In this document: in pieces, positions 1-64,000 of the stretch | Layout of the letters: each line of letters starts with the position of its first letter | Numbering within the stretch: position 1 is the stretch's first letter | DNA from: Adineta ricciae | Taxonomy: Eukaryota > Rotifera > Eurotatoria > Adinetida > Adinetidae | NCBI GenBank assembly: GCA_905250025.1 | Contig: CAJNOJ010000305.1 | Location: 48,745-112,744, forward strand | DNA length: 64,000 nt | Direction of reading: 5' to 3' | Program-made: the position numbers and the translations under genes | Notes under the pieces: generated by a model | What the model saw: the letters and a program-made list of their open reading frames with translations, nothing else | Told to the model about the DNA's origin: nothing | The model's database searches: none

Positions 1-331
1 CTTCATTCGGTACAGAGCGGGACTATTTCTTAGAAAAGTATGAGATTATCCAACAATAGTTTTATCATAGAGTAAGCCATTTTCATTCTTCTTGCTGCGC
101 TCAAGATAGAGAATAGAGTTCACTGTTGACCCTGCTCGTCAATCTGTTTTGATTGACATATTAATATAGTCTCTAGACCTATCTGTCAGTTTCCCGTACA
201 ATTATTTGTGCCAAAACAATAACACTATCAACTGTTTGGCTGTGCGTTTAAAATTAACGGCATATTCGATCGTGCAGCTGTGATCAGTTTAATTTTCAGA
301 TAAACAACATTTGGAATTGAATTCTGTTTAA

Positions 332-1192
332 ATGGAATTTATTAAAATATGGACAAAGGCAAACAACCTTGAATCAACAAAAGTAAAAGTAGCGTCGAAT
401 GCTGATATCGATGATATCAAAGAGGAGATCTTTGGTAAAGAAAAGAACAAGTATTATGCAATGTATAAGAATCAAAAGCTGACACCATCCACCCCGGCTC
501 CCACTGATACTACGGATGCTAAACCAATTATATTTTTGAAAATTCATCAAGGCGATGAACCAGGTCCAGGTAAATGTTTCACTGCGAGAATTTAACAATG
601 AGCCAGTTGAATCGTTCTCAATAGGCTGTTATTGATTCTTACTTAAAAAGCAGTATTATTTTAATTCTATCTAGGGAAACCAATATTCTCTCCGCCTGGT
701 TCTCACCAAGAGCTCTGGTGCAAGGGTCGTCCTTGCTTCGATTGCGGTAGATGTCGTGACTGGTGCTATACTGGAGATTTTGAAAGCTGGCATTGGATTC
801 GAAATTGCAAAAACTGGGAGCGAGACGATTGGAAGCGTTATCGCGATGATCATTTTTATAAACGGTTTCAGAAGTGGCAGGATGCAACTTGCACCTTCAC
901 TCACAACGATGATCATGAAAGCACTTCTGTGCGATGCTTTTTTGACTTTGGCTCTTATAACGGAGATTACCATAACTATTTTCATCATCTTATTGATCTT
1001 GACCATTTTGATCGTAGGTATGGTTATGTCGATATCCGTTTCGATCCTGCTCATGGCTTTGGCATGTATGATCGTCACAGTGACACTTTCTATGAATACA
1101 ATACGATGAAGGGTGTTGATGATAGCTATACTACGGCCAGTGTGTGTGGCTTCGACTTCGAAATCTGTTTGTGTTTAAATAACAAGGCTTAG
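332..1192 (+). CDS. UBL-like N-terminus joined to Cys/Trp/His-rich protein
   Basis: Two exons, 332-569 and 675-1192, joined by a 105-nt GT-AG intron; the split Gly codon keeps the frame and gives about 251 residues. The first ~75 residues look like a ubiquitin-like fold: an early beta strand (EFIKIWTK), a helix-like acidic stretch (DIDDIKEEIFG), then a strand (PIIFLKIHQ). After a Pro/Gly hinge, exon 2 encodes a Cys- and Trp-rich stretch (motifs WCKGRPCFDCGRCRDWC and ESWHWIRNCKNW) and then an Asp/His/Tyr/Phe-rich tail. I do not recognise a named family. The Cys cluster could bind metal or form disulfides; no signal peptide is visible, so an intracellular protein is more likely. Only one allele is present because the haplotype B copy starts further along. 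Confidence 0.62.
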
Positions 1193-1327
1193 TTATCTAT
1201 TTTGAATCCGATCATACGCAGTTCTACATTAACATGCATTCTTTCTGTTTCGTTTTTTGTTTATTCTTCGATGTGTGATTATTTCTTAGCTGAAGAAAAA
1301 AAAAACTATTGAAATGACCAATTCTAT

Positions 1328-3028
1328 CTACCACTGGAAAGACTCGCGATGGAAGTAGATTTCCACGGATTTATGACCGTTTTCACATGCTTTCTGCACA
1401 GAGTCCATTAATTCTTGAGGCCCACAAGTGTAAACTCCAACCTTAGCCGATCTCGTCGCACATGGCAATACAACTTGTTGTAATAATTCGTTTGGATTCA
1501 TCCTTTCTAAACTTCCCTTCACTCCGCTTGTTTGCAAGTCACATACTGCTGACGGTTCACCTTCGAGATCGTTAGAAAACCCTGCTGCTTTACCAAAAAG
1601 ATGAACGCGTAGTCGAGAATCCTGACGGTTAATTAATTTTTGCAGCAAACTCAACTTTCCCGCATTGATTTCTCGAGCTGCCCAGAAGATAAAAACTAAG
1701 TAAGATCCGACATTATACTCCAATACATGTGATGCAACTGCCAATGCGCCTGCAATACCCACTCCACCAACGAAACAAGCAACTAAATTCGTTTTTGATA
1801 CGTCAAACTTCAAATATCCGAACGATCCATCAATGCGAACAGTAATTTCCTTTTCTAAACATCCATTTGGAAGAAGATCTGCTAATTGATTTGTCCATTC
1901 CGATCTGAATAATGTAGGTTTTATCAATAAAACTAAACTTTCATTGTCATCTGCAACTGTAAACGGATGACTAATTTGCCATCCAAGTTCATCGATTTTG
2001 ATCATAACAAAACTGCCGACATTCACGTTGATTTTCTCGAAAATATCAATTCGGATATATCCGCATTCTTCTCTTCGGATTAAAGCCTTTTTTTTCTTAC
2101 TGTAATTATACAATCGAATAATCCAATCGACTAAGAGCAAAAAGGCGCCAGGCATACTATAGTACCAAACGCTACTGGTATGAAAACCTGCACTGATGAT
2201 CATCAATGGGCCAAATATGATGTGAACGACGTAGAAGAAATGATATAAACGTCGTCGAACGATCGGGAAAGTGAATAACCAGAGAACTGCAATGGTGGCA
2301 CCGGAAATAAAGCCGAATGTTGTCATAAATCCTGCTTTGGATACATAAAAGATCCATTTCGGACCCTGAACACCAATATTAAACGTCCAATAGAAATATG
2401 ACGGCGGATCCAGAAATGTCACTGTTTTTGTCCAGATTACAAACCCATGGGCCAGACTAATCAAGCAAAGAAGAATTCCACAACGTTTATGGAAACGGAG
2501 TGCAGCATCAATATGAATACCAAGTAAATTAGGCAGAAAAGAATGACGACCTAAGGGAATGAGAATAAGGCCCAACAAAACATCAGCCATATGTCCACTG
2601 CCCATTAAAGCTGCTGACCAATACGCTTTCTCCGTCAGCGGATGAGCGGACACTGATAACATTAAATTCCAATAGAGAACAAAATTGACAGTAACAAGTG
2701 CTAAAATTGCGAGAAAAGTCAAGAATTCAAGAACTGATCCTTCAAACCAAAAGTATCGGATAAACGGATGGCGACATGGTGATACCGGAATGTCCTTTTC
2801 CAACCAATATCGAATTCTGTATGGCAATTGTGAAATTAACTTGCAAAGAAGTGCGGCAATGAAGATAAATATCAAATATAGACTGTAAAGTATTGTAATA
2901 CTATCATTTGCATACGTTTCCACACAATGCGGGTGAACGCATCTGATTCGGCTAAAAACATAAAACAATCCGCTAAGAGCGATCGATGCAATGACTGTTG
3001 ACCAGAGAACCACTTTGTTCGAAACCAT
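1328..3028 (-). CDS. Ferric-chelate reductase / NADPH oxidase-like flavocytochrome
   Basis: Intronless, 566 residues. The N-terminal half has six or more hydrophobic segments forming a ferric-reductase-like transmembrane domain. Candidate haem-ligand histidines lie at about 180 and 194 (RFHKR, SLAHGF) and 269 and 283 (VVHIIFG, GFHTSS). The C-terminal half is a ferredoxin-reductase module: FAD motif HPFTV at 354-358, NAD(P) glycine motif GGVGIAG at 421-427, CGPQELM at 535-541, and a terminal ESFQW resembling the aromatic C-terminus of this superfamily. The family moves electrons from NADPH through FAD and two haems across a membrane to ferric iron or oxygen. No EF-hands are present, so it is not of the NOX5/DUOX type. 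The length fits ferric reductases; substrate cannot be read from sequence. Neighbours are unrelated. Confidence 0.87.
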   Translation of the reverse strand: MVSNKVVLWSTVIASIALSGLFYVFSRIRCVHPHCVETYANDSITILYSLYLIFIFIAALLCKLISQLPYRIRYWLEKDIPVSPCRHPFIRYFWFEGSVLEFLTFLAILALVTVNFVLYWNLMLSVSAHPLTEKAYWSAALMGSGHMADVLLGLILIPLGRHSFLPNLLGIHIDAALRFHKRCGILLCLISLAHGFVIWTKTVTFLDPPSYFYWTFNIGVQGPKWIFYVSKAGFMTTFGFISGATIAVLWLFTFPIVRRRLYHFFYVVHIIFGPLMIISAGFHTSSVWYYSMPGAFLLLVDWIIRLYNYSKKKKALIRREECGYIRIDIFEKINVNVGSFVMIKIDELGWQISHPFTVADDNESLVLLIKPTLFRSEWTNQLADLLPNGCLEKEITVRIDGSFGYLKFDVSKTNLVACFVGGVGIAGALAVASHVLEYNVGSYLVFIFWAAREINAGKLSLLQKLINRQDSRLRVHLFGKAAGFSNDLEGEPSAVCDLQTSGVKGSLERMNPNELLQQVVLPCATRSAKVGVYTCGPQELMDSVQKACENGHKSVEIYFHRESFQW

Positions 3029-3060
3029 AGTTGAATAGAAGTCCGTGGAAATACTGCAGG

Positions 3061-3068
3061 CTTTTATA
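3061..3068 (-). promoter_or_regulatory. TATA box of the ferric-reductase-like gene
   Basis: On the minus strand this reads TATAAAAG, 33-40 bases upstream of the ATG at 3028. If it is used, transcription would start almost at the start codon and the 5' UTR would be only a few bases long. Position and consensus are seen; function is inferred. Confidence 0.45.
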
Positions 3069-3740
3069 CGTAGAAAGAAAGCGTACCATTAGCGCGGTTA
3101 AGAGTGCGATGCTTTAAATAGACCAAGCAAAGAGCAACCGTTTTTGTTATGTGTAGAAAGTTTTTCAAAAATTTTGCAGCGTAGTTTTCTTATCTATGGA
3201 TGACATCGAGAAATACTTTGCGTGCAAATACCAAATTTGTTTCTTAAAATTAATTTCGAAGCTCATGTGACTTCTTTTTGGACGAATCAGTAATCCTCAG
3301 GTCGAAAAGTTTATCTTATCAGATTTCATCTAAGAATAGTACATCGAACTTTTCTTCGATAGATAAATAACGTGCAGAAAGAATGCTTTTTATCAAATCC
3401 ATAAACAAAACACAAAGTCCAGTGTCATGAATATTCCTGTGTGCTCGAAAACCGATTTTGAAATGTGTCATCACGTCGAAATCGACCTTATTTTTGATTA
3501 TCTTCTGTGTACTCATTGATTTCGTCAGATTCGATACGCAAGTCTTTTGTCGAATATAGAAAAAATTCGTGTCGTTTAGATTAAACATATATCGACATCT
3601 AATCAACGTAATTATATTCTCCTTTTTTTTCAGAATGTTTCATCTGAGTAGAGGTTTTACCAAAGAGAACACAACAAAAATGTTTAAGCTTTCTTGACAA
3701 TCAAGTTTGACACACATTTTTTCTTTTTCTGTTACTCAAT
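3069..3740. other. Intergenic, divergent promoters
   Basis: AT-rich spacer between the minus-strand reductase and the plus-strand NACHT/WD gene. It contains short open frames (for example 3319-3606, minus) with no recognisable protein features. It probably holds the 5' regions of both genes. Confidence 0.5.
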
Positions 3741-6700
3741 ATGACATTATTGAATGAAAATGACCTTTTACATGGAAGATGTGAAAATTTGCCAGATGTT
3801 CGGTCGAAGATCGTTCGCGTTTTCATTAGTTCAACATTTTCAGACACGCTGAGTGAACGAGATTCGTTAATCGACACCGTTTTCCCTCGACTCAAAGACT
3901 ATTGTCGTGAAAAATATGGTCTTGAATTTCAAGTACGTTCGAATTCATTGATTTGTTTGCTTTCACGTTAGGAATTCTCGGTTAAAGTATTCAGATATGC
4001 GATGGGGAATTGAAGGTGAAGCCGCTGACAATCACAGTGAAGTAGGAACCTGTTTGAAAGAAATCGACCTGTGTAAAAAATATTCCGTCGCGACGAATTT
4101 TGTGGTTTGTTGTATTTTTGACAGTATTAAAAGGAAGATTTTTCTTTGAACAGGTTTTACTAAGTCATCGTTATGGTTCCCGACCGACACCTGCGAAGAT
4201 CGACTCATCGCTATTCGAACGCTTACGAGACATTGTTCAATCGGATCCAAATCTCATCGAAGATCTCGAATTGCTTTCTCAATGGTATCAATTAGATACA
4301 AATTCCATTCCATCATCTTATATTCTTCGTTCGATTTCCTCATTATTACCGAATATCAAATCTAACGTAAGAGAAGATGTCGTTCTAATGGATTCATTTT
4401 CTCTCTGTTCTTTTACAGAATACGACTGAAATGAAAGAAGCAGGAAAACAGTGGAATCGGATCAATGATCGCATTCGCACGTGTTTGAGACAAGCAGCAG
4501 AAAGGTGCTTTCAACAGAATCAAATTACTTCGGATGAATATGACGACTTTTTTGTCTCAGGTAAAAAAATATTTTCTTTCTTTAAATGTGTTTTTTAATT
4601 GCTTAGCTACCGTGCAATAGAATATTTTCTCTTCTTATTCGTCACGATATGCCGGTTACAATGTTTTGTCGTTTATTTTAGTTACTGAGAAAGAAATCAT
4701 CAAGGGAATACTACAGGCACCAGATGCTAATCAACGAACGTTGTGTTTTTTGAGGGAAATCGATGGAATTGGTGAGCATTTATCGGATAAAAAAGCGTCG
4801 AAGTATATCGATACGAAGTTGACAAAAGACGGAACTGTTGTGATCGATAAAGAAGCAGAAGATTTGTTGAATCGATTGAAGTTTACACGAATTCCGAAGG
4901 CATTAGATTCAAAGAACGTGTTTTCCTACAAAGTTCCTTGGACATCCAATGGAATCACTCGAGACGCTCATCAGGAGTATATCAAGAAATTTCATGAAGA
5001 TTTCTTCACTTCGATCAAACAGCAAATCGATACGTGTTTGCAATCTTCTTTGATCACAAGTCTGAATTTATTACAACGTGAAATTCTCGAACATGCTATT
5101 CAATGTCAAACGTATGTGAAGAAGTTTCACAGTCGTACGGATACTTTAGAAAAAGTAAATGCTTTGTGTTCGATGACATATTCGAAAAAGAAAAGAATCT
5201 ATGATTTTAGCTGGAAAAATACGTGAACAATGAAGAAGAACATCGACCGTGTATTGTTTACGGTCCATCAGGTTGTGGGAAAACGAGTGTAATGGCAAAA
5301 ACTGCTACCGAAGTAAAACCTCAGATGTGAATTTTCATATACAAATTTTCCTGTTTAGATATTCAAATGGTGGTCAAATCGATCTGTATCCGTAATCCTA
5401 CGCTTTCTCGGGTATTCTTTATCATATATGATTTTCTCATAGTAAAATTCCGTTTTCTCTTCTATAGAACTACCCGCACGTCGTCAACCATTTACAAAGT
5501 ATTTTTATCTATTTCGGAACAAATTTGTCAATTGTACAATTTAACGATGCAAATGTATACCGATGTTTCTCAATTACGAAATCAACTTGAAAATGATCTG
5601 TTGCCATACATTCCTCCAAATCAGTATCTTCTTCTTCTGCTTGATTCCATTGATCAGCTTGAAACAGATTCTTATGATTGTAATTGGTTATTACCGAGGT
5701 TCCCCAAGAATGTCAAATGTATTGTGTCAACATTACCTGACCATGGAAATATATTGTCCAATTTAAAATCTCTCATTAGCTTCAGTCCGGCTGCAGTAGA
5801 TGAAACTGAACATATTCTCGTTTTAGTTCCCCCATTCGATGTTTCAACAGTTGATTCGGTTTTCGAGAATTGGCTTCAAATGAGGAAACGCTCATTAACT
5901 GACGATCAACGATCGTTCATACATGAAGTCATTTCTGGAAGTTCAAACATGTTACCATTGTACGTGAAACTTATCTTTGATATCATTTCCACATGGCATT
6001 CGTACGATCCAATCGATCAAGAACTGATAAAATTGAAAAATGTCGATGATTGTATCAGATATCTGTTTCGATATTTGAGTAAAATACACAATACAATACT
6101 GTTTCATCATGCAATAATTTATATGACATCATGTCGAAACGGTATCAGTCAAAATGAACTTGAAGATATTCTCTCACTTGACGACGATGTTTTGAAAAGT
6201 GTTTTTCAACATTATATTCCGCCCGTTCGTCGTATTCCTGGTATTTTATGGACAAGAATTCGAAATGATTTGGATGAATATATTACTGAGAAAGAAGTAG
6301 ATGACTCGCCTGTTATTTACTGGTAAGATTGGCATATTCAACGGGAAAACGTTTGTGATAGTTGACGTTTAGGTATCATCGTCGATTCATTGAAGTTGCC
6401 AATTCTGAATACATTTCGAAACTGAGTAGCGATCAACGAAAAGATATATTTCAAAATGTAGTTGACTTCTACAAAGAAACATGGAAGAACAAGAATAAAC
6501 CAATAAAAATCAACAATCCGCATTTAGTCAGCAAATATCAATTGAATGACACGAATGGTGAAATTCAAGCGAATCGATTGACAACTTCTCAACCAATCGA
6601 ATTCATTGATGCCAATGGTCGAACGCAGTTTAATAAAAGGAAGCTAAATGAATTACCACAATTTGTTAATCAACTAACGTCTAGCTTGGCTCTCCCGATT

Positions 6701-9700
6701 GCTGCTGATGAAATATTTTTCAATTATTCATTCATGCGTAAGTAATATACATGATAAAAATTCGAAAGAGAGNCGAATGGTGAAATTCAAGCGAATCGAT
6801 TGACAACTTCTCAACCAATCGAATTCATTGATGCCAATGGTCGAACGCAGTTTAATAAAAGGAAGCTAAATGAATTACCACAATTTGTTAATCAGCTAAC
6901 GGCTAGCTTGGCTCTCCCGATTGCTGCTGATGAAATATTTTTCAATTATTCATTCATGCGTAAGTAACATTTCAGTTTCCTCTTCGAATACTAAATAAAC
7001 TGGACATATTTGCGAGAATGACTGTAAACTTTGTTCACTTTCAGGTGGCAAAATTGCCTGTTCAACATTCAACGATATACTCGATGAAGCACAAAACTTA
7101 AAACAAACATCTTCATATAATCTTTCGGAATATGTATTGGGAATCAAGAAAGAACTTGACATATTTTCCATGCTGTACTTACTCATCGGTGGCCTGCTGC
7201 AAGAATATCCAGAAAATTTCCCCTTTGAATATTCAGCACGTCTTTTGACCTTATATGGAATCAAACCATGTATAACATCATTGATAAAACAGTTCGACAA
7301 AGAAAGTATTCATCATTGTGCATTAATCGTTCCTTATTGTCAAATTCAACCGCCTGGAAATGGTTTACTGTTTTCCACCATTCGTCATTCATCACCAATT
7401 GTTGATTTTGACTTCACTGATGACCAAATCAATGCAATTACTCTTTCGAATCGAATTGTTGTTATCAATATGTCAACTGTTAAAACAGTTTTAGATATCA
7501 AACTACCAGATATAGATGAGCCGTATTTAAACGCAACAACATTAGCAAAAATATATCATTTAAATGAGAAGAATGATGTCATTGAACATTCATCGGACAA
7601 TGCAGAAGATGAATATAAACAGTATCTATTTCTTATTAATTCTCGTCATCACGTTTATTTGATTTCAACACAAGAAACGATCAAATATCAGCGTTCGTCA
7701 ACTAATGGTTTCTTAGTTACGAAAGTTCTTGATAAGAAACGATCTCTTTGTACAATAGCAGAAATCAATGGTACTTCCATTGAATGTTATGATCTTGCTC
7801 GAAACCGTTTATTTACAAAGATTGACTTTCCAAAATCGATTCTCAAACAAGTTTTGTGTGTTCCTATGTATTCCATGATCGTTACCTTGTTAAACGACGG
7901 AACTATTCATATTCATTCGATTACCGATTGGGCAAAGACATCATTCGTTCACCGAGGTACAATTCATGCGGGAAAGCATCTTCATCAAGTTACTCATGAT
8001 AGTGGAAAGTTAATTTGTACATTTGATGAGACGATTCCAATCGATTTGTCAATTATTCCACTAAAGCAATTTCATCAGGATGAAAAAGTGTTAATTGACG
8101 ATCAAGTCGTGAAGACATTGATTAGTTTTAGTCCTCCGATCGAACCGAAACCATTCAAAAGAATAATTCTATCTGATAAAGAAATAATGAACAACGGAAG
8201 TTCAAAGGAATATTTTTCATCGTTTATAATCGAAACCAATGATTCAATCTACGTTGTTCACAAATGCGGCGCCTCTCGTTTATCATACATGCGTATTCCT
8301 GGTCAGTTCGATCTTATCACAATGCATCTTACAAATGATCGATGTATTCTTACTGCTCGTGGTGGTATTATTGAGATTTATCAGTATAAATGCGTTGCAA
8401 ATGACGAAACTGGTGAATTCAATCACGAATATCAGTTATTCGTATCGATTGATACCGGTTCTTCGGCAGCCACTGCGATCAAGCCTTCGTCTGACAACGG
8501 TAAACTCGTCTTGCTCCGCTTACGACTAACTATTTGATTGATATCTGTGTATTTTCTAGCATCGATATTTCTCTGTTCATTCGAAAACGGCGTCATTCAA
8601 GCATATTATGCAAAACACGCGCGGGAGTCTTTTAAAACAATGCCAACGTTTCCACGTGCACANCGAATGGTGAAATTCAAGCGAATCGATTGACAACTTC
8701 TCAACCAATCGAATTCATTGATGCCAATGGTCGAACGCAGTTTAATAAAAGGAAGCTAAATGAATTACCACAATTTGTTAATCAACTAACGTCTAGCTTG
8801 GCTCTCCCGATTGCTGCTGATGAAATATTTTTCAATTATTCATTCATGCGTAAGTAATATACATGATAAAAATTCGAAAGAGAGCAATATTTTGGCATAT
8901 TTTGAATGACTGTAAACTTTGTTTACTTTCAGGTGGCAAAATAGCCTGTTCAACATTCAACGATATACTCGATGAAGCACAAAACTTGAAACAAACATCT
9001 TCATATAATCTTTCTGATTATGTACTGGGAATCAAGAAAGAATTGGACATATTTTCCATGCTATACTTACTCATCGGTGGCCTGCTGCAAGAATATCCAG
9101 AAAATTTCCCCTTTGAATACTCAGCACGTCTTTTGACCTTATATGGAATCAAACCATGTATAACATCATTGATAAAACAATTCGACAAAGAAAGTATTCA
9201 CCATTGTGCATTAATCGTTCCCTACTGTCAAATCCAACCGCCTGGAAATGGTTTACTGTTTTCCACCATTCGCCATTCATCACCAATTGTTGATTTTGAC
9301 TTCACTGATGATCAAATCAATGCAATTACTCTTTCGAATCGAATTGTTGTTATCAATATGCAAACTGTTAAAACAGTTTTAGATATCAAACTACCAGTTA
9401 TAGATGAGCCGTATTTAAACGCAACAACATTAGCAAAAATATATCACTTAAATGAGAAGAATGATGTCATTGAACATTCATCAGACAACACAGAAGATGA
9501 ATATAAACAGTATCTATTTCTTATTAATTCTCGTCATCACGTTTATTTGATTTCAACACAAGAAACGATCAAATATCAGCGTTCGTCAACTAATGGTTTC
9601 TTAGTTACAGAAGTTCTTGATAAGAAACGATCTCTTTGTATAATAGCAGAAATCAATGGAACTTCCATTGAATGTTATGATCTTGCTCGAAACCGTTTAT

Positions 9701-12419
9701 TTACAAAGATTGACTTTCCAAAATCGATCCTCAAACAAGTTTTGTGTGTTCCGATGTATTCCATGATCGTTACCTTGTTAAAAGACGGAACTATTCATAT
9801 TCATTCGGTTACCGATTGGGCAACGACATCATTCGTTCACCGAGGTACAATTCATGCAGGAGAGCATCTCCATCAAGTTACTCATGATAATGGAAAGTTA
9901 ATTTGTACATTTGATGAAACGATTCCAATCGATTTGTCAATTATTCCACTAAAGCAATTTCATCAGGATGAAAAAGTGTTAGTTGACGATCAAGTCGTGA
10001 AGACATTGATTAGTTTTAGTCCTCCGATCGAACCGAAACCATTCAAACGAATAATTCTATCTGATAAGGAAATAATGAACAACGGAAGTGCAAAGAAATA
10101 TTTTTCATCGTTTATAATCGAAACCAATGATTCAATCTACGTTGTTCACAAATGCGGCGCCTCTCGTTTGTCATACATGCGTATTCCTGGTCAATTCGAT
10201 CTTATCACAATGCATCTTACAAATGATCGATGTATTTTTACTGCTCGTGGTGGTATTATTGAGATTTACCAGTATAAGTGCGTTGCAAATGACGAAACTG
10301 GTGAATTCAATCACGAATATCAGCTATTTGTATCGATTGATACCGGTTCTTCGGCAGCCACTGCGATCAAGCCTTCGTCTGACAACGGTAAACTCGTCTT
10401 GCTCCGCTTACGACTAACTATTTGATTGATATCTGTGTATTTTCTAGCATCGATATTTCTCTGTTCATTCGAAAACGGCGTCATTCAAGCATATTATGCA
10501 AAACACGCGCGGGAGTCTTTTAAAACAATGCCAACGTTTCCACGTGCACANGTATCGATTGATACCGGTTCTTCGGCAGCCACTGCGATCAAGCCTTCGT
10601 CTGACAACGGTAAACTCGTCTTGCTCCGCTTACGACTAACTATTTGATTGATATCTGTGTATTTTCTAGCATCGATATTTCTCTGTTCATTCGAAAACGG
10701 CGTCATTCAAGCATATTATGCAAAACACGCGCGGGAGTCTTTTAAAACAATGCCAACGTTTCCACGTGCACATCAGCATATCAAAGTACTTCAACTGTAT
10801 GGAAATCGAGCGTTTACATTAGACGACTCTCGACGGTAAATTCGAACTTTAGAAAACTGAATTTCATTTTTAATTTTCAGCGAATTAACCACATGGGCAT
10901 ATCAACACTCTGCAGCGATAGTCTCGACACATTTATTTAATGAAAACATCCTCATTGAACATTTCGCCGTTTTGCCGAATAATGCTAATAAGGACATCCC
11001 GTATGTGATCGTCTTTACAAAGAGCCATTGGATTCAAATTTATTCCTGTGAATCATTGGATAAAAAACCGATATTCAAACAAAATCTTCGGACACTTGCA
11101 CGAGTTCACACGACAGCTCATGGGAATATTTATGTTTTGACCAAGAATTCGTTGATTTATTCATTTGGTCAACGAACTCTCTCGAATAATTCCAATGAAT
11201 TTTATCAAATCAATCAGATCCAGTTAGAAATTCAATCGTCAATGATGTTCAGTTCAATATGTCGAATCAAAGGAAATGAAAGTTTAGTCATCTTCTCTGA
11301 CGATATGAAATCCTTGGTTATCTACACAACCGAGAATACAATTGATATGAAGATCGATATTTCATCATACATTTCCTCACCATCAACAAAAGTACAATTA
11401 CTCGAAAGTGAACAAACCGAGAATTGCCTATTCTTCTATTTCAATGATCAAACTCTCCTCTCATGTCAAATCAATCTTCAACAAAATCCATTTCAATTTC
11501 ACTCCTTTTTAAATGTCAATAAATTTGCTCTGAAAAACTCTTCTTTGGCATTATATTCCCATGATAAACTACAAGTAAATGTTTACAAGAATTCATTCGA
11601 AAAACAATTTCAAGCAATCAAATTGGATAATCAATGTGAACATTTATGTTTCAATGCAACAGGAGAATATTTGTTCGTGTTAATCAAACCAAGAATACTT
11701 TCTATGTATCGAACAAAGGATAATCGACAAATGGCGAAGTTATTTGTTTATGATTTTGTTACATCAATGAACGCGGATGAAGAATTTGTCGTTTTGGCTA
11801 TGAAAGATCGACGATTGTTGACTTTAATGATTGCGGATCCCCATGATTCGACTTTACACAATCGAATACAACAACTTCCGAGCAGGTAAGAGCCAAAGCT
11901 TCGTTTCATTCCGTCGTGTGTAAGTCAATCTGATTTTATAGGAATATCGAATCGACTAACCAATCTGATGTTAATAAACTCGTCGAATATTTGAACAAAT
12001 GCGCTGATTTCGGTTCGAGTGATGAAGAAAAAGACGATGAAGAGTCAGATTGGAAAGAACGATCTATCGCACCAATCAGCTCGTTTCGTTTTGTCACTCG
12101 ATTGATTGGTCGTTGTTCACATTCAAAAATGAAGAATGACGAGGAAATCCGATCGAAAATAATTTCTATATTCGAAAATACAGAAGAAACCATCGATCTA
12201 ACCCAAGTAGAGAACGATTCGGATGATGATGACGTTGTATCAACACATATCGAACCACAGCAAGCAACAGTCAACACGAACCTGGATGATATTCGTCAGA
12301 AGACATCAGAATACGATCAAAATCAAATCAAAGGCGTCCAATTCGCAAATGCTGGAAGTGCAAATCTGAAAGTTATCAACAATCATTCTGTCACATCAGA
12401 GACATGCGTTATTGTCTAA
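3741..12419 (+). CDS. NACHT/WD-repeat protein, NWD1/NWD2-like (DUF4062-NACHT-beta propeller), interrupted by assembly duplications
   Basis: A many-exon gene. Exon 1 (ATG 3741) carries a DUF4062-type start: VRVFISSTFSDTLSERD then EKYGLEFQ, continuing into DMRWG-like sequence in exon 2 (near 3990). The exon 1/2 junction is uncertain by a few bases. Later exons give VLLSHRYGSRP (4155 on), a Walker A GPSGCGKTS in the 5210-5311 exon, an RFLGTT motif formed across the next intron, Walker B LLLLLDSIDQL near 5625, and the NWD-typical RIPGILWTRIRNDL and DDSPVIYW near 6235-6323. Exons after 7045 encode a long beta-strand-rich region consistent with WD-type propellers. The last exon (11941-12419) is acidic and low-complexity and ends in CVIV. 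The family are STAND NTPases thought to act as signalling scaffolds. Positions 6774-8662 and 8664-10550 are two versions of the same exons, so the printed order is not one transcript. Confidence 0.82.
6552..6772. repeat. 221-base end overlap, repeated after the next two N joints
   Basis: These 221 bases recur exactly at 8664-8884 and, with substitutions and a different intron start, at 6774 onward. The exact match shows that the sequence before N6773 really continues into the 8664 block, and that the 6774-8662 block is the alternative allele. Confidence 0.85.
6774..8662 (+). repeat. Alternative allele of the NWD-like middle exons (bubble branch 1)
   Basis: Contains the end of one exon, an intron (about 6960-7044), the long exon from 7045 to about 8499, a short intron, and the start of the next exon (…SFENGVIQAYY). 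It differs from 8664-10550 by scattered substitutions and by a diverged intron, with no frame-breaking change seen. It is flanked by N at 6773 and 8663. Best read as one allele of a heterozygous segment placed in series by the assembler, not as a third set of propeller repeats. Confidence 0.8.
8664..10550 (+). repeat. NWD-like middle exons, branch continuous with 1-6772
   Basis: Same exon content as 6774-8662. Its first 221 bases equal the last 221 before N6773, and its last 221 bases (10330-10550) equal 10552-10772. This is the branch that joins both flanks without conflict. The coding frame is open throughout, with substitutions relative to the other branch such as Ser to Gln and Asp to Val in the early propeller region. 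Confidence 0.82.
10552..10772. repeat. 221-base start overlap of the downstream contig
   Basis: Identical to 10330-10550. It covers the end of the long propeller exon, a 60-odd-base intron and the start of the next exon. The apparent premature end ...LRLRLTI seen in each copy is simply read-through into that intron; splicing from SSDN to ASIFLCSFENG restores the frame. Confidence 0.85.
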
Positions 12420-13748
12420 TTAGAAATAAATTTATCTCAAAAGACTTTCTTTCCGATATTGTTGTGCAGAAGTGTTCTCTAGGTATTCTGGCGAATTTAT
12501 CCCAAAACAGCAGTTGCGACATAGTGTTTCATGGAAAGGTGATTTGTATTTTGAAAACAAAAGTATCATAAACATTTGATTTGAGAATTTCCTCACCAAA
12601 GAACTATGTACCTGACTTAAACCTATTTGCATTATCTAATCATCAGTATAATGTAGTTTGCTCGAGTGATTTTGTTACTAAGACTCTGCGAGCAAGGTAA
12701 TGATCGATGTTTTTGAAGTTTTCAACTAATGAATGTATCTCAATCAACGTTGTATACATCAAATATTACCAATTAATCATTTGATGACTGAAGATTGGAT
12801 TGCAAATGTATACTGTCTTTGTATACTTATTTTCAAACATCTCGACGATCTTCTCTCTCTATATATATATTGACCAAACTGATTAGTCTATTGGCGAATT
12901 TAGCATTTATTTCTCGCTCGATGTTCTCCTTTGTCTTTCGGAACTTTGAATAATTATTCTCTCAGCGAGAATTTCAATGATCGTCAATGGATAACAAGCA
13001 TATCATTTTTTTCCATACTATAACTAATACACGCCGTCACCATATACATACTGATATGAGAATCGAAACGATCGCTGTGTCATCATCATAGTCATTTCGT
13101 TTTTCTATGGAAGTTTATCGCTGAGATTAAAACTAATCATTTTAGTTGATCTCTATTTGATTGACATGATTACTCTATTCGTTATATCACATCATACTTT
13201 GTCTAATTCGATTCCATCCAAGGATTTTCTCTACATCGTCAGCGCATAATTTCAGTTGCGCGCTTCACTCTGTCAATTATCGAAACAACAGGTGCGAACG
13301 TGTTCCTGAACATATAATCTATCGAAAATACTTTATCAGTCATCTGCTTAGAACATTCCACTGAGTTACAACGGATGTAATTGTGCACTATAATTCCAAT
13401 AAGTAATTTATCTTATGAATCTGATTTTGATCAGTGCGTTCCATTTTCCTATGTTTATTTTTATGTTGATAAGAGTAATATAATTGAAGATATGTTGACA
13501 TCGATTGATTGTTATTCTGATTCTTGAACAGATTTCATATCGAACGCGGCGAGCAACTGGATGTGTCTGTTTATCTTAAAATGTGACATCAGCCTAGAAC
13601 AGGAGATACTAAAACTTCCCAAATCGATTTTTTTTATTTGGAAAAGAAAAAGTGAAATACTGAAAGATTAATCTCTGTGATTTAACGTATCACCTGTGTA
13701 TTGAAATTTCGTTTTGTTCTTGGTAGGTATGGCTTCATTTGATTACTA
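12420..13748. other. Intergenic, no gene recognised
   Basis: AT-rich. An AATAAA signal at 12424 lies just after the NWD-like stop. There is a short TA-dinucleotide run near 12862-12871. Compared with haplotype B (37409-39650) two blocks are absent here: about 0.65 kb after 12930 and about 0.2 kb near 13197. Confidence 0.6.
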
Positions 13749-14173
13749 ATGATGATCGACAAACAACTCTTCTGTTTTTTCCTGATTCTAATCAGGTAAA
13801 CGAATCGATCTGTTACATATGATACAACTTAACATTTATTTTTTAGTACCACAGGTTTGTTTATTGAATCATAATCTTTTTCTCTCTTAGAATCCTTTGA
13901 TACATAGTTCAAGTAAACTCGCAGTTATGTATGAGTACTGATCAATATGGTTCCTGTTCAACAAACAAAGAATGCGGTTGTTTTCATATGCTAAATACCG
14001 AAAATATTGGTATTTGTGCTTTTCTCTGGCCAAGTTGTTCACAATTCACTCCCTGTAATGCAACGGGCAATACGTGTGATAGACAAAGTACAATTTGTGT
14101 CCAACACCCACGATGTCACAATCGTCCCATTTGTTATCCGACCTCACTAATGGACGAACGATTGTGTCCATAA
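13749..14173 (+). CDS. Small secreted cysteine-rich protein (haplotype A)
   Basis: Three exons: 13749-13795, an 8-base micro-exon (taccacag, near 13847-13854) and a last exon starting ttcaagtaaac near 13909. Spliced, they give a clean signal peptide MMIDKQLFCFFLILI-STTVQVNS followed by mature QLCMSTDQYG. The mature part of about 80 residues has about 13 cysteines (NKECGCFH, WPSCSQF, NTCDRQSTICVQHPRCHNRPICY), which suggests a disulfide-bonded extracellular protein. The same splicing works in the haplotype B copy, which supports the micro-exon. The stop is TAA where the B allele has CAA, so this allele is four residues shorter. It ends 32 bases from the stop of the convergent NHL-EGF gene. No family recognised. 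Confidence 0.72.
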
Positions 14174-14205
14174 ACATTTACTTGAAAAATAGAAATGGAT
14201 TCGTC

Positions 14206-17200
14206 TCAAATCGATGTTTCTTCTTCTATAGTTGAAAGTGTTCGTTTCGGTGGGGGTTTTGCATTGACATAAACAAAGCGTTGAATAACTGGCTTACGCC
14301 GTTTTGCTCGCCGTTCTTTTCGTATTCGTTCGCGCTCTCGTCGTACGGGATCAATGCCGAAAAAGTATCTGAGAAAGTCCATAATAATAACGAACAATAT
14401 AACGCTGATCATTGCTAGAATTGCAATGAAAGCGAACGACGTCGCGACAACTCGATATATATAAAGTTTTGTTGTAATTTTTTCGCAATGTTCACCACCG
14501 GTTCCAAAGAGACACTCACATTTATAAGCACCTAACAGTGGACGACAAACGCCTCGATTGTAACAGGTGATATTCCAGCAATAATTTATTTTTCGTTCAC
14601 ATCTCGTTCCTTCGTAACCATATGAACATGTGCAATCATATGTAGAATTTGTTATCGGACGACAAGTACCTAAACAGAGACATTTTCGCAGAGTTTAATA
14701 ATGAGAAAAACAGAATTTACCGTAGAGACAAGTATTTAATTTACAAGGACTTCGACTGAATTGACATTGTTTGTCAAAGAAATCAATGTGACATGAACAA
14801 TTGTAATCGTGCCCGTTGTTCAGATCAATGCAGTTGCTATTGTTCGGACACGGCTTTTGCATAGCACAAACTGTTCCGGATATATTACAATTTTGACCAA
14901 TATTTGTTGTAGTACCACAGGAGTCAACAACAATAAACATTGATGTTGAATTATCTATACAGTAGACCTTTATTATAATGTAAGGCGAAATCTGTACGCA
15001 TACCTCGATATTTAGATAAAGATGAAGTTAAATATGGTTTTTCTGTTGTTCTCAATTGATCTAAGTAGTTCGAATTCGAAACCACTTTGGAATGTAAAAA
15101 CACTTACCGCATGTATTCATTTTTGAACGAAATATTTGAACGCGAAAGTTCCATTCATCAGCAACATACAAGTTTCCAACACTGTCAAAATAAACAGTAT
15201 GTGGATGATAAAGTTGATTAGAAGATGATCCCGATGTATTCGTATTGCAACCAGCTATGTACTCAAACTCGCCATTTCCCACTCGGACTATACAATGCTG
15301 TAGGCTATCCGCAATGTACAAAAAACCATTTCCATCACCCGTCACACCAGTGGGATATTGAAGTGTTAAACCTTCTGGAATGTTCGATCCAGCCACTGTG
15401 TCCCCGTTCAAGTCTCCACGTCGAAATAACTGAACTCTGTTGTTCCCACCATCAGCCACATATAAATGATAATTGAGATCAACAAATATTCCCATAGGTT
15501 GATCAAGTTCATATGACCCCGATCCTGCTTTGCCTGTTCCTGCTATGTATCTCTCCGTGTGATTATCACTGGTTAGTAATACTTTCACTACTAAGTGATT
15601 TTCGTGACGAGAACAATAGAGGGTGTTGCGAATGTCAACAAAGAGACCAAAGCAGTGTGCAGACAGTCTTGTAATAAGTTTACTTTCGGTAGAACTTGAT
15701 GTAAACTTCCGAATTTCACCTGTTTTTTCACCATTCTCGAAATAGATATCGCCATTCAATGTCACAAATAAAGGCGTAAACTCGTACAAACTAGCGTTTA
15801 ACTGTCGTAGTTGGTCAACACTCTGATTAGACCAAATGAGAATTCGGTTCTTCATATGGTCGGCTACGTAGAGGGTATCGTTCAAATCGACGAAAATGCC
15901 GCGAACTTTTGAAGTAAGAGTTTTGTTATCAACAAAAGTGACACCACATTTACTCCATGTTGTGTTCGACAAGAACTTCGGTTGATTGAATGAAACTAAA
16001 TACAGAAAAGTGTGCCTGAGTGCAACAACGTTTTCTCTTTCTCTTTCTCTAGTGTCTATCGCATTCATCAAATTATGATGATAATAGTATAATTTCGTAC
16101 TCACCAGGATAGTTGAGAATTTGAAATTGTTGCACTCGGTTATTTGCCCACTCACTCACATACAGTGAACCAAAACTATCGAATGCTAACGAATGCGGTT
16201 CGCGTAACTGAGTTGGTTTATTTCCCGCTGTTGCTGAACATGCAACGATACATACTCCAGAGATTGAACCAGGTTTCCAACGAGTGATGCGCGAGTTGCC
16301 TAGTTCACTAATGTAAAGCAACTCATTTTCATCAACAATCACATCTGTTGGTGACTTCACTTGCGTCAGACTGTTTCCAGCTGTTCCATCACCAGCCACA
16401 CGAATTCCAACTGATGCTCCAGATGTCCATTTCATCACTCGATGATTCTCACGGTCTGCAATATAGATCGTTCCCACATCAGTGACGAATATCCCGTGCG
16501 GCCGAGCCAGTTGTTCATTGGCAGATCCTCGAGTTCCATTTCCAGCCACTCTTAAGCTCTCTGATGAACTCGATCGGAAAACAAACACACTGTGAATAGC
16601 TCTGTCGCTGACGTATATGTCGCCATGATTGTCAATGTAAAAATAGAGCGGATCTTTCAATCCAGTTAAATTACGTGTTATAGTTGACTTTGATCCGTTC
16701 AGCGGCATTTTCTCTATGCGACGGTTTCCTCGGTCGAGAACGTAGAGAGATGAGTTGAAAATGAAAACATCAGTTGGATCTCGAAACTGACCGAGATCTG
16801 AGGCGCGTATGGAATCGATAGTAGAAGTATTCATTGAAGAATGAAGATGAACTAGAACAATTCGACTATTATTTCCGTCGGCGACATATAGAATATCGTT
16901 GTCTGTAATTAATATCCCAATAGGCTTATTAAGTTGAAAAGATAACGATCCTGGTATTGCGTCTGGGGAACCTGCAACTGTAGTACCATTTTGACTCCAT
17001 ATTGAATGAGATGATAGTTTAATTTGCACTAGAAAGATAAAATATATGCTTAATGTATTTAGTGAGTTAGAATATGGACAGCTAATCGTTAATCAGATAA
17101 TATTCAAATGAAATATGTTGCCGAAGCTAAAAGTTTTGAATAATTACTTGATACGGCAGTGCTTAGTATTACCAGAACAAAGCATTTCATGAAACAGTAT

Positions 17201-17211
17201 CTACTTGTCAT
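14206..17211 (-). CDS. NHL-repeat / EGF / single-pass membrane protein (haplotype A)
   Basis: Six exons on the minus strand: 17211-17148, 17028-16105, 15995-15108, 15060-15004, 14954-14721 and 14669-14206. Exon 1 (64 nt) encodes a signal peptide (MTSRYCFMKCFVLVILSTAVS). Exons 2 and 3 encode roughly a dozen NHL-type repeats with the recurring pattern P-x-G-I-x-V/D...LYVADxxNNRV. Exons 5 and 6 carry EGF-like Cys patterns (NCNISGTVC…CPNNS…CSCHI; CTCSYGYEGTRCE; CRPLLGAYKCECLFGTGGEHC). Then comes one hydrophobic helix (FAFIAILAMISVILFVIIM) and a short Arg/Lys-rich cytoplasmic tail with PPPKRTLS. The predicted topology is type I with an NHL propeller and EGF repeats outside. Ligand unknown. Exons 2-3 are shared, inverted, with the neighbouring gene. 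Confidence 0.85.
15108..17028 (-). repeat. Left arm of an inverted duplication (NHL exons)
   Basis: The reverse complement aligns with 19239-21150 at very high identity, including the intron between the two NHL exons (both have the gtgagtacgaaattat start; this arm has one extra agaaag unit). Homology begins at the acceptor of exon 2 and ends at the donor of exon 3; the flanking introns do not match. Confidence 0.88.
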
Positions 17212-18522
17212 CTGATGAACTTTGAAGCTTTTTTCTAAATGGAAACTAAAGAATAAATATATTTCACTTGAATAATGTGTTTTCTCTCTCTTTCAGCTTA
17301 TTATTCAATATTTAGAGTATTTGAACGAACCAACTGATAGCATCACAAAGATTTGCGATTTATCCGTGCATTTCGATATCCTATACTTAATTGCTTTATA
17401 TTATATGTAAACTGGATTGAATTGATCATAATATTAACTAAGAGAGGAAGATCTAATTAATCTCAATGAGTAGAATGTATTTTTCAGAGAAAAAAAGTAC
17501 ATCATGTCAAATAACGACTGACGTCAATTGGACACACATTTGTTTCACTCTTTTTTTTATCACGTACATCTCATTTGACACGCTTGATCAATGTTTGTCA
17601 ATTGATACAGCGAGAGAAAGATTTTATTTATTAAAATGTCATGTCTTTTTTACATGAGCTTTTACAAAAATTCTCATCCAGAGAGATTACGTGATATTCA
17701 CAATAACTATATATTCGAAAATCTTACTTCCGTTAGTGATAGTACTGGACCATAGATAAGAAATTCGCTTAGAAATGCTACGTTTACAGCTGCAAGATGT
17801 CTTCAAATATAGATTCGACATATTTCAACGGGAGTTGATTTTGATTGCAAATTGACTTTGTCTATGAAGCACGTTCGATTCACAGTGAAGTTTCATCATC
17901 ATTGTACGTCTATCTTCAACTGTAAACGCTAAGAGTTTTTTCTGTATGAACATATATTATTTAGCTGTGAACGATATCTATACATATGGTGATTGTTATC
18001 GAAAATGAACACTTTATTTCTTTCATCAACATTTCACTGTAACAATACCATACGAATCATTTGATTCTATCCACCAACTTTATTTACAGGATATAGCTGT
18101 GACGTTAAAGTCGTTTGACTGCATTACACGTGTTCGTCGATAGTTGACAGAAAATAGCAACTGTAAATGAATACCCGATGACGTGAATCCCATTTTCTCC
18201 ATAGAAATCGTATTTTTCAAGTGATAACAGTCTTCCATCGACTGTTGTCTGACTCTCATCACGAGTTTGATGACGGTAATTGTCCCAGGGTATCAATGTA
18301 AAGCAAATAGACAAATATTATCCGTTATTGATCAACGAAAACTATCAATTCAAGGAGAAACACGTTCTGTTTTCTGATTGTCGCCACTGTAGGCGATATT
18401 TTGTTTTAACTAATATTTCTACCGACGTCATTTCTCAAAACAAAGCACGGATAATATTAATTACGACTGTTCACATCAAACTGTCTTTCTCGACCATATT
18501 CAACGGTTAATTTCAAAACGAA
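17212..18522. other. Divergent intergenic spacer of the NHL gene pair
   Basis: About 1.3 kb between the signal-peptide exons of two head-to-head genes. It probably contains both promoters. It is not itself palindromic. Short open frames here (for example 17466-17657 plus, 18105-18314 minus) have no recognisable features. Confidence 0.55.
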
Positions 18523-21500
18523 ATGAAATCATATTATTATTTATTTCTATATTCCATTATCCTGTTCATCGATGTTGAGTCTTCAAGTAACTATCGACAT
18601 TTTTTTTCTGTTTCGTATATACTATAGCCAGCATATCAGTAAAGATAAACTATCAAATAAACCTATTTTCTATACCTTTGCATTTACTTCATGTAAGAAT
18701 GGATTCTTAGACATGACTGGTTTTCATAAAGAATATTTACACCCTTCGCCCACTTTCTTTCCTGCGACAAAAAAAGTTTCTTAATACTATTTCTTGAGGA
18801 ATATGGACAACGACGCATTCGTTTACTTGATCTTCAATTACGCTTGATATTACAACCAAACATATCTTTGTCCATAGCAATTGTTAACGGTGCGGTTTTC
18901 GTTCGTATGAGAGGAAAGATCATCCCATCAGACATGAATTCTTGAGATTTTCTCTCAGATTATGCGGTTGAATGTTGAGTTGATTCTCGTCTCATTTGAA
19001 CATATCACTAAAACTGTATTCTTCCCTATATGTTTTCATTTCAATGAATGAATGTGTGACAAATTTATCTTCACTTGAATTCATCTGGATTTCGATACTG
19101 AAAATAAATGGAAGATTTTGTCAGAAGTTTTTCTCCCATTTTGGTATATAGTTCTCTCACCAGTCCTTATTAAACTGTACTAATAGCTTTTTTAAAACAC
19201 AAATCAATGTTTGTCTAAAAATCTTTCTTTGTTCAAAGTGAAAGTTAGACTATCATCTCATTCAATATGGAGTCAAAATGGTACTACAGTTGCAGGTTCC
19301 CCAGACGCAATACCAGGATCGTTACCTTTTCAACTTAATCAGCCTATTGGAATATCAATTACACACAACGATATTCTTTATATCGCCGAGGAGGGTAATA
19401 GTCGAATTGTTATAGTTCATCTTCATTCTTCAATGAATACTTCGACTACCGCTTCCATACGCGCCTCAGATCTCGGTCACTTTCGAGATCCAACTGATGT
19501 TTTCATTTTTAACTCATCTCTCTACGTTCTCGACCGAGGAAACCGTCGCATAGAGAAAATGTCGCTGAACGGATCAAATTCAACTATAAAACGTAATTTA
19601 ACTGGTTTGAATGTCCCGCTCTATTTTTACATTGACAATCATGGCGACATACACGTCAGCGACAGAGGTACTCACAGTGTGTTTGTTTTCCGATCGAGTT
19701 CATCAGAGAGCTTAAGAGTGGCTGGAAATGGAGCCCGAGGATCTGCCAATGACCAACTGGCTCGGCCGTACGGGATATTCGTCACTGATGTGGGAACGAT
19801 CTATATTGCAGATCGTGAGAATCATCGAGTGATGAAATGGACATCTGGAGCATCAGTTGGAATTCGTGTGGCTGGTGATGGAACAGCTGGAAACAGTCTG
19901 ACGCAAGTGAATTCGCCAACAGATGTGATTGTTGATGAAAATGAGTTGCTTTACATTAGTGAACTAGGCAACTCGCGCATCACTCGTTGGACACCTGGTT
20001 CAATCTCTGGAGTATGTATCGTTGCATGTTCAGCAACAGCGGGAAATAAACCAACTCAGTTACACGAACCGCATTCGTTAGCATTCGATAGTTTTGGTTC
20101 ACTGTATGTCAGCGACTGGAAAAATAACCGAGTGCAACAATTTCAAATTCTCAACTATCCTGGTGAGTACGAAATTATACTATTATCATCATAATTTGAT
20201 GAATGCGATAGACACTAGAGAAAGAGAAAACGTTGTTGCACTCAGGCACACTTTTCTGTATTTAGTTTCATTCAATCAGCCGAAGTTCTTGTCGAACACA
20301 ACATGGAGTGAATGTGGTGTCACTTTTGTTGATAACAAAACTCTTACTTCAAAAGTTCGCGGCGTTTTCGTCGATTTGAACGATACTCTTTACGTAGCCG
20401 ACCATATGAAGAGCCGAATTCTGATTTGGTCTAATCAGAGTGTTGACCAAGCACGACAGTTAAACGCTAGTTTGTACGAGTTTACGCCTTTATTTGTGAC
20501 ATTGAATGGCGATATCTATTTCGAGAATGGTGAAAAAACAGGTGAAATTCGGAAGTTTACATCAAGTTCTACCGAAAGTAAACTTATTACAAGACTGTCT
20601 GCACACTGCTTTGGTCTCTTTGTTGACATTCGCAACACCCTCTATTGTTCTCGTCACGAAAATCACTTAGTAGTGAAAGTATTACTAACCAGTGATAATC
20701 ACACGGAGATACACATAGCAGGAACAGGCAAAGCAGGATCGGGGTCATATGAACTTGATCAACCTATGGGAATATTTATTGATCTCAATTATCATTTATA
20801 TGTGGCTGATGGTAGAAACAACAGAGTTCAGTTATTTCGACGTGGAGACTTGAATGGGGACACAGTGGCTGGATCGAACATTCCAGAAGGTTTAACACTT
20901 CAATATCCAACTGGTGTGACGGGTGATGGAAATGGTTTTTTGTACATTGCGGATAGCCTACAGCATTGTATAGTCCGAGTGGGGAATGGCGAGTTTGAAT
21001 ACATAGCTGGTTGCAGTATGAGACGTGGATCATCATCGAATCAACTTTATCATCCACATACTGTTTATTTTGACAATGTTGGGAACTTGTATGTTGCTGA
21101 TGAATGGAACTTTCGCGTTCAGATATTTCGCTTAGAAATGAGTACATGTGGTAGGTAGAAGTAGTAGGAACAAATAGAGGAGAATTCTCGGAATGTCTTT
21201 TAAAGGTTGTTATCCTCCCATTATCAAAATAATCCCATCTGGAACTGTACTAAGAGTCCGACGTAATCAATATTTTTACATAAGCTCCGAAATTGAACTT
21301 CGATGTAATCTGTCTGAATCATTCTCAGCACAATGGTCAATTTTGAATTGTGCATCACCATGTTTCGATGAAACAATTGATATGTACAAGAATAATCTGT
21401 ACATTCCATCCCAAACTCTTCCGTATGGGATCTATCAATTCGAATTAATAGTGAAGATGACGAATTTTCACGAAATAAAATCTTCAGTATTCGTTGACGT

Positions 21501-24323
21501 CAAAATTATTGCCTCCAGTATCATAGCTCATCTTGTTTCGTATGATACACTAATCATTAAGCATCACTATGAAGAAAATCTTGTCCTGAATCCCGGCAAT
21601 TATTCTTACGACCAGAATTTAATCCATTTCAATCAACACGTATGTTTTCACAAAGAGCCTTTGTTTGATTTTTTTTCTCCTTTTTAGGACTGGCATTATG
21701 AATATTATTGTCGAATTTATTCAACGAACTCTCAACAATTCTCCACCTTTGAAGACTCAAACCAAACTTGTTTACTAGGTGAATGGACTTATAATAATGT
21801 AAATCGTACAGCTATAACAATCTTCAGTAAAGCATTCCAATTAAACCAAACATACCAGTTTATGGTTCAGATGACTCACCGAAAAAACTCTTCTCTCCAA
21901 TCTTTTGGTTATCTGATCGTGCAAGTTGGGAATCTTCAATCGCCCATTATTACCATCAAGTGAGTTTTACAATTAGCCTAAAACTCTTGATTCTCACGTA
22001 CCTTCTAGATGTCTCATCATAACAATGTGTTCATCAAAAGGCGAATTTCGCTACGTCAATCGTCATAGGCAAATATCACTTTCTTCATTCTGTACGAATA
22101 ACTGTTCACAAACAGTGAAAATTAGCTGGAATATCTACCAAGGAATGTTAGCTTCACCAAACGCAACTGTTCAATGGAATTCTGTTATTTCATTGCCGAC
22201 ATCATCATTTTTCGGTAAATCATCTTGGAAAATACGTGCCATTTCTGAAAATTTATGTCCATAGGATTAGATACGAAGGATCTACTTATAATGAGCGATA
22301 TTCTCACCGGTCAATATTGGCGTTTTGAAGTTCTTTATCAATTTGAATCCGAAACAATTCGAAGTACGTTCGATGTTGAACTGAACGATGGGCCGCGAAA
22401 TGGTTTTTGTCTGATTGATCCACCGAATGGAACAATCTTAACTTTATTCACAATTAATTGCTCGAACTGGTTCGATGCAGATGGAATTAAAGATTTCCTC
22501 ATTTACGGTAGATTTCTCATTTCTCGTCAATTAACAACAGACTTTCTTCTCTTCAGGTCTGATTGTAAACCTTCAAAAACGAATACTACTTACAACTTCA
22601 TCCAATCCAATAATTCTCCTTCGACTACCTGTGAATGTTCATTTAATTGTTCAAATTCGAGACACATTGGATTGTACTACTGAATATGATCTACCATCAA
22701 TCACAATCTATTCGAATTCTGCAATGATCGATACTTTGCTGATGCAAGAACACTCAAATGACGATCGATATATGATCCCGATGATATTATCAAGTAAGCA
22801 TTTCATCTAAAAGTCGATTTGGACTTTTGAGAAGAAAATTTAGTGACGAATAACTTCGATCTGAACACTTTAAATCGATATGCAACTATTCGAGAACAAA
22901 TCATGATGATTATCAACAAATTACCTTTAACCACACTGAATGAAATCAAATTTCAATCATCAATGCTTTCAATCCTCACTGAAACAACAAACCAACTAAC
23001 ACGAAGAACATCGGTAACTCTCACTCTGATTTTCATTCCTTTCAAATTCATTCTTCATAGATCATCGCACTGAATAAATGTTCCCAATTATCCTCCTTTC
23101 ACAAAGCCAATGTGAATAAATTCTCATATGAAGATACGCGTTTCATCTCAACAAATATTCTCGAATGTATCACTAACATTCACACGGTAAGCTGTTCCAC
23201 TGAAAATTCCGACGTTTCTACTTGAATTTAAGAGCATCAATGGACCATTACAACAACGTATGCAAGTTCTTCAAGCTGATCTACGAGAAGTCAATGATAT
23301 TACTCTTACAGGTAAACAATTCTCGATGAAAATCTAGTCAATTTGATATTTTAGAAGAACATAATCTTCATCATCGAAATTTTGAACATCAAAAACAAAT
23401 AGTAAGACTGATTTAACTTTGCCAAGCATCTTTAAGGAGCTTTTTCATAGGCCAATGAAATGACACATCAAATCAATGAAATTCTCTCGCTAATTACATC
23501 AGTCTTAGACATTCATTTGCATTTGACTCAAAATTTTACCATCAATACATCAACGATTTCATTTCTGTTGGCGAAAATCTCATCCTCATCTGTTCCCGAT
23601 AACTATCAAATTGATTATCCATCGAATTCAACTATGCTAATTCGTATGATGGTGCAACCATTAGCTTCATATGGAAATTCTGTACAATCGTATACGAACT
23701 CATCGCGACTACTGTCGCTTTCTATTCTCGACGAAAGTCAAAATGATATTCGAATAAATCGAATGGAATTCTTCATTCCTCGAGATCCAAACAAGTTAAT
23801 TCCACCGATGTTTTTCCAAAACGTGACAAAAATGAACCAGAACAAGCTATTGTTTCATTTCTATTCGTTTGACTTAACAAAATCAAATGAAAATCAAACA
23901 TTTTCCATTCATTTCGAAATCCATCCCTTGAATTCCAACATCTCCTATCTATTGATTTACCAATTCGATCACAAACCTCAAATACATTCAATTCAAAACT
24001 GGACATACCTATGTCCTTCCAATTCAACAGGTGATCAGACGTATCTTCACTTTATCGACAATTCTCAAACATCCGACCATCATTCAATCATTTACGGAAT
24101 TCGTGAATTAACATTCGAAGAAATGAACATCTATTGTTCCGACAAGAAATTCTATCAAAATCTCGATCAGCCAAGAAGATTTTTGTCGGATTATGAAATT
24201 CGACTTTATCAATCGAGTTGTTTGTATCTTGATTCGAATAATATTTGGAAATCGGACGGTTTCCTAGTTGGCCGTTCAACTACTCATAATCAAACACAAT
24301 GCTTTTCAATACATTTAACATGA
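18523..24323 (+). CDS. NHL-repeat / REJ / GPS-terminated protein (haplotype A)
   Basis: Inferred exon 1 at 18523-18586 (64 nt, signal peptide MKSYYYLFLYSIILFIDVESS) has the same length and phase as exon 1 of the inverted neighbour. NHL exons follow at 19239-20162 and 20266-21150, then 21206-21639, 21688-21959, about 22010-22217, 22265-22508 and several small exons to 24323. The REJ-type region shows the polycystin-like signature GFCLIDPPNGTILTLFTINC then W-F-D. The final ~80 residues resemble a GAIN/GPS end (paired Cys and Trp, then QCFSIHLT), and the stop codon follows Thr directly. In polycystin-1 relatives a GPS is followed by membrane helices; here none follow. Likely a secreted or processed ectodomain. 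The 652-nt first intron is the least certain part. Confidence 0.78.
19239..21150 (+). repeat. Right arm of the inverted duplication (NHL exons)
   Basis: Inverted partner of 15108-17028. Differences are scattered substitutions, for example NKPIGIL versus NQPIGIS and NTNTSGSSS versus SMRRGSSS. The arms are separated by about 2.2 kb. Confidence 0.88.
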
Positions 24324-25342
24324 AATCTTCAAGGATTTTACCTTTTCTTTCTACTTTGACGAGTTATATATAATCATATTCTTTTTGTGACATGACTTTT
24401 CAATCTTGTGAGCTAATGCATTCACAATCCACTTATAGTCTTATCGAAATAAATTTACACACTTTAACCTCGTTTCCCTATTTTTTTAATAGAACGAAAT
24501 ATTGTCATGCTTAATATTGACAACGTGATTCTATATCTTTATTTTCTAAAAAATAGTATTGTATCGATCATTTCTTGAGTAGCAAAGACGAAAAGAAAGT
24601 GACGTTTTCGGTACAAATAGAAATATTCTGGTTTTTTCCTCAGAATAAATAATCATGTAAACGCTATAGTACAAAACAAATTTGCTTGTGAATATTAAAA
24701 TGACATCATCTTGTCAAAGGTTTTCTCAGGGCTTACTTTTCTGTTTAAAATAGTAGATTGCATTAATTATGCTATTTGAATGAGACGAATAGAATCAGGA
24801 GTAGAAATAAAATATCATGGATTTAACCACCGTGTCGTTTGTTGTCGTCAGAAGAAGAAGAAGAAGAAGTAAAAAAAGGGTAACAGGAAATGATGAATAA
24901 AAGCTTTAGTTTATTTTTAGTTGAAATAAACTTAGAGCAATTGTGTATCTAATAGAGAATGTTCGAATTTGTCGGATGTATGAACATCGTTTCGTGATGT
25001 GAGAGAGACGTATTTCTAGACGGTGGAAACGAGGTATGACGGCATGGCTATCGTTCTTTCGTTTTCGTTCCATTATGTCTCGTGACTTCTTCTTTCTCTT
25101 GTTGATTGAGGTATGGTATGCCAATAGTTCCTGTTAACCTCGATAGTGTTCTAATGCGCAGATGCATATATTTTCATATAAGATACAGTCAGATAGATAA
25201 TAACAGAACGCTCAGTTCAACTTCTGAGTTTGAAACGACAGCGGTCCTTGCGCATTTTTGGATTTCATTGTCCTTTTGTAGCATAGCAATTAAATAATAC
25301 TTGGCATCAAAGAATATTTAACAAACAAAGCACGAGTATCTC
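24324..25342. other. Intergenic with a short GAA repeat
   Basis: AT-rich spacer. AATAAA signals occur near 24449. A (GAA)n run lies at about 24852-24869; the B allele has a shorter run near 45066-45077. Open frames such as 24906-25124 (minus) look spurious. Confidence 0.55.
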
Positions 25343-26430
25343 ATGTTGTCGTGGGCAGTCGTGACGAAAATGGTCATACTCTATGCTGGTAGTGCTGTAC
25401 TCTTTTCCAGTTTATTCGGTTGTCTAATGAATGTGATCATATTTTCAAGCTTTCATATGTATCGTTCTCAGCCATGTACATTTTATCTACTCATCGCAGC
25501 GCTCACTCGATTTACGCATCTTTTGATGATAGGTATTCCTCGTGGCATTGCCATTCTCTTTAACGTCGACTTGACACTTATTTCACTCGAATGGTGTAAA
25601 ATGAGATTTTACATTGTGAGTACTTGTTTTGGTTTGGAGATGACCTTCGAATGCTTGGCAACAATTGATCGATTTTTGATAACATCCCGAAAGGTCTACG
25701 TACGACAATTGAGTAATATCAAGATGGCTCATCGTGTTACTGCTGGTTTGATTGCTGTTTGGCTACTTCAGAATATACCATATCTGATCTTCGTTAATAT
25801 AAGGTACGATTTTGGATTTTTGTTGAATCGATGAGAGTACGGAATTGAAGTTCATGTATTTTCCGTTATTTTATTCATTTAGTTCGAACATCTGTGCGAT
25901 TTACAATGACTTTTGGCAACTTTATTCTACTTATGTGAATAGATGGGTTTTATATACGGCAGTTCCTTTGATTGTTTGCATCGTGTTCGGTATTCTTGCA
26001 CATAGAAATATGCGCAGTTTGAAACGTTCCCGTCAATTACAGAAAGCGGATCGTCAACTCTTCTACATGATCTTTGGGCAAATCATAGCCACTGTTCTTC
26101 CAGTTATACCAAGCGCTGTTTTCAATGTGTATTCACCTTCGGCGATTTCTGTAAACCAAGCTGCTGAAAGGGATAGTGATTATTTTGCCTTCAATCTTCT
26201 TAATGTTCTTTGTGTATTATGTTATGGAGTAAGTAAAGGAAATTCGTTATTTGATCGTTTTCTTATCGACTTTTCTTTATTTCTAGAGCACCTTCTTCAT
26301 CTTTATCATCGTTTCAAGTATCTTTCGTAGCCGATTTAAGCAGCGTTTTTCTTGTTGTAGCAGACACCGAAATCTCGTGACAACCGTTTCTGTGCGCAAA
26401 TTCGTTGCAGAAGCAAACCCTCATCATTAG
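25343..26430 (+). CDS. Seven-transmembrane receptor, class A-like GPCR (haplotype A)
   Basis: Three exons: 25343-25803, 25883-26228 and 26287-26430, giving about 316 residues. Seven hydrophobic segments are visible. The end of TM3 has TIDRFLIT in the place of the DRY motif. TM2-TM3 is preceded by a Cys (EWCKMRF), a candidate for the conserved disulfide with NICAIYND in the second extracellular loop. A basic third loop (NMRSLKRSRQLQKADRQ) precedes TM6 with a Pro (VLPVIPSA). TM7 is completed by exon 3 (STFFIFIIVSSIFRSRF), with a Cys-Cys pair just after it that could be palmitoylated. Bdelloids carry many such peptide-receptor-like GPCRs; the ligand is unknown. The N-terminus is short (about 10 residues before TM1). 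Confidence 0.83.
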
Positions 26431-26669
26431 CCTGACGGTGAATATTGTAAGTGTTGTTCTTAAGTCAGAAGTTTTGCAACATTTTTCTCCTGCAATAGTA
26501 ATTGTCTTCGTTGTTATATGGAGTGGCTGACGAAAGATTAATGGATGGTTTTTGTGATCGACGAAATCTCTTTTCGAGCTTTTTGTTTTATGCTATTTGA
26601 TTGACCGAATGAAATTGTTGTCTAATAAAGCAAATACTCGATTGTACTGGAGTACGTTTATCATTTTAA

Positions 26670-27360
26670 TTAACTTACTTTTCGCTTTTTGATATGCATT
26701 AAAACTTCTTCGGATTGAATATTATCTTGATCAGGCGAACTAACTGATTTATTGAATGCTTGAATAGAAAAGTAGACCAAAGTTGACTTGAACTGTGTTT
26801 CAACTTAAATGATATATGACTTACCAACCTTGAGCTTCATCTTCTTCTTGTTCAAATTGTTTTTGTCGCTTATGTTTTTCATTTAAGACTTGTTCAAGGT
26901 CAATATTTGTGCGTCGATTCTTGACCTCAATGATGTCTTATAGTTCTTGAATATCATCCTTTTCTCGCCCGTGAGTCACGTGTACGTTAAAAGTGATCTC
27001 ACGTAAACATTTCGTACGTCTTATATATAGAACCGATAGATTTGAATGTCATTTAAATAGGTTTCTCCTATGACATCCTCTTTGCGAACATTCAACTTTG
27101 TAGCTCGGTAGATATATTCACCAGAGGTTTTGCATCTCTTGAAAGAGACATCGGCAGAGATTATGAATAGAACAACGGAATCTTTACCTGATGTGAAATG
27201 GAACCATTAAACGGATTTCAAAGGAATTATCCTCTTTACGTTTAACATAATGAATCTTCGATGGATTGAAATCGGGCGAATAATATTTCTAAATACGAGA
27301 ACAGAACGTATCGGTATGCGGAATAACTATACATACATTCAAAACTTTTCGCTCGTTCAT
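26670..27360 (-). pseudogene. yju2: Decayed allele of splicing factor YJU2 (CCDC94/CWC16)
   Basis: The start MNERKVLN and exon 2 (KYYSPDFNPSKI…[14 protein letters not shown]) are still readable, but several lesions are visible against the intact copy at 46893-47807. The zinc-site CETCGEY has become CKTSGEY. A 2-base insertion turns RFYIRC into RFYI-stop. About 240 bases holding the exon with TDPKNNDYELEHGATR are missing near 26987. The coiled-coil exon has GAA changed to TAA (QEL-stop). YJU2 is a step-1 splicing factor recruited with the NineTeen complex and is normally essential, so a functional copy must exist elsewhere; the B allele provides one. Confidence 0.82.
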
Positions 27361-28049
27361 GGTTTAATATAAACACAGCAATCGTTGACAAACTGATCTC
27401 AAGTTCTTTTCACTCAAATGTTATTGCGAAACGAAGCGCGAAGTTACTACATATGAACTTCATACTGGATTATGCGCAATCAATCAGAATGCATGAGAGC
27501 GTCTACAGTAAAAGTTTTTTTTAGTTAAAACTCTTGCTTTTTCAAGTAGGTGTGTATAATGAACCATTATGTGCACTGTGTTTCACTTCTTTCGTTTAAA
27601 ATTATCTTGCGTATAAACGTATCAATATGCTTTACCTAGACCAATTAATTCCATGGCTCTCACACTCGGTTTTATTCGAAATCTTCGGTCGCTTAGTATG
27701 AACTATTTCTAATTGATCAGTTTTACAAACACATTGATAAACTATTAGTTGTCTTTAACGAGATAACAATATCACACAGATTTCAAAGCAAATATAAAGC
27801 AAACCGTTTATCTTTTTCTTTCTCCTAACATACCTCTTGTGTTCTATGTTGTATAAGAAAAACGACTCAGCACAGAAGAGAAAGACAATCCACGTGCGTC
27901 GGTATAAACAGCAATCTATATAAAGGTTTTGTTTTTTTGCGTCGAACAATTTTTACCCGTAAAATATCGTTAATGAAACATTCAAACACATTATGCAAAG
28001 AAAAATCTTTACTAAGCCTATTTTATGTTACTTCTTCTAGATCTTAGTT
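27361..28049. other. Intergenic between the YJU2 remnant and GST
   Basis: AT-rich, no gene recognised. About 150 bases present in haplotype B (around 48098-48248) are missing here near 27652. An acceptor-like cttcttctag just before the GST ATG (28041 region) suggests a spliced 5' UTR. Confidence 0.5.
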
Positions 28050-28718
28050 ATGGTTCTTCAATTGTACACTGATTGGCTATCTGAACCATGCCGTGCTGTA
28101 GGTATTTTACTATTGGAAAACAACATAGAACATGAAGTTCATGAACTGGATGTTCTCAAAGGAGAAACACACACGGATTCGTATAAGAAAATTAATCCTG
28201 TTGGGAAAATTCCATCAATTGTGGACGATGACGAGTTTAATCTAGGCGAGTCTCATACAATCATGCGTTATTTATGTGAGAGCAGAAATTTACCTGATCA
28301 TTATTATCCCAAGGATATAAAACAACGTTGTCGAGTTGATTTTTGGTTGGATTGGCATCATACAAACTTACGGCATGCAGCTCTTCGTTTAATAAGAGCA
28401 AATGTATTTGGTCCGATGAGAAATCTTCCTCAAACAACGATCGATGAGTCACGAAAAGAAGGTGAAACTGCTTTACAATCAAGTTTGACCTTTATGGAAG
28501 AAACGCTTAGTAAAAACGATTATCTTGCTGGTGGAAAACAATTATCAATCGCTGATATCGCGTTGGTATGCGAAGTGGCGATGTTTCCAGTTTATGGAGC
28601 TTCGACTGATGGTTATCCACACGTTGAAACTTGGCTTAAACGACTTTCAACAGAAATCAAATGTTGGAATCAAATTAATGCTAAATTGGATCAGTTTCTT
28701 GCTTCAAAAAAACAATAA
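28050..28718 (+). CDS. Glutathione S-transferase, theta-like (haplotype A)
   Basis: Intronless, 222 residues, normal length for a cytosolic GST. The N-terminal thioredoxin-fold domain has LYTDWLSEPCRA, with Ser11 in the place of the theta-class catalytic serine. It also has the cis-proline motif VGKIPSIVDD and the glutathione-contacting GESHTIMRYL. The all-alpha C-terminal domain has WLDWHHTNLR and the N-capping-type motif SIADIALVCE. It conjugates glutathione to electrophiles in the cytosol. The B allele differs by a handful of residues (Glu/Asp, Asn/His, Asn/Lys, Asp/Asn, Ala/Val). An AATAAA lies about 55 bases after the stop; the next gene is convergent, 94 bases away. Confidence 0.93.
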   Translation: MVLQLYTDWLSEPCRAVGILLLENNIEHEVHELDVLKGETHTDSYKKINPVGKIPSIVDDDEFNLGESHTIMRYLCESRNLPDHYYPKDIKQRCRVDFWLDWHHTNLRHAALRLIRANVFGPMRNLPQTTIDESRKEGETALQSSLTFMEETLSKNDYLAGGKQLSIADIALVCEVAMFPVYGASTDGYPHVETWLKRLSTEIKCWNQINAKLDQFLASKKQ

Positions 28719-28812
28719 ATTAGTATTCGTTTTGAGGACTTTGACGATCCTCCTCTCTTTTATTTTAATCAAAATAAAGATTTCTTTAGACTTCAGTCTC
28801 TGATTATTAACA

Positions 28813-30490
28813 TTATTTCGATTTGTTTTCATACTGATCGAAGTACAATTTGAAACATTCCTGTCCTAAAAGGAAACATGACGAAATACGGGTAACACAG
28901 ATTCTACTGGAAGAATTACCTTTAGCTGAGAGTTTCGTTACGTCCAATTTGCTTACGCGATTTTCGAAAAGAGTGATTCGTGTTTCACGATTAAGATCTA
29001 CTTGACAGTTTACAAACCAGTTGAAACCGAGTTCGCGCTCAGTTGAAGAAGCTTTGCCATTTGATATCAGTATGTCCCATAGCTCTTCGCATCGCTTATA
29101 TATCAAATATAAATCACCTTTTTTAAGTAAAACCGATAGCAAATCTAGATGAATTTCAATGGCGTCTTCGTTTGTACATCGTCCATGAATTAGCGTAATA
29201 TGTTTCGTTGAAGTTTTCCCTTTATCCTGTGTAACTAATTGGCAAGCAAAGATATTTTGAATCAATATATTAATAATATCGTGCTTGACCACAAGCACTT
29301 GAATTATATCGAAATTACTGCGCTCGACGACTGTAGTTGTATGAGTTGAACTTAGAATTTCTATAAGGTATCGAATAGCTGAAATCGTGTAGTCTTGTTT
29401 TTGTTGAAGATGTTTTACGCATCTCGAACAGTATTCACGTTTGAGCTCATTGTGCGGTGAACGTTCTTGATTGAGAATAAGACAGTGACTCTTGAAAATA
29501 CGTTGCTGTATTACTTCGTTCAGTCGATTATCGTGTGCCAAATTCCATAATATTTCCAAGACCTTTACATACATGAGAAATGTCGATCATTGGTGTTTAG
29601 TATCGAATAAATAGACGTACTCGTGCAGCTAAATCATGTTGACAGCGTTGACCAATGCTGTTTAACAGTGAAATGAATTTCAACTGCGCTGCTACTCCAT
29701 CGATATGACAATCCCATAACTGAATTTGAGAAAAAACAACGATGGTTTCTCTCTGATGCAATATGCTACTCACTTCCTCGGCAAAATCAATTATATAATT
29801 GAACTGTTCGCGAGTAAGTGTCGGTGATGTAGATTCAATAAATGTCAATAAATTATCGACAGTTATTGACGATAGTTTTCGCTAACAAAGTAAAAGTGTT
29901 CATAAAATCATTAGCATGAATACTCCTATGGCTTTTACTTTAAGATTAGGCCGATTTGATATAACAGGTGTTTCTTGTTTAATTTTGATCATCTGAATGA
30001 GCGGCACGTCTTCATCGTTCGATAGTCGAATCGTCGCTGTTGTCTGAAGCTGTTGACGCATTTGCTTCAATGTTTCTGTCCATGAGGCTATATTTACCTC
30101 AGATATGAAATTATCTGATTGTCGACTTGATCGAATTTCATTGGTGATCTTTGCACATGACGTCTGCATTGTATTCTGGAATCCTTGAATCTGTTTTTCT
30201 ACATCTCGACGAGTCTCGTCTGCCACTGTTCGAATTTTGACAATCGACTCTTCTTCCCATCGATCAATATCAGCTAAAAGAGGATGGCGCGTAGAAAGCC
30301 GTTTGGAATCCTCTTGAAGTGAATCATGCTCTTGAGCGACCAAATCCATTTGGAGAGAAAGATCGGATTTATGTTCATCAATATGTTTCCAACAAAATGA
30401 TCTATGACAGCCATGACATGTAAATAAGCCACCGCTTGTAATTTGACATTTTACACACGAATTATTTGCTTTGGTAACATTGGTATCCAT
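28813..30490 (-). CDS. Degenerate B-box / coiled-coil protein fused to a USP9X-N-terminal-like helical region (haplotype A)
   Basis: Three exons: from 30490 to about 29939; about 29881 to 29629 (ending LAAR); and about 29560 to 28813. Residues 10-45 form a B-box-like zinc site (CVKC…FTCHGCHRSFCWKHIDEH). A coiled coil follows (~45-150). The last exon starts VLEILWNLAHD and includes YKRCEELWDILISN, RELGFNWFVNCQVDL and FENRVSKLDVTKLS, which match the N-terminal ARM-like region of USP9X/fat-facets deubiquitinases as I know it. The protein stops soon after, so the peptidase domain is absent. It may act as an adaptor using the same partners, or be a relic; both are inference. Confidence 0.72.
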
Positions 30491-31241
30491 GTTGAGTAGT
30501 CGACGATTCGCACTTTTCCTGACGGAAACAGTGAAAAAATGAAAATACGCAAAATTTAATCATTTTCACAATGGCAAAAATGACCAACTTGGATTTTTCC
30601 TGATACAGAAAAAAGCTTTTTTACCATTGCACGAGTTTGCCATTGAGTCTGTGGAGGATACGAGTCAGCATTATATACTGACATCTATCTTGTTGCCTTC
30701 AGTGGTAAGAATGATAGAAAGCAATGTTGACTTTATGACCAATATTCGTATTCATCAGTGAGTATGTTGTTTTCAAGAGGAGTAAGAGCGATTATTGTTC
30801 TTATTTACTCACGATCTCACCCACATTCTTCATCGAACAAAGAAATAGAGAGGGCGATTGATCTCTTTTTTAATCTTAAAAATTCCCAAGCAAAAATATC
30901 AAAATCACAAATGTCGTTTCAATCGTAATAGATCCTTCGTTAATCTTTACAAGAGTAATGAGTGAAGATCGATTATATTTTTATCCTATTGCCAAGTAAA
31001 ACAAGATAAATATCTAATCTTCACGATAATCCTGTTTTTTCTCTCTCTCTCTTTATTTGCGACAACAATCATCAGATATTGTACCTTTTTCTTCTTCGTA
31101 ATCGTACAAAACAAGTAGGAGAGACGACCTATAAATGTTACCTTCAATGTTTTTTACTATAAAAAAAAAGAAATCACTGAAAAATCAGATATAAGATTGC
31201 CGATTTGACACTAAACACACGAGCAAAATACGTCTGCTGAT
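30491..31241. other. Intergenic with TATA-like element for the chitin-binding gene
   Basis: Divergent spacer. A TTTTTACTATAAAA-like element at about 31151-31165, some 80 bases before the ATG at 31242, is a plausible TATA box and is kept in haplotype B (near 51740-51755). A CT-rich run lies near 31040-31053. No other gene seen. Confidence 0.45.
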
Positions 31242-32666
31242 ATGAAACAAACGTTTTTGCTTGGTAAACTTTTTTTAAATTTCACATTTGTGGGTTTATT
31301 TTTGCGGTTTATCATTAGCTATAGGATTGATTTTGGTATCGCCGACAATAAATCAAATACTTCTTACAAATGTTCCATTCGAATGTCGAAGCAAACAGGA
31401 TGGCTTCTGGCGTGATTTAAGATACTGTGATGTCATTCAGGTTTGTGTAGGCGGTGAACAGAAACGATCGTACGGGTGTCCTCAGGTTGGAGAACGATTT
31501 TATTTTGATGAACAGACTCAGAGGTAAGCACCAATGGTGATGATAAGTGGTTTGTTGTATGATATGTGTTTGGATAAAGATGTGAATTCGCCGCGAAAAA
31601 TACAGGCGGTTGTCAGTCGAATCAATATTACACTCCAATCACAAATGCTACTACACCTTCTGGAACACAACTGAGCACACCTGGTAAACTGGATTAGTTT
31701 TTATGATTAAGGAAATCTGTTATTTTCTTTTTGTAAAGCTCCTACTGAGCCATGGAAAATCTTCGCAAGATCGCAAGAGCAATTTAACTGTGCAGGTAAG
31801 GAGAATTTACCTTAACATAGACACATTTCGTTCTTTATCAACTCAGGTCGACAGGATGGATTCTATGCTAGCCGATGGTGTAACGTGTTCTATCGTTGTT
31901 ACAGTGGTGTCTCCAATGCTTTCCTCTGTCCATTACAGCCTGGTGGTGCACGTCTCTGGTGGGTTCAACATGGATCCTCTCAAGGTTTATTAGACGAATC
32001 AGTGGCAACGTGTGTTTATCCTTGTGACACGGGTAGACAATGTTCAAGTGCCGGAGGAATCATTGTAGAGAATGGAAATCAAATTAGTGAGAGTCAACAG
32101 GAAGCTGCAAATGTCTACAGGCAGTCTCCATGCTCTAATCGAACGAGTTCTGGCAGTGGAGCAGGACAATTCGGGTCTGGTCAAACTGGTTCAGGGCAGC
32201 TTGGTACTGGCCAGACAGGTACAGGACAAATTGGATCTGGTCAAACAGGAACTGGTCAGATAGGAGGAGGAAATCAAGGAAGTACAGGAGGTAAGAAACT
32301 TGATACTAATATTATTATGATGCAAGCAAAGTATCGATACTTTTCATTCTATTTGAAGGTACCTTCACTGTTGACTCGGACGTCAGTTGCGCTGGCAAAC
32401 CAGATGATACATATTTGTCCAGCCGTTATTGCAACGTTTTCCATCGATGCGTGTCAGGTGTTAGATTCGATCTCCGATGTCCTCGTGCCAACAACATTCC
32501 CTACGATTTATGGTGGAATCAACAAACTAATCTTTGCGATTGGCCGTGTCGCGTACAATGTACCGGACAGCTCTATGCATCGAGTACAGCGGCACAACAA
32601 GTATCCAGCGAAAGTTTAAAATTTTTCAATGGCGATTGTCGAGCTTACCCACTCATATTTGATTAA
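31242..32666 (+). CDS. Secreted chitin-binding protein with three CBM14 (peritrophin-A) domains (haplotype A)
   Basis: Exons: 31242-31263, 31319-31523, about 31582-31682, about 31739-31795, about 31848-32290, and a last exon ending at 32666. Exons 1-2 splice into a signal peptide (MKQTFLL-AIGLILVSPTINQ). Domain 1: FECRSKQDGFWRDLRYCDVIQVCVGG…YGCPQVGERFYFDEQTQRC. Domain 2: NCAGRQDGFYASRWCNVFYRCYSG…FLCP…CVYPCD. A low-complexity linker of Gly-Ser/Thr-Gly-Gln repeats follows, then domain 3: SCAGKPDDTYLSSRYCNVFHRCVSG…LRCP…CDWPCRVQC. Each has the six-Cys peritrophin spacing and central aromatics used for chitin. Likely part of a chitinous extracellular structure such as jaws, gut lining or eggshell; which one is not shown. 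Confidence 0.88.
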
Positions 32667-33277
32667 AATAAATAATGACATAATTCGATAAAAAAACTCT
32701 CGAAGAGCTTTTTCAACACATGCCATTCGACAGAAATAAGAACGTTTTGATATACTAACAAATTGTGAAATAACGACCCGAAAAATAATAATATCATCGC
32801 ATGTTATCTTTTGTTCGTATACCATTTACTATGCAGTCAGCATCCATACAATCGATTCCTAGCTTGCATCGCAATGAACATGTGTGTAAAAGATGATTAC
32901 GTTTTTTTCGTGAATCATTGTATCGTTCACAAGTCAAGTCACACTCGTCAGCATTATTTAAAGTGTGTGCAAATAGTCTTTGAAGAAATCATCACGATTG
33001 AAAGTTTTACCGTTCATAGATTTCAATTTAGTTGTGACCTACAACGTATAGAAACCGTGACAATATTTCTTGTGTTCTTTTTCTTTAGCTACGACACGTG
33101 CCCTACTTGGTAGCTATACGACTTCGTTTTGCGTGTGTTTTAATAAAAGTGTAATTCATAGAGAAAAAACGTCGCAGAACACTGTTTACGTCCTGAGATT
33201 GGGAAAAAAGAAAGTGGGTTTTTCTTTGCTAGTACATTTAATCAGTTTATATCGAAACAAAGCTACTTTATTTGTGA
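32667..33277. other. Intergenic, no gene recognised
   Basis: AT-rich, with poly(A) signal AATAAA near 32669. The open frames 32811-33113 and 33070-33327 are not conserved as frames in haplotype B. Confidence 0.5.
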
Positions 33278-34408
33278 ATGGCCGCGTCTACATTCAAAGC
33301 GACGAATGTTATGTTCAAGTCATGTGAAATCAAAAACTGTCAACGTATTTCAGCCGCATTATGTCAACACTGTAAGAAAAACGTGTGCCGACGTCACTTT
33401 GACGAACACGCGGATCAGCTTACACAAGAATTACATCCGTTAGTTGATCAAATGAACGAATTAAGAGAGACAATCAGCGTCTTCTCTGTAGGAGAATATA
33501 AATTACAACTACTTAGGAAGTTAACTGAGTGGCGCGATGAAGCTATAAAAAGAATCAATAGATTATATGAATTGAAAAAGCAAAAAATCGAGATGCTTTT
33601 CCAAGAAAACGAAGAAATGTATTCAAAACAAACAAGCAATCATATAACAACTCTCGATGTACTGAAACAAGAAACAGCAACTTTTATCAAAGAAAATGAT
33701 GTGACAATTGAAGAACTGAACTCATTGAAAGAACATCTCCGTGAATTAGGAAAACTTGTTTGTGAAACGCACAATGATCTTGTGCGGTGTGATGTAGAAC
33801 CGTTGTCTATTAAATACAACTCAGTTCTTGTTTATTCTGGGAAAAATAATTATATGCTTGGAGGGACATTACTTTGCTCTGCTTATCAAATGAAACTGAA
33901 TGAATTTTATCGCAAATCAACACAAAAATGGCAATTAATTTACAAAGCACAAGTAGATGGTTTTGGTGCAAAAGATTTTCATCGTTGTTCAGATGGTAAA
34001 GGACCTACAATGACTATCATAATGAGTAAAAATGAAAATTATTTGTTCGGAGGTTACGCAGCAATATCTTGGGGTTCCGATAACACATATAAAAAGGATC
34101 CAGCAGCGTTTTTATTCACTCTAAAGAATCCTCATGGTATTCAGCCTACTAAATTTTCCTACAATGCCAAAATAGCCTGGAGCGTCGCTCATAGGAACTC
34201 TCATGGTCCATGTTTTGGTGGAGTCAAGAGAAACGAAGAAGAATTTGATGACATCATTATATGTAGTAATGCAAACGAAAGACAAGGTTCTCGATCTTCA
34301 TTTCCGTCCAGCTACCTTGATACAACTGGAAGGGGTGAAACACTTTTCACCGGAGAAAAGAACTTTACGGTGAAAGATATCGAAGTTTACACACCTTTGA
34401 TCGAATAA
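33278..34408 (+). CDS. Degenerate B-box / coiled-coil / TLDc protein (haplotype A)
   Basis: Intronless, 376 residues. Residues 15-50 form a B-box-like zinc site (CEIKNCQRISAALCQHCKKNVCRRHFDEHADQL). Residues 55-165 are coiled coil. From about 185 to the end is a TLDc-type domain: LVYSGKNNYMLGG, WQLIYKAQVDGFGAKDFHRCSDGKGPTMTII, NYLFGGYAAISWGSD, PAAFLFTLKNP, ending with the characteristic GEKNFTVKDIEVYTP. TLDc proteins in animals (OXR1, TLDC2 and others) are linked to oxidative stress resistance and V-ATPase binding. In bdelloids and protists, zinc-site plus TLDc combinations are common and uncharacterised. The B allele is full length. Confidence 0.88.
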   Translation: MAASTFKATNVMFKSCEIKNCQRISAALCQHCKKNVCRRHFDEHADQLTQELHPLVDQMNELRETISVFSVGEYKLQLLRKLTEWRDEAIKRINRLYELKKQKIEMLFQENEEMYSKQTSNHITTLDVLKQETATFIKENDVTIEELNSLKEHLRELGKLVCETHNDLVRCDVEPLSIKYNSVLVYSGKNNYMLGGTLLCSAYQMKLNEFYRKSTQKWQLIYKAQVDGFGAKDFHRCSDGKGPTMTIIMSKNENYLFGGYAAISWGSDNTYKKDPAAFLFTLKNPHGIQPTKFSYNAKIAWSVAHRNSHGPCFGGVKRNEEEFDDIIICSNANERQGSRSSFPSSYLDTTGRGETLFTGEKNFTVKDIEVYTPLIE

Positions 34409-34742
34409 GATCAGAAATCAACTGCAGTTAAAATTATCTACTTCTACTAACATCCCCCAGATGTCCTAAATAAATCAGAATTCATTTAGTTTATGAAATA
34501 TTTTGAGAATTACAATCATCAAAGCAAAATCATCATCTGCGTACATTTTTCAAAATATGATTTGAGACTTAACTGCCGACAAGACCGTGGACCACCCACG
34601 ATTGATGATTGGATGTTTTTTTTTGCTTCTTTGCGTACCGTCTCTATCAAGGTAAATATCAGTAGGACAAACGAACAGAAAAAGTGCGAAAAGGAAAAAA
34701 TAAAATAAATGGAGCGTCAACAGCAAACAATGACACGTCTAC

Positions 34743-34752
34743 TATATATAAA
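34743..34752 (+). promoter_or_regulatory. TATA box of the YbaY-like gene (haplotype A)
   Basis: TATATATAAA, about 130 bases before the ATG at 34882. Between them lie a putative 5' UTR and an intron that starts gtaaatgctacacg (near 34828) and ends cttttttag just before acgaaaATG. The identical element is kept in haplotype B at 55306-55315. Confidence 0.55.
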
Positions 34753-34881
34753 CCACGGCAAATCGAGTTGTGTTTCATAGCTCGACACACACAACACACA
34801 TCCAATTCAAGCCAAGAATCGCACACGTAAATGCTACACGTTCTTTTTTTACACAAAAACACAAATCTTTTTTAGACGAAA

Positions 34882-35232
34882 ATGTCAGGCACAGCAACGG
34901 GTACAGTTGTTGGAAAAGATGGATGTGAAAATGAGACATTTACCGGCAATGAAACATTAACAGTCTGTGTTCAAGATACTGCTCTTATGGACGCACCATC
35001 TACTACACTCGGCGAACAAACAATAAGCTTGAAAGCCGGACAAACATTCCCGGTTAAATATAGTGTTAATTATGACCAAGAAAAAGCAGATCGACTTCCA
35101 GAATATGGTTTCACACTAAGTGCAAGAATTGAAGATCCAAGTGGTAAACTGCTATACATTAATGATACAAGAACAAGTGCGAGAGACGACAAAATTGAAG
35201 TGAAAAAAATTGTACCTTTCAATTACGAATAA
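34882..35232 (+). CDS. YbaY/YscW-like beta-sandwich protein (haplotype A), bacterial-type
   Basis: 116 residues, intronless coding part. The pattern LTVCVQDTALMDAPSTTLGEQTI, then GQTFPVKYSVNYDQ, then YGFTLSARIEDPSGKLLYINDT, is the core of the bacterial YbaY (YscW-type) family: an early strand 'LTVxLxDxSxxDAPAxxLxEQxI', a Pro/Phe-rich strand and a 'LLFxNDT' strand. The bacterial versions are lipoproteins with a signal peptide and lipobox; here the start MSGTATGTVVG has neither, so the protein should be cytosolic. It has a eukaryotic-style TATA box and a 5' UTR intron, so it is domesticated. Function unknown. Confidence 0.75.
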   Translation: MSGTATGTVVGKDGCENETFTGNETLTVCVQDTALMDAPSTTLGEQTISLKAGQTFPVKYSVNYDQEKADRLPEYGFTLSARIEDPSGKLLYINDTRTSARDDKIEVKKIVPFNYE

Positions 35233-36336
35233 GACATTTTAGTGGTTATCATTAGTCTTCAACCAGAACTTTACTAATCATACCCATTTCTATAACTTAT
35301 GTCCTATTAGTCTGCCTCATTTATTTCGATGTTTTTTTGTGAATTCTAAACGCACTTTGACAACAAAATTTCTTTCTTTTGTTGGGCTTCAATTACATTT
35401 CGACGCTCGCCGTATTATATCTTACTTATAATGACATTTCTTACTAAATAATAAACTAGTTGAATAGATATGCGCATTTTAGCAGAGAACTCATCCATTT
35501 GAGTGAAAATTTCCGATATTGGAACAGAATAATGCAATTTATTTACTGCAAAAGATTAAACGAAGCGAAATGTCGTGTGTGCTCTATTAACAACTTGTAT
35601 CATACAGAGCAGTTATCGGCTCTGTTCAAAAATAATATTGGACGCATGTTTAAAAACTTTCATTGTTCATGCAGGACGAGAAAGTGTGACTGTTTGTTTT
35701 GAAAAATGAATTTGCAGACCTTTGAGTGAATGATTGGATGTAGTTATTTTGGTCTTTTCAATCGAAAACAGAGCAATTATCCTTACCTGAAAAGGATTAA
35801 ATAAATAACTGACATGTGCACATGCTCGATTGAAGCCAATCATTGCACAGGTAAAATACTACACTTTTTTCGTATAATCATTCATAAGATAAGAAAATAT
35901 TCTAATCCGTTCAACAAGAATTAGTTATCAGATATAAATGTCACAAGTACGAGTGCCAGAGAGAAGAAGGCTAAACTCAAGAAAGCTTAGTTTGCTCACA
36001 TTTATTTATATATAAGAAACCAGAATATATCTTAATCGTAACATAAAACTTCAACACAGTTTATTGGAAGATAACTCAGGTAGTCACACGTGTTTCTCGC
36101 AATAGATACATTGATCATTGTCGCTCGATGATTTGATATATTTTATTATTTGTACACTTTCTACTTCGAGCGTGGCGAATATTCTTGTATTAGATTAAAA
36201 GGTAAAGCACGCGGAAAGTTAACGTAAGAAATCAGTGAAGTGTATATTCTATCCATAAAAGCACGTTTGTTTTCATCATTTTGCTCCTACTTTTGGGCTA
36301 TCGTTTTATCTTTAGTATTCATTGGGCCTACAAAAA
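35233..36336. other. Intergenic, no gene recognised
   Basis: AT-rich. The open frame 35460-35702 is broken by indels in haplotype B (56030-56280), so it is unlikely to be coding. It contains the promoter region of the downstream small gene. Confidence 0.5.
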
Positions 36337-36586
36337 ATGTCGGGTGATCGTCGTTTTCAATACGGAGATGTAACAGCTGAAGATATTGAAACGTTCAATA
36401 AGGTAAGTATCGTGAAAGCACTTTTGATGTGTTCTTCATCTACTAATGAACTGATTCGTTTTTTAGCATAAAGAACAAATCAGTCAAGCAGTTCGAGAGA
36501 AATTTCCATGGGTTCCGGCTGATTTCGAGCTGAAACCAGTGCTCTATCGTTCTCCACCTGCCTGTGGTAAAATTGAAGATTTCAAG
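36337..36586 (+). CDS. Small soluble protein, first two exons (haplotype A; last exon at 60123-60263)
   Basis: Exon 1 is 36337-36402 (22 codons) and exon 2 is 36467-36586 (40 codons, HKEQISQAVREKF…PPACGKIEDFK). The third exon is not here because the contig ends in the following intron at N36639. The identical intron and the missing exon continue at 60123-60263, giving a 108-residue protein. The middle, FELKPVLYRSPPACGK, followed by a strand FVRIQL and an aromatic turn, is loosely reminiscent of cystatin-fold proteins. However, the cystatin QxVxG inhibitory loop is absent, so I do not assign it. Confidence 0.65.
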
Positions 36587-36639
36587 GTACAAGTATAGAG
36601 CGAAACTCGATTATACCATCAAAAACGTTTCTTCCCGTN

Positions 36640-37408
36640 CAACAGGAGAATATTTGTTCGTGTTAATCAAACCAAGAATACTTTCTATGTATCGAACAAA
36701 GGATAATCGACAAATGGCGAAGTTATTTGTTTATGATTTTGTTACATCAATGAACGCGGATGAAGAATTTGTCGTTTTGGCTATGAGAGATCGACGATTA
36801 TTGACTTTAATGATTGCGGATCCCGATGATTCGACTTTACAGAATCGAATACAACAACTTCCGAGCAGGTAAGAGCCAAAACTTCGTTTCATTCCGTCAT
36901 GTGTAAGTCAATCTGATTTTATAGGAATATCGAATCGACTAACAAATCTGATGTTAATAAACTCGTCGAATATTTGAACAAATGTGCTGATTTCAGTTCG
37001 GGTGATGAAAAAGAAGAAAAAGACGAGGAAGAGTCAGATTCGAAACAACGATCGATTGCACCAATCAGCTCGTTTCGTTTTGTCACTCGATTGACTGGTC
37101 GTTGTTCACATTCAAATATGAAGAATGACGAGGAAATCCGATCGAAAATAATTTCTATATTCGAAAACACCGAAGAAACCATCGATTTAGCCCAAGTAGA
37201 AAATGATTCGGATGATGATGACGTTGTATCAACACATATCGAACCACAACAAGCAACAGTCGATACGAACCTAGATGATATTCGTCAGAAGACATCAGAA
37301 TACGATGAAAATCAAATCAAAGGCGTCCAGTTCGCAAATGCTGGAAGTGCAAATCTAAAAGTTATCAACAATCAATCGGTCACATCAGAGACATGCGTTA
37401 TTGTCTAA
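36640..37408 (+). CDS. NWD-like protein, C-terminal end (haplotype B, 5' truncated by the assembly)
   Basis: Begins inside the penultimate exon (TGEYLFVLIKPRILSMYR, equal to about 11657) and continues through a 55-base intron to the last exon, about 36925-37408. The acidic tail differs from A by a few residues and a two-residue net gain (EEKDEEES stretch), and it also ends CVIV. The upstream part of this allele is not in the window apart from the bubble branch at 6774-8662. Confidence 0.82.
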
Positions 37409-39650
37409 TTAGAAATAAATTTATCAAAAAAGACTTCTTTTCCGATATTGGTGTGCAGAAGTGTTCTCCAGGTATTCTGGAGAATTTATCCCAAAACAGC
37501 AGTTGACATAGTGTATCATGGGAGGGTGATTTGCATTTTGAAAACAAAGGTATCATAGACGTTTGATTTGAGAATTTCCTCACTAAAGAACATTATTTAC
37601 CTGACTTAAACCTATTTGCATTATCTAATCATCAGTACAATGTAGTTTGCTCAAGTGATTGTGTTACTAAGACTTTACGAGCAAGGTAATGATCGATTTT
37701 TTCGACTAATGAATGTATCTCAATCAATATTATATACACCAAATATTACCATACAATTGATGATTAATCATTTGATGACTGAAGATTGGATTGCAAATGT
37801 ATCCTCTGAGAAATATCATTTCCGAATGTGTACTGTCTTTGTGTATTTATTTTCAAACATCTCGACGATCTTCTATATATATATATATTGACAAAACAGA
37901 TTAGTCTATTGGCGAGTTTAGCATTTATTCCTCGCTCGATGTTCTCCTTTGTTATTCATCTCATTCATCGTTCGTGGAATTCGACGCCACGACCGAAGAT
38001 TTCTTCTAAGTCAGAGAAGGAAAGATAGTGCAACTATATTCAATTCGTTTTTTCAAATATGCTGGGTCATGTTAGTGGAAAGAATCAATCCAAAAGAAAA
38101 TTGCGAGTTTGAAAATCTTTCAATATGACTCAAATGCTGTTCAACACAAGCGTTGTCAACATTACCATTAGTTATATTCCAGTTATCTCATTTCGACGCA
38201 ATGAGTGAGATTCATACGAATAAGTTCTGACGATGGTCTTGTTTCTGATGATTATTTTTGAATGAATCATGTGAAATATTTCTTCAATCAGAATTTGTAG
38301 ATTCACAACTCCTCTTGCAGCAAACATTTCAAAGTCAAATCAATTGTCCAATATCTACAATACTGACATCTCTGTGAACGTAACTTCGAAAAACCCAATA
38401 ACAAGACCATCAGTATATTTCACGTGTAACTGCTGTATTACCGTCGCACAGGAATATTATTTTCTATACATCGATCATTCTTCATACAATTCCAAATTTC
38501 TTCAGTGGTTGTTAATCTCTCGAAGCGTTATTTTCATCCAGATTATACAATCTTATTATAATCTATTCTTATTTACTAACATCGAACAGATATTAAACGT
38601 CTTTCGGAACTTTCAATAATTATTCTCTCAGTGAGAATTTCAATGATCATCAATGAATATCAAACATATCATTTTCTTCATACTATAACCAATACACGCC
38701 TTCGCCATACACATACTGATATGAGGATCGAAACGATCGCTGTGTCATCATCATACTCATTTCATTTTTCTATTGAAGTTTATCACTGAGATTAAAACTA
38801 GTCATTTTAGTTGATCTCTATTTGATTGACATGATTACTCTATTCGTTATATCGCATCATACTTTCTATCAATCTCTTAAACGTATACTCATCTGTAAGA
38901 AGGAAAAGCAGTTAATTCATCGGTTGCACAAGACTTTAGTTGTTGTAACCTTATCATTTGTTTATATGTAACAGCCGTTGAATTCACTTGAATATCGTTG
39001 TTCGAAAATTTCGATAATAAAACATCGCATCTCCATCAACTTTGTTCAAATGATTTCGTTTCTGATCTCACCAACGCTTATTTCCTTAGTTATACTTTGT
39101 CTAATTCGATTCCATCCAGGGATTCTCTCTACACCCCCAACGCATAATTTCAGCTGCGCGCGTCACTCTGTCAATTGTCGAAACAACAGGTGCGAACATG
39201 TTACTGAACATCTAATCTATCGAAAATACTCAATCAGTCATCTGCTTATAACATTCCACTGAGTTACAACGGATGTAGTTGTGCACTATAATTTCAATAA
39301 GCAGCTTATCTTACGAATTATATTTTGATCAATACGTTCCACTCTCCCATGTTTATTTTTATGTTGATAACAGTAATATAATCGAAGATGTGTTGACATC
39401 GATTGATTGTTATTCTGATTCTTGAAAAGGTTCCACATGGAACGCGGCGAACAACTGGATGTGTCTGTTCATCTTAAAATGTGATATCAGCTTCGGATAG
39501 TAGATACTAAAACTTCCCCAATTGATTTTCTTTTTTAATTTGGAAAAGAAAAAGCGAAATACTGAAAGATTAATCTCTGTGATTTAACGTATCACCTGTG
39601 TATTGAAATTTCGTTTTGTTCTCCTTAGGTATGATTTCATTTGACTACTA
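37409..39650. other. Intergenic of haplotype B, with two blocks not in A
   Basis: Relative to 12420-13748 this carries about 0.65 kb extra (roughly 37953-38603) and about 0.2 kb extra (roughly 38868-39090). A possible small open frame starting at ATG 39050 has a hydrophobic start (MISFLISPTLISLVILCLI) and then Cys residues; in A the upstream part is missing and one Cys codon is Tyr. Too weak to call a gene. A (TA)n run lies at 37874-37887. Confidence 0.45.
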
Positions 39651-40088
39651 ATGATGATCGACAAAAAACTCTACTGTTTTTTCCTGATTCTTCTCAGGTA
39701 AACGAAATCGATCTGTTACATCTGATACAACTTAACATTTATTTTTTAGTACCACAGGTTTGTTTATTGAATCATAATCTTTTTCTCTCTTAGAATCCTT
39801 TGATACATAGTTCAAGTAAACTCGCAGATATGCATGAATACTGATCAATATGGTTCCTGTTCAACAAACAAAGAATGCGGTTGTTTTCATATGCTAAATA
39901 CTGAAAATATTGGTATCTGTGCTTTTCTCTGGCCAAGTTGTTCACAATTCATTCCGTGTAACACAACAGGCAATACGTGTGATAGAGGAAGTACAATTTG
40001 TGTCCAACACCCACGATGTCACAATCGTCCTATTTGTTATCCGACCTCACTAATGGACGAACGATTGTGTCCACAAACATTTACTTGA
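39651..40088 (+). CDS. Small secreted cysteine-rich protein (haplotype B)
   Basis: Same three-exon structure as 13749-14173: signal exon from ATG 39651, the taccacag micro-exon, then an exon from ttcaagtaaac. Signal peptide MMIDKKLYCFFLILL-STTVQVNS, then mature QICMNTDQYG. The Cys positions are unchanged. It reads through the position where A stops and ends LCPQTFT. All splice sites are kept. Confidence 0.72.
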
Positions 40089-40108
40089 AAAATATAAATG
40101 AGTTCATT

Positions 40109-41251
40109 TTAAATCGATGTTTCTTCTTCTATAGTTGAAAGTGTTCGTTTCGGTAGGGGTTTTGCATTGACATAAACAAAGCGTTGAATAACTGGCTTAC
40201 GCCGTTTTGCTCGCCGTGCTTTTCGTATTCGTTCGCGCTCTCGTCGTATGGGATCAATGCCGAAAAAGTATCTGAGAACGTCCATAATAATAACAAACAA
40301 TATAACGCTGATCATCGCTAGAATTGCGATGAAAGCGAACGACATCGCGACAACTCGATATATATAAAGTTTTGTTGTAACTTTTTCGCAATGTTCACCG
40401 GCGGTTCCAGAGAGACACTCGCATTTATAAGCACCTAACAGTGGACGACAAACGCCTCGATTGTAACAGGTGATATTCCAGCAATAATTTATTTTTCGTT
40501 CACATCTCGTTCCTTCATAACCATATGAACATGTGCAATCATATGTAGAATTTGTTATCGGACGACAAGTACCTAAATAGAGTCATTTTCGCAGAGTTTA
40601 ATAATGAAAAAAGTAGAATTTACCGTAGAGACAAGTATTTAATTTACAAGAACTTCGAATGAACTGACATTGTTTGCCAAAGAAACCAATGCGACATGAA
40701 CAATTGTAATCGTGCCCGTTGTTCAGATCAATGCATTTGCTATTGTTCGGACACGGCTTTTGCATAGCACAAATTGTTCCGGATATATTACAATTTTGAC
40801 CAATATTTGTTGTAGTACCACACGAGTCAACAACAATAAACATTGATGTTGAATTATCTATAAAGTGGACCTTTATTGTAAAGCACGTCGAAATCTGTAC
40901 GCATACCTCGATATTTAGATGAAACTGAAGTTAAAGATGGTTTTTCTGTTGTTCTCAATTGATCTAAGTAGTTCTAATTCGACATATTTTTGGAGTGAAA
41001 AAATACTTACCACATGTATTCATTCCTGACCGAAATATTTGAACCCGAAAGTTCCATTCATCACCAACATACAAGTTTCCAACACTGTCAAAATAAACAG
41101 TATGCGGATGATAAAGTTGATTCAGTGATGATCCAGATCTCATACTGCAACCAGCTATGCATTCAAACTCGCTATTTCCCACTCGGACTATGCGATGCTG
41201 TTGGTTGTCTGCAATGTACAAAAAACCATTTCCATCACCCGTCACATCACT
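40109..41251 (-). CDS. NHL-EGF-TM protein, 3' half only (haplotype B)
   Basis: Carries the stop (40109), the basic cytoplasmic tail, the transmembrane helix, the EGF exons and the last NHL repeats (from about 41251). The rest of the gene is cut off at N41252. Coding differences from A are few (HIDFFDKQC versus RIGFFGKQC; EHCEK region kept). The missing 5' half corresponds to A 15300-17211, lost inside the palindrome. Confidence 0.8.
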
Positions 41252-41252
41252 N

Positions 41253-44200
41253 GTTGCAGTATGAGATCTGGATCATCACTGAATCAACTTTATCATCCGC
41301 ATACTGTTTATTTTGACAGTGTTGGAAACTTGTATGTTGGTGATGAATGGAACTTTCGGGTTCAAATATTTCGTTCAAAAATGAGTACATGTGGTAGGTA
41401 GAAGTAGTAAGAACAATAGAAGAGAATTCTCGGGATGTCTTTTAAAGGTTGTTATCCTCCCATTATCAAAATAATCCTATCTGGAACTGTACTAAGAGTC
41501 CGACGTAATCAATATTTTTACATAAGTTCCAAAATTGAACTTCGATGTAATCAGTCTGATTCATTCTCAGCGCAATGGTCAATTTTGAATTGTCCATCAC
41601 CATGTTTCGATGAAAGAATTGATATGTACAAGAATAATCTCTACATTCCATCCCAAACTCTCCCGTATGGGATCTATCAATTCGAATTAATAGTGAAGAT
41701 GACAAATTTTGACGCAATAAAATCGTCAGTATTCGTTGACGTCGAAATTATCGCCTCCAGTATCATAGTTCATCTAGTTTCGTATGATACACTAATCATT
41801 AAACATCACTATGAAGAAGATCTCGTCCTGAATCCCGGCAATTATTCTTACGACCAGAATTCAATTCATTTCAATCAACACGTATGTTTTCACAAAGAGT
41901 CTTTGTTTGATTTTTTTCTCCTTTTCAGGATTGGCATTATGAATATTATTGTCGAATTTATTCAACAAACTCTCAACAATTCTCTACCTTTGAAAACTCA
42001 AACGAAACTTGTTTACTAGGTGGATGGACTTATAATAATGTAAACCGTACAGCTATAACAATCTTTAGTAAAGCATTCCAATTAAACCAAACATACCAGT
42101 TTATGGTTCAGATGACCCACCGAAAAAACTCTTCTCTCCAATCTTTTGATTATCTGATCGTGCAAGTTGAGAATCTTCAATCACCCATTATTATCATCAA
42201 GTGAGTTTTTCAATCAGCCTAAAACTGCTGATTTTCACACACCTTCTAGATGTCTCATCATAACAATGTGTTCATCAAAAGATGAATTTCGCTACGTCAA
42301 TCGTCATACGCAAATATCACTTTGTTCATTCTGTACGAATAATTGTTCACAAACAGTGAAAATTAGCTGGAATATCTACCAAGGAATATTGACTTCACCA
42401 AACGCAACTATTCAATGGAATTCTGTTATTCTATTGCCGACATCATCATTTTTCGGTAAATCATAATGGAAAATATTTGCCATTTCTGAAAATATATGTC
42501 CATAGGATTAGATACGAAGGATCTACTTATAATGAGCGATATTCTCACTAGTCAATATTGGCGTTTTGAAGTTCTCTATCAATTTGAATCCGAAACAATT
42601 CGAAGTACGTGCGATGTTGAGCTGAACGATGGACCACGAAATGGCTTTTGTCTGATTGATCCACCGAATGGAACAATCTTAACCTTATTCACAATAAATT
42701 GCTCGAATTGGTTCGATTCAGATGGAATTAAAGATTTCCTCATTTACGGTAGATTTCTCATTTCTCGTCAATTAATAACAGACTTTCTTCTCTTCAGGTC
42801 TGATTGTTAACCTTCAAAAACGAATACTACTTACAACTTCATCCAATCCAATAATTCTCCTTCGACTACCTGCGAACGTTCATTTAATTGTTCAAATTCG
42901 AGACACATTCGATTGTACTACTGAATATGATCTACCATCAATCACAATCGATTCGAATTCTGCAATGATCGATACTTTGCTGATGCAAGAACACTCAAAT
43001 GACGATCGATATATGATCCCGATGACATTGTCAAGTAAGCATCTCATCTAAAAGTCAATTTCGACATTTGAGAAGAGAATTTATTGACGAATAACTTCGA
43101 TTTGAACACTGTAAATCGATATGCAACTATTCGCGAACAATTCATGATGACTATCAACAATTTACCTTTAACCACACTGAATGAAATCAAATTTCAATCA
43201 TCAATACTTTCAATCCTCACTGAAACAACAAACCAACTAACACGAAGAACATTGGTAACTCTCATTCTGATTTTCATTCCTTTCAAAACCATTCTCCATA
43301 GATCATCGCACTGAATAAATGTTCCCAATTATCCTCCTTTCACAAAGTCAATGTGAATAAATTCTTATATGAAGATACGCGTTTCATCGCAACAAATATT
43401 CTCGAATGTGTCACTAACATTCACGCGGTAAGCTATTTCACTGAAAATTTCGACGTTTCTACTTGAATTTAAGAGCATCAATGGACCGTTACAACAACGT
43501 ATGCAAGTTCTTCAATCCGATCTACGAGAAATCGATGATATTACTCTTACAGGTAAACAAGTTTCAATGAAAATTTAGTCAATTCGATATTTTAGAAGAA
43601 CATAATCTTCATCATCGAAATTTTGAATATCAAAAACAAATAGTAAGACTGATTTAACTTTGTCAAACATCTTTAATGAGCTTTTTCATAGGCCAATGAA
43701 ATGGCACATAAAATCAATGAAATTCTCTCGCTAATTACATTAGTCTTAGACACTCATTTGCATTTGGCTCAAAATTTTACCATCAATACATCAACAATTT
43801 CATTTCTGTTGGCAAAAATCTCATCCTCATCTGTTTCCGATAACTATCAAATTGATTATTCATCGAATTCAACTTTGATAATTCGTACGATGATGCAACC
43901 ATTAGCGTCATATGGAAATTCTGTACAATCGTATACGAATTCGTCGCAACTACTGTCGTTTTCTATTCTCGACGAAAATCAAAATGATATTCGAATAAGT
44001 CGAATGGAATTCTTCATTCCTCGAGATCCGAACAAGTTAATTCCACCAATGTTTTTCCAAAACGTAACAAGAATGAACGAGAACAAACTATTATTTCATT
44101 TCTATTCGTTTGAATTAACAAAATCAAATGAAAATCAAACATTTTCCATTCATTTCGAAATTCATCCCTTGAATTCCAACATCTCCTATCTATTGATTTA

Positions 44201-44564
44201 TCAATTCGATCACAAACCTCGAATACATTCAATTCAAAACTGGACATACCTATGTCCTTCCAATTCAACAGCCGATCAGACATATCTTCACTTTATCGAC
44301 AATTCTCAAACATCCAACCATCATTCAATCATTTACGGAATTCGTGAATTAACATTCGAAGAAATGAACATCTATTGTTCAGATAAGAAATTCTATCAAA
44401 ATCTCGATCAGCCAAGAAGATTTTCATCGGATTATGAAATTCGACTTTATCAATCGAGTTGTTTGTATCTTGATTCGAATAATATTTGGAAATCGAACGG
44501 TTTACTAGTTGGGTCTTCAACTACTCATAATCAAACACAATGCTTTTTAATACATTTAACATGA
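41253..44564 (+). CDS. NHL-REJ-GPS protein, 3' part (haplotype B)
   Basis: Starts within the last NHL repeat (CSMRSGSS) right after N41252, so the signal exon and most NHL repeats are absent. The following REJ exons match A one for one, with the same introns and open frames. The last exon again ends CFLIHLT and a stop, so the GPS-like end without downstream membrane helices is fixed in both alleles. The REJ signature GFCLIDPPNGTIL is unchanged. Confidence 0.78.
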
Positions 44565-45526
44565 AATCTTCAAGGATTTTACCTTTTCTTTGTACTTCGA
44601 CGAGTTATATTTAGTCATATTCTTTTTTTAACATGACTTTTCAATCTTGTGAGCTAATGCATTGAACCCACTTGGTCTTATCGAAATAAATTTACACGCT
44701 TTAACTTCATTTCCCTATTTTCTTAATATTGACAACGTGATTCGATATCTTTATTTTCTAATGAATAGTGTTGTATCGATTATTTCTCGCATAGCAAAGA
44801 CGAAAAGAAAGTGACGTTTTCGGTACAAACAGAAATATTCTGTTTTTTTCCTCAGAATAAATAATCATGTGAACGCTATAATACAAAACACATTTTCTTG
44901 TGACTATTAAAATGGCATCATCTTGTCAAAGGTTTTGTCAGGGCTTACTTTTCTGTTTAAAATACTAGATTGCATTAATTATGCTATTTGAATGAGACGA
45001 ACAGAATCAGGAGTGGAAATAAAATATCATGGATTTAACCACCGTGTCGTTTGGTGTCATCAAAAGAAGAAGAAGAAATGATGAGTAAAAGCTTTAGTTC
45101 ACTTTTAGTTGAAACAAACTTTGAGCAATTGAGTATCTAATAGAGAATGTTCGAATTTGTCGGATGTACAAACATCGTTTCGTGATGTGAGAGAGATGTA
45201 TTTCTATACGATGGAAACGAGGTGTGATGACATGGCTATCGTTCTTTCGTTTTCGACCCATTATGTCTCGTGACTTCTTCTTTCTCTGGTTGATCGAGGT
45301 GGTATGCCAATAGTTCCTGTTGACCTCGATTGTGTTCTAATGCGTAAATGCATATACTTTCACATAAGATATAGTCAGATAGATAATAACAGAACGCTCA
45401 GTTTAACTTCTGAGTTTGAAACGACAGCGGTCCTTGCTCATTTATTTATTTCATTGTCCTTTTAGCATAACAGTTAAATAATACTTGGCATCAAAGAATA
45501 TTTAACAAACAAAACACGAGTATCTC
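44565..45526. other. Intergenic of haplotype B
   Basis: Matches 24324-25342 with small indels, including a shorter GAA run near 45066-45077. No gene seen. Confidence 0.5.
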
Positions 45527-46626
45527 ATGTCGTCGTGGGCAGTCGTGACAAAAATGGTCATAATACTCTATGCTGGTAGTGGCTTTCTCTTTTCCGGTTT
45601 ATTCGGTTGTTTAATGAATGTGATAATATTTTCAAGCTTTCACATGTATCGTTCTCAGCCATGCACATTTTATCTACTCATCGCAGCGCTCACTCGATTT
45701 ACGCATCTTTTGATGATAGGTATTCTGCGTGGCATTGCCATTCTCTTTAACGTCGACTTGACACTTATTTCACTCGAATGGTGTAAAATGAGATTTCACA
45801 TTGTGAGTACTTGTTTTGGTTTGGAGATGACCTTTGAATGCTTGGCAACAATTGATCGGTTTTTGATAACATCCAGAAAGGTCTACATACGACAATTGAG
45901 TAATATCAAGATGGCTCATCGTGTTACTGCTGGTTTGATTGCTGTTTGGATACTTCAGAATATACCATATCTGATCTTTGTTAAAATAAAGTACGATTTT
46001 GGATTTTTGTTGAATCAATGAGGAAGATGAGAGTACGAAATTGAAGTTCGTGTATTTTCTGTTATTTTATTCATTTAGTTCGAACATCTGTGCGATTTAC
46101 AATGACTTTTGGCAACTTTATTCTACTTATGTGAATAGATGGGTTTTATATACAGCAGTTCCTTTGATTGTTTGCATCGTGTTTGGTATTCTTGCACATG
46201 GAAATATGCGCAGTTTGAAACGTTCCCGTCAGTTACAGAAAGCGGATCGTCAACTCTTCTACATGATCTTTGGGCAAATGATAGTCACTGTTCTTCCAGT
46301 TATACCAAGCGCTGTTTTCGATGTGTATTCACCCTCGGCGATTTCTGTAAAGCAAGCTGCTGAAAAGGATATTAATTATTTTGCCTTCAATCTTCTTAAT
46401 GTTCTTTGTGTATTGTGTTATGGAGTAAGTAAAGGAAATTCGTTATTTGATCGTTTTCTTATCGACTTTTCGTTATTTCTAGAGCACCTTCTTCATCTTT
46501 ATCATCGTTTCAAGTATCTTTCGTAGCCGATTTAGGCAGCGTTTTTCTTGTTGTAGCAGACACCGAAATCTCGTGACAACAGTAACTATGCACAGATTCG
46601 TTGCAGAAGCAAGCCCTCGTCGTTAG
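45527..46626 (+). CDS. Seven-transmembrane receptor, class A-like GPCR (haplotype B)
   Basis: Three exons as in A: 45527 to about 45990, about 46079-46424, about 46483-46626. One extra Ile in TM1 (MVIILYAGS). The TIDRFLIT motif, the Cys pair and the proline-containing TM6 are kept. The last codon of exon 1 differs (AA|GT instead of AG|GT at the donor), changing Ser to Asn without breaking splicing. The tail ends FVAEASPRR. Confidence 0.82.
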
Positions 46627-46892
46627 CCTGACGGTAAATATTGTAAATGTTGTCCTTAAGTCAGAAGTTTTGCAACATTTTTCTCCTACAATAGTAATTG
46701 TCTTCGTTATCATATGGAGTGACTGACGAAAGATTAATGGATGTTTTTTGTGATCGATGCTGGTTTCTTGCGAATTATCATCGATGAAATCTCTTTTCGA
46801 GCTTTTTGTTTTGTGTTATTTGATTGGTCAAATGAAATTGTCGTCTAATAAAGCAAATATTCGATTGTATTGGAGTACGTTTACCATTTTAA

Positions 46893-47807
46893 TTAACTTA
46901 CTTTTCGTTTTTTGATATGCATTAAAACTTCTTCGGATTGAATATCATCTTGATCAGGCGAACTGACGGATTTATTGAATGCTTGACTGGGAAAGTAAAC
47001 AAAAGTTGATTTGAACTGCGCTTCAACTTATATGCTAACTTACCGGCTTTCAGCTTCATCTTCTTCTTGTTCAAATTGTTTTTGTCGGTTATGTTTTTCA
47101 TTTAAAATTTGTTCAAGATCAATATTTGCGCGTCGATTCTTGAACTCGATGATGTCTTCTAGTTCTTGAATATCAGCCATTTCTCGTCGTGAGTCACGTG
47201 TGCGTTTTTCTAATAGCTTAAACATAAAATTCATTGAGAGGGTGGATAATTCAATCAAATTTTACCATCATACGATCCAGATCTTCTTTTTCATCTGGTG
47301 TTGAACGAGTCGGTTGGAAGAGTCGTGTAGCACCATGCTCTAACTCATAATCATTGTTTTTCGGATCAGTCTATTGACAAAACAACGAACAATTTGTTTC
47401 TTTATAAAACCAAACTTGACTTTTACTTTAAAAGTGATCTCACGTAAACATTTCGTACATCTTATATAGAACCGATAGATTTGAATGTCATTCAAATAGG
47501 TTTCTCCTATGGCATCTTCTTTGCGAGCATTCAACTTTGTAGCTCGGTAGATATATTCACCACAGGTTTCGCATCTATTGAAAGAGACATCGGCAGAGAT
47601 TATGAATAGAACAACGGAATCTTTACCTGATGTGAAATGGAACCATTAAACGGACTTCAAAGGAATTATTCTCTTTACGTTTAACACAAGGTATCTTCGA
47701 TGGATTGAAATTGGACGAATAATATTTCTAAATACGAGAACAGAAAGTAAACGTTTCGGTATGCGGAATAACTATATACAGACATTCAAAACTTTTCGCT
47801 CACTCAT
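46893..47807 (-). CDS. yju2: Splicing factor YJU2 (CCDC94/CWC16), intact allele (haplotype B)
   Basis: Exon 1 (47807-47784) MSERKVLN; exon 2 (47727-47627) KYYSSNFNPSKIP…[10 protein letters not shown]; exon 3 (from 47574) [20 protein letters not shown], then RFYIRCTKCLREITFK; next exon TDPKNNDYELEHGATRLFQPTRS; then a coiled-coil exon (LLEKRTRDSRREM…EFKNRRANIDLEQIL) and a last exon (FNKSVSSPDQDDIQSEE…KKRK). This follows the YJU2 family closely, including the four-Cys zinc site (CETC and CTKC). The protein acts in the nucleus during the first catalytic step of splicing. The C-terminus is shorter than in human YJU2; the end at 46893 (KKRKVS-stop) could instead be a donor site leading to another exon. 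Confidence 0.85.
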
Positions 47808-48642
47808 GGTTTAATATCAACACAGCAATCGTTGACAAACTGATGTCAAGTTCTTTTCACTCAAATGTTATTGCGAAACGAAGCGAAGTTGCTACATTTG
47901 AACTCCGTATTGGATTATACACAGCCAATCAGAATCCATGAGAGCGTCTATAGTAAAAGTTTGAGGTAAAATTCTTGTTTTTTTCAAGTAGGTATGTATA
48001 ATGAACCATTATGTACACTGTGTTTCACTTCTTTCGTTTAAAATTATCTTGCATATAAAAGCATCATTAAGCTTTACGTAGACCAATTAATTCCATCGAT
48101 GATAAAGTTGTTCAAGAAGTCAATGAGCTCAAAAATTTCCCAACAGACAATTAACGTAATCACCAACAGCATTTATATGCAGTTTGCCTGGGATTTGTGG
48201 TTAGAGAGTCGTTAAAAATGAATTTCAAGACGATTACAATGATTTCGTAGCTCTCACACCCCGTTTCATTCGAAATCATTGGTCGCTTAGTATGAACTAT
48301 TTCTAATTGATAAGTTTTACAAACACATTGATAAACTATTAGTTGTCTTCAACGAGATAACAGTCATACAAATTTCAAAGCAAATATAAAGCAAACCGTT
48401 TATCTTTTTCTTTCTCCTAACATACTCCCTGTGTTCTATGTTGTAAGAAAAACGACTCAGCACAGAAGGAAAAGACAATCCACGTGCGTCAGTATAAAAC
48501 AGCAATCTATATAAAGGTTTTGTTTTTTTGCGTCGAACAAATTTTACCTGTAAAATATCGTTAATGAAACATTCAAACACATTATATGCAAAGAAAAATC
48601 TTTACTAAGCCTATTTTATGTTACTTCTTCTAGATCTTAATT
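47808..48642. other. Intergenic of haplotype B
   Basis: Divergent spacer between YJU2 and GST. It includes about 150 bases (roughly 48098-48248) absent from A. No gene recognised. Confidence 0.5.
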
Positions 48643-49311
48643 ATGGTTCTTCAATTGTACACTGATTGGCTATCTGAACCATGCCGTGCTGTAGGTATTT
48701 TACTATTGGAAAACAACATAGAACATGACGTTCATGAACTAGATGTTCTCAAAGGAGAAACACACACGGATTCATATAAGAAAATTAATCCTGTTGGGAA
48801 AATTCCATCAATTGTGGACGATGACGAATTTCATCTAGGCGAGTCTCATACAATCATGCGTTATTTATGTGAGAGCAGAAAGTTGCCTGATCATTATTAT
48901 CCCAAGGATATAAAACAACGTTGTCGAGTGGATTTTTGGTTGGATTGGCATCATACCAACTTGCGGCATGCAGCTCTTCGTTTAATAAGAGCAAATGTAT
49001 TTGGTCCGATGAGAAATCTTCCTCAGACAACGATCGATGAGTCGCGAAAAGAAGGTGAAACTGCTTTACAATCAAGTTTGACCTTTATGGAAGAAACGCT
49101 TAGTAAAAATAATTATCTTGCTGGTGGAAAACAATTATCAATCGCTGATATCGCGTTGGTATGCGAAGTGGTGATGTTTCCAGTTTATGGAGCTTCAACT
49201 GATGGTTATCCACACGTTGAGACTTGGCTTAAACGACTTTCAACAGAAATCAAATGTTGGAATCAAATTAATGCTAAGTTGGATCAATTTCTTGCTTCAA
49301 AAAAACAATAA
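48643..49311 (+). CDS. Glutathione S-transferase, theta-like (haplotype B)
   Basis: Intronless, 222 residues, same catalytic Ser11 context and domain motifs as 28050-28718. The few amino-acid differences are conservative and lie outside the recognised active-site motifs. Confidence 0.93.
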   Translation: MVLQLYTDWLSEPCRAVGILLLENNIEHDVHELDVLKGETHTDSYKKINPVGKIPSIVDDDEFHLGESHTIMRYLCESRKLPDHYYPKDIKQRCRVDFWLDWHHTNLRHAALRLIRANVFGPMRNLPQTTIDESRKEGETALQSSLTFMEETLSKNNYLAGGKQLSIADIALVCEVVMFPVYGASTDGYPHVETWLKRLSTEIKCWNQINAKLDQFLASKKQ

Positions 49312-49402
49312 ATTAGTATTTGTTTTAAGAACTTTGACGATTCTCCTCTTTTTTATTTTAATCAAAATAAAGATTTAGACTTCAGTCTCTGGATTATGAA
49401 CA

Positions 49403-51078
49403 TTATGTCGATTTCTTTTCATACTGATCGAAGTATAATTTGAAACATTCCTGCCCTAAAAGGAAACATGACGAAATACGCGTAAGACAGATTCTACTGG
49501 AAGAATTACCTTTAGCTGAGAGTTTTGTCACGTCCAATTTGCTTACGCGATTTTCGAAAAGAGTGATTCGTGTTTCACGATTAAGATCTACTTGACAGTT
49601 TACAAACCAATTGAAACCGAGTTCGCGTTCAGTTGAAGAAGCTTTGCCATTTGATATCAGCATGTCCCAGAGCTCTTCGCATCGATTATATAATAAATAT
49701 AAATTACCTTTTTTAAGTAAAACCGAAAGCAAATCCAGATGAATTTCAATGGCGTCTTCGTTTGTACATCGCCCATGAACTAACGTAATATGTTTCATTG
49801 AATTTTTTGCTTTATCCTGTGTAACTAATTGACAAGCAAAGATATTTTGAATCAATATATGAATAATATCATGCTTGATCACAAGCACCTGAATTATATC
49901 GAAGTTACTGCGCTCGACGACTGTAGTTGTATGAGTTGAACTTAGGATTTCTATAAGGTATCGAATAGCTGAAATTGTGTAGTCTTGTTTTTGTTGAAGA
50001 TGTTTTACGCATCTCAAACAGTATTCACGTCTGAGTTCATCGTGCGGTGAACGTTCTTGATTGAGGATAAGACAGTGACTTTTGAAAATACGTTGCTGTA
50101 TTACTTCGTTCAGTCGATTATCGTGCGCTATATTCCATAATACTTCTAAGACCTTTACATACATGAGAAATTTCGATCATTGGTGTTTAGTATCAAATAA
50201 ATACACATACTCGTGCAGCTAAATCATGTTGACAGTGTTGGCCAATGCTGCTTAACAGTGAAATAAATTTCGACGGCGCTGCTATTCCATCGATATGGCA
50301 ATCCCATAACTGAATTTGAGAAGACAACGATGGTTTCTCTCTGATGCAATCTGCTACTCACTTCCTCGGCAAAATCGATTATATAATTGAACTGTTCGCG
50401 AGTAAGTGTCGGTGATGTAGATTCAATAAATGTCAATAAATTATCGACAGTTATTGATGATAGTTTCCGCTAACAAAGTCAAAGTATTCATAAAATCATG
50501 AGCATGAATATTCCTATGGGTTTTACTTTAAGATTAGGTCGATTTGATATAACTGGTGTCTCTTGTTTAATTTTGATCATCTGAATGAGCGGCACGTCTT
50601 CATCGTTCGATAGTTGAATCGTCGTTGTTGTCTGAAGCTGCTGACGCATTTGTTTCAATGTTTCTGTCCATGAGGCTATATTTACCTCAGATATGAAATT
50701 ATCTGATTGTCGACTTGATCGAATTTCATTGGTGATCTTTGCACATGACGTCTGCATTGTATTTTGGAATCCTTGAATCTGTTTTTCTACATCTCGACGA
50801 GTCTCGTCTGCCACTGTTCGAATCTTGACAATCGACTCTTCTTCCCATCGATCAATATTAGCTAAAAGAGGATGGCGGGTAGAAAGCCCTTTGAAATCCT
50901 CTTGAAGTGAATCGTGCTCTTGAGCAACCAAATCCATTTGAAGAGAAAGATCGGATTTATGTTCATCAATATGTTTCCAACAAAATGATCTACGACAGCC
51001 ATGGCATGTAAATAAACCACCGCTTGTAACTTGACATTTTACGCACGAATTATTTTCTTTGGTAACATTGGTATCCAT
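49403..51078 (-). CDS. B-box / USP9X-N-terminal-like protein (haplotype B), possible frameshift
   Basis: Same architecture as 28813-30490. In the middle exon, the run that reads gagaaaaaacaacg in A is gagaagacaacg here, 2 bases shorter, so the frame shifts after ETIVVFS and the exon ends early in straight translation. The first and last exons are open. Either this allele is damaged, or the 19/21-base stretch gttgt…tcag behaves as a tiny intron, or the base calls are wrong. A homopolymer error in either copy would be enough to explain it. Confidence 0.6.
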
Positions 51079-51832
51079 GTTGAGTAGTCGACGATTCGCA
51101 CCTTTCCTGACGAGAACAGTGGAAAAATGAAAAGACCCAAAATTTTATCATTTTCACAATGACAAAGATGAACAACTTGGATTTTTCCTTATACGGAAAA
51201 AAACTTTTTCACCATTGCACGACTTTATCATTGAATCTGTGGAGGATACGAGTCAGCGCTATATACTGACATCTGTCTTGTTACCTTCAGTGGTAAGAGC
51301 GATAGAAAGCAAAGTTGATCTTAGGACCAATATTTGTATTCATCAGTGAGTATGTTATTTTCACGAGGAGTAAGAGTGATTATTGTTCTTATTTACTCAC
51401 GATCTCACCCACATTCTTCATCGAATAAAGAGAGAGAGGGCGATTGATCTTTTTTTTAATCTTGAAAATTCTCAAGCAAAAATATCAAAATCACAAATGT
51501 CGTTTCAATCGTAATAGATCCTTCGTTAATCTTTACACACAGTAATGAGTGAAAATCGATTATATTTTTATTCTATTGCTAAGCAAAACAAGATAAATAT
51601 CTAATCTTCATGATAATCCTGTTTTTTTTTCTCTCTCCATCTTTATTTGCGACAACAATCATCAGATATTGTGGCTTTTTCTTCGTCGTAATACTACAAA
51701 ACAAGTAGGAGAGGCGACCTATAAATGTTACCTTCAGTGTTTTTTACTATAAAAAAAAAGAAATCACTAAAAAGATCAGATATAAGATTGCCGATTTGAC
51801 ATTGCACACACAAACAAAATACGTCTGGTGAT
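51079..51832. other. Intergenic of haplotype B
   Basis: Counterpart of 30491-31241, with the TATA-like element near 51740-51755 conserved. No gene seen. Confidence 0.45.
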
Positions 51833-53255
51833 ATGAAACAAACGTTTTTGCTTGGTAAATTTTGTTTTATTTCGCATTCATGGGTTTATTTTTGCGGTTC
51901 ATCATTAGTTATAGGACTGATTTTGGTGTCGCCGACAATAAATCAAATACTTCTTACAAATGTTCCTTTTGAATGTCGAAGCAAACAGGATGGCTTCTGG
52001 CGTGATTTGAGATACTGTGATGTCATTCAGGTTTGTGTAGGCGGTGAACATAAACGATCGTACGGGTGTCCTCAGGTTGGAGAACGATTTTATTTTGATG
52101 AACAGACTCAGAGGTAAGCACCAATGGTGATGATAGGTGGTTTGTTGTATGATATGTGTTTTGATAAAGATGTGAATTCGCCTCGAAAGATACAGCCGGT
52201 TGTCAGTCGAATCAATATTTCACTTCAATCACAAATGCTACTACGCCTTCCGGAGCACAACTGAGCACACCTGGTAAACTGGATTAGTTTTGATGATTAA
52301 GAAAATCTGTTATTTTCTTTTTGTAAAGCTCCTACTGAGCCATGGAAAATCTTCGCAAGATCGCAAGAGCAATTTAACTGTGCAGGTAAGGAGAATTTAC
52401 CTCAACATAGACACATTTCGTTCTTTATCAACTCAGGTCGACAGGATGGATTCTATGCTAGCCGATGGTGTAACGTGTTCTATCGTTGTTACAGTGGTGT
52501 CTCCAATGCGTTCCTCTGTCCATTACAGCCTGGTGGTGCACGTCTTTGGTGGGTTCAGCATGGATCCTCTCAAGGTTTATTCGAAGAATCAGTGGCAACA
52601 TGTACTTATCCTTGTGACACGGGTAGACAATGTTCAAGTGCCGGAGGAATCATTGTAGAGAATGGAAATCAAATTAGTGAAAGTCAACAGGAAGCTGCAA
52701 ATGCCTACAGACAGTCTCCTTGCTCTAATCGAACGAGTTCTGGCGCTGGAGCAGGACAATTCGGGTCTGGCCAGACAGGCACAGGACAATTTGGGTCTGG
52801 TCAGACTGGAACAGGACAAATCGGATCGGGTCAAACAGGAACTGGTCAAATAGGAGGAGGAAATCAAGGAAGTACAGGAGGTAAGAATTTTATATTAATA
52901 TTATTATGACACACGCAAAGTATCGATACTTTTCAATCTATTTGAAGGTACGTTCACTGTTGACTCGGATGTCAGTTGCGCTGGCAAACCAGATGATACA
53001 TATTTGTCCAGCCGTTATTGCAACGTTTTCCATCGATGCGTGTCAGGTGTTAGATTCGATCTCCGATGTCCTCGTGCCAACAACATTCCCTACGATTTAT
53101 GGTGGAATCAACAAACTAATCTTTGCGATTGGCCGTGTCGCGTACAATGTACCGGACCGCTCTATGCATCGAGTACAGCGGCACAACAAGTATCCAGCGA
53201 AAGTTTAAAATTTTTCAATGGCGATTGTCGAGCTTATCCACTCGTATTTAATTAA
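51833..53255 (+). CDS. Secreted chitin-binding protein, three CBM14 domains (haplotype B)
   Basis: Exon structure and domains as in 31242-32666; starts MKQTFLLG at 51833 and splices into AIGLILVSPTIN-like sequence. The Gly-Gln-rich linker has the same length but different unit order (FGSGQTGTGQFGSGQ versus FGSGQTGSGQLGTGQ). All domain cysteines are kept. Ends at 53255. Confidence 0.87.
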
Positions 53256-53837
53256 AATAAAGACTGACATAATTCGATAAAAAAACGCTCGAAGAGCTTT
53301 TTCAACACATGCCATACGACAGAAATAAGAACGTTTTGATATACTGACAAATTGTGAAACGACCCACAAAATAATAATATCATCGCATGTTGTCTTTCGT
53401 TCGTATACCATTTACTATGCAGTCTGCATCGTTAACGAACATGTGTGTAAAAGATGATTACGTTTTTTTCTTGAATGATTGTATCGTTCACAAGTCAAGT
53501 CACACTCGTTAGCATTATTTAAAGTGTGTGCAAAGAGTCATTAAAGAAATCATCACGATTGAAAGTTTTACCGGTCATAGATTTCAATTTAGTTGTGACT
53601 TACAACGTATAGAAGCCGTGGCAATATTTCTTGTGTTCTTTTCTTCAACTATGACACGTGCGTTATTTGGTAGTTATACGCTTTTGTTTTGCGTGTGTTT
53701 TGGTAAAAGTGTAATTCATAGAGAAAAAACGCCGCAGAACACTGTTGACGTCCTGAGATTGGGAAAAAAGAAAGTGGGTTTTTCTTCGCTCGTAAATTTA
53801 ACCAGTTAATATTGAAACAAAGCTACTTTATTTGTGA
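53256..53837. other. Intergenic of haplotype B
   Basis: Counterpart of 32667-33277 with small indels; no gene recognised. Confidence 0.45.
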
Positions 53838-54968
53838 ATGGCCGCGTTTACATTCAAAGCGACGAATGCCATGTTCAAGTCATGTGAAATCGAAAACTGT
53901 CGACGTATTTCAGCCGCATTATGTCAACACTGTAAGAAAAGTGTCTGCCGACGTCACTTTGACGAACACGCGGATCAGCTTACACAAGAATTACACCCGT
54001 TAGTTGATCAAATGAACGAATTAAGAGAGACAATCAGCATCTTCTCTGTAGGAGAATATAAACTACAACTACTTAAGAAGTTAACTGAGTGGCGCGATGG
54101 AGCTATAAAAAGAATCAATAGATTATATGAATTGAAAAAGCAAAAAATCGAGATGCTTTTCCAAGAAAACGAAGAAATGTATTCAAAACAAACAAGCAAT
54201 CATATAACAACTCTCGATGCACTGAAACAAGAAACGACAACTTTTATCAAAGAAAATGACGTGACAATTGAAGAACTGAACTCATTAAAAGAAAATCTCC
54301 GTAAATTAGAAAAACTTGTTAGTGAAACGCACAATGATCTTGTGAGGTGTGATGTAGAACCGTTGTCTATTAAGTACAACTCAGTTCTTGTTTATTCTGG
54401 GAAAAATAATTATATGCTGGGAGGGACATTACTTTGTGCTGATTATCAAATGAAACTGAATGAATTTTATCGCAAATCAACACAAAAATGGCAATTAATC
54501 TACAAAGCACAAATAGATGGTTTTGGTGCAAAAGATTTTCATCGTTGTTCAGATGGTAAAGGACCTACAATGACTATCATAATGAGTAAAAATGAAAATT
54601 ATTTGTTCGGAGGTTACACAGCAATATCTTGGGGTTCCGATAACACATATAAAAAGGATCCAGCAGCGTTTTTATTCACTCTAAGGAATCCTCATGATAT
54701 TCAGCCTACAAAATTTTCCCACAATGCCCAAATAGCCTGGACCGTCGCGCATAAGAGTTGTTTTGGTCCATGTTTTGGTGGAGTCAAGAGAAACGAAGAA
54801 GAATTAGATGACATCATTGTATGTAGTAATGCAAACGAAAGTCCAGGCTCAGAGTTTTCATTTCCATCAAGCTACCTTGATACAACTGGAAGGGGTGAAA
54901 CACTTTTCACCGGAGAAAAGAACTTTATGGTGGAAGATATCGAAGTTTACACACCTTTGATTGAATAA
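53838..54968 (+). CDS. Degenerate B-box / coiled-coil / TLDc protein (haplotype B)
   Basis: 376 residues, intronless, same length as the A allele. The zinc-site residues are all kept (CEIENCRRISAALCQHCKKSVCRRHFDEH). Most substitutions fall in the loop after AWTVAHKSCFG and in the NESPGSEFSF stretch of the TLDc domain, the least conserved part between the alleles. Confidence 0.88.
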   Translation: MAAFTFKATNAMFKSCEIENCRRISAALCQHCKKSVCRRHFDEHADQLTQELHPLVDQMNELRETISIFSVGEYKLQLLKKLTEWRDGAIKRINRLYELKKQKIEMLFQENEEMYSKQTSNHITTLDALKQETTTFIKENDVTIEELNSLKENLRKLEKLVSETHNDLVRCDVEPLSIKYNSVLVYSGKNNYMLGGTLLCADYQMKLNEFYRKSTQKWQLIYKAQIDGFGAKDFHRCSDGKGPTMTIIMSKNENYLFGGYTAISWGSDNTYKKDPAAFLFTLRNPHDIQPTKFSHNAQIAWTVAHKSCFGPCFGGVKRNEEELDDIIVCSNANESPGSEFSFPSSYLDTTGRGETLFTGEKNFMVEDIEVYTPLIE

Positions 54969-55305
54969 GACTAGAAATCAACTGCAATTCAAATTATCTA
55001 CTTCTACTGACATTCTCCAGATGTCCTAAATAAATAAGAATTCATTTAGTTTATGAAATATTTTGAGAATTACAATCATCAAAGCAAAACCATCATCTGC
55101 GTACATTTTTCAAAATATGATTTGAGACTTAACTGTCAACAAGACCATGGACCAACCACGATTGATGATTGGATCCTTTTTTTGCTCCTATGTGTTCCGT
55201 CTCTATCAAGGTAAATATCGGTATAGAACAAACGAACAGAAAAAAGTTCGAAAAGGAAAAAAATAAAATAAATCGAGTGTCAACAGCAAACAATGACACG
55301 TCTAC

Positions 55306-55315
55306 TATATATAAA
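55306..55315 (+). promoter_or_regulatory. TATA box of the YbaY-like gene (haplotype B)
   Basis: TATATATAAA about 130 bases upstream of the ATG at 55444, with the same downstream layout as in A. Confidence 0.55.
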
Positions 55316-55443
55316 CCACGGCAAATCGAGTTGTATTTCATAGCTCGACACACACAACACACATTCGATTCAAGCCAAAAATCTCACAAGTAAATGCTAC
55401 ACGTACTTTTTTACACAAAAACACAAATCTTTTTTAGGCGAAA

Positions 55444-55794
55444 ATGTCAGGCACAGCAACAGGCACAGTTGTTGGAAAAGATGGATGTGAAAATGAGACA
55501 TTTACCGGCAATGAAACATTAACAGTCTGTGTTCAAGATACTTCTCTCATGGACGCACCATCTAGTACACTCGGCGAACAAACAATAAGCTTGAAAGCAG
55601 GACAAACATTCCCGATTAAATATAGTGTTAGTTATGACCAAGAAAAAGCAGATCGACTTCCAGAATATGGTTTCACACTAAGTGCAAGAATTGAAGATCC
55701 AAGTGGTAAACTGCTATACATTAATGATACAAGAACAAGTGCGAGAGGCGACAAAATTGAAGTGAAAAAAGTTGTACCTTTCAATTACGAATAA
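55444..55794 (+). CDS. YbaY/YscW-like protein (haplotype B)
   Basis: 116 residues. Six or so differences from A (Ala/Ser in QDTxLMD, Thr/Ser, Val/Ile, Asn/Ser, Asp/Gly, Ile/Val), all compatible with the fold. Same TATA box and putative 5' UTR intron. Confidence 0.75.
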   Translation: MSGTATGTVVGKDGCENETFTGNETLTVCVQDTSLMDAPSSTLGEQTISLKAGQTFPIKYSVSYDQEKADRLPEYGFTLSARIEDPSGKLLYINDTRTSARGDKIEVKKVVPFNYE

Positions 55795-56905
55795 GAAATT
55801 TTACTGGTTATCATTAGTCTTCAATCAGAATTTTACTAATCATACTCATTTCTATAACTTATGTTCTATTAGTCTGTCTCGTTTATTTCGATGTTTTTCT
55901 TTGTGAATTCTAAAAACACTTTGACAACAAAATTTCTTTCTTTTGTTGGACTTCAATTACATTTCGACGTTCGCCTTATTATATTTTACTTATAATGATA
56001 TTTCTTACTAAATAATAAACTATTTGAATAGAGCTGCACATTTTAACAGAGAACTCATCCATTCGAGTGAAAATTTCCGATATTGCAACAGAATAATGCA
56101 ATTTATTTACTGCAAAAGATTAAACAAAGCGAAATGTCGTGTGTGTTCTTATTAACAATTTGTATAATGCAGAGCAATTATCCACTCTGTTCAAAAATAA
56201 TATTGGACGCATGTTTGAAAACTTCGATTGTTCATGTAGGACGAGAAAGTATGACTGTTAGTTTTGAAAAATGAATTTGCAGAACTTTGAGTGAATGAAT
56301 GATTGGGTGTGGTTATTTTGATCTTTTCAATCGAAAACAGAACAATTATTCTTACCTGAAAATGATTAAATAAATCATTGACACGTACACATACTCGATT
56401 GAAGCAAATCATTGCACAGGTAAAATGCTGCACTTTTTTCGTATAATCATTCATAAGATGAGAGCAGATTCTAATCTATTCAACAATAATTAGTTATTAG
56501 ATGTAAATGTCACAAGTACAAGTACTAGAGAGAAGAAAGCTAAACTCAAGAAAGCTTTATTTGCACACATTTATTTATATACAAGAAACCAGAATATATC
56601 TTAATCGTAACATAAAACTTCAACACAGTTTATTGGAAGATAACTTAACTAATCATACTTGTTTCTCGCAATAGATACATTGATCATTTTCGCTCAATGA
56701 TTTGATATATTTTATTATTTGTACACTTTCTATTTCGAGCGTGTCGAATATTCTTGTATTAAATTAAAAGGTAAAGCACGCGGAAAGTTAATGTAAGAAA
56801 TCAGTGAAGTGTGAGCCCTATACATAAAAGCACGTTTGTTTTCATCATTTTGCTCTTATTTTTGGGCTATCGTTTTAGTTTTAGTATTCATTGGATCTAC
56901 AAAAA
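55795..56905. other. Intergenic of haplotype B
   Basis: Counterpart of 35233-36336; no gene recognised. Indels relative to A break the short open frames. Confidence 0.5.
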
Positions 56906-57520
56906 ATGTCAGGTGATCGTCGTTTTCAATACGGAGAGATAACAGCTGAAGATATTAAAACGTTCAATAAGGTAAATATCGTGAAAGCACTTTTGATGTG
57001 TTCTTCATCTACTAATGAACTGATTCGTTTTTTAGCATAAAGAACAAATCAGTCAAGCAGTTCGAGAGAAATTTCCATGGGTTCCGGCTGATTTCGAGCT
57101 GAAACCAGTGCTCTATCGTTCTCCACCTGCCTGTGGCAAAATTGAAGATTTCAAGGTACAAGTAGAGCGAAACTCNTGAACTGATTCGTTTTTTAGCATA
57201 AAGAACAAATCAGTCAAGCAGTTCGAGAGAAATTTCCATGGGTTCCGGCTGATTTCGAGCTGAAACCAGTGCTCTATCGTTCTCCACCTGCCTGTGGCAA
57301 AATTGAAGATTTCAAGGTACAAGTAGAGCGAAACTCGATTATACCATTAAAAACGTTTCTTCCCGTGTCAATGTTGTAGGTTCCATTACCTGGCAATAAG
57401 TTTGTTCGTATTCAACTTACACGTGGTGGATATCTATACCATGCTCCAGGTAGTGAACCTACACAAGAGACAACAGGTGTTTACATCGATGACACATTAA
57501 CATCTTCAGCAGATGAATAA
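56906..57520 (+). CDS. Small soluble protein (haplotype B), complete but with a duplicated exon-2 segment
   Basis: Exon 1 is 56906-56971, and exon 2 lies once before N57176 and again after it (the copy ends at about 57316). Exon 3 is 57380-57520, ending VYIDDTLTSSADE. Spliced once, this gives 108 residues: MSGDRRFQYGEIT…, HKEQISQAV…, VPLPGNKFVRIQLTRGG…. The tail is acidic. No signal peptide. Family not recognised; a weak cystatin-like pattern is noted but the key loop is absent. Confidence 0.7.
57016..57336. repeat. 160-base direct repeat across N57176
   Basis: 57016-57175 equals 57177-57336 (starting tgaactgattcg, ending gagcgaaactc). It is an unmerged contig overlap, and the same start point is used again at 59918. 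Confidence 0.85.
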
Positions 57521-57821
57521 TTTCGCCTTTTCTGGACATTATTTTTTAGACTGATCAGTAATAGATTCTTCACATTCTTATTGTAACTAACATAGGCTCG
57601 TATCATTTAATTAAGAGTTCAATAAATATTAAATCTCATTAGATTAAAAGCTCGAAATGGACAGTCAGCCTGTGGCATACTTTGGTCAGATCGAACACAA
57701 ATTGAAAATCCAAAATATGTAGATAAGAAACATTCCCGTCATCAAAACTGCATATGTTAGGAAAAATCTCTTGTTTTATAAGTTGCTCGTATGACAAAAA
57801 GAAAAGAAAGTTGATTTTGCA

Positions 57822-58997
57822 CTAAACACTTCGAAGAGTACGAAAAGCAGCGTATAGTTCTTGAGCAAAGAGTTCCGGTTGTTCAAAAGCAGCAAAATGT
57901 CCACCCTTTTCCAGTTCATTCCAGTAGATCAGGTTTGAATATGTTTGTTGTGCCCAGCTCTTCGGCGCGCGAAACACTTCACGTGGAAAGACGCTAGCAG
58001 CAACAGGTAAAGTAAGCTGTGGACCGGACAACGATATTCCCAGAAGTCGACGTTCCCAGAAGAGCCGTGCTGCAGATGCACCAGTGTTTGTCAGCCAGTA
58101 CAAAGTGATGTTATCAAGTATGTCGTCGACCTTGACTGCATCTTCAGGCTCGCCCTTGTTATCTGTCCATTCGTAGAATTTCTCGTAGATCCACATAGCC
58201 AGTGCAACGGGCGAATCACACAGTCCATAACCGATGGTTTGAGGTCGTGTTCCTTGTTCTTGAAAGAATCCCCATCCATCGGAGAGGTAGTAATTGGCTC
58301 CTTCCAGCGCGCGTTGTTCTTCAGGCGAAGGATTGTCGGGTAGATTTTCAGGGAAAACAAACTGAAAATTGAGGTGAATACCGAGAAGGCCTTCAGGATG
58401 CATATAACCGAGTACTGTTGCCACATCAGCTCCCCAATCACCACCTTGAGCAACCCAACGTTTATAGCCTAAACGTTGCATAAGCAGGACCCAAGCTCGA
58501 GCAATGCGTGCACTGTTCCATTCAGTTTCTTTTGGTTTATCACTGAATCCATAGCCAGGTAGGGATGGTACGACGACGTGAAAGGCATCTTCGGCCTTAC
58601 CTCCAAACGCCACAGGATCGGTGAGACGTGGGATGACACGAAGAAATTCGATGAATGAACCTGGCCAACCATGAGTGAGAATGATCGGCAATGCGTTAGC
58701 ATACTGTGATTTGACGTGAATGAAATGAATTCCAACACCATCAATCATTGTTCGAAAGTGAGGATATTTGTTAGCTCGACTTTCGAAACGGCGCCAATCG
58801 TAGTACAGACGCCAGTAGTCGACGAGTGATTTAGCCTTGTCGAGAGGCACACCTTGTTTCCAATCATCAACTGTTTCACGGTCAGGCCAACGTACCCATT
58901 CGAGACGATGTTTCAGATTATCGAGTTCCGACTGTGGAATATTGATGTGAAATGGTTCAATAGCATCCGATTCATTGCTTGTCTGATTCGTAGTCAT
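57822..58997 (-). CDS. Epoxide hydrolase, EHN/alpha-beta hydrolase type (haplotype B)
   Basis: Intronless, 391 residues. The N-terminal EHN-like region (FHINIPQSELDNLKHRLEW…WPD) leads into an alpha/beta hydrolase. The oxyanion-hole motif is HGWPG (109-113), the nucleophile Asp187 sits in QGGDWGAD, the substrate-orienting Tyr lies in the cap, and the catalytic His is about 367 in GGHFAAFEQPE. It converts epoxides to vicinal diols by an alkyl-enzyme ester. Unlike animal microsomal EPHX1 there is no N-terminal membrane anchor, and the length matches bacterial and fungal enzymes. Being intronless among intron-rich neighbours fits horizontal transfer, which bdelloids show often. Confidence 0.9.
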   Translation of the reverse strand: MTTNQTSNESDAIEPFHINIPQSELDNLKHRLEWVRWPDRETVDDWKQGVPLDKAKSLVDYWRLYYDWRRFESRANKYPHFRTMIDGVGIHFIHVKSQYANALPIILTHGWPGSFIEFLRVIPRLTDPVAFGGKAEDAFHVVVPSLPGYGFSDKPKETEWNSARIARAWVLLMQRLGYKRWVAQGGDWGADVATVLGYMHPEGLLGIHLNFQFVFPENLPDNPSPEEQRALEGANYYLSDGWGFFQEQGTRPQTIGYGLCDSPVALAMWIYEKFYEWTDNKGEPEDAVKVDDILDNITLYWLTNTGASAARLFWERRLLGISLSGPQLTLPVAASVFPREVFRAPKSWAQQTYSNLIYWNELEKGGHFAAFEQPELFAQELYAAFRTLRSV

Positions 58998-59110
58998 TTT
59001 GAAACCGACAATTATCTGAAATAAGACAAAATATGATATTCGTATGCATTCTTACTAAATTCAAATATTCGTTGTTCTTTTAAAAATGAAAGGAAAAAGC
59101 AAATTCTCAG

Positions 59111-59916
59111 TTATTGATGTTGTTCTGCTCTGATGGTCAGCAAACGTCGACGTTTTTCGTGATACTCTTGATTATTGTCACGTGCCAATTCCCATTCGTT
59201 TCGTGTGATATTTTGTGGGCCATGTTTACCCTTTTTGCATCCATTTGCGTTGCCCGATGTTTGTAACATTTGATTACAGCAAATATATCGAAAGCGTTGT
59301 TTTGCTCGTTCAGCACGTTCCTTCTGTTCGTTCGTCAGTGGACCATTTCCAACATTTGCCTGTTGTACAGCCTCCGCTTCTTCAATGAGTAGCTGTTCGA
59401 TCGCGCGTTCAGGTGACCATTGAGTTAGCGTGTTTGAATAATTATCATAGACAAATCCATCATGATGAACACATTGTCCTACTTTGTTGTCTTCCTCACT
59501 GTAAAAATCATTGCATTGGACACACCGCAGTGTTTGTTCAGCTTCTGCTCGATCGGCTGCTCGCTGTTGAGTTTCACTGACGGATAAAGTGAATTGAACA
59601 TCGTCGCAGAATTGACGACAGAGAAATGGATCACGGATGACCACGATCGACCATTTCTCTTCCACCTGAGTTGAATCATCGCTCGAAAGTGTCGGTTCAA
59701 TATGAGCTAATTGAAAGTTCTCCTTGACAAATATGTATAAGTTTTGATTGGCCAGCGACTGACTACTTGACAAACCCATGGAAGAGACGGACTCGCTTTT
59801 GTTAACACCGACTAACGAATCCAAATCGTAGACAATCATTGAACGACGGTAAGCGACATATTCATCCAGACGATCTTTCAATATTTCGAATCTCTGTTTC
59901 TCATCATATGCACTTT
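59111..59916 (-). CDS. AAA+ ATPase, C-terminal fragment (haplotype B, cut by N59917)
   Basis: Encodes the last ~265 residues of the protein described at 61832-64000: the Ser-rich stretch, CVQCNDFYSEEDN…CVHHDGFVYDNYSN, and CCNQMLQTSGNANGCKKGKHG. The sequence stops at N59917, at the point equal to about 62637 in haplotype A; the AAA core of this allele is not in the window. Confidence 0.78.
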
Positions 59917-59917
59917 N

Positions 59918-60263
59918 TGAACTGATTCGTTTTTTAGCATAAAGAACAAATCAGTCAAGCAGTTCGAGAGAAATTTCCATGGGTTCCGGCTGATTTCGAG
60001 CTGAAACCAGTGCTCTATCGTTCTCCACCTGCCTGTGGTAAAATTGAAGATTTCAAGGTACAAGTATAGAGCGAAACTCGATTATACCATCAAAAACGTT
60101 TCTTCCCGTGTCAATGTTGTAGGTTCCATTACCTGACAATAAGTTTGTTCGTATTCAGCTAACATGTGGTGGATATCAATGCCATGCTCCAGATGGTGAA
60201 CCTATACAAGAGAAAACAGGTGTTTACGTTGATGACACATTAACATCTTCAGCAGATGAATAA
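59918..60263 (+). CDS. Small soluble protein, exon 2 overlap and last exon (haplotype A)
   Basis: 59918 to about 60109 repeats 36447-36638, identifying it as the continuation of haplotype A. The last exon is 60123-60263: VPLPDNKFVRIQLTCGG…GEPIQEKTGVYVDDTLTSSADE. It differs from the B allele at several positions, including Arg to Cys and Tyr-His changes. Confidence 0.68.
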
Positions 60264-60542
60264 TTTCGCCCTTTATGAACATTAGTTTTTAGACTGATCA
60301 GTAATAGATTCCTAACATTCTTATAAAGACTAATAAATGCTCGTAGCATATAATTAGGAGTTCAATAAATATTAAATCTCATTAAATTAAAAGCTCGAAA
60401 TGAGCAGTAAGATCGAACACAAATTGAAAATCAAAAGTATGCAGATAAACAATATCCCCGCCATCAACATTGCATATGTTAGGAAAAATCTCTTGTTTTA
60501 TAAGTTGCTCGTATGACACAAAAAAAGAAAACTGATTTTGCA
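60264..60542. other. Convergent 3' spacer
   Basis: Short AT-rich spacer with AATAAA near 60366 for the small gene; the epoxide hydrolase ends at 60543 on the other strand. Confidence 0.5.
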
Positions 60543-61718
60543 CTAAACATTTCGAAGAGTACGAAAAGCGGCATATAGTTCTTGAGCAAAGAGTTCCGGT
60601 TGTTCAAAAGCAGCAAAATGTCCACCCTTCTCCAGTTCATTCCAGTAGATTAGGTTTGAATATGTTTGTTGTGCCCAGCTCTTCGGCGCACGAAACACTT
60701 CACGTGGAAAGACGCTAGCAGCAACAGGTAAAGTAAGTTGTGGACCAGACAGCGATACTCCCAAAAGTCGACGTTCCCAGAAGAGCCGTGCTGCAGATGC
60801 ACCAGTGTTTGTCAACCAGTACAAAGTGATGTTATCGAGTATGTCGTCGACCTTGACTGCATCTTCAGGCTCGCCGTTGTTATCTGTCCATTCGTAGAAT
60901 TTCTCGTAGATCCACATAGCCAGAGCAACGGGCGAATCACACAGTCCATAACCGATGGTTTGAGGTCGTGTCCCTTGTTCTTGAAAGAATCCCCATCCAT
61001 CAGAGAGATAATAATTCGCTCCGTCTATTGCGCGTTGTTCATCAGGCGTGGGATTGTCGGGTTGCTTTTCGGGAAAAACAAACTGAAAATTGAGGTGAAT
61101 ACCGAGAAGGCCTACAGGATGTATAGAACCGAGTACTGTAGCCACATCTGCTCCCCAGTCACCACCTTGAGCAACCCAACGTTTATAGCCTAAACGCTGC
61201 ATAAGCAGGACCCATGCTCGAGCAATGTGTATACTGTTCCATTCAGTTTCTTTTGGTTTATCGCTGAATCCATAGCCAGGTAGGGATGGTACGACGACGT
61301 GAAAGGCATCTTCGGCCTTACCTCCAAACGCCACAGGATCGGTGAGACGTGGGATGACACGAAGAAATTCGATAAATGAACCTGGCCAACCATGAGTGAG
61401 AATGATCGGCAATGCGTTAGCATACTGTGATTTGACGTGAATGAAATGAATACCCACGCCATCAATCATTGTTCGAAAGTGAGGATATTTGTTAGCTCGA
61501 CTTTCGAAGCGACGCCAATCATAGTACAGACGCCAGTAGTCGACGAGTGATTTAGCCTTGTCGAGAGGCACACCTTGTTTCCAATCATCGACTGTTTCAC
61601 GATCAGGCCAACGTACCCATTCGAGACGATGTTTCAGATCATCGAGTTCCGACTGTGGAATATTGATGTGAAATGGTTCAATAGCATCCGATTCATTGCT
61701 TGTCTGATTCGTAGTCAT
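60543..61718 (-). CDS. Epoxide hydrolase, EHN/alpha-beta hydrolase type (haplotype A)
   Basis: 391 residues, same catalytic motifs as the B allele (HGWPG, GGDWGAD, GGHFAAFEQPE). Differences cluster around residues 197-235 (SIHPVGLLG versus YMHPEGLLG; EKQPDNPTPDEQRAID versus ENLPDNPSPEEQRALE), in the cap region that shapes substrate choice. The start ATG at 61718 is 113 bases from the end of the AAA gene on the same strand. Confidence 0.9.
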   Translation of the reverse strand: MTTNQTSNESDAIEPFHINIPQSELDDLKHRLEWVRWPDRETVDDWKQGVPLDKAKSLVDYWRLYYDWRRFESRANKYPHFRTMIDGVGIHFIHVKSQYANALPIILTHGWPGSFIEFLRVIPRLTDPVAFGGKAEDAFHVVVPSLPGYGFSDKPKETEWNSIHIARAWVLLMQRLGYKRWVAQGGDWGADVATVLGSIHPVGLLGIHLNFQFVFPEKQPDNPTPDEQRAIDGANYYLSDGWGFFQEQGTRPQTIGYGLCDSPVALAMWIYEKFYEWTDNNGEPEDAVKVDDILDNITLYWLTNTGASAARLFWERRLLGVSLSGPQLTLPVAASVFPREVFRAPKSWAQQTYSNLIYWNELEKGGHFAAFEQPELFAQELYAAFRTLRNV

Positions 61719-61831
61719 TTTGAAAACGACAATTATCTGAAATAAGACAAAATATGACGATCATATGCATTCTTACAAAATTCAAATATTCGTGGTTCGT
61801 TTAAAAACGAAATAAAAACGCAAATTCTCAG

Positions 61832-64000
61832 TTATTGATGTTGTTCTGCTCTGATGGTCAGCAAACGCCGACGTTTTTCGTGATACTCTTGATTATTGTC
61901 ACGTGCCAATTCCCATTCGTTTCGTGTGATATTTTGTGGACCATGTTTACCCTTTTTGCATCCATTTGCGTTGCCCGACGTTTGTAACATTTGATTACAG
62001 CAAATATATCGAAAGCGTTGTTTTGCTCGTTCAGCACGTTCCTTCTGTTCATTCGTCAGTGGACCATTTCCAATATTTGCCTGTTGTACAGCCTCCGCTT
62101 CTTCAATGAGTAGCTGTTCGATCGCACGTTCAGGTGACCATTGAGTTAGTGTGTTTGAATAATTATCATAGACGAATCCATCATGATGAACACATTGTCC
62201 TACTTTGTTGTCTTCCTCACTGTAAAAGTCATTGCATTGGACACACCGCAGTGTTTGTTCAGCTTCTGCTCGATCGGCTGCTCGCTGTTGAATTTCACTG
62301 ACGGATAAAGTGAATTGAACATCGTCGCAGAATTGACGACAGAGAAATGGATCACGAATGACCACGATCGACCATTTCTCTTCCACCTGAGTTGAATCAT
62401 CGCTCGAAAGTGTCGGTTCAATATGAGCTAATTGAAAGTTCTCCTTGACAAATATGTACAAGTTTTGGTTGGCCAGCGACTGACTACTTGATAAACCCAT
62501 GGAAGAGACGGACTCACTTCTGTTAACACCGACTAACGAATCCAAATCGTAGACAATCATTGAACGACGATAAGCGACATATTCATCCAGACGATCCTTC
62601 AATATTTCGAATCTCTGCTTCTCATCATATGCACTTTCGTTCGATAGTAAACTCAAATCGATCACTTGAAACAGTTGTACATTGCGCGATTTTCCGTAAG
62701 TGGTCAAACGCTCGAGTAGCTGCTGCACATCTGTCTCGTCGTCGTTCAGATGCTCGAGATACACAACTTTCTCGCGTTCGTTACTGACAGGATCCGTAAT
62801 TTCAGCTTCAACCTCAATACGTTTGGCTGACAAATTGACGAGAACTTTGCCTGTGTAGACTGAATTCCGTTTGTTCGGAAAATCAGCATAGTGATATTGT
62901 TGTTGATGCCCGCTTTCTTGCTGTTGAGTGACATTGCGCAGAAGAATAGTAGGCAGATTTTCTGAACCAATCGTAATACGAAACTGTTGAGCAACTGTGT
63001 GACATAGTTGTAACGCTGTGCGATAATCGAGCTGATATTTGGGATCCTTTTCTTCGGCATCAATGCAATGAACAGTGATCAAACGACGAAGAGCGCTAGG
63101 AAAACATAAGTTTAAAAAGAAGTTCATGAAATGACTTCATACCTGAGAGCTGCTCCGCTAAAGTTTGTCGTTGCCATAGTTAATTTATCGAGAATGCTTG
63201 GGGTCACATGCCATGGCTTAATGCCTGATAAAATTTTCTTGCGTGCTTGTGAAGATGGTCGACCAACAAAGAACTTTCCTGACATACGTCGCAAAAATGC
63301 TTCATCCATCATGTGTAGTCGATTAGTAGCACAGAAGATCATCAGATTGGGAACATCCTTGATACCATCGATGACTGATAGGAGTACACTCAGCTTGGCC
63401 ACACTGACATCGTTCGCTTCATCAGTACGCTTAGGTGCTAATGAATCTATCTCGTCGATGGACACACAACACATGAGGTATGGTGTTTGATGGCAACGCA
63501 TGCAAATGTCATTGATGATTCGCTCAGATTCACCCACCAGAGATCGATTGAGTTCACCAGCAGCGAGCGGCGGTGCAACCATATTCACTCCGATGCGAAC
63601 CGATAACTTGCTCATTATATCCGATTTTCCAGTACCTAAACAAGATATTTCGTCGTTGAATACTCTCAAGTAGCGTTTCAATTTAGCTCAACTCACCAGG
63701 TGGTCCGTACATGATGAATCCACGATTGGGCTTGATGAGATTTCGATCGAGATTTGTGATTCGCTCACTTAATCCTTGCTCTATACTTGCAATCATGCCT
63801 TCGATCGTATTGATCTCGGCGCGTAGTTCGGTTCTTCTCGGTTCTAGTCTTTCCATTTCAAGTTGATGCTCTTCAATTAATTGTGAAGCCGAAAAAGTTT
63901 CTTCTTCGCCCGATGTCTTCCCAGTACGTCGAGGAGCGGCCGCCCATAATTCTCGTCTTAATCGACTGATCGCATCATCATGTTGATAATAATCATTTTC
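61832..64000 (-). CDS. AAA+ ATPase with Cys/His zinc-binding C-terminus (haplotype A, 5' end beyond window)
   Basis: At least three exons on the minus strand: 64000 (open) to 63697, 63635 to about 63143, and about 63097 to 61832. The first has a coiled-coil stretch (EEHQLEMERLEPRRTEL) and then FIMYGPPG; the second starts TGKSDIMSKL, so the Walker A is split by an intron. Walker B is VSIDEIDSLAP, sensor 1 is FCATNRLHMMDEAFLRR (NSF/p97-like substrate-loop arrangement), followed by FSGAAL. The third exon is a long unrecognised region, then CVQCNDFYSEEDN…CVHHDGF, and CCNQ…GCKKGKHG, a C-x2-C…C-x2-H…CC…C…H zinc pattern seen attached to many unrelated proteins. Single visible AAA domain. Cellular role unknown. 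Confidence 0.8.

Follow-up and report, generated by a model that had tools for sequence, protein, structure and literature searches.

Near-identical NHL exons in two linked Adineta ricciae genes with different ends: a probable case of recurrent gene conversion

Bdelloid rotifers are considered to be without ordinary sex. In a stretch of 64,000 nucleotides from the bdelloid Adineta ricciae (hereafter the window), two divergent genes, here called E (minus strand) and R (plus strand), carry almost the same NHL-repeat exons and quite different ends. Was this block recently copied by inversion at intron boundaries, as a preliminary description proposed, or have two old genes been kept alike? Copying between neighbours has precedents in certain gene pairs of immunity and self-recognition.

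Pairwise alignment of the inverted arms (15102-17030 on the minus strand, 19237-21156 on the plus strand) gave 1842 identical positions out of 1929, and self-comparison of the window covers the same interval by three successive inverted pairs. The exons and their internal intron are thus nearly identical, as first described: E-R DNA identity at this locus (C305) is 95% for the first NHL exon (NHL1) and 96% for the second (NHL2), and the intron (15996..16104, minus strand, in E; 20163..20265, plus strand, in R) is identical at all 103 aligned positions, with a 6-nt indel. The homology does start at an acceptor and end at a donor, with matching exon boundaries and flanks that cannot be aligned (66/157 identical past the acceptor, 80/162 past the donor). 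The donor after the shared block is GTAAGT in E and GTAGGT in R. Each arm is preceded by its own 64-nt signal-peptide exon, both in phase 1, at 17211-17148 on the minus strand for E (translation MTSRYCFMKCFVLVILSTAVS; donor GTAATT) and 18523..18586 on the plus strand for R. The spacer between them (17212..18522) gives a start-to-start distance of 1312 bp.

Both gene models are spliced frames predicted from the sequence. Gene E is a single open model of 857 aa with a basic tail. Its NHL1 (16105..17028) and NHL2 (15108..15995) exons match Pfam NHL at 1.2e-27 and 2.1e-14, the repeats passing the cut-off (94.9 and 53.1 bits vs. 20). For NHL1, predicted to be a six-bladed propeller, the fold is supported by a low-confidence AF2 model of this exon alone (pLDDT 59.7, pTM 0.68), with Foldseek matches to Pizza6 and NHL propellers. 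Then come a cysteine-rich exon (14721..14954), for which a search of the exon alone gave no Pfam match with an E-value of 5 or below, and an exon with EGF-like repeats, a membrane helix and the basic tail (14206..14669). Here the EGF match lies under the Pfam cut-off (EGF_TEN, E=1.6e-5, 25.1 bits vs. 65), and hydrophobic 19-residue windows start at residues 772-794, with hydropathy up to 3.15. This model is best explained as a putative single-pass membrane protein in which two NHL propellers are followed by EGF-like repeats, the helix and the basic tail.

Gene R also forms a single open spliced model, of 1522 aa, obtained under looser thresholds (strict ones gave none). It joins NHL1 (19239..20162) and NHL2 (20266..21150) to 10 exons on the REJ side (21206..24323), at 21206-21639, 21688-21959, 22009-22214, 22265-22507, 22557-22793, 22835-23013, 23061-23186, 23233-23311, 23355-23401 and 23451-24323. 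The REJ match (4.3e-8) passes the Pfam cut-off on 21199-21687 (32.6 bits vs. 25), and the C-terminus, TQCFSIHLT-stop, is GPS-like, with a trace match below the cut-off (E=0.12, 13.4 bits vs. 22.5). Polycystin/REJ proteins likewise carry a REJ domain and a GPS; gene R differs from them by its N-terminal NHL propellers and by a predicted frame that closes with the GPS-like motif and lacks any membrane segment beyond it. The model is best explained as two putative NHL propellers and a REJ region with a degenerate GPS-like end and no clear membrane helix, and the product is probably secreted. The two C-termini of the preliminary description hold as predicted exon joins, the E arm leading to the EGF, membrane-helix and basic-tail exons and the R arm to the REJ exons, but the EGF and GPS assignments fall short of Pfam cut-offs. 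Its membrane-bound and soluble forms agree with the predicted helix in E and the lack of a clear one in R.

Could the palindrome, or its near-identity, come from mis-joined allelic or paralogous short-read contigs? The window is scaffolded, with single Ns at 6773, 8663, 10551, 36639, 41252, 57176 and 59917, and self-comparison separates two copies in plus orientation: U1 (11657..36638), read as allele 1 and ending at the N at 36639, and U2 (36640..57175), read from its flanking Ns as allele 2, which scaffolding would have set in tandem. The single N at 36639 thus seems to link U2 to its own allele; a true 25-kb tandem duplication was not retained, since the junctions of the copies are single Ns and their ends are repeated. 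By comparison of the copies, U2 holds the EGF side and NHL2 tail of gene E up to an N (40108..41251, minus strand) and, from that N, the NHL2 tail and REJ exons of gene R (41253..44564, plus strand). The N at 41252 occupies the expected palindrome centre, and a deletion of this centre was therefore not accepted; nor were the repeats next to the Ns, roughly 160-221 nt long, taken to be LTRs. Rfam found no family in the window at gathering score. The single-N joins between near-identical tandem copies, the break of the U2 palindrome at an N, a longest exact match between arms of 257 nt and the C483 and C358 contigs, which end in NHL copies, would all fit an artefact. However, 10552-36638 holds no N, and the palindrome is therefore contiguous in the assembly. 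The arms differ at 79/1912 aligned sites, their flanks are unalignable, NHL2-to-REJ and NHL-to-EGF joins recur at other loci without an N, and phase switching could not create an E-R similarity absent from every copy. We thus regard an artefact as highly improbable.

Linked E and R genes were also found head-to-head at C358/C483 and on the same strand at C183. At C358, two Ns lie between the R arm and its REJ exons, and the C483 contig ends within the R arm, so the REJ linkage there is partly scaffold-based. Within one haplotype or contig, the E and R copies of the NHL exons share 92-97% identity (100% for a 171-nt fragment), as against about 55-68% between loci. In the trees of NHL1 and NHL2 (the latter without 4/18 rows: both U2 fragments, E183b and R193), each locus is supported at 100/100. 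Grouping of the NHL exons by gene type was rejected in 6/6 tests (p-AU at most 9.9e-5), and forcing the R copies or the E copies into one clade cost 530-1138 log units. The ends behave differently: in the EGF tree alleles pair, and C305, C358/C483 and C462 cluster (95/94), while R305 and R358 pair in the REJ tree (90/91). Thus, the NHL block tracks the locus and the remainder, including the R signal exon at C305 and C358, tracks the gene type. The NHL block evolves in concert at three loci; the EGF and REJ ends and, at two loci, the R signal exon do not.

Synonymous divergence (dS) follows the same pattern, with 0.056-0.144 between E and R within a locus, 0.054-0.208 between alleles and 1.0-1.9 between loci. 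For the EGF end, dS between E305 and E358 is 1.5. The signal exons start 1307 bp apart at C358 and C483, close to the distance at C305. The R signal exons of C305 and C358 are related (39/64 nt and 11/21 aa identical; 0/2000 shuffles as good), whereas those of E358 and R358 share 1/21 aa. A cross-type comparison, R183 with E358, gave 33/64 nt (p=0.0005) and 5/21 aa (p=0.19), and E305 with E358 31/64 nt and 4/21 aa. Signal exons therefore clearly follow gene type for R at C305 and C358 only; the E signal exon was looked for at C183 and not found. By the dS of the EGF end, the EGF and REJ parts are old; the R signal exon is common to C305 and C358.

A recent inverted duplication, in which the NHL exons of one gene were copied and fused to another C-terminus, would account for the near-identity, the splice-bounded edges and the identical internal intron at C305. 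Yet E and R also stand head-to-head at C358/C483, where the R signal exon is related and the spacing the same, at a dS of about 1.0-1.5 and with NHL exons that group by locus, and the pair at C183 is equally homogenised without inversion, which is thus not a required step. Such a duplication would have to be repeated at each locus with the old ends kept each time, which amounts to conversion, and as a recent event we consider it very unlikely. Comparison of the sequences argues with good confidence for recurrent gene conversion in an old pair of linked genes, a process that would copy the two-exon NHL block between E and R; ancient exon-bounded shuffling may have been the first source of this block. 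Because the introns on both sides are unalignable, the conversion tract would be confined to the block, and its edges therefore resemble clean splice-site joints. Inverted-arm identity that stops at splice sites is consequently unsafe for dating exon shuffling.

Does conversion act within haplotypes? The internal introns of E and R are identical at 97/100 positions at C358 and 152/159 at C183 (E183b-R183), against 68/100 and 133/159 between alleles of E. Four-sequence site patterns form runs at C183 and at C358/C483, and each of these loci has 0-1 crossed sites. In the introns and the sites of C305 and C183, partners are closer within a haplotype, and the C358/C483 sites are even (26 of haplotype type vs. 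26 of gene type), with uncertain phasing in all cases. This even count, the 86% identity of the R358b piece with E358 and the NHL1 tree, where R358 groups with E483 and R483 apart from E358 (84/94), make the C358/C483 signal mixed and weigh against the conversion reading. As the assembly is probably short-read, phase switching could mimic a haplotype pattern. The introns favour exchange within the haplotype but the other data are mixed; conversion would be at least partly in cis.

Conversion could be real and neutral, a by-product of proximity and high conversion rates that preserves no function, and we hold this to be a serious possibility, somewhat short of even. The homogenised blocks lie about 2-3 kb apart. 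A fourth linked pair, at C338, has its nearest observed NHL exons about 9 kb from each other and NHL2 blocks that are 59% identical, which counts against the conversion reading and makes this non-homogenised pair a useful contrast. Moreover, dN/dS between E and R is 0.87 for NHL1 of C305, which may reflect relaxed constraint. On the other hand, the remaining comparisons gave 0.28-0.62, the NHL exons of both genes are stop-free over the checked stretches at three loci, and R stays open on the REJ side in both C305 alleles, with equal exon lengths for 10/10 exons. The in-frame stops in the U2, C358 and C483 EGF stretches are placed either ahead of the exon start or at its tail end. Distance alone need not explain C338, since SIGLEC11 and SIGLEC16 are described as converting at about 9 kb (PMC5701461).

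The combination found here, two linked genes whose predicted extracellular exons nearly match while their ends differ, recalls other paired genes, SIGLEC11/SIGLEC16 and Brassica SRK/SLG being, by analogy, the closest candidates. In primates, SIGLEC11/SIGLEC16 are likewise linked head-to-head, with repeatedly converted extracellular exons, under relaxed constraint, and unlike ends (PMC5701461). They differ as Ig-type lectins with inhibitory and activating signalling, while E/R would have NHL propellers, one partner without a clear membrane helix, and three loci in this one genome. SRK/SLG are plant S-domain proteins of self-incompatibility; E/R, by contrast, are not known to have a ligand gene or a part in self-recognition. 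Our literature search found nothing combining NHL with a REJ domain, nor on rotifer receptor paralogues under concerted evolution. NHL proteins are among the expanded families of Adineta vaga, with suggested roles in defence and signalling; this is a family-level description, without linked pairs or conversion in the part of the source available (PMC3846280).

With three replicate cases in one genome, conversion appears to hold an extracellular block matched between differently ended genes, which bears on the role of gene conversion without ordinary sex and offers a testable example of receptor-and-partner pairs beyond vertebrates and plants. A matched block would let a membrane form and a probable secreted form keep one ligand specificity, a benefit that we propose more tentatively than the conversion itself. 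A bolder and rather unlikely reading is that every haplotype has an NHL cassette of its own for recognition, which a receptor in the membrane and its secreted partner would share in cis; conversion would keep it matched, and it could diverge between haplotypes and loci. An apparently asexual animal would then have a recognition system comparable to an allorecognition locus or to the S locus of plants.

Outside the pairs, a tblastx search with the flanking parts of the window as far as 36638, the pair being masked, against the retrieved parts of C358 and C483 gave no match at 1e-10; this lack of collinearity is a point against the conversion reading. Among further copies, the isolated NHL2 copy E199b is interrupted by a stop (codon 54 of 295), and one copy at C358 (X358) carries no E or R label. 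At C209, a REJ match lies about 12 kb from an EGF match.

We compared the two NHL copies of the window, which belong to a linked pair of genes at 14206-24323: a leftward NHL-EGF-membrane-helix gene (gene E) and a rightward NHL-REJ gene (gene R). As proposed in the preliminary description, the copies form inverted arms, 15102-17030 (minus strand) and 19237-21156 (plus strand), with 1842 of 1929 positions identical. Each arm or block (NHL1 exon, internal intron and NHL2 exon) has an acceptor ahead of it and a donor behind it, and each has a separate signal-peptide exon, of 64 nt and the same phase. In the spliced model, gene E encodes a product of 857 aa that does carry, at its C-terminal end, EGF-like repeats, then a strongly hydrophobic helix and then a basic tail. 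The gene R model encodes 1522 aa with a REJ region. Of the REJ/GPS end first described, Pfam supports REJ, as it does NHL, but detects only a trace of GPS; EGF is below the cut-off. The R reading frame terminates at the GPS-like TQCFSIHLT, and by eye a stop was also seen within a few codons of this end point in the REJ frames of three other loci of the genome (contigs C358, C365 and C183). A simple, crude hydropathy scan of R, by which its own signal peptide is likewise not flagged, gave 19-residue windows of at least 1.5 starting solely at residues 717-719 (maximum 1.64). Two hydrophobic ORFs at 25322-26330 resemble by eye a seven-helix receptor; no Pfam match at 0.001 was found for the first.

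The window contains seven single-N joins, and those at 6773, 8663, 10551, 36639, 57176 and 59917 have repeated ends (about 160-221 nt; regions 6552-10772, 36442-36640 and 57011-62637). The stretch 11657-36608 is about 90-94% identical, in its main segments, to a second copy at 36640-57175 (U2). We take such side-by-side near-identical copies as two alleles placed in tandem by scaffolding. Similarly, 500-5500 recurs at 95% identity on this contig, 25 kb further upstream (C305:24220-29223). The first copy has zero N across 10552-36638. The second is without the palindrome centre; a deletion was not accepted, since an N (41252) lies exactly at that point. Allelic dS is 0.054-0.208, dS between loci is 1.0-1.9, and window G+C is about 36% (mean of 32 bins). 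These values fit those given for Adineta ricciae in PMC5916493 (G+C 35.6%, mean homolog KS 0.135, ohnolog KS 1.267), where scaffold ARIC00305 is described as bearing tandem homologous blocks. Within the window, G+C climbs to 0.42-0.44 at 58001-64000, against 0.33-0.41 elsewhere.

NHL, REJ and EGF-TM are large expanded families in this genome, with at least 133 matches for NHL2, 126 for the REJ C-terminal exon and 148 for the EGF-TM exon, counted as exon matches and not genes. NHL-EGF genes with zero REJ match in the fetched stretches were found on C462, C12, C199 (two, probably alleles) and C105 (two), and NHL-REJ without EGF on C193. Linked E and R genes occur on C305 (the contig of the window), on C358, of which C483 is a likely allele, and on C183. 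C358 and C483 carry the arms in head-to-head orientation; the distance between their signal exons is 1307 bp, compared with 1312 bp on C305. C358 is N-free between 82769 (R arm) and 89549 (gene E); two Ns (81276, 82768) separate this arm from the REJ exons, and an NHL2 piece (R358b) is joined to REJ without N (81275-77439). The REJ piece between these two Ns, inside gene R, is 95% identical to 77819-79281 and is probably another scaffolding product. After an N at 92040, C358:92041-94307 carries an additional NHL1 copy (X358) as well as an EGF fragment; X358 could be assigned to neither E nor R, and the contig ends inside it. C483 ends within the arm of R, whose frame shifts near the contig end (61380-61394), either because the copy is broken or because of an error in sequencing or assembly. 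On C183, E and R are on the same strand, and the stretch that runs from the EGF exon (29733) and takes in R (31671-37275) is N-free; after a first E copy (E183a), 25105-25901 aligns with the start of R (X183) and is read as the other allele of R183. A fifth linked pair is possible at C209:141995-154758, where about 12 kb separates a short DNA match to REJ from one to EGF-TM.

We then examined how the NHL block evolves relative to the ends of the genes. Between E and R of the same haplotype or contig, NHL exons are 92-97% identical overall: 95 and 96% for E305-R305, 97% for the U2 fragments, 92 and 94% for E358-R358, 94% for E483-R483, 93% for E183a-X183, and 94% for E183b-R183, plus 100% over a 171-nt fragment. 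Comparisons across the haplotypes of a single locus give 86-94% (minimum, E358 against R358b), and those between the three loci about 55-68%, short U2 fragments aside. In the NHL1 tree (17 rows) and the NHL2 tree (14 of 18 rows), each locus is grouped with 100/100 support, and constraining the R copies or the E copies into one group was rejected in all six tests. The EGF (12 rows) and REJ (6 rows) trees are as expected under ordinary descent. E-R dS within loci (0.056-0.144) is similar to allelic dS and far under between-locus dS. The R signal exon of C305 is clearly related to that of C358, matching it at 39 of 64 nt and 11 of 21 aa (0 of 2000 shuffles as good), while E358 and R358 match at 18 of 64 nt, at chance level. 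The other signal-exon comparisons are weaker: 31/64 nt (P = 0.0025) and 4/21 aa (P = 0.14) for E305-E358, 7/21 aa (P = 0.0085) for R305-R183, and 33/64 nt (P = 0.0005) and 5/21 aa (P = 0.19) for R183-E358. On this evidence, the REJ and EGF ends are old and specific to each gene, as is the R signal exon at two loci, whereas the middle tracks the locus. Such a pattern is the signature of gene conversion and argues against a recent duplication as the source of the near-identity. The original observation stands, as does the reading of a shared block with two different ends, but an origin of the near-identity by recent duplication or shuffling through inversion is not supported.

The internal intron was compared likewise. 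Between E and R, it is identical at 103/103 positions on C305 (with a 6-nt indel besides), 97/100 on C358 and 152/159 on C183 (E183b-R183), against 134/159 for E183a-R183, across haplotypes. For gene E, the likely alleles show 32 differences in 100 positions (C358/C483) and 26 in 159 (C183); lone C199 alleles are identical at 51/53, and REJ introns of the C305 copies at 381/421. The C358/C483 introns (87675-87774 and 57679-57778) are of equal length with 68% identity, and by eye that of E483 contains a short perfect hairpin, perhaps a template-switch mutation, so that part of the difference may be one clustered mutation. Four-sequence comparisons, spanning 138 sites at C305, 839 at C358/C483 and 795 at C183, gave respectively 5, 26 and 14 haplotype-type sites (state common to E and R), 1, 26 and 7 gene-type sites, and 1, 0 and 1 crossed sites. 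At C358/C483 the first two types form 9 runs versus 27 expected (0 of 20000 shuffles as few), and at C183, 21 letters form 4 runs, the crossed site omitted (reached by 32 of 20000 shuffles), with gene-type sites clustered near the 5' edge. Such runs are the tracts expected under conversion. On conversion within haplotypes, the trees are mixed: E358 pairs with R358 in the NHL2 tree (100/99) and E183a with X183 in the NHL1 tree (91/94), but in the latter R358 is placed with E483 and R483 (84/94). The assembly probably derives from short reads, which makes fine-scale phase switching possible; locus-level homogenisation is independent of phase.

Support for the block diverging more than its surroundings from one haplotype to the other is weak, since flanks or introns are as low, or the block does not stand out, at the three loci. 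At C358/C483, NHL exons are 91-93% identical and the spacer and introns between signal exon and block 95-97%, but the EGF exons and intron 3 of gene E are equally low (91% each), so the reduced identity extends beyond the block. At C183 there is no contrast (block exons 93-96%, flanks 93-98%). In the C305 comparison, values for the NHL2 tails (90-91%) fall below those for the REJ gene (94.7%) and EGF exons (96.1%), and E intron 3 is lowest (86.9%).

Three of the four linked pairs examined are homogenised. The fourth, C338:47258-63451, comprises an NHL-REJ gene (minus strand) and an NHL-EGF gene (plus strand) head-to-head on one contig, with NHL2 blocks identical at 510 of 859 positions (59%); this arrangement may be the product of a scaffold join. 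Its nearest NHL exons are about 9 kb apart among the exons seen, so proximity may set the rate of homogenisation, which may itself be neutral.

For the NHL1 exon, a six-bladed propeller is predicted with low confidence (mean pLDDT 59.7), matching Pizza6 best, with PknD, Thin and TRIM2 among natural proteins. The two NHL blocks of each protein would form a predicted binding part, presented on the membrane by gene E and without a clear anchor by gene R, and keeping the block alike in both genes would preserve a common ligand. NHL families are listed as expanded in Adineta vaga (PMC3846280). Our literature search found no rotifer pair of this kind described in titles or abstract openings. Analogues of the proposed mechanism are known elsewhere. 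The primate genes SIGLEC11 and SIGLEC16 form a head-to-head pair, separated in humans by about 9 kb, whose extracellular exons show conversion in all primates examined (PMC5701461); like E and R, they are linked genes with homogenised exons. For SRK and SLG, PMC3310759 reports concerted evolution inside S haplotypes.
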